Shown: piece after piece, positions 1 to 23,228 of the stretch
How the letters are laid out: every line of letters begins with the position of its first letter
Numbering within the stretch: the first letter of the stretch is position 1
Source of the DNA: a virus
IMG/VR virus record: IMGVR_UViG_3300007344_008336
Span: 1 to 23,228 of that record
Length of the DNA: 23,228 bases
Direction: 5' to 3' (one strand)
Notes under the pieces: model-generated
Database searches by the model: none
What the model was told of the DNA's origin: nothing
What the model saw: the letters and a program-made list of their open reading frames with translations, nothing else
Made by a program: the position numbers and the translations under genes

Positions 1-30
1 CAGAGACAGGCTGTTATGATGCGCGCCGTT

Positions 31-120
31 GGAGAGATGCCAGAGTGGCCGAATGGGACGGATTCGAAATCCGTTGTACCTTCACCGGTACCTAGGGTTC
101 GAATCCCTATCTCTCCGCCA
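31..120 (+). tRNA. tRNA-Ser (anticodon CGA), 3' CCA encoded
   Basis: A complete class II tRNA. The acceptor strands GGAGAGA and TCTCTCC pair and are followed by G and an encoded CCA. The anticodon stem ACGGA/TCCGT holds loop TTCGAAA, so the anticodon is CGA (reads UCG serine codons). A long variable arm follows, then a T-arm with GGTTCGAATCCC. Its 3' end is the integration target: the last 20-26 bases recur at 11693-11712 and 22085-22113, so the gene itself is left intact by insertion. Confidence 0.97.
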
Positions 121-123
121 TTA
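95..123 (+). repeat. att copy 1 (3' end of tRNA-Ser, left end of element 1)
   Basis: The last bases of the tRNA plus TTA. This 29-bp stretch is identical to 22085-22113, and its last 20 bases (TCCCTATCTCTCCGCCATTA) are identical to 11693-11712. Direct repeats of a tRNA 3' end are the usual footprint of tyrosine-recombinase integration, and a tyrosine integrase lies at 10083-11594. Confidence 0.85.
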
Positions 124-129
124 CATCTA

Positions 130-164
130 AAGCCTCGTAAGTCTCTGATTTATGGGGCTTTTTT
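130..164 (+). terminator. rho-independent terminator for tRNA-Ser, supplied by element 1
   Basis: AAGCCTC (130-136) pairs with GGGGCTT (154-160), with one G-T pair, and six T follow. It lies inside the inserted element, so the element appears to replace the original tRNA terminator. Equivalent hairpins follow the other two att copies. Confidence 0.65.
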
Positions 165-183
165 GTGCGTGATGATTTTCTCG

Positions 184-207
184 TTTGCCCACTCAGTTTG
201 CCCACTC
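184..207 (+). repeat. integrase arm-type repeat, left end of element 1
   Basis: Two copies of TTTGCCCACTC separated by AG. The same 24 bp occurs at 11610-11633 in the same orientation. Here the repeat begins 60 bp after the att core; at the other end it stops 59 bp before the core. Arm-site function is inferred from position and symmetry. Confidence 0.65.
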
Positions 208-215
208 GGCTGAGG

Positions 216-407
216 TCAATTGTCGTAGAAGACAGCAGAGAGCGAAGAGGCCTTTAGAATTTCTACCGATCTTTGGCAGTCGGCGTAAGCGACGTAGCTT
301 TCGCTGCTCCGTGCAATCGCCTTCCCGTTGCTGGCGTAGTAAATCCAGTACCAATGGCCGGAGGCGTCTTTCTTCTGCCAGTAGCATGGATAGGTGACTT
401 GGGCCAT
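216..407 (-). CDS. DUF1508 (YegP-like) small protein
   Basis: A 63-aa protein. The aromatic-rich core, with CYWQKKDASGHWYWIYYASNGKAIARS followed by a second strand-rich half, matches one DUF1508 repeat (K-D-x-x-G-x-W-x-W-x-x-x-x-x-N-G-x-x-I-A-x-S). E. coli YegP carries two such repeats; this has one. The biochemical role of the family is not established. The start at 407 is chosen over an in-frame codon at 500 because AAGGAGAG lies just upstream of this ATG. It is transcribed toward the tRNA and is the first gene of element 1. The structured region 484-706 lies upstream of it. Confidence 0.75.
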   Translation of the reverse strand: MAQVTYPCYWQKKDASGHWYWIYYASNGKAIARSSESYVAYADCQRSVEILKASSLSAVFYDN

Positions 408-483
408 AAAACTCTCCTTGCATGTTGGTTGTTGCCTGAGAGTAGACATGACTAGTTGGATTTCAAGGGTCTCGTTATTAATC

Positions 484-706
484 GTCAGCGCCGCTGACAA
501 GTGATTCCCTCTGACCGAAGGTCAACTAACCCAACAGTGGGAACACTGCCATCCTCCCGGATGTACCTCGATCCATACCCTGTACCCACAGAACCAGCCT
601 TTGGCTCTTGATCTATTGAAATGGCAAGATTGATAGCTAGACGCTATCTAAGGACTCACTGGCGACGGAACGTCGAGAGGATATCAACTTGAAAGCTCAC
701 GCTTTC
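484..706. ncRNA. multi-hairpin structured region, copy A (strand unresolved)
   Basis: Closely spaced short perfect hairpins. Stems (loops) are GTCAGC/GCTGAC (GCC) 484-498, TGACC/GGTCA (GAA) 512-524, CAGTG/CACTG (GGAA) 535-548, CATCC/GGATG (TCCC) 550-563, AGCC/GGCT (TTT) 596-606, GATAGC/GCTATC (TAGAC) 632-648, CGACG/CGTCG (GAA) 663-675 and GAAAGC/GCTTTC (TCAC) 691-706. The unpaired blocks CCACAGAACC (586-595) and CTTGATCT (607-614) recur in the same order at 4373-4382 and 4392-4399. The CATCC/GGATG hairpin corresponds to CCACC/GGTGG at 4307-4320 with the same TCCC loop, so two of five pairs differ by compensatory change. Either strand could be transcribed; purine-rich loops (GGGA, GTGA) lean slightly toward the minus strand. 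It could be a non-coding RNA or a Pseudomonas intergenic repeat. No protein reading is supported. Confidence 0.5.
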
Positions 707-737
707 GGGTAGGGCTATGACAGTGGCTGCGCTGTGT

Positions 738-764
738 GCTTTATATATTGCAACGTTATATAGG
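738..764 (+). promoter_or_regulatory. possible sigma-70 promoter for the 905 gene
   Basis: A perfect -10 TATAAT (759-764) lies 15 bp after a weak -35 TTGCAA (738-743). It sits in an AT-rich stretch that also holds an inverted TATATA pair (732-737 and 747-752). The short spacer lowers confidence. It would give a leader of about 130 nt. Confidence 0.35.
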
Positions 765-904
765 TACTTATAATTACATCCACTTGTATGCACGCATACC
801 CCAATAAAATCAATTGGTTAGCGCTACGCAGGAATGGAACGCGATAGCACAGTGCCAACGCGGGGAGTAACCTGCTAATTCCTTCTCGCAATCAAGGACA
901 GACA

Positions 905-1705
905 ATGAGCATCTACGGTGTCGAAGAGTACCTAGCACGAGCGAAGACTTTCATTGCTGCTGGAGACGAGAGCTCTTTGAGGCATGCCTGCCTTGAGCTG
1001 AGGTTTTGCCTTGAGAGCATCGTTTACCAGAGACTCCGGAAGATAGGCGATAAGCTACCAAGGTCAGTCTACAAGTCTTGGCAGCCTCAAAAGGCGCTCA
1101 AGCTTCTACTCAGCTTTGAGCCGCGTGCTGATCAGGATGTAACGCTCGACATCTGCATCGACACTGTAGACGGTAAGCCTTCCGGCGACTGGAAACGTAT
1201 CGGCGATTACAAAATGTTCTCCGTGAAGTGGCTGAACAAGTCCTACAACAAGCTTGGGAAGTTCCTGCACCTCACCTCGCTGGCCGAAGAGGAGACTCCG
1301 CCTCAAATCAATCCGGTCGACTTACAAGAAATCTACGATGAAATCGAGCGTGTGTCCTCAGCCAGTCTTGTTCTGACGATGAACTCAATAACGGTCGTGA
1401 CCTGCGCGGTGTGCGGGACAGACATGTACGTAAGTCACTCTCAGATTGAGGAGGGATCAGTAGTTGAATGCTACAAAGAGTCCTGCGGAGCAAAGCACAA
1501 CCTAGTGAAGATTGATGAAGATCGGTTCACGGCTAATCGTATCGGCTTCAAAACCGTACCTTGTAAAGCATGCGGAGAAGATTTCTCAATTGAGTCAGTT
1601 GAGCATGGGGCGTTGAAGGACTGCTGGAGTTGTGGGCAATCGCATATTGTTGGATGGGGTTACGGAATATGGCCGATTGCTGATAAGGACGCTGCTGGCG
1701 GTTGA
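905..1705 (+). CDS. zinc-ribbon protein of unknown function
   Basis: A 266-aa protein. Residues 1-75 form a helical region (YLARAKTFIAAGDESSLRHA onward) like the N-terminal part of many uncharacterised bacterial proteins in accessory regions. The C-terminal half holds two four-cysteine clusters: C167-x2-C170 with C189-x4-C194, and C220-x2-C223 with C240-x2-C243. These are consistent with two treble-clef or zinc-ribbon modules that bind nucleic acid or protein. No signal peptide or membrane segment is seen. The start has AAGGA about 8 nt upstream. It stands alone on this strand between structured region A and the recombinase. I do not recognise a named family. Confidence 0.75.
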   Translation: MSIYGVEEYLARAKTFIAAGDESSLRHACLELRFCLESIVYQRLRKIGDKLPRSVYKSWQPQKALKLLLSFEPRADQDVTLDICIDTVDGKPSGDWKRIGDYKMFSVKWLNKSYNKLGKFLHLTSLAEEETPPQINPVDLQEIYDEIERVSSASLVLTMNSITVVTCAVCGTDMYVSHSQIEEGSVVECYKESCGAKHNLVKIDEDRFTANRIGFKTVPCKACGEDFSIESVEHGALKDCWSCGQSHIVGWGYGIWPIADKDAAGG

Positions 1706-1927
1706 ATACCGTCAAACCATGCGCCGCCGCCTGAGAAACATGTGCTACGCAGTGGAGCTTGAGTTTTCAGTCAGGAAAAATAAGCCATGACGCGGTGACT
1801 TGCCGGAGCTGTTAAACAGGCTGCGAGGACAGGGCAGGTAAAGCTGACTAAAGCAAAAATAAGACGCACCTGAGCACGCTCCTGACAGGCGTTGAGCTGA
1901 GTGCTGTCACTTGGTATCAAATGCAAC

Positions 1928-1947
1928 GAAACCCGCTCAAGGCGGGC
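1928..1947 (-). terminator. possible terminator of the serine recombinase gene
   Basis: CCCGC (1932-1936) pairs with GCGGG (1942-1946) around a five-base loop. Read on the minus strand it is followed by TTTCGTT, a weak U-tract. It lies about 20 bp past the recombinase stop. The rest of 1706-1968 holds no gene that I can support. Confidence 0.35.
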
Positions 1948-1968
1948 TCTGTGGGGCGTTACATCACG

Positions 1969-2688
1969 CTATTTCATTGGAAGTGGAACACCTAGACGGG
2001 ACATCAGACGCTTAACTGTCATGGGCTGGAAAGCACTACCCCGCTCGGTGGTGATGCCTTTGGCATTCAAGCACTTCGCGATAGCTGCGAAGGTGGGTTG
2101 CCCATCGTACAAGCATGCCTTTAGCTCAGCCTCCAGAGCCTTTGCACGAGCATTGGCATTCAGCGCCTTTGCAGCCACAGCAGCACCATTGCCCACAGCC
2201 CATGCTTTGCTACGGCCAGCGTCACGCCGGGCGATTTTCTGGCGAGCCTCCTCACCCTTGGATGTATCAGTGAGTGCGAGTTGTTTTAACTCGTCCAGAC
2301 CATCCTTTGTACGCTTTCGAATCTTTACCAGCTCTTCCTCGGCCAGGAGCGACTTAATGTTGCGTACCAAGCCACTGCTGTGAACATCCTCAGCCTCGAT
2401 GAACGTGTATTTCTTTTGCAGGGTGACGAAGTGCGCGTGATCACGGGTAAGCCTATCCACTCGATGCACAACGACCGGGCAAGCCAATCCTTTTGCCATC
2501 GCAAGAGCGAGACGACACTGAGGGCGCTCCTGGGGATCTACGCTACCGGATACGCCTTCGTCCGTGAACTGAGCAACGATCTCCCATCCATTTGCCTCAG
2601 CGGCGATCCTGATAGCGGCGAACTGACCACCCACCGAGAGGCATTGGTCATCGGTCGACATCCTCGCGTAAGCCACTACCTGTTTCAT
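1969..2688 (-). CDS. serine recombinase / resolvase family
   Basis: A 239-aa protein. The N-terminal resolvase domain has YARMSTDDQ with the catalytic serine at position 11 and arginine at 9, then HRVDRLTRD and the E-helix (EELVKIRKRTKDGLDEL). The C-terminal part is alanine-rich and ends in a helix-turn-helix-like segment (TFAAIAKCLNAKGITTERG...MTVKRLMSRLG). It is larger than Tn3-type resolvases and much smaller than large phage serine integrases. The start at 2688 is preferred over an upstream in-frame codon at 2721 because GGGGGAGGCG sits just upstream. It may form an operon with the 72-aa gene at 2756-2974, 67 bp upstream. It could be cargo, an inversion or resolution enzyme, or an additional mobility gene; the tRNA insertion is better explained by the tyrosine integrase at 10083-11594. 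Confidence 0.85.
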   Translation of the reverse strand: MKQVVAYARMSTDDQCLSVGGQFAAIRIAAEANGWEIVAQFTDEGVSGSVDPQERPQCRLALAMAKGLACPVVVHRVDRLTRDHAHFVTLQKKYTFIEAEDVHSSGLVRNIKSLLAEEELVKIRKRTKDGLDELKQLALTDTSKGEEARQKIARRDAGRSKAWAVGNGAAVAAKALNANARAKALEAELKACLYDGQPTFAAIAKCLNAKGITTERGSAFQPMTVKRLMSRLGVPLPMK

Positions 2689-2755
2689 TGACTCGCCTCC
2701 CCCAAATCCATCGAGAGGCAATCATAACATATTGCTGACGGTCGACAACGATATG

Positions 2756-2974
2756 TTAATGGTCTTCCCGACGAAGGGATTTGATTGCTGCGGTTATGTT
2801 TTCGGCGTTCTGGTCCAACGTTTGAAGTGCGCCACTAATGTTGATGTGAGCAGCCTCTGCCCCCTCTTCTCGAAGCCACAGGGATATTTCTTCGATACAT
2901 GCCCGGATGCCATCTTGATTGATGGTGATCAGCTCTATGGCATCAGCAGCAGTTTCAGCATCTTGATCGTTCAT
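2756..2974 (-). CDS. small acidic helical protein, unknown
   Basis: A 72-aa protein, strongly acidic and predicted all-helical, with spaced hydrophobics (IELITINQDGIRACIEEISLWL and AHINISGALQTLDQNAENI). AAGGATG lies 9 nt before the ATG. It precedes the serine recombinase gene on the same strand. A reading frame on the opposite strand over the same region is cysteine-rich and lacks a good ribosome site, so this strand is preferred. It resembles small phage accessory proteins that form coiled dimers, but I recognise no family. Confidence 0.5.
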   Translation of the reverse strand: MNDQDAETAADAIELITINQDGIRACIEEISLWLREEGAEAAHINISGALQTLDQNAENITAAIKSLRREDH

Positions 2975-3337
2975 GCCCGGTCATCCTTGATGGTGTGGTG
3001 TAGAAACACTAGACCATCGGTGAGCTGGCCGGGGCTGGGTGTTGCCGCGCTGTAGAAAACGGTGATCTGAGCGCCGGAATGGGTATTTTTGAGCGAAAAC
3101 CTCAATTTGAACGCAACCAGCGGAAAACGCTTAATCGATCTCGCCTACAAGCCACGGATACACTGGGCTCCAGCCCTATTGCCTTAGAACTCCGTTCTTG
3201 GGGGAGCCACTCACGCGGGAGGTTTCCAGGGGGTTTTGGGTAGGTATTGGGATGTTTCAACGGAGGTTTCTGTAACCATAGTCAGGCACTAAGCCATCAG
3301 TTACTATCTGCGCCATTGGCTACCGCAAGGGAATTGT
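2975..3337. other. 363-bp divergent intergenic region
   Basis: It separates the minus-strand 72-aa gene from the plus-strand AbiJ-like gene, so it should hold two outward promoters; none is close to consensus. A few short hairpins are present: GTGT-AGAA-ACAC near 2998, GGGCT-CC-AGCCC near 3168 and AGAAC-TCC-GTTCT near 3187. These recall the structured regions at 484 and 4211, but the conserved blocks CCACAGAACC and CTTGATCT are absent. No gene is seen. Confidence 0.4.
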
Positions 3338-4201
3338 ATGTCTGACGATATGAACCACTTGAGTTTTTCACAGCGCATGGGCCAAGTACCAGCGGTAAAA
3401 GTCGCACAAGTTGATAGCATTGATACAGCTCTAAAAAACTCTCTCTGGAACGTGCTGACACTTAAGTGTTTTTCTGGATATTATGCTAAAGAAAGAGTTT
3501 ATCCGGATAGGCTTCGCACTTCAAACTTCAAGGATTTTGCCGAAAAACTCTATAGCGATTTTTACAAAGCCCCTGTGGATACAATACCCAGCGCATGGTC
3601 TAGCCTTAAAACAACCATGAAAGAAAGCTACTTCAAGATGAGCTGGCATCGAACCTACAGCTTTATAGAGTTCATTGTAAAAATGAATTACAACGGGACC
3701 AAACAAACACTCATCGACGAATTCAATATCGTATTGACGCGTGAAAACTCGGCTTACCGCTTTGCCGCAGAAAAATTAATCCAAATTACATCTAAAAATG
3801 AAATAGAAGAGATTGAGCGAGCAATAGCCAACTCGGACCAATACGCTGGGGTTAAAACTCACATCCAAACATCGCTTGGTTTCCTAACAGACAAGCTGAA
3901 CCCGGATTACCGAAACTCGATTAAAGAATCAATCAGTGCGGTCGAGTCTCTGGCAAAGAAACTCGTTGGCGATGATAAAGCTACGCTAGGTCAGGCGCTC
4001 AAAGTACTGGAAAAGCATCACAACCTTCACCCAAGTCTCAAGACTGCCTTCTCCGCACTGTACGGGTATACCAACGATGCGAGCGGCATTCGTCACTCCT
4101 TGATGGATAACGAATCAGCACTTACCCAAGCAGATGCTAGGTTCATGCTCATCTGCTGTTCAGCGTTCATTAACTTTGCCATCGATAGCACGAAGAGTTA
4201 A
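3338..4201 (+). CDS. AbiJ-NTD4 / HEPN-like abortive infection protein
   Basis: A 287-aa cytoplasmic protein. Residues 8-120 (FSQRMGQVP...KVAQVDSIDTALKNSLWNVL) match the N-terminal domain called AbiJ_NTD4, known from the lactococcal phage-resistance protein AbiJ and relatives. The C-terminal part (about 190-287) is helical, with the family motif GIRHSLMD (RH at 252-253) and a final CSAFINFAID segment, as in HEPN-like toxins. In this family the C-terminal domain is thought to act as an RNase or toxin triggered by phage infection; that role is inferred here. AAGGGAA precedes the ATG. It is a single gene without a partner antitoxin on its strand, and structured region B starts about 10 bp after its stop. 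The A+T-richer composition than the tail genes of element 2 suggests separate acquisition. Confidence 0.8.
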   Translation: MSDDMNHLSFSQRMGQVPAVKVAQVDSIDTALKNSLWNVLTLKCFSGYYAKERVYPDRLRTSNFKDFAEKLYSDFYKAPVDTIPSAWSSLKTTMKESYFKMSWHRTYSFIEFIVKMNYNGTKQTLIDEFNIVLTRENSAYRFAAEKLIQITSKNEIEEIERAIANSDQYAGVKTHIQTSLGFLTDKLNPDYRNSIKESISAVESLAKKLVGDDKATLGQALKVLEKHHNLHPSLKTAFSALYGYTNDASGIRHSLMDNESALTQADARFMLICCSAFINFAIDSTKS

Positions 4202-4210
4202 TCCGCCAAT

Positions 4211-4484
4211 GGAGTGAGTCAACATCATACGTCACCGTATGGCTCCACCTAGTGTAGAGGTGGTAACAGCGTGAGCTGTAGAGTTGACTCACCTCTAGAG
4301 ACTATCCCACCTCCCGGTGGACGTATCGCCACAGGACTCCCAGTCCAACCGAAGCCATACATAAAGAAATCACCACAGAACCGCTTCTGCCCTTGATCTT
4401 GGATTTTTGTGCATAAAGGAATGCGTTCGCATTCAGCAGTTCATCGTCAGCGTTCGCTGACAGCTATTGCCATCACCTCCGGTG
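4211..4484. ncRNA. multi-hairpin structured region, copy B (strand unresolved)
   Basis: This region resembles 484-706. After the cloverleaf-like fold (4214-4292) come hairpins CCACC/GGTGG with loop TCCC (4307-4320), GGACT/AGTCC (4334-4346), CAGAA/TTCTG (4376-4389), GAATGC/GCATTC with loop GTTC (4419-4434), GTCAGC/GCTGAC with loop GTTC (4446-4461) and CACC/GGTG (4474-4484). Blocks CCACAGAACC (4373-4382) and CTTGATCT (4392-4399) match copy A in order and spacing. The region lies between the stop of the AbiJ-like gene and the convergent 184-aa gene, so it could be a 3' UTR of either or a separate RNA. It may be a known Pseudomonas intergenic repeat. Confidence 0.5.
4214..4292. ncRNA. 79-nt cloverleaf-like fold at the start of copy B
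   Basis: A perfect 10-bp outer stem, GTGAGTCAAC (4214-4223) with GTTGACTCAC (4283-4292), encloses three hairpins. They are ATACG/CGTAT with loop TCAC (4227-4240), CCACCT/AGGTGG with a 7-nt loop (4245-4263), and ACAGC/GCTGT with loop GTGA (4266-4279). All four stems are perfect and the joints are short. It lacks the T-loop, the D-loop and an acceptor end, so it is not a tRNA. A four-way junction is the simplest reading. Confidence 0.5.
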
Positions 4485-4601
4485 TATCAAGGTCAAGATC
4501 AAAAGCATTTTGGGTTGTGGTGATGCTGGATGTATTTACTGGTGGGCTGATCCAGAATCGGGACGATACGACTAACGTCACTCCAAGAGTGATTACACTT
4601 T

Positions 4602-4687
4602 AGTGCTTCGCACTGGCTTCTTTTCTTTCCGACGTTAATTGCTTTGATCTGTTCAGACCTACGGTCTTTCTTCTTTCCGACGTTAAT
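4602..4687. repeat. duplicated hairpin plus 17-bp direct repeat module
   Basis: TTCTTTCCGACGTTAAT occurs at 4623-4639 and at 4671-4687. Each copy is preceded by a short perfect hairpin: AGTGC/GCACT (4602-4614) before the first and AGACC/GGTCT (4655-4667) before the second. The hairpin stems differ in sequence while the following tract is identical. The second copy runs into the stop codon of the minus-strand 184-aa gene. It may be a tail of structured region B. Confidence 0.5.
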
Positions 4688-5237
4688 GAATTCCTTGAAG
4701 ACGGAACTCTCGGAGTGCTTCGCCGTATGCAAGATAATCCCCAGTTTCTCGTAACTCCTCGATGTGGCGCGGAACCTCTCTTAGCGGCGTATACGGGACG
4801 AGTGCGACGTGAGAATAGGCCAGCTTCGCCTCAATGCGTGCGTATTCCTCGTAACGCTCAAGCAGTTCTGGTCGGCGAATAAGATATGTGAACAGCCCAT
4901 GTGCAGCGTGGCGTGCAGCGGCTATCACTCTCTGGGCCTTCCGCCTTGCCATTCCAGCATCGAGAAGGGGCTGAACCTCGAAGGTACGCAAGTGGAGCGC
5001 CCCTACAACCTCATCCATGCATACATTGCAGACGTTCCCCGATTGTCCGGCACTATTGAGGCAACTACCGAAAACGATGTCGTCAAACCACTGAGGGCGA
5101 GTACCCGGGAATGACAGTTGCGCAGTTATGTGGGCAATCGGATTGGATGTACTTCCAGGCTTTCGCCCACGCTTCGTCGGCGCCGGTTGGATTGATTCTG
5201 TGTAGTCAATAAGTTTGAAAACAAATGGTATTGCCAT
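4683..5237 (-). CDS. unrecognised 184-aa protein
   Basis: A soluble 184-aa protein. The N-terminus (MAIPFVFKLIDYTESI) is followed by a basic linker (TKRGRKPGS). Two closely spaced cysteines (CNVC, about residue 72) occur mid-protein, and the second half is long, charged and helical (ARRKAQRVIAAARHAAHGLF and RPELLERYEEYARIEAKLAY). The start at 5237 is chosen because GGAG lies 8 nt upstream; an earlier in-frame ATG at 5261 has no ribosome site. A good promoter at 5382-5411 would give its own transcript with a leader of about 140 nt. The gene converges with structured region B. It looks like an accessory phage or island gene, but I recognise no family. Confidence 0.65.
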   Translation of the reverse strand: MAIPFVFKLIDYTESIQPAPTKRGRKPGSTSNPIAHITAQLSFPGTRPQWFDDIVFGSCLNSAGQSGNVCNVCMDEVVGALHLRTFEVQPLLDAGMARRKAQRVIAAARHAAHGLFTYLIRRPELLERYEEYARIEAKLAYSHVALVPYTPLREVPRHIEELRETGDYLAYGEALREFRLQGIH

Positions 5238-5381
5238 AGTTACGCTCCAGTAGTTTTTCATTTCATAGGCAGATGCCTCTGGTAATAGGGAGGGTCAAAT
5301 TCCAGACAGCACAAAACCGACGCCTGACGTTGCACTAGGGCAAGTCGAGAACGTTCGATGTTGGGTTTTAGGAAGTTGGCG

Positions 5382-5411
5382 ACAATACGCCTAATGACCC
5401 TATTTTGTCAA
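5382..5411 (-). promoter_or_regulatory. sigma-70 promoter for the 184-aa gene
   Basis: On the minus strand, a perfect -35 TTGACA (5406-5411), an 18-bp spacer and a -10 TATTGT (5382-5387). The next minus-strand start codon with a ribosome site is at 5237. Confidence 0.55.
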
Positions 5412-5443
5412 GATACTTTACACTTACAAGTTATTGTATGAGA

Positions 5444-5518
5444 CTAATTCACAAGCCCCTGTAGAGCGATTGCAGCGGCGTGGTAATCTTGCTGTGTTGC
5501 AATATCTTCGTATCTCAT
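5444..5518 (-). CDS. 24-aa small ORF, translationally coupled to the 109-aa gene
   Basis: The reading is MRYEDIATQQDYHAAAIALQ followed by GLVN and a TAG stop. Its ATG overlaps the stop of the preceding gene as ATGA, and GGAGGGA lies 6-7 nt upstream, one of the best ribosome sites in the window. The same ATGA or TAATG coupling joins the upstream genes of this operon, which supports translation. The peptide is acidic to neutral and helical, with no membrane segment. Function unknown; it would be the last gene of the tape-measure operon. Confidence 0.5.
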   Translation of the reverse strand: MRYEDIATQQDYHAAAIALQGLVN

Positions 5519-5844
5519 TGACTCCCTCCAAATATTTCACGTGTATGGCCGTGAAGCTGCCGTGCAACTTCCAACTCAGCAAACTTCCTTGAGCGGACTA
5601 AGTCAGCCTGCTGCCAGTCGTACCAGTTATTCCGCAGGCTATTTGCCTGATGCTCAATGTAGTCTCGTAGCTGAGTGGATAGTTTGCTTTCTCGCTGAAT
5701 GGCGTAGTCTGTTAGTTGCTCTATTGTCTGGGTGTACATCTTTTCATTACGGATAATCCCGAATGATGTAACACCAACATTCAACAGAACAACAACAATG
5801 GTTGTTATAAGTAATCGTTTCATCAGTTTATAATGATCACGCAC
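5515..5844 (-). CDS. small membrane-anchored protein (GTG start), spanin-like layout
   Basis: A 109-aa protein. One hydrophobic segment near the N-terminus (LLITTIVVVLLNVGVTSFGI, about residues 10-29) is followed by a charged, glutamine-rich helical region. That layout fits an inner-membrane protein with a periplasmic coiled tail, as in Rz-type i-spanins. No nested lipoprotein gene is seen, so a spanin role is only a possibility. The GTG start at 5844 is preferred because AAGGAG lies 5 nt upstream; an ATG at 5823 has none. It follows the tape-measure-like gene by 56 nt on the same strand and overlaps the 24-aa ORF. Confidence 0.65.
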   Translation of the reverse strand: MRDHYKLMKRLLITTIVVVLLNVGVTSFGIIRNEKMYTQTIEQLTDYAIQRESKLSTQLRDYIEHQANSLRNNWYDWQQADLVRSRKFAELEVARQLHGHTREIFGGSQ

Positions 5845-5900
5845 AGAGACTCCTTGATCTTTCTGATTATGTAAGGGGGAAAAGCCTGTTGTTAGCAGGC

Positions 5901-8105
5901 TTATTGAACTTCTTTAGGGGTGTAGGAACCAAAGATCTTATCAGTCACTACTTTTGCGATCTCATTAGCGTCAGCATCCGTTTTTACATTAACCGTGACA
6001 TTATTTGTTACGGTAGTCGGTGCCGCACTGTTAGAGTTAGTCGTGTTATTGACGACTGTACCCCTAACAGGCTGCTCATCGGAAACCCACGCGCCACGAC
6101 TACCGGGGGTGGCGCGTGAAGCCTGAGTCGTCGCGGTAGCGACAAGTTTGGCTATAGCGCTATCTGGATCACCGGCAGCGAGCAAATCTGCAAGGCGTTT
6201 GCCATAGTTTGGAATCCCGCCTGTGTTCAAGCCGCCCAGAGATAGTTCAGGAGGTGTAATACTCAACGAGTCAGTAGCAACCACCCTCCCGGTAAATTCA
6301 CCTTTGGAGTAGTCAGGCCTGTTAGTTAACCAGCCCCACAACTGACTAATAGGGTCAACCGACTTCTTACCACTTGCGTCAGACTTACCACCATTGAAGG
6401 CGTATGGATCAACACCACTACCCTCAATCATATACGCAGCCCCAACTTCTTCGGCCTTCTGTTGGGGAGTCTTTTCGGTGTTATCGGCATTCCGACCTGT
6501 CATCATATGCAACATTGAAGTTTGCAGCTTGACTAATACCACGTCGAAGTCCCGGAAAGCAGCTTGCAGACCTGAGGTCGATTCGATCAACTGTCGCTCG
6601 GCTGTAAGACGATCACCCAGCGCGGCAATCAACTCAGGATCGCTGTTTGTTTTCTCGGCCTGGAGGTACTTGTCGTTTTCCACACGGACAGCTTGTGCAT
6701 CCAACGAGTGCTTATGCCTCTCAAGTAGTTCCGGTGATTGGGCAACGATATCTCGCATCCCCTGCTGAACCATTGCACCGTTAACTTTGCCATCGTGTTG
6801 AGCCTCCAATACGAAACCAGCCAACTTGTTAATATCACCTTTGTAACCAAGAGCTTTACCAATGGCCTGATACAAGATTGTAGTTAGACGCGTACCAAGT
6901 GCGTCTGTTAGTGGTCGAAGGTCTTGCCCCATGAATCGGTCTTTTGAGTACCCTTGGTTAAGCTGGAGAGCGGCAGAATACTGCTGCGTCTTGTCCAAGT
7001 TACCAATACGGAATACAGCAGCTTGATCTTTCTGGAGCTGGATGGCTTCTTCCAGTGTTTTTCCCTGAGCGCGGAAACCTTGAACCATGTTTGAATAAGC
7101 TACAGCCGATTCACGATCAATCTTCATTCCGAACTCTTGAGAATTTTGAATGTACGCCTCTTTGATCCGGATTCGCTCTTTATCGTTATTACCAGCAGCC
7201 ATCAGAGTGTTATCAAATTGTTGATTATCGGCTGCTGTCTCTTGGCGCTGCTTAATACGCTCACCCAAGTACCCAGCAGCCTCTGTAAGCGCGTATAACG
7301 CGGCACCAGCCGCTCCAATCCCGATAGTCAGTCCACTCAAGCCCAGACCCTGAGGCTCAGCCTGACGGGCCTGCCAAGCGGCGTGGCGTTCGGTTGCCAT
7401 GGCATAGCGACCGGATGCCTGTTCGGTGCGTGTTGCGGCTCTGACTTCACGGGCAGCACTGGCAAGTTTTGATGCTTGATGGCGCTCGGCAAGTCGTACA
7501 CCACGCTCACGAGCGGCAAGTAATCCGGCCTCCGCACGCTGCAACTTAGACTGATGTAGCGCAGCCTGTTGCTGTAGTTGAACTGTTCTTTCTTGACTGC
7601 GAAGCAGTACATCTTGCAGGCGAGCTTCTCGTAGTTTCGATTGCTCTGACGACGCTTGCAGCTTCGCCCTGCCAAGATCAACTTTCAATGCCTCTTGCTC
7701 GGCCTTATGCTGTTTAGCCGATAGCACAGCAGCAGTGACTTGTTGTTTCAAAGATGCACCTTGCAAGAAGGCGTCTTCACGCTTACCGTTGGATACTAAC
7801 TTCTGCTCGGCAAGCTGGGTGGCGAACTGAGTGCGCTTAAGGCGAGCCAGCTTTTGTTCTGTCGCTACCTGCTTAGCGAGACTCTTCTCAACTGCCGCAT
7901 TCGCCGCCGTGCTGGCATCCCGTCTTGCTGTGATGTTGAACTTCTTATTCAGCGCTTTTTGCAGCGCTTCGGCTTGCTTGCCCACTTTCGCCATAGAGGT
8001 TTCGGCTGTCTTCAACATGCCCAGGAAGCGCTGTAGACCACTTGCGTCAACCTGGAAAAACAAACTACCCGTTAGGCGTGCAATCTCCTCGGTAATTCCA
8101 CTCAT
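5901..8105 (-). CDS. phage tail tape-measure-like protein
   Basis: A 734-aa protein. The N-terminus (ITEEIARLTGSLFFQVDASG) matches the opening of tail-length tape-measure proteins. Residues 30-250 are a long Ala/Gln/Arg/Lys coiled-coil. A glycine-rich hydrophobic stretch (LSGLTIGIGAAGAALYAL, about 255-275) follows, then a mixed helical region. The C-terminus (VNNTTNSNSAAPTTVTNNVT onward) resembles other tape-measure C-termini. Such proteins span the tail tube, set its length and help DNA enter the cell. The start at 8105 overlaps the previous stop as ATGA; an earlier TTG at 8120 is less likely. No major tail, sheath, baseplate or capsid gene accompanies it, which is unusual. It could be a satellite-encoded substitute for a helper-phage protein or a relic, but it shows no frameshift or stop. 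Confidence 0.75.
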   Translation of the reverse strand: MSGITEEIARLTGSLFFQVDASGLQRFLGMLKTAETSMAKVGKQAEALQKALNKKFNITARRDASTAANAAVEKSLAKQVATEQKLARLKRTQFATQLAEQKLVSNGKREDAFLQGASLKQQVTAAVLSAKQHKAEQEALKVDLGRAKLQASSEQSKLREARLQDVLLRSQERTVQLQQQAALHQSKLQRAEAGLLAARERGVRLAERHQASKLASAAREVRAATRTEQASGRYAMATERHAAWQARQAEPQGLGLSGLTIGIGAAGAALYALTEAAGYLGERIKQRQETAADNQQFDNTLMAAGNNDKERIRIKEAYIQNSQEFGMKIDRESAVAYSNMVQGFRAQGKTLEEAIQLQKDQAAVFRIGNLDKTQQYSAALQLNQGYSKDRFMGQDLRPLTDALGTRLTTILYQAIGKALGYKGDINKLAGFVLEAQHDGKVNGAMVQQGMRDIVAQSPELLERHKHSLDAQAVRVENDKYLQAEKTNSDPELIAALGDRLTAERQLIESTSGLQAAFRDFDVVLVKLQTSMLHMMTGRNADNTEKTPQQKAEEVGAAYMIEGSGVDPYAFNGGKSDASGKKSVDPISQLWGWLTNRPDYSKGEFTGRVVATDSLSITPPELSLGGLNTGGIPNYGKRLADLLAAGDPDSAIAKLVATATTQASRATPGSRGAWVSDEQPVRGTVVNNTTNSNSAAPTTVTNNVTVNVKTDADANEIAKVVTDKIFGSYTPKEVQ

Positions 8106-8482
8106 TGTAAACCCCCACAACCGAATCCGTGAGGGCTCTTACGCTGTTCAAAGTACTCATTAAATGTACGATGGAATGCAGTGTTGTTTCGGCCAAAGCT
8201 TACATACTCAGCACTTGCAAGGGTGCTACCCTTGTTATTAATCAAGTACGCCTTGAAAGCATCTTGGACGGCCCGACCACCAGACAATGCAAAATAGACT
8301 GTACCGTCAGGAAGTCTTGCCCACTTGTAACTAAAGGCGATACCTGGAGAGATATAAGCTCTCAGGTGTTGAGACATTGCACAAACAAAGCCACGAACAT
8401 TAGTTGAGGGGGCCATTGTGGTGATACTGTGGTATTGCTGTTCATTTTTCAGAACTTGTTTCGGCGTAACTAATCTTTCCAT
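8102..8482 (-). CDS. unknown protein of the tape-measure operon (126 aa)
   Basis: A 126-aa soluble protein containing two repeated-looking Y-aromatic strands (YISPGIAFSYKWARLPDGTV and YFALSGGRAVQDAFKAYLIN), a SAEYVSFGRNNTAF segment and a glycine/cysteine-rich end. The start at 8482 forms TAATG with the previous stop and has AAAGGA 6 nt upstream. In phage tail operons the gene before the tape measure is often a tail assembly chaperone or minor tail protein; I cannot assign either from sequence. Its stop overlaps the tape-measure start, so expression is likely coupled. Confidence 0.65.
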   Translation of the reverse strand: MERLVTPKQVLKNEQQYHSITTMAPSTNVRGFVCAMSQHLRAYISPGIAFSYKWARLPDGTVYFALSGGRAVQDAFKAYLINNKGSTLASAEYVSFGRNNTAFHRTFNEYFEQRKSPHGFGCGGLQ

Positions 8483-8808
8483 TAATGGTCCTTTGGCGGA
8501 ACGAAAACCCAACTTCCTGCCGGAATGCCGTTCATACTAACAGGTAGCGTAAACGACCTTGCAATCAGTTCAGGATTTGCAGAGTTGAACTCTCGAAGAG
8601 CTTTAAAAATTACTGACTCGTTATAATCTGCACTACTCATAACTAAGATCATTCCTGTAGATGCGTGTATGGCTTCTGGGGCGCTTTTAGCGGTTGGTTC
8701 TTGCACTGATGAGGATTCACTCTTAGTTACTGCCAAAGGCTCTTGTAGAAGCTCCTGTAATTTACCGGGGTTGTATTTAGCCAATAGCAACTTGGTCAAA
8801 CCATCCAT
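8482..8808 (-). CDS. unknown protein of the tape-measure operon (108 aa)
   Basis: A 108-aa protein. The start MDGLTKLLLAKYNPGKLQEL is followed by a Ser/Glu/Pro-rich linker (about 28-48) and a folded-looking C-terminal part with GMILVMSSADYNESVIFKAL and SWVFVPPKDH. It overlaps both neighbours by one base in TAATG form, so it is co-translated with them. The low-complexity linker suggests two parts joined flexibly. No family recognised. Confidence 0.6.
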   Translation of the reverse strand: MDGLTKLLLAKYNPGKLQELLQEPLAVTKSESSSVQEPTAKSAPEAIHASTGMILVMSSADYNESVIFKALREFNSANPELIARSFTLPVSMNGIPAGSWVFVPPKDH

Positions 8809-9362
8809 TAGCGCTTACCTCGGGCTGGAGTAGTCTTTACCACCTCTGTTGCCGGTGGCGCGGTGAAAGTCTCCCGGATCTGTTTTTCAACAAGAGCACG
8901 CTTTTCAGCAGCAGCTTTAGCCTGTTCACGCTCTTCGCGAGCAGCGTCAACACGAAGTTGTGCGTCAACTTGCTGTTGGATGAAGCTCTCGTTGTGAGAT
9001 TCAATCTCTGCCTTGTAATCGTCCTCAACCTTTTGCAAGATTGCTGCAAGCACTGGTTTGACTTGGCTCTCTGGACGATTGAAGTAGATCTCAAAAGTGT
9101 TTGCATTAATAGCTACAGTGCCAATCGTTGTAAGCGTGTAGCCTTTGGCGGTGTATTCGATATATACCGGAATGAGGTCTTCTGCATACTTCACAAGAAC
9201 GGCTTCAATGCCACCCTCGACATACCCACCTACAGGGCGCCCTGTTACAGGATCATTGCCGGCGAAGTGATTGATCCCACTCTTGCGGCCTCGGAATTGT
9301 TCCTCTGCTGCTGCCTTACGGGCTTGAAGTTCGGCTGTATCTACAGTTTTGAATAAGCTCAT
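8808..9362 (-). CDS. unknown protein with C-terminal coiled-coil (184 aa)
   Basis: A 184-aa protein. The N-terminal half has GINHFAGNDPVTGRPVGGYV and a beta-rich stretch (AVLVKYAEDLIPVYIEYTAK). Residues about 115-165 form a Glu/Gln/Ala/Arg coiled-coil, and the tail is basic (KTTPARGKR). It starts in ATGA overlap with the zinc-finger gene and ends in TAATG overlap with the next gene. The layout fits a structural or scaffolding-type phage protein, but I recognise no family. Confidence 0.6.
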   Translation of the reverse strand: MSLFKTVDTAELQARKAAAEEQFRGRKSGINHFAGNDPVTGRPVGGYVEGGIEAVLVKYAEDLIPVYIEYTAKGYTLTTIGTVAINANTFEIYFNRPESQVKPVLAAILQKVEDDYKAEIESHNESFIQQQVDAQLRVDAAREEREQAKAAAEKRALVEKQIRETFTAPPATEVVKTTPARGKR

Positions 9363-9643
9363 TGTGTCTCTCTCATTAGAATAATTGGTGCATCGGAATG
9401 GATTGCTTCTAAAACTTCTGGATTTAGAAAACTTCGCACGAGAGCTTCAAGCTCTTCGTAAGTTTTAGTGTCGCCAACATCGGTAAAAGTTACTTCCAAC
9501 CTGCCGATGGTGATTGTTTTGTCTGCTCGCTTCTTACGACGATGGTCAGATGACTTGCAAGCGGCGCTGCAATACACGCCCCTGCTGTTTTTTGAATCGA
9601 ATGGTTCACTGCATACAATGCAGTTTCGTTTTACTACGGCCAT
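9359..9643 (-). CDS. small zinc-finger protein, first gene of the operon
   Basis: A 94-aa protein. An N-terminal four-cysteine finger, C8-x2-C11 and C25-x3-C29 in a YCSAACKSSDHRRKKR context, is followed by basic residues and an acidic C-terminal half. Similar short fingers are common in phage regulatory proteins and could bind nucleic acid. The start at 9643 is preferred over 9649 because AAAGGAG is then 8 nt upstream instead of 2. It opens a run of seven same-strand genes that end at 5444, five of them overlapping. The likely promoter is at 9996-10024, with a leader and terminator in between. Confidence 0.7.
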   Translation of the reverse strand: MAVVKRNCIVCSEPFDSKNSRGVYCSAACKSSDHRRKKRADKTITIGRLEVTFTDVGDTKTYEELEALVRSFLNPEVLEAIHSDAPIILMRETQ

Positions 9644-9726
9644 AGGCATGGCTCCTTTTGAACTAGGTGATTTACTGATTAGTTTGGGTTTGATTGCTAC
9701 TGAAACGCACTGAAGAATAGCGCGGA

Positions 9727-9763
9727 CAAAAAGAAGGCGGGGTCAGCTTGAAGGCGCCCCGCC
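9727..9763 (-). terminator. intrinsic terminator between leader and tape-measure operon
   Basis: GGCGGGG and CCCCGCC form a 7-bp GC-only stem (9736-9742 with 9757-9763). On the minus strand it is followed by TTCTTTTTG. It lies downstream of the promoter at 9996-10024 and about 85 bp before the first operon gene, so full expression would need read-through or antitermination. Confidence 0.6.
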
Positions 9764-9989
9764 GTAGTTGTGTAACCGATGCTTGTTTTCGGTGTTACGA
9801 ATTTGTGCCCATTTCGATAGTCAAGGGCGTGACCGACTAAGATCCTCACCTTAGCCTGACAGTTTCTCGGCCGACGCAACTGCTGAGCGCCAGGAACCGT
9901 TTTCACGAGGCCGGGTTTGAAACTCTAATGAGTCTCAAGGAGAATTCAGGAAGGTATAGCGGAGAGAGGAGTAATAAAAACCTCTACCT
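9727..9989 (-). ncRNA. structured leader RNA or short non-coding transcript
   Basis: The segment between a consensus promoter and an intrinsic terminator, about 260 nt. It contains further inverted repeats: CTAAG/CTTAG (9837-9854) and GTAACCG with CGGTGTTAC (9772-9798). A GTG-started 69-codon frame spans 9697-9906, but its 3' part is made of the terminator stem and it has no clear ribosome site, so a non-coding reading is preferred. It may be an attenuator leader or a stand-alone small RNA. Confidence 0.4.
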
Positions 9990-9995
9990 TTGCTT

Positions 9996-10024
9996 ATTGT
10001 CGCACGACTTTCTTGAGTTGTCAA
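9996..10024 (-). promoter_or_regulatory. strong sigma-70 promoter upstream of the tape-measure operon
   Basis: On the minus strand, a perfect -35 TTGACA (10019-10024), an exactly 17-bp spacer and a -10 GACAAT (9996-10001). It lies 60 bp after the integrase stop and points into the leader at 9989-9727. Confidence 0.7.
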
Positions 10025-10082
10025 GCATATCCGTATAATAAAAGCAACTATTTTCTATTCGTGGTGACGAACGGTGTATTTC

Positions 10083-11594
10083 TTACTCGAATGTGTATGA
10101 CAACACCTTCAAGGCGGCGAGCTTCTGGGCGGGGCTTGCACCCTCATCGTAGATGTCGAACGTCACCAGCCCGGTCTCATGTCCGACGATGTTCGCCACT
10201 GTGGGGCCAGGAACGCCACCACGAAGCAGGAGGGTGACGACCATCGACCGGACGCTGTGGAATACGTGCTGCTTGCCGTAGCCCTGAGCTGTCTTCAAGC
10301 GGCCAAACGCCTTGCTGAGCGAGTCACTACGAATGCCGTACTTGTTGCCGCCTGAACTCGGTAGTAAGTAGCCATCTGTGCTTTCAGCGATGAGACGTTC
10401 GACAGTCGCCAGCAGTGCGGGAGGGACGGGTATTTCACGGATACCAGCGACGGTCTTGGAGTCTTCAATTTTGAGGCTCAGGATGCCCTCCACCTTTGCC
10501 ACAGACTCTTTTCTAAGCTGGGCCAGTTCCTCAACACGGCAACCGGTGTGGGCTCCTAGGTCGATCAAGTCGCACAGCGTTTGATTGCCGTTTGCCTTAG
10601 CGACTGTATACAGCTCTTGAATCTGTTCAGGAGTGAATGCTTTACGGGCTGTATCTGCCTTGGCCTTGCCACGTAACTTGGGAAGCTCTTGCCCGGTGAA
10701 CGGGTTATCTTGCCCCTGGTATGCATCCTGCCAGTGAGGATCGTGTTTGACCGCCCATCGCCAGAATGTTGAGCCAGATAATAAGTACTGAGCCTTCGTT
10801 TTGCTCGATAGCCCCAGCGTTTCCAGCCAAGCAGCGATGGTCTTACGGGTAAGTGGCTGGCCTTCATCACGGAGGTAAGCGGACAACTTTTCTAGCTTGC
10901 TCTCTTGCTGATCGACGGTCTTGGTAGCGATACCATCTTTCACTCGGTGCGCTCGAAACAATTCAAGGCGGCGAGAAGTGATTGGGGAAACTGGCCTGTA
11001 AACTGAGGGGAAGGTGGTAAGGACCACTGCCTCTTCGACTTCGCCAGGGCTAAGACCATACTTACGTTCAGCGAGCATTACGCTGACAGTACGGGAAACT
11101 TGTGCGGCCTCCTGAACAACATCCACGACAGAGGGTAGGGGAGTTTCTAAGCGTTGACGCATTGCCTCAACCAGCCCAGTTGCACCAGCGTCTTCTAATT
11201 CTTGAATCTCTAAAAGGAACGACGCTTTGTCGCGTTCTAGCTGTGCCATGCGGGCTAGAATCTCAGCCTCGGTGCCTCCCTTAGCTTTCGGGGGGCGTTT
11301 GATCGCATTCAACAGCCCAGCGTCTACTTGTTTGCTAAGTTCTGTGCCTTTATCGGCAAGGTCTTGGCGCCAGAGGTCACGACTGGCCGTCTTGCCGTCT
11401 TTGGCGGCTTGAATCTCTTGCTTCCAGAGGGCGAGGATCGGAAGGCGTCTGTCCATGGCTTCCGCCTTGTTGCTTGTGCCTGTTGTCTTGACCAATTTGG
11501 TACGTCCACCGAAAGCATGACGCACTGCTGGCGGGAGGATCATACGGACGTACCAAACGGATTCGCCGGGCTTCTGGAACAGGTGGGTAGCCAT
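10083..11594 (-). CDS. tyrosine recombinase (phage/island integrase)
   Basis: A 503-aa integrase. The N-terminus (HLFQKPGESVWYVRMILPPA) is of the DUF6538 type. A central helical region and a SAM-like core-binding domain (about 205-290) follow, then the catalytic domain. Visible catalytic residues are R353 (HTGCRVEEL), K380, H446 and R449 (HSVRS), H472 (GHE) and Y482 (FDIYDEG). The full set is present, so the enzyme should be active in strand exchange between tRNA-derived att sites. GAGGAGA lies 6 nt before the ATG. It sits at the right end of element 1, about 100 bp from att copy 2, and reads leftward away from it. The paired TTTGCCC repeats overlap its upstream region and may also control its expression. 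Confidence 0.95.
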   Translation of the reverse strand: MATHLFQKPGESVWYVRMILPPAVRHAFGGRTKLVKTTGTSNKAEAMDRRLPILALWKQEIQAAKDGKTASRDLWRQDLADKGTELSKQVDAGLLNAIKRPPKAKGGTEAEILARMAQLERDKASFLLEIQELEDAGATGLVEAMRQRLETPLPSVVDVVQEAAQVSRTVSVMLAERKYGLSPGEVEEAVVLTTFPSVYRPVSPITSRRLELFRAHRVKDGIATKTVDQQESKLEKLSAYLRDEGQPLTRKTIAAWLETLGLSSKTKAQYLLSGSTFWRWAVKHDPHWQDAYQGQDNPFTGQELPKLRGKAKADTARKAFTPEQIQELYTVAKANGNQTLCDLIDLGAHTGCRVEELAQLRKESVAKVEGILSLKIEDSKTVAGIREIPVPPALLATVERLIAESTDGYLLPSSGGNKYGIRSDSLSKAFGRLKTAQGYGKQHVFHSVRSMVVTLLLRGGVPGPTVANIVGHETGLVTFDIYDEGASPAQKLAALKVLSYTFE

Positions 11595-11609
11595 CTAAAT
11601 CTCCTCTGA

Positions 11610-11633
11610 TTTGCCCACTCAGTTTGCCCACTC
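11610..11633 (+). repeat. integrase arm-type repeat, right end of element 1
   Basis: Two TTTGCCCACTC units separated by AG, identical to 184-207. It lies between the integrase start and att copy 2, with a 59-bp gap to the att core. Confidence 0.65.
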
Positions 11634-11692
11634 TAGGGTCTTAAAGCCAGAAGATACAGTGTTTAAAGAGCTGTAGGAGTGAAATAATAGAG

Positions 11693-11712
11693 TCCCTATC
11701 TCTCCGCCATTA
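11693..11712 (+). repeat. att copy 2 (junction of elements 1 and 2)
   Basis: TCCCTATCTCTCCGCCATTA, identical to the tRNA-Ser 3' end at 104-123. Only 20 bp are shared here, against 29 bp for copy 3. The sequence to the right continues to match that after copy 3 for about 90 bp with scattered changes. Confidence 0.8.
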
Positions 11713-11724
11713 TTGAATACGACT

Positions 11725-11761
11725 AAGCCCCTGAAATCGTTAAAGATTTTAGGGGCTTTTT
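11725..11761 (+). terminator. tRNA-type terminator after att copy 2
   Basis: AAGCCCCT with AGGGGCTT, extended inward by AAATC with GATTT, followed by five T. It is homologous to the terminator at 22126-22162, and the inner pair C11738-G11745 is G-C there, a compensatory change that supports function. Confidence 0.7.
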
Positions 11762-11778
11762 CGTTTTTGGCAATTGAG

Positions 11779-11800
11779 TTAGGGCATTTTTAGGGCAAAA
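11779..11800 (+). repeat. arm-type repeat, left end of element 2
   Basis: TTAGGGCA and TTTTAGGGCAAAA in tandem, starting 66 bp after att copy 2. The core GGGCAAA resembles the reverse of the element 1 repeat (TTTGCCC). Related copies are at 21969-21993 and 22179-22188. Confidence 0.5.
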
Positions 11801-11962
11801 TATGTGTCCTCAGTGCCGCTATAGACCCGGTTGTGGGCTATGGATTGAATCCTTTATAGCTATACGTGGATCGAGGTTTTTTCACTTCGTATCTCAAAAT
11901 CGAGTGGCATCGCCGCCCGCTTCATCATTTCGATGGCTGAGAAGCTCGAGGAATAAGTCGTA

Positions 11963-12712
11963 ATGATTAGCCGAAACGCCCCCAACAGTTGGCAAGAGCT
12001 GCAGACCGAAGTCGGACGTATTCTTCAGGAATGCGGATTCGACGTTGAGGTCGAGAAAAAGACCCCTGCAGTTCGAGGGGCGGTGGAGCTGGATGTGTAC
12101 GCTGAGGAAACAGTTCGCGGCCGAAAGTATGCCATCGTCTGTGAGTGCAAATACTGGAAGACGCGTATCCCGCAAAACGTCGTGCACGGATTCCGAACTG
12201 TGGTCCAGGATATTGGGGCTAATCTCGGCTACATCATATCCATGGAGGGATTCCAGTCAGGAGCGATTTCCGCGAGCGACTTGACGAATTTGAGGCTCGT
12301 TACCTGGCATGAGTTTCAAGATATCTTTGAAGAGAGTTGGTTCGAAGAATTCTTCACTATGCAGATCCATGAAAGGTTAGGCGGCTTGATGACCTACGCG
12401 GAGTATCTTGTACCCGCGTGGTACGTAAAAATGTCTGAAGAGGATAAATCGACTTATTCATCGCTGAAGGAAAAGTATGATCTGTTTGCATGGTTAATGC
12501 AGTCGTTAGGGCCATACACTCGCCGTGAAGTAAAGCAGCCCATTCCTCCTCTACCGCTGCGAGCACAGCGTATTGCGGAGCCATATCTAAGCGGTGTTCC
12601 AGATCATATCCTGGACGAAACCGGGTACCGCGAGCTTCTTGAGTCATCGTTGGACTACGGCGAGGCTGCACTTGCAGAGTTCCGAGTACTGCGTGACAAG
12701 TACAAAACCTAA
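11963..12712 (+). CDS. Mrr-like restriction endonuclease (PD-(D/E)XK)
   Basis: A 249-aa protein. Residues 8-115 form an Mrr_cat-type nuclease fold: WQELQTEVGRILQECGFDVE, then ELDVYAEE, the catalytic ECK motif (VCECKYWK), and QNVVHGFRTVVQDIGANLGY ending in GFQSGA. The family cleaves modified or foreign DNA, or acts in other defence systems. The C-terminal 130 residues are not recognised and may sense the target. GAGGA lies upstream of the ATG. It is the first gene inside element 2 and stands alone, with no methylase beside it. A type IV (modification-dependent) enzyme would need none; this is an inference. Confidence 0.8.
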   Translation: MISRNAPNSWQELQTEVGRILQECGFDVEVEKKTPAVRGAVELDVYAEETVRGRKYAIVCECKYWKTRIPQNVVHGFRTVVQDIGANLGYIISMEGFQSGAISASDLTNLRLVTWHEFQDIFEESWFEEFFTMQIHERLGGLMTYAEYLVPAWYVKMSEEDKSTYSSLKEKYDLFAWLMQSLGPYTRREVKQPIPPLPLRAQRIAEPYLSGVPDHILDETGYRELLESSLDYGEAALAEFRVLRDKYKT

Positions 12713-12841
12713 TTATCGCTAGGCAAGTTGAAGCAAGCATTTCGTGCGGTAACCGGGGACGGAGTTCGTCACAGTTTCTCCCCATTTTGCTCCTTTCTGA
12801 AGCCGTTTCCACACTTGCTGATCATCCAACCGCGTGACCCC

Positions 12842-13225
12842 AAGCTTCAGCCCTATTACTTCAACTTGGATATCGCGGCCTTCGATGAGCTGAGCCGCTC
12901 GACCGAATTCCGCTGGGCCTCCCAGGAACGCCTGTCACGCCGCCCAGCGCAGCAGGCCGTGGGCATGGGAGAGGAAAAGCTCACCCTCAAAGGCGCGATT
13001 TACCCGGGCTTCAAGGGTGGCCTGAAGCAGCTCGACACGTTGCGCAGCATCGGTGCCCGACTTCAGCCACTGACCCTGACCACGGGCTATGGTGAGGTGA
13101 TTGGGACCTAGTGCCTGAAGACCATCAACGAGGAACAAGGCGCGCTGCTGCACGGCGGGATTCCCCGTAAACAAGGGTTCACTCTGGAGTTTGCGCGCTA
13201 TGGCGACGACATGCAGAACGTCTGA
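12842..13225 (+). pseudogene. P2 gpU-like tail protein, 5' truncated with an in-frame TAG
   Basis: The frame reads KLQPYYFNLDIAAFDELSRS, then SRRPAQQAVGMGEEKLTLKG and GYGEVIGT, meets TAG at 13109-13111, and continues in the same frame with CLKTINEEQG to GDDMQNV and TGA. Tail protein U homologues have a tryptophan at the stop position (GTWCLKTI), so TGG to TAG is the likely lesion. The frame is open upstream to 12728, but no family-like start with a ribosome site is visible and the preceding 130 bp are not recognisable, so the 5' end appears lost at the junction with the Mrr-side DNA. gpU caps the tail of contractile P2-like phages and tailocins; this copy is probably non-functional unless the amber is suppressed. 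Confidence 0.75.
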
Positions 13226-13406
13226 CGGTGACATGCTCGATGTTATTTGCCACAACGTTTATGGCCATCTGAACGGCAGCACCGAGGCGGTGCTCGATGC
13301 CAACCAGGGGCTGGCGGATGAGCCCCAGCCTTTCCGTTCCGGCGTGGTGATCGTACTACCAGATCTGCCCAGCCCGACCGAGGAAGGGATTAGCTTGTGG
13401 GATTGA
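13200..13406 (+). CDS. X: P2 gpX-like tail protein (LysM-like)
   Basis: A 68-aa protein: CRTSDGDMLDVICHNVYGHL, then VLDANQGLAD, LPDLPSPTEE and a terminal LWD. The whole pattern matches tail protein X, whose fold is LysM-like and which joins the tail end or baseplate hub. The start ATG at 13200 overlaps the end of the U gene, with GGAG about 11 nt upstream, as in P2-like operons; a TTG nine bases earlier is less likely. Length is normal (about 65-75 aa) and no lesion is seen. It lies between U and D as in P2. Confidence 0.85.
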   Translation: MATTCRTSDGDMLDVICHNVYGHLNGSTEAVLDANQGLADEPQPFRSGVVIVLPDLPSPTEEGISLWD

Positions 13407-13468
13407 CCTCGGGCGACACCGTCGTCGGCAGCCCATTGCGTGACGCATAACGACACTGTGTTTTTTGA

Positions 13469-13492
13469 CCCGCCCTGTGCGGGCTTTTTTTT
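13469..13492 (+). terminator. strong intrinsic terminator between X and D
   Basis: CCCGC/GCGGG around loop CCTGT, then C and eight T (13485-13492). It lies 60 bp after X and just before the D start, inside what should be one late operon. Confidence 0.75.
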
Positions 13493-13503
13493 GGACAAAA
13501 TTC

Positions 13504-14550
13504 ATGACTCCCACCTTTCGAATTGTGGCCGACGGCGCCGATATTACGGCGCTGATCAATGATCGGCTGTTGTTGCTGCGCACCTCTGATAAGCCGGGCA
13601 TGGACTCCGACGAGTTTGAATTGCGCATTGATGACCGTGACGGCCAGGTGCAGCTGCCTCGGCGTGGCAGCTCCATCGAGATTTACCTGGGGTATGTCGA
13701 AACGTCCCTGGCGCGTCTGGGGCGTTACGCAGTGGACACGGTCGAGGTGTCGGGTCCGCCGGACACCATCGTGATCAAGGGTAAGGCCAGCGACATGCGC
13801 GGCAGTGGCAAGACCATCCGCAGCGGCAGCTGGGAGGACGTGCCGCTGTCGAAGATCGTGGCCGACATTGCGGCGCGCAACGGTTGGCAACCGGTGTGCC
13901 CGGTGACAACGAAAGTCGCCCGGGTGGACCAGCTCAACGAGTCCGATTTTAATTTCATCACGCGTCTGGCCAAGCAGTACGACTGCACGGCCAAGGTCGC
14001 TGATGGCAAGCTGTTGGTGATGCCGCGTCAAGGTGGCCAGACCGCCAGCGGCAAGACGTTCGGCGCGATCACCCTGACGAAGAGCGACCTCAGCCGCTGG
14101 CAGTTCAGCCTCGGGGATCGCAACTCGTACAAGGCCGTGGCGACCAAACATCAGAACAAGAAGGACGGCAAGTTAGAGGTGGTCACCATCAACAACGACG
14201 ACGCCCTGGATGGTTTGCCTGCGGTACATACCGACCGGCATATCTACCCGAACAAGACCGCCGCCGAGTCAGCCACCAAAGCGCGGTTGGCGGCGTTCAA
14301 TCGCTCGACCGCCGACGTCCGACTTGAGATGCCCGGCCGGACGGACATCTTTGCCGAGCGCCCGATCAACGCCCAGGGATTTAAGGTCGGCCTCGATGGC
14401 GAGTATCTGGCGGATTCGGTCGAGCAGGTGTTTACCCAATCCGGCTGGTCGACCACGGTCGAATGCAATGCCGGCAAACAAGGCAAATCCAAAGGTAAGA
14501 AAAAGAAGGAAACCAAGCCGCTCAAGGTTGTGAGCGTCGAGAAGCTGTAG
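13504..14550 (+). CDS. D: P2 gpD-like late control / baseplate hub protein
   Basis: A 348-aa protein of the phage late control D family (T4 gp27/gp44-like hub). It opens TPTFRIVADGADITALINDR and has the first barrel with DRDGQVQLPRRGSSIEIYLG. The middle has NESDFNFITRLAKQYDC, typical of this family, and the C-terminal strand ends in a lysine-rich tail (GKSKGKKKKETKP, about 320-335). The start at 13504 is preferred because the first family-like residues begin there; GGA lies about 9 nt upstream. No lesion is visible, so it is the largest intact gene of the tail block. It is followed by the lysis genes, as in P2-like Pseudomonas prophages and R-type tailocins. Confidence 0.92.
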   Translation: MTPTFRIVADGADITALINDRLLLLRTSDKPGMDSDEFELRIDDRDGQVQLPRRGSSIEIYLGYVETSLARLGRYAVDTVEVSGPPDTIVIKGKASDMRGSGKTIRSGSWEDVPLSKIVADIAARNGWQPVCPVTTKVARVDQLNESDFNFITRLAKQYDCTAKVADGKLLVMPRQGGQTASGKTFGAITLTKSDLSRWQFSLGDRNSYKAVATKHQNKKDGKLEVVTINNDDALDGLPAVHTDRHIYPNKTAAESATKARLAAFNRSTADVRLEMPGRTDIFAERPINAQGFKVGLDGEYLADSVEQVFTQSGWSTTVECNAGKQGKSKGKKKKETKPLKVVSVEKL

Positions 14551-14557
14551 CGCATCC

Positions 14558-15079
14558 CATCGCCGCCAAGCGGGCGTTTTTGTATCTGCCCTCAATGCGG
14601 CGATGGTTCGCCGGCAGATCAACATGCCGAAACGTCAGGCCGTATTCCTGGCGCAGGTCGGTCACGAATCTGGGCAACTGCAATACGTCCGTGAGTTGGG
14701 CGGCGATCAGTACCTGAGCAAATACGACACCGGCACCCTGGCCGCGAATCTGGGCAATACGCCGGAAGCGGACGGGGATGGCCAGCGCTATCGTGGTCGT
14801 GGCCTGATCCAAATTACGGGCCGCAACAATTACCTGCGCTGCAGCCTGGCGCTGTTCGGCGACGAGCGATTGCTGCGCACCCCTGAGCTGCTGGAGCTGC
14901 CGCAATGGGCCGCCGAGTCGGCCGCGTGGTTCTGGTGGGTGCGCGAGCTGAATGCCCTGGCAGACCGGGACGACTTCGACGCGATCACCCGAAAGATCAA
15001 CGGCGGCCTCAATGGTCTTGTGGATCGGCTGGAGTTGTGGGGCCGGGCGAGGGCGGTGCTATGCGTCTCGTCGACCTGA
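14558..15079 (+). pseudogene. GH19-type phage endolysin, N-terminally truncated
   Basis: The frame reads HRRQAGVFVSALNAAMVRRQ, then FLAQVGHESGQLQYVREL with the GH19 catalytic glutamate in GHES, YRGRGLIQITGRNNY, WAAESAAWFWW and ITRKINGGLNG. The enzyme would cleave cell-wall glycan for lysis. The usual opening, about 15-20 residues with a start codon, is missing: homology runs directly into the D stop, and a change of frame lies between. An ATG at 14603 could start a shorter protein, but no ribosome site precedes it. The C-terminus overlaps the Rz start by 19 nt, as usual. Probably inactive through a small deletion after D. Confidence 0.7.
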
Positions 15080-15111
15080 TTCCAGCACCGTATCGGCTGC
15101 TGGCCATCGGT

Positions 15112-15132
15112 TGGCTGCTGGCTGCTGGCTGC
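15112..15132 (+). repeat. three tandem 7-bp repeats (TGGCTGC) in Rz
   Basis: Perfect units at 15112-15118, 15119-15125 and 15126-15132. The unit length is not a multiple of three, so gain or loss of one unit changes the Rz reading frame. Confidence 0.85.
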
Positions 15133-15341
15133 GTCGGCCGGTGGCTCGGCCGCGCTGGCTTGGCAGATTCAGGATTGGCGTTACGGCCAGCAGTTGGCGG
15201 AGCAAGCCCGCCTGCAGGCCGAGACGCTCAATCAGCAAACCCAGGCCGCCACGACGCAACAGCAGGCCGAGCAGGACAAACGTCTGGCGTTGGAACAACG
15301 GCTTTCCACTAGCGAACAAACCCATTACCGAGTCTTGAGCT

Positions 15342-15557
15342 ATGCCCAACGTGATCAAGGTCGCCTGCGCGACCGTCTTGCCACTGCTGATCTGCGCCTG
15401 TCAGTCCTACTCGACGCCACCGCCGTTGCCGGTGGCGACTCAGTGTCGGCCTCCACCTCAACCGGCGGCGTGGTTCATGGCGCCACAAGAGCCCAACTTG
15501 ACCCGGCGCATGCTCAACGAATTATCGGCATCACCGATGCTGGCGACCAAGGACTGA
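15342..15557 (+). CDS. Rz1: Rz1-like outer-membrane lipoprotein (o-spanin)
   Basis: A 71-aa protein nested in another frame within Rz. A signal peptide (MPNVIKVACATVLPLLICAC) ends in a lipobox with the lipidated cysteine as the second Cys of ICAC. A proline-rich part (STPPPLPV, RPPPQPAAW) and a short C-terminus follow. The nested position, lipobox and proline content are the hallmarks of Rz1. It is intact although its partner Rz is frameshifted. Confidence 0.8.
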   Translation: MPNVIKVACATVLPLLICACQSYSTPPPLPVATQCRPPPQPAAWFMAPQEPNLTRRMLNELSASPMLATKD

Positions 15558-15726
15558 TTGCCCTAGCGGCTTGTCAGGCCTACGCCAAAGAAGTCTCAAC
15601 ACCGGAGTAAAAAGAGCGGTCGGACTGGATGCGTCAACATCCAACCCGGCCGCCGTCCCTGCAGATTGTCCCTGCAAGTCCAGCCAAGGCTCTTACTCCC
15701 TACACGAAGCGCGGCGAGCCTAGAAC

Positions 15727-15742
15727 CTGTTTATTCATACAG
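15727..15742 (+). promoter_or_regulatory. LexA-box-like operator upstream of the Dam-type methylase
   Basis: CTGTTTATTCATACAG fits CTGT-N8-ACAG with an AT-rich centre, the gamma-proteobacterial LexA (SOS) operator. It ends 17 bp before the methylase ATG, suggesting SOS induction. AAAGG lies between it and the start. Confidence 0.6.
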
Positions 15743-15759
15743 TAAAGGTCTTGCTTTTT

Positions 15760-16554
15760 ATGTCTACATCCATCGTCCCTTGGATGGGCGGCAAACGCCG
15801 CCTGGCCGACCGCCTCATTCCGCTTTTTCCGCCACACGAATGCTATGTTGAAGTCTTTGCTGGCGGTGCCGCGCTCTACTTCATGAAGCCGCAGCCATCG
15901 CCCGTCGAAGTCCTCAACGACATCAACGGCGACCTGGTCACGCTTTACCGCGTCGTGCAGAACCACCTCGAAGAGTTCGTGCGCCAGTTCAAATGGGCGC
16001 TCAGCTCGCGGCAGGTGTTCGAATGGCAGAAAATGACCCGCCCTGAAACCCTCACCGACATCCAGCGCGCCGCCCGATTCTTCTACCCGCAGCACCACGC
16101 CTTCGCCGGCAAGGTCTCGGGGCAGACGTTCGGCACGGCGACGATTGCCCCGGCCATCAACCTGCTGCGGATCGAGGAAAACCTCTCGGCTGCGTGGCAG
16201 CGGCTATCCGGCACCTACGTCGAAAACCTCCCATGGCTTGAATGCGCTGAACGCTACGACCGTGCCCACACGTTCCACTACATGGATCCGCCTTACTGGC
16301 AGACCGCCGGCTATGGCGTTGACTTTCCGTTTGAGAACTACGAGCGGATGGCCGACTTCATGCGCCGCTGCAAAGGCAAGGTGATGGTCAGTATCAACGA
16401 TCACCCGGACATCCGGCGCGTGTTCGAAGGCTTCCACTTCGAGACACTGGACATTCGCTACAGCAACACCAATCAGCGGCAAGGGAAAACTGAGACCAGT
16501 CAAGAACTGGTGATCATGAATTGGGATCCGGTATCCTCAGGAGGATTATTTTAA
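15760..16554 (+). CDS. Dam-family (D12 class) DNA adenine methyltransferase, phage type
   Basis: A 264-aa protein. The N-terminal SAM motif PWMGGKRRLADRL, motif I EVFAGGAALYF (31-41), NDINGDLVTLYR (53-64) and the catalytic DPPYW (DPPY at 176-179) are all present in the order usual for Dam-family N6-adenine methylases. It would methylate adenine in a short DNA site; specificity cannot be read from the sequence. The start at 15760 is preferred over a TTG nine bases earlier, with AAAGG about 11 nt upstream. It follows the lysis genes on the same strand, separated by about 150 bp with the LexA-like box, so it is probably transcribed separately. The GC-rich composition matches the tail block and not the AT-richer genes that follow. 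No cognate nuclease is adjacent. Confidence 0.9.
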   Translation: MSTSIVPWMGGKRRLADRLIPLFPPHECYVEVFAGGAALYFMKPQPSPVEVLNDINGDLVTLYRVVQNHLEEFVRQFKWALSSRQVFEWQKMTRPETLTDIQRAARFFYPQHHAFAGKVSGQTFGTATIAPAINLLRIEENLSAAWQRLSGTYVENLPWLECAERYDRAHTFHYMDPPYWQTAGYGVDFPFENYERMADFMRRCKGKVMVSINDHPDIRRVFEGFHFETLDIRYSNTNQRQGKTETSQELVIMNWDPVSSGGLF

Positions 16555-16789
16555 AAGGCGTAACCAGAATGGGAGGGCAAGCACCGTCGTGACCGGGAAC
16601 CAGTCAATACGGGGGGGAGGGCTAATCGCGTTCGCAAAGAAGATCGGTATCCGGTAGTGTTAGAGAAGTATTGCCTACCATCGGAGCAGTATTGGATGCA
16701 TGAGTTTCGATGGCAACACTGTGTGGCGGCTCGATACAGTAGCCAGCCAAAGCTATTTGTCTAATTCTAGCTAACTCAAAGGAATGTCC

Positions 16790-17704
16790 ATGAGCAATTC
16801 GGCTCAAAGCGGTAATGCAAACGTGAATAATGGTACTAGTCAAAATGAACTTAGGCGAACATTTATTGCAATGTTGTTTGCCCTGGTCGCAGCGACTATA
16901 GCTCAGCAAATAGCTGAGCTATTATTTGTAATCACCGGTGGTTGGGATTTGGCCTCTAGCCCACCGAAGATGTGGGAAAATTTACTCTCCGGCAATGGGA
17001 TGCTTTTTGCATCACTTACGCACTCTTTCCTGGCGTTGCTAATGGTATCGATGAGCTGGGTTATGTGGTCTAAGTCCCAAGCTGCCGGCCATAAGACTGA
17101 GATTGCACACATTTTTTCAAAGGAGTTTGTGCTTTTATTAATCGAGGTCTTCCTTGTTGTCCTGTATTTTGCTATTGCGAAAACAATGGAGCAAAACTTC
17201 GCAGAATATATGAAGGATAAAAAAATCTCTTCATATGTCGGAGTGGCGTCTGCTCGTCCTGAAGCACTCCAAATGATGTGGGTGTTTTCCGTCTTCTTTG
17301 TCTGGGATGTGATTGTAGATGTTATCTATAGTCCACGTATGCCCCATCCCGTTCTTATTCGCGAAAGGTTTTACTCTTTCATTCAAGGGCTTTTGACATA
17401 CTGCTCTATTTCATTGCTCTGTGTTTTCGCTGCTTGGATGGTTAGCCGAGCAGCGCCATCTGCCGGTACTCCATACGAAGCTCTTTGGGGCGATATATCG
17501 CTAATTGCTCTCCTTTTGTTTTTTGCGTTGGGTAAACAACTCGAATACTTCGCGATCAAGCTTTTTCCAGGTGAAGATAGCCGGAAAAATACTAAACGTG
17601 ACCATCCGCCTTCAACTAAAGCGGCGGTAATGATGGTTTTCCTGTCTGCTGTTTATATTTATTCGATGATGGTGTTGATATGGCCGCCGAGCTTCCTCAA
17701 ATAA
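16790..17704 (+). CDS. polytopic inner-membrane protein, unknown
   Basis: A 304-aa protein with a Ser/Asn-rich cytoplasmic-looking start and about six or seven membrane segments: roughly residues 25-50, 73-93, 112-131, 162-180, 201-218, 236-248 and 277-298. No transporter or kinase motif is recognised. A basic loop (DSRKNTKRDH, about 262-272) precedes the last segment. The start at 16790 has AAAGGA 6 nt upstream; an ATG six bases earlier abuts that site and is less likely. Its 3' end overlaps the P-loop kinase gene by 25 bp, so the two are probably translated together. The role is unknown; membrane effectors are common in phage-defence pairs, which is only an analogy. Confidence 0.7.
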   Translation: MSNSAQSGNANVNNGTSQNELRRTFIAMLFALVAATIAQQIAELLFVITGGWDLASSPPKMWENLLSGNGMLFASLTHSFLALLMVSMSWVMWSKSQAAGHKTEIAHIFSKEFVLLLIEVFLVVLYFAIAKTMEQNFAEYMKDKKISSYVGVASARPEALQMMWVFSVFFVWDVIVDVIYSPRMPHPVLIRERFYSFIQGLLTYCSISLLCVFAAWMVSRAAPSAGTPYEALWGDISLIALLLFFALGKQLEYFAIKLFPGEDSRKNTKRDHPPSTKAAVMMVFLSAVYIYSMMVLIWPPSFLK

Positions 17705-18240
17705 TTGGCTTAGTAGGGCCTATTAGAGCTGGTAAAACTACGGTTACAAAATATCTGGTTGAGGAGTACGGGTATATTTCCGCGTCCAACTCTGACGTGC
17801 TTAGAGAGATATTAGACGGTATGGGAATACCGTCTAATCGGGCAAATTTGGGAAGGTTGGGTAACTCGATTTTTAAAGTTCTGGGGAACGACATTATTGC
17901 GAAGTACCGCCTCGATAATCTTAACTTGGGGCGGATAGTTGTCGATGGTATTCGCTATCCAGAAGAGATAAAACGGTACTCTGAAGTTGAGAGTTTTAAA
18001 CTTTTGGGTGTCGCGGCAGATCCGGACATTCGTTTTGAGAGAGCGGTCGGAGAGCGGGAAGAATTGAAGGATGTGGGTATTTCCCGTGAAGCGTTTGATG
18101 ATCTAGTACTGTCGAGAAGTGAACTAAAAGTTCCTCAGCTTGTGTCAAGAGCGGATGAGGTAATTATAAATGATGGAGATTTTGAGAGTCTAAAACAAAA
18201 GATTGATCAGACTCTGAAAAAATGGAGTTCTTACTCTTAA
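17680..18240 (+). CDS. P-loop kinase, nucleotide / dephospho-CoA kinase-like
   Basis: A 186-aa protein. The Walker A motif GPIRAGKTT (13-21) is followed by a switch and core of the nucleoside/nucleotide kinase type (RIVVDGIRYPEEI, a Walker B-like hydrophobic strand with D, then a lid-like charged region FERAVGEREELKD). Such enzymes phosphorylate nucleotides or related small molecules; the substrate here is unknown. The start lies inside the end of the membrane-protein gene, with only a weak ribosome site, so coupled translation is likely. The stop overlaps the stop of the convergent methyltransferase gene (18237). Low GC content matches its neighbours. Confidence 0.75.
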   Translation: MAAELPQIIGLVGPIRAGKTTVTKYLVEEYGYISASNSDVLREILDGMGIPSNRANLGRLGNSIFKVLGNDIIAKYRLDNLNLGRIVVDGIRYPEEIKRYSEVESFKLLGVAADPDIRFERAVGEREELKDVGISREAFDDLVLSRSELKVPQLVSRADEVIINDGDFESLKQKIDQTLKKWSSYS

Positions 18241-18977
18241 GTAAGGCCTAGCAGTTGTTTTAAAGTGTTTGCGCAGGACTCCATCTGCGCATCGCTTTTA
18301 CCAATTATCCAATACTCGTGATTTAGACATAAACCACTTGGGTCGTGGATCCTGAGTGTCTTGAAACCGCAGTCTTGTATGTCTGAAGCGAGTTTTTCTC
18401 TGGCAGCGGTGCTGCGTCGATATACGTTGGCGACAATGACTCCCGTTGTTTTTAAGGTCCTACTTAGTTCGGTTAGTTGAACTTTGTAAAACGGGAAGTG
18501 CAGCACAAATACGGCAATCACCATTTCGAAATAGCCCTCTTCATAAGGAAGAGTGCATACAGTGTCAGAGAAAATATAGCAGTCAAGATCGTTGTTAGAA
18601 TGAGATTTGACTACTACCTCATCTGCGTCCGATAAGACGTAATGCATTCCCGGCGCAGTATTGACTGTGAACACGGGATTTTTGCCTGCTCCGATTTCTA
18701 GAAGGCTGGAGGGGGCGATTTTAATCGCTAACGATTCAAATAAAGAGCGAACTTCACCATTCGCGCGGCTTATTAATTCGGGGAATTGGGCGCGAGCGCG
18801 GCATAGGTTACTGACTTCGACTGGCTTCAGCTCGTCGAGGTGCTCAGTATGAGTGTAAAAGTAATCCATGAATCTGAAGTATTTGGTGCCTTGATATATC
18901 GTCTCACTTGGTCCTTTCTCATTTTTTTTATATTTGAGAACGCCAGGTTCGATCATCTCAAAATCTTCTTCGTTCAT
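18237..18977 (-). CDS. class I SAM-dependent methyltransferase
   Basis: A 246-aa protein. Motif I SLLEIGAGKNP (91-101), an acidic second-strand end YVLSDADEVVV (113-123) and LPYEEGYFEMVIAVFVLHFP (143-162) show a Rossmann methyltransferase of the Methyltransf_11 type. The N-terminal 85 residues are extra and may bind the substrate. No DNA-methylase catalytic motif is seen, so a small molecule or protein is a likelier substrate. GGGAGTGGAGT precedes the ATG. It lies 18 bp after the DNA methyltransferase stop, in the same operon. Confidence 0.8.
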   Translation of the reverse strand: MNEEDFEMIEPGVLKYKKNEKGPSETIYQGTKYFRFMDYFYTHTEHLDELKPVEVSNLCRARAQFPELISRANGEVRSLFESLAIKIAPSSLLEIGAGKNPVFTVNTAPGMHYVLSDADEVVVKSHSNNDLDCYIFSDTVCTLPYEEGYFEMVIAVFVLHFPFYKVQLTELSRTLKTTGVIVANVYRRSTAAREKLASDIQDCGFKTLRIHDPSGLCLNHEYWIIGKSDAQMESCANTLKQLLGLT

Positions 18978-18995
18978 ACTCCACTCCCTCGGATC

Positions 18996-20192
18996 CTAAT
19001 CTTTTATAAATAGAAGAATATCTTCGCATTTAACTTTTGCCATTAGACGCCTGCGACTTATTTTTATGTTTCTTTCTTTCCTTAGCGCGAGAGTGAATCC
19101 CTGATTGATTGCCGAAAATATTAACTCGTCAGTAGTGGAGGCTCTTGCCTGCGATTCACCCACGACTAATGCCATAGATGAGCCTTTTTTAAGTATGCGA
19201 AAGCTCTGTTTGAAAAAGTTAGCCATGAAACTCATGTATAATTCATGACTATTTTTTCTAGAGCGATTTGATCTGGCCCCTGACTCGGCAGAGCGAAGCT
19301 TCTCAAAGTCTCTAAAGCCCAGTCGTTCAGCAGCAAGCTCGTCTTTGTCGAACCACAAGTAACTGAGTCGTTGTGACTTTACATAATCGGCTACACCGTA
19401 GTAAGGCGGGGAGGTCATAATGAAGTCAATTTGATCGTTCGGAATAGACTCCATGTTCGCGACGCAGTCCCCAGCAAGCAGTTTGTAACGAGATCGAGTT
19501 TGTTTTCTCGTTTCCTTGTCTACGTGAACTTGAACCGCTTTGTGAGAAAGCTCAGTTAATTTCAGATATTCATTAGTAGCATTGCGGAACGTTAATAATG
19601 CATCTTTCGGAACTATTTCTGACGGTTTTGGTTTTACGTTATCGCAAACCCATCCCCAGTGACGACCCTGTGAAGAAGTATTTTTTAGTATTCCGGAGAA
19701 AATCGCAAGCAAACATTTTTTTAGTTGTAGATTTTTAGTTTCAAGGATGGAGGCTAATAATCGATTTAATATGAAAAGTGTGTCCGGGTGATACCAGGCA
19801 CGCAGTTCCTCCTCGTGAGGATGAGGTTCTGCTAGTTTTGTCCCAAACAGATTTTCCGATTCGCTGATAATAACGTCAATTTGCTTTCGAAGACTTTTTG
19901 GGTCAGGAAAGTAAAGCTTTGCTTCACTCATAAGCAACGCAATTGGGTTTGTATCTATCCCAATAAAGTTTCTACCTAATCTGACTGCCTCCACCCCCGT
20001 GGTTCCGGATCCGTTAAAAGGATCTAAAACAGTATCTCCTTTTTGCGTAAAAGCAGGAATTAGCGTGCCGGGAATCGCCGCAATATAGGTTGCTGGATAC
20101 CAATGGAGTGAGTGGATTCCCGAATTGCTGAGATTTGGGAAAGACCAATCTATATTTTCTAGATGCTCAGTTAAGTTCAAATGGGAATTCAT
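18996..20192 (-). CDS. DNA methyltransferase, probably N4-cytosine (TSPPY type)
   Basis: A 398-aa protein. SLHWYPATYIAAIPGTLIPA leads to motif I DPFNGSGTTGVEA (57-69) and FIGIDTNPIA. The catalytic TSPPYYG is at 260-266, followed by YVKSQRLSYLWF. TSPPY is most often seen in N4-cytosine methylases, although adenine cannot be excluded. The region between motifs I and IV (about 95-240) may hold target recognition. The start at 20192 gives the family-like N-terminus and overlaps the HD gene by 26 bp; a GTG at 20267 is less likely. No restriction enzyme is adjacent, so it may protect host DNA from the HD protein or serve another role. Confidence 0.85.
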   Translation of the reverse strand: MNSHLNLTEHLENIDWSFPNLSNSGIHSLHWYPATYIAAIPGTLIPAFTQKGDTVLDPFNGSGTTGVEAVRLGRNFIGIDTNPIALLMSEAKLYFPDPKSLRKQIDVIISESENLFGTKLAEPHPHEEELRAWYHPDTLFILNRLLASILETKNLQLKKCLLAIFSGILKNTSSQGRHWGWVCDNVKPKPSEIVPKDALLTFRNATNEYLKLTELSHKAVQVHVDKETRKQTRSRYKLLAGDCVANMESIPNDQIDFIMTSPPYYGVADYVKSQRLSYLWFDKDELAAERLGFRDFEKLRSAESGARSNRSRKNSHELYMSFMANFFKQSFRILKKGSSMALVVGESQARASTTDELIFSAINQGFTLALRKERNIKISRRRLMAKVKCEDILLFIKD

Positions 20193-21483
20193 CCGTTTCG
20201 GCGTAGAAGCTCCCTTTGTATGTTTCCGGGAATTCAGCTTCAAAAATATCGACTTCAAAAAGGTCACAGAATGCAGTGGTAACCTTTTTTCTCCATTCGA
20301 TTATATCTGGCAATAGCATCTTAGGTTTGCCTGGTGTCTTCTTAATCAGCGAAATCATACAGCTAGTAGAATTTTTACCGAGAATGACAATTCCTTTGTC
20401 ATTGTCAAGAGGGACCTTGATTTCACGGCAAATTAGACCTTTTTCATTCCATACGAAATAGCTCGGATCATTGAATGGTACATCTACACGATGTGAAATG
20501 TATTCAGCAATCTCTGCGTTCTTAAGCTTTTTGGATGTATTAAAGTTTTTAAACCATACGTAATCTATAAGGTGATATTCGCATCCGGAAATGAGCTGCT
20601 GCGCCAAAGTTGCGGTGCTCGGGTGTTTGCGAAGTTTCTCCTCAAACTCCGGTTCAGTCATATACCAATTTTCAAGTGTGATAACTTCATTCTCAACTGC
20701 TCGACGAACTAAATCCGTTTGGAGCGCGTTGTATGGAATGCACTCAGGATGTGCAATTATCATTGTATAGATGCGCTGCCTGAAATCTATCCAATTTCTT
20801 AGCGGCTCAATAGCTGCTTCGCTAAAGATAAGTCCAGATTTTTCGTTCAACTTCATGCATTTACGCAGTTCGACTATATTTTCTCTAGCATTGTCCCATC
20901 CAAGCATCGCTGCCATTCGATGGACGTTGTCGATGTTATCGATATCAATGTCCGCGGATACAGCGCTGTGGAAGCCGGGTTTTGGACAAACTAGGTTAAT
21001 TACCGCGTCCTGATTGACGTTGTGTTTGCGCAAAATCTTCTCAAGTTGCAACTGCTTGCCTGGAACAATTTCTAGATAAGCATTATCTTTGCTGAGTACC
21101 CCGCTAATTAAAGCTGACAGCGTTTCCTCATGATTAAAGTTTGGGGCGACACGTTTGAGTTCAGATTCCACAAGATGGCCATACGGTGGAATGGCTGCAT
21201 CATGTAAAATTGCCGCGGCGAGTAATGCCTTTGTTGCATCTATACTTAGATTGCTTTTGTGTGCTAATTCGACAGCAAGATAAGTGACCCCAATCGAGTG
21301 GGGGAGGCGTCTAGATCTTCCGAGTTCTTGGATAAGAGGCACATCAAAATTCATTTGACGCATGTTTCGTAGCCGGTGAATCTCCGGGCTGTCTATGAGA
21401 TCGGCGAGTAACGAAGTTAGGTTTTCATCTGAAAACCTCATGAGCCCATGCAAGATGTCGTGGAATTCCATATGGCCCTTCAT
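20167..21483 (-). CDS. HD-domain phosphohydrolase (dNTPase / SAMHD1-like)
   Basis: A 438-aa protein. RLPHSIGVTYLAVELA (H62), ILHDAAIPPYGHLVE (HD at 94-95, H103), HEE (H118) and SADIDIDNIDNV (D near 180) form the HD metal-binding set in the order seen in dGTPase and SAMHD1-type enzymes, with their R-x-P-HS opening. The likely reaction is hydrolysis of dNTPs or another nucleotide; the C-terminal 200 residues (about 240-438) are not recognised and may be regulatory. The start is uncertain: ATG at 21483, or ATG at 21471, which has AAGGG close upstream. It is the first gene of the operon with the two methyltransferases, overlapping the DNA methylase by 26 bp. Confidence 0.8.
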   Translation of the reverse strand: MKGHMEFHDILHGLMRFSDENLTSLLADLIDSPEIHRLRNMRQMNFDVPLIQELGRSRRLPHSIGVTYLAVELAHKSNLSIDATKALLAAAILHDAAIPPYGHLVESELKRVAPNFNHEETLSALISGVLSKDNAYLEIVPGKQLQLEKILRKHNVNQDAVINLVCPKPGFHSAVSADIDIDNIDNVHRMAAMLGWDNARENIVELRKCMKLNEKSGLIFSEAAIEPLRNWIDFRQRIYTMIIAHPECIPYNALQTDLVRRAVENEVITLENWYMTEPEFEEKLRKHPSTATLAQQLISGCEYHLIDYVWFKNFNTSKKLKNAEIAEYISHRVDVPFNDPSYFVWNEKGLICREIKVPLDNDKGIVILGKNSTSCMISLIKKTPGKPKMLLPDIIEWRKKVTTAFCDLFEVDIFEAEFPETYKGSFYAETDEFPFELN

Positions 21484-22084
21484 TTCAAACGTAGCGGGGC
21501 GTAAACCCAAATTGGTCAATTGTACACGCTAAAGGTGCGTATATCACATGCCACTCAAGCGATCCCCCATGCTGCCAGGGACTAAATGTGCTACACCCAT
21601 GACTGATCGATATGCATCCTTGATTTCGACATCTCCGGTCAGCGCTGTCAGTGCCAGACCAAGCAAGCCCCGCCTGAGCATACAGCCTTCCTGGATATCC
21701 AGGCTTTTCCTCGGCAGCGGCAGACCCTATAGAGGCCGCTTCTGCCTAGGTGAGGCATTGAACTCCGAGCGCCCGAATGTCTACCCCGTCAAGATCACCA
21801 CGCAAGCTTGCAGGGGCGGGAGCCTTTGACGGCCACCTTAGCGGAGCTAATCGCCTAAACAAGATGTTTTTTGCATCCGGACGTGTTGCGACCACGTGAG
21901 GGAACCACCACCAATCATGGAGGCCGTGGATACCCAAATGTCTTGTGGTTAGCAGAGTGGCTGGCTGATTTTTAGGGCAAATTTAGGGCAAATCGCAGAC
22001 CGTTACCGGCCGGTGCTGGCCTTTCAAACGAGGCATTAGTCCCATTACAGAGTGGGCGGTAGCGGTCTGCGGTCTCGTCCGATC
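21484..22084. other. 600-bp region without a supported gene, right end of element 2
   Basis: It contains the HD promoter region, then GC-rich sequence with short open frames that lack ribosome sites and recognisable content. Near its right end are the arm-type repeats at 21969-21993. I see no integrase or remnant of one. It could hold decayed phage DNA. Confidence 0.5.
21969..21993 (+). repeat. arm-type repeat, right end of element 2
   Basis: Two TTTAGGGCAAAT-like units in tandem. The GGGCAAA core matches 11779-11800 and 22179-22188. It lies about 100 bp before the att copy 3 core. Confidence 0.5.
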
Positions 22085-22113
22085 GGGTTCGAATCCCTAT
22101 CTCTCCGCCATTA
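22085..22113 (+). repeat. att copy 3 (right end of element 2)
   Basis: Twenty-nine bases identical to 95-123, including the 3' half of the T-arm and the CCA end of tRNA-Ser. The sequence to its left (for example GTAGCGGTCTGCGGTCTC) does not fold into the rest of a tRNA. Confidence 0.85.
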
Positions 22114-22125
22114 TTGAATACGACT

Positions 22126-22162
22126 AAGCCCATGAAATGGTTGAACATTTCAGGGGCTTTTT
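22126..22162 (+). terminator. tRNA-type terminator after att copy 3
   Basis: AAGCCCATGAAATG pairs with CATTTCAGGGGCTT with one mismatch, followed by five T. It is homologous to 11725-11761. Confidence 0.7.
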
Positions 22163-22178
22163 CGTTGTTGGGGTTTGG

Positions 22179-22188
22179 TTTAGGGCAA
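22179..22188 (+). repeat. arm-type repeat after att copy 3
   Basis: TTTAGGGCAA, beginning 66 bp after the att core, the same distance as the repeat after att copy 2. A weaker AGGGCTC follows at 22194-22200. Confidence 0.4.
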
Positions 22189-22387
22189 TTCTCAGGGCTC
22201 GCTCAGCAGCCTTCCATCACTCATAAGGATTTGGTGATGCGATACCCGCTACCGCGCCTTGTCGCGCGGCTCTCCCGCCGCTGCCTACTCAAACAATGTG
22301 GTGGTCTCCGTAGAAGGCACAGCAGGCGTTATTCAGTACGCCGAAGCGCTCACGTACCTGCAGCTTTTGGATCGGGGTGAAAAAACC

Positions 22388-22791
22388 ATGAACTCCCCCG
22401 AAAGCGAATATCACTTCGAGCTGAAAGATGCTTACTTTGTTCGAGTCCGTGTTGATATTGCCAAACGCGCACCGATTCTCTTTCGAATGTCTTGCCAAAA
22501 CTGGGGGGTTGCCCGTGGTACGCCGGGCTCAAGGGATCTACTCGTGGGAGTTGGTCCCGATCACATGGCACGCGAGGTGGAAGCCGCATTGGCCTGGTTG
22601 CAACATCAAGGTGAGCAGGGCCAGCGGTTAGCCAAATTGGCGAGCCTGCGCGGGAGCTGTCCGTTGCTGAGCAGATGCGGCTGCTGGGACTGGAGCCATC
22701 GGCGGATAGGACTTATCGCAACTGGGTCCAGCGACTGCATGATCGAATGATTGCTGAGTTATCGAGACGCTCTGAGAGACGCGGTACTTGA
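22388..22791 (+). pseudogene. unknown phage-like gene with a probable one-base deletion
   Basis: It begins MNSPESEYHFELKDAYFVRV with GGGGTG upstream and reads through FRMSCQNWGVARG and LLVGVGPDHMAREVEAALAW to about 22640. A sensible continuation then appears in another frame: GEPARELSVAEQMRLLGLEP, then DRTYRNWVQRLHDRMIAELS, to TGA at 22789-22791. A lost G in TTGG near 22636-22640 would join them into a 134-aa protein. Read without the shift, the first frame ends at 22750 with a cysteine/tryptophan-rich tail unlike the rest. I do not recognise the family. Confidence 0.45.
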
Positions 22792-22970
22792 CCAGCTGTC
22801 AGCCGATAGTGCGTCAAAGCTTTATCACTGTGTCGTTGTGGAAGCACACTTGAAACGCCTACTTTGTAGATTTTCTGTTAGAGAGTAAAAAGATCTCAGG
22901 TTGGTTGCTTGCATCTCCGTATAGGACGGATCCCCATCGCTATCGAGTTATAAAAGTTGGACGAGTGATG

Positions 22971-23228
22971 TCATATTTTGTTGAGGTTGACCAAATAAGA
23001 GAGCGCCTTTAGATCCTTCGGGATCTCAGTCGCTGTAAATAGTTTTGCAGGTTCAAAGCTAATGAAACCCAATGCTTCTTTGGCGACCTGACTTTTGTCT
23101 CCTGCTAGTAAAGCACTGGCCAACGAAAAAGTGCTTTCGATGTTAAGGCTGATGTTGAAGCTGGAAGCAACTCTTCGTAGTAGGCCTTTCGTAGCTGAGG
23201 CATTGACGTTGGTTATGGATTTTTTGAG
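22971..23228 (-). CDS. partial protein (C-terminal 85 aa), cut by the window end
   Basis: An open frame from the window edge to TGA at 22971-22973. It reads KSITNVNASATKGLLRRVAS and onward through FSLASALLAGDKSQVAKEAL to ALSYLVNLNKI, a helical, amphipathic and plausible protein. The start is outside the window. No family recognised. The 180 bp between it and the frame at 22388-22791 hold nothing that I can identify. Confidence 0.5.
   Translation of the reverse strand, partial: LKKSITNVNASATKGLLRRVASSFNISLNIESTFSLASALLAGDKSQVAKEALGFISFEPAKLFTATEIPKDLKALSYLVNLNKI

Follow-up and report, generated by a model that had tools for sequence, protein, structure and literature searches.

Two chains of short hairpins in a viral sequence of 23,228 bp (IMG/VR record IMGVR_UViG_3300007344_008336; the window, meaning this whole stretch) are shown by profile comparisons to be homologous; they belong to a single family of hairpin arrays, non-coding and residing in small integrative elements of Pseudomonas. 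The family itself is well supported and appears to be previously uncatalogued, lacking any Rfam match. Alignment of its members shows that hairpins change in sequence but retain their pairing and position, and judged from these comparisons the folding of the arrays has clearly been preserved by evolution. Support is good for this structural part, whereas the mechanism can only be guessed: our leading reading, held tentatively, is that the arrays may be cis-acting DNA sites of the excised element, recognised by structure and probably folded as a single strand for replication or strand conversion.

Two hairpin arrays in one integrative element

The window probably comprises two integrative elements in tandem, since the 3′ end of a tRNA-Ser(CGA) located at 31-117, or an att-like repeat corresponding to it, occurs in three copies (95-123, 11684-11712 and 22085-22113). 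The first element, at about 123-11690, contains both hairpin arrays together with an integrase, a small serine recombinase, cargo genes and a gene at 5901-8120, whose relative in locus L079 matches the tape-measure family TMP_3 (6e-12 for the L079 homologue). The genes of this element that concern the arrays are the following:

905-1705, + strand: zinc-ribbon cargo gene after array 1, with a 58% identical homologue in L050
1969-2721, − strand: small serine recombinase, convergent with array 1 in the window, L034 and L052
3338-4201, + strand: AbiJ_NTD4 cargo gene directly upstream of array 2, of the PADLOC candidate defence family PDC-S32
4683-5261, − strand: partner gene convergent with array 2; L075 and L051 have related proteins in the corresponding position
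10083-11594, − strand: tyrosine integrase (DUF6538) of the element that hosts the arrays, between the att-like repeats 95-123 and 11684-11712

Perfect hairpins, counted here as stems of 5 or more pairs with loops of 3-5 nt, number 95 in the window (0.82 per 200 nt on average), and at only two sites do at least five of them fall within 180 nt, namely 490-698 (n = 7) and 4233-4505 (n = 8). These are the two hairpin chains of a preliminary description, which gave their sequences and coordinates correctly; they are the only hairpin clusters in the 23 kb. The extent that it gave was too short, as array 2 reaches about 4616 and includes a conserved tail. The units of the arrays are stems of 5-6 bp, mostly with loops of 3-4 nt and often with AGC-loop-GCT ends, commonly 14-60 nt apart. 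Both regions had been taken as non-coding, and indeed no convincing reading frame runs over either. Their anatomy is as follows, with the strand given where one is assigned:

484-706, + strand: array 1, non-coding, seven perfect hairpins plus one 4-bp hairpin at 596-606
484-498, 512-524, 535-548, 550-563, 632-648, 663-675 and 691-706, + strand: perfect hairpins of array 1
720-735, + strand: terminator-like hairpin after array 1, ACAGTGGCTGCGCTGT and then T-rich sequence (the number of such sites is not above chance)
4211-4295: 5′ unit of array 2, closing stem GGAGTGAGTCAAC / GTTGACTCACCTC (4211-4223 / 4283-4295)
4225-4240, 4245-4263 and 4266-4279: hairpins inside the closing stem of the 5′ unit
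4307-4346: linker hairpins of array 2, CCACC-TCCC-GGTGG (4307-4320) and GGACT-CCC-AGTCC (4334-4346)
4369-4524: 3′ domain of array 2, enclosed by long inverted arms, outer arm ATCACCACA / TGTGGTGAT at 4369-4377 / 4516-4524
from 4383, up to 4506: closing arms of hexamer repeats (TTGATC/TTGCTC type) in the 3′ domain
4419-4434, 4446-4461 and 4474-4484: three inner hairpins of the 3′ domain
4546-4573: conserved tail GCTGATCCAGAATCGGGACGATACGACT, the most conserved block of array 2
4600-4616, + strand: last conserved hairpin, AGTGC-TTC-GCACT, terminator-like on the + strand in the window

The blocks shared by the two arrays lie where they had been placed, with CCACAGAACC at 586-595 and 4373-4382, and CTTGATCT at 607-614 and 4392-4399. 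The place of the former is homologous, but the exact 10-mer is not kept in other members, where the consensus is about ACACAAATCC, and its identity between the two arrays is therefore partly luck. The hairpins CATCC-TCCC-GGATG (550-563) and CCACC-TCCC-GGTGG (4307-4320), which had been compared as aligned, do differ by two pairs changed on both sides; they are not equally placed, however, lying 22 and 52 nt from CCACAGAACC, respectively, with the extra hairpin GGACT-CCC-AGTCC intervening in array 2.

A family of arrays in Pseudomonas elements

The proposal that both arrays are related copies within one mobile element is borne out by a DNA profile of 13 family members from which array 1 of the window was excluded; this profile matches 488-614 (E 2.4e-9) and array 1 of L034 (E 1.4e-12). 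A stricter profile, restricted to array-2 type members of other elements, still finds array 1 of L034 at E 1.8e-6, array 1 of the window being marginal with it (E 0.075). A structure model (R2) matches the window at 4383-4506 with 127 bits, this copy being one of its own training sequences, and gives 44 bits for L053, the first half of which matches array 1.

Relatives of array 1 are present in L034 and L052 (73% identity each). The phage record MT836130.1 contains a full-length match to array 2 with 80% identity and also array 1 (73%), whilst scanning genomes for the AbiJ-like protein pointed to P. reactans (L035), where array 2 is at 80%. The search of Pseudomonas genomes with a structure model, which had been suggested at the outset, uncovered further members of the family. 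By our own reading of the sequences, these occur in about 16 of the 399 Pseudomonas genomes sampled with DNA comparisons, a sequence profile (R1) and R2; R2 matches of 40-70 nt (for example L083, L098 and L099) and hexamer-rich ones (for example L101 and L112), which are devoid of the array's inner hairpins, were not counted. One member lies beyond the genus sample, in genome G783 of the family sample (L084), and the class sample of 229 genomes yielded only G001 plus the false positive L083, without inner hairpins. Full-length R2 matches amount to one or two per genome. Two closely similar arrays are found on two contigs of G185 (L078 10013-10131 and L079 9962-10078).

Among viral contigs, the pattern CCACAGAACC..CTTGATCT gave 31 matches, none of them related, the conserved-tail pattern retrieved unrelated sequence only, and protein searches with two cargo genes gave no relatives. 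The comparison with Rfam detected only a tRNA over threshold in the window, and nothing credible at a relaxed threshold. We found no description of the arrays or of their elements in the literature searched, outside of which lay preprints and most subscription journals.

Pairing is conserved while sequence changes

Covariation in homologues was an expectation of the preliminary description, and the three inner hairpins (HP1-3) agree with it well beyond the shuffle control: across 14 members, 189 of 200 cells are Watson-Crick, and 500 shuffles reach at most 168, in an alignment made with the model and hence leaning towards it. In the same members, 9 of the 16 pairs of these hairpins have changed on both sides, with 12 extra pair types. 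The hexamer closing arms do not covary beyond shuffles (175 of 229 cells, against a maximum of 182), and the outer arm shows three double-changed pairs (C-G to A-T, A-T to T-G and C-G to T-A). Perfect stems of at least 6 bp number 43 in 17 arrays, those of the window and its relatives, whereas dinucleotide shuffles yield about 4. Arrays can vary in how many hairpins they have, since the 3′ domain of L084 holds more than three between the same arms. Covarying stems are thus present in the arrays, although covariation alone does not tell RNA from DNA.

The array stays while its neighbours change

In nearly all the array-2 loci examined, array 2 lies 3′ of a DNA-binding or replication-like gene and is convergent with it. 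One type of partner is shared by the window, L075, L051, L050, L080 and L084, and also by L076 through the C-terminal HTH of its protein, which is fused to a DEAD helicase. Other types occur in L048, in L078/L079, and in L081 with its homologue in L034; the L081 protein is a RepL (PF05732, over the Pfam cut-off) and the L034 homologue has no Pfam hit. Only this one partner reaches the RepL cut-off, most of the others being plain HTH proteins, and searches of partner proteins against PDB profiles gave at best weak HTH matches. Among the proteins searched, none was recognised as an HUH rolling-circle Rep.

Array 2 stays similar while cargo, convergent gene and integrase are swapped. The arrays of the window and L034 are 80% alike, with convergent genes of unrelated types. 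The upstream cargo is AbiJ/PDC-S32 in the window, L034, L049 and L054, and consists of other genes elsewhere, PDC-S15 and an Argonaute-associated nuclease being found in L076 and L048. The integrases vary between tyrosine types, some of them near tRNA-Ser or tRNA-Val, and large serine recombinases. For its part, array 1 lies beside a serine recombinase (window, L034 and L052) or just after an integrase (L053 and L077).

Three specific partnerships were considered on these grounds. Array 1 was rejected as an RNA partner of the gene at 905-1705, which is missing beside array 1 in L034 and L052, and array 2 was rejected as an antitoxin RNA of the AbiJ-like gene, given that other genes precede the array in L048, L051, L075 and L076. 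A role of the array as the specific binding site of the convergent protein is weakened, because unrelated types of protein take the place of this one beside an array that persists. Given such constancy beside changing neighbours, the array is most likely cis-acting and works with a factor that comes from the host or is widely shared.

Folded DNA or folded RNA

The preliminary description pointed to a non-coding RNA or a structured DNA element. For an RNA made from one strand, a preference for that strand would be expected to show, with an excess of stems bearing G-T pairs on it; the tests of strand did not lend the RNA weight. In the 17 arrays, stems with one G-T number 7 (4.6 and 4.2 expected from two shuffle sets), those with one A-C number 3 (4.2 and 4.8), and those with another mismatch 15 (16.8 and 19), so that G-T stems are hardly enriched. 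In the closing arms, A-C and G-T changes are about equal (21 and 19). Loops of GNRA/GNA type are 16 on the forward strand and 22 on the reverse, and the mean folding z is −4.19 forward and −3.85 reverse. Inverted loops are found at homologous places, as in GTGACC GAA GGTCAC of L077 versus TGACC TTC GGTCA of L053, or TTCC of L075 versus GGAA of L076. When rRNA was put through the hairpin count for comparison, perfect stems were not in excess, which makes the arrays unlike rRNA but is no proof of DNA; this control also shows the strand method to be crude.

An enrichment in strictly Watson-Crick palindromes, together with the lack of strand preference, makes DNA most likely the folded molecule. 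These strand facts would favour selection either on DNA palindromes or on both strands, and RNA could still be involved. In the tail hairpin CTGAT-CCAGA-ATCGG, one T-G pair is retained on the + strand, and the matching stem of L084 has two, which slightly favours a + strand RNA. Terminator-like + strand hairpins follow both arrays in the window, in numbers not above chance.

Comparison with known structured elements

The arrays had also been suspected of being an already catalogued Pseudomonas repeat, a suspicion that found no support: the motif GTCAGC-N4-GCTGAC has 0-5 copies in each of ten genomes, whereas REPs and REPINs occur in more than 100 copies per genome (PMC2817692). In REPs, one end of the palindrome is tagged with GTAG or CGTC (PMC3733652), and among 110 hairpins of 21 arrays these tags appear 0 times and once, respectively. 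REPIN spacers show compensatory changes, with hairpins predicted in single-stranded DNA or mRNA (PMC3116915). The arrays thus resemble REP, REPIN and BIME sequences in being extragenic palindromes, mostly 3′ of genes, with compensatory changes (PMC3116915, PMC3733652, PMC2817692), and differ from them in their low copy number, in the absence of a GTAG/CGTC tag and of a common stem sequence, in their confinement to mobile elements, and in their stems of 5-6 bp with many sequences. No RAYT transposase was found among the selected window and neighbour proteins searched against Pfam. REPINs are the best precedent for the arrays, though by copy number and tag the arrays are not REPs or REPINs themselves. 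The TTGATC/TTGCTC hexamers of the closing arms recur beside chromosomal REP-type repeats (L098, L099 and L112), and long CTCTTG/ATCTTG hexamer runs with an inverted arm, made of the same hexamers as the closing arms, occur in Pseudomonas chromosomes (L107 1350-1640 and L101 1500-1600).

Other structured elements offer partial likenesses. The attC sites of integrons are hairpins of variable sequence and conserved structure beside cargo genes, a description that would also suit the arrays; unlike attC sites, the arrays have no R-box cores (GTTRRRY in 2 of 21 arrays, RYYYAAC and GTTRRRY together in none of the 21), no integron integrase was seen, and where attC is a single long and imperfect hairpin, an array strings several short ones together. 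Judged by core sites, the arrays are not attC. Rolling-circle plasmids and ssDNA phages likewise have non-coding multi-hairpin regions near replication genes, namely single-strand origins (sso) and primosome assembly sites, whose structure is recognised by host factors; for the arrays, no known sso signature and no HUH Rep was seen. GOLLD, ROOL and HEARO are large ornate RNAs located outside genes in phage or mobile DNA, similar to the arrays in their conserved complex folds; the arrays differ in being chains of small hairpins without an Rfam match or strand bias. The intergenic region of filamentous phages is also a non-coding hairpin chain, used for replication and packaging, whereas in the array elements no inovirus genes were recognised and a tape-measure-like gene is often present.

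Possible roles of the arrays

In the reading that we place first, the array would act in cis through its shape and a few conserved linkers, and its partner would be a factor of the host or one that the elements share. After excision, the single-stranded DNA of the element would fold during replication, strand conversion or transfer, and the array would play a role comparable to that of a single-strand origin or assembly site. The link with replication is guessed from the fact that the array adjoins a RepL-like, helicase or HTH gene. In a broader form, it is possible, if doubtful, that the arrays constitute a new class of cis-acting folded-DNA elements, made of interchangeable mini-hairpin chains and selected for their shape on both strands, not for their sequence, across defence-carrying Pseudomonas elements regardless of integrase, replication gene and cargo. 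A strict Watson-Crick pairing could also be explained by transcription of both strands or by mutational repair of quasi-palindromes. We rank the alternatives as a one-strand RNA, a two-way 3′-end element, a palindrome cluster maintained by repair and, lastly, a junction for cargo exchange.

A structured non-coding RNA made from one strand, either acting in trans (for instance on a phage or host protein) or forming the structured 3′ part of the mRNA of the cargo or convergent gene, seems to us rather unlikely. Both arrays fold strongly as RNA (z −2.6 and −4.3), and the covarying inner hairpins, the + strand T-G pairs of the tail hairpin and the terminator-like + strand hairpins just after both arrays would all suit such a molecule. 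However, neither the G-T stems nor the loops and folding energies single out a strand, the terminator-like sites do not exceed chance and their T-run is missing in L034 and L048, Rfam holds no match, and the nearest upstream gene of L050 points away from the array.

An unlikely alternative to one strand is both of them: a terminator, insulator or mRNA stabiliser at the 3′ end of two convergent transcripts, like some REP/BIME clusters. Here both RNAs must fold, and G-U pairs would therefore be avoided, which fits the strict Watson-Crick pairs without strand bias; array 2 does lie between convergent genes in most loci, and REPs are found mostly downstream of genes (PMC3733652). A terminator would nonetheless hardly need 350-400 nt with conserved linkers and a conserved tail of 28 nt, most of the hairpins have no T-run after them, array 1 precedes genes in the window, L053 and L077, and one of the neighbours diverges in L050 and L080.

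It is improbable that the arrays are a non-functional cluster of palindromes, a REP-like relic in which template-switch repair of quasi-palindromes maintains perfect pairing. Such repair agrees with the loop inversions and with strictly Watson-Crick stems, and the TTGATC/TTGCTC arms are those shared with chromosomal REP-type repeats; yet architecture, linkers and tail are kept across divergent elements and beyond the genus sample (L084), and the hairpins are not dispersed in genomes. Very improbable, finally, is a junction for cargo exchange, with folded single-strand hairpins recombined by the element's recombinase or homology serving for swaps of cargo modules. In its favour, homology between elements breaks at unit borders (stopping exactly at 4295 in G306, L043/L049, and starting at 4382-4392 in L044/L050, L045/L051, L075 and L076), the upstream cargo differs (AbiJ-like, secreted protein and others) and serine or Xer-like recombinases recur nearby. 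Against it, the attC core pair is absent from all 21 arrays, the type of recombinase varies while the array does not, and the breakpoints may merely mark the end of the conserved unit.

Whatever their mechanism, the arrays are a conserved and uncatalogued non-coding part of defence-carrying mobile elements of Pseudomonas, and the structure model provides a marker for finding such elements. They also offer a clean case for separating selection on DNA hairpins from selection on RNA. If the folded-DNA site that we favour is real, it could throw light on the replication, conversion or movement of these elements, which is otherwise invisible in them.

Other features of the window and related loci

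Several further stretches deserve mention. The TMP_3-related gene at 5901-8120 recurs in L034, L052, L053, L077, L079 and L081, and its element, with no other recognised tail genes, is possibly an undescribed type of satellite. Among intergenic sequences, 5257-5430, upstream of the gene at 4683-5261, is 75-79% conserved in L034, L048 and L050 and is a candidate origin or promoter region; a stretch of 94 nt at 1870-1963, on the 3′ side of the serine recombinase gene, is 82-83% conserved in L034 and L052 and is a candidate recombination site; and 9726-9836, from a zinc-finger gene to the integrase, is 84% conserved in L034. The cargo of L048 at 12933-15542 comprises the Argonaute-associated nuclease (PADLOC Aga_Nuclease, 3e-76) and a SEC-C type protein. 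In the second tandem element, phage tail- and lysis-like genes at 13465-15600 and a possible defence cargo at 16784-21519, with methyltransferase-like and other genes, were recognised by eye only.
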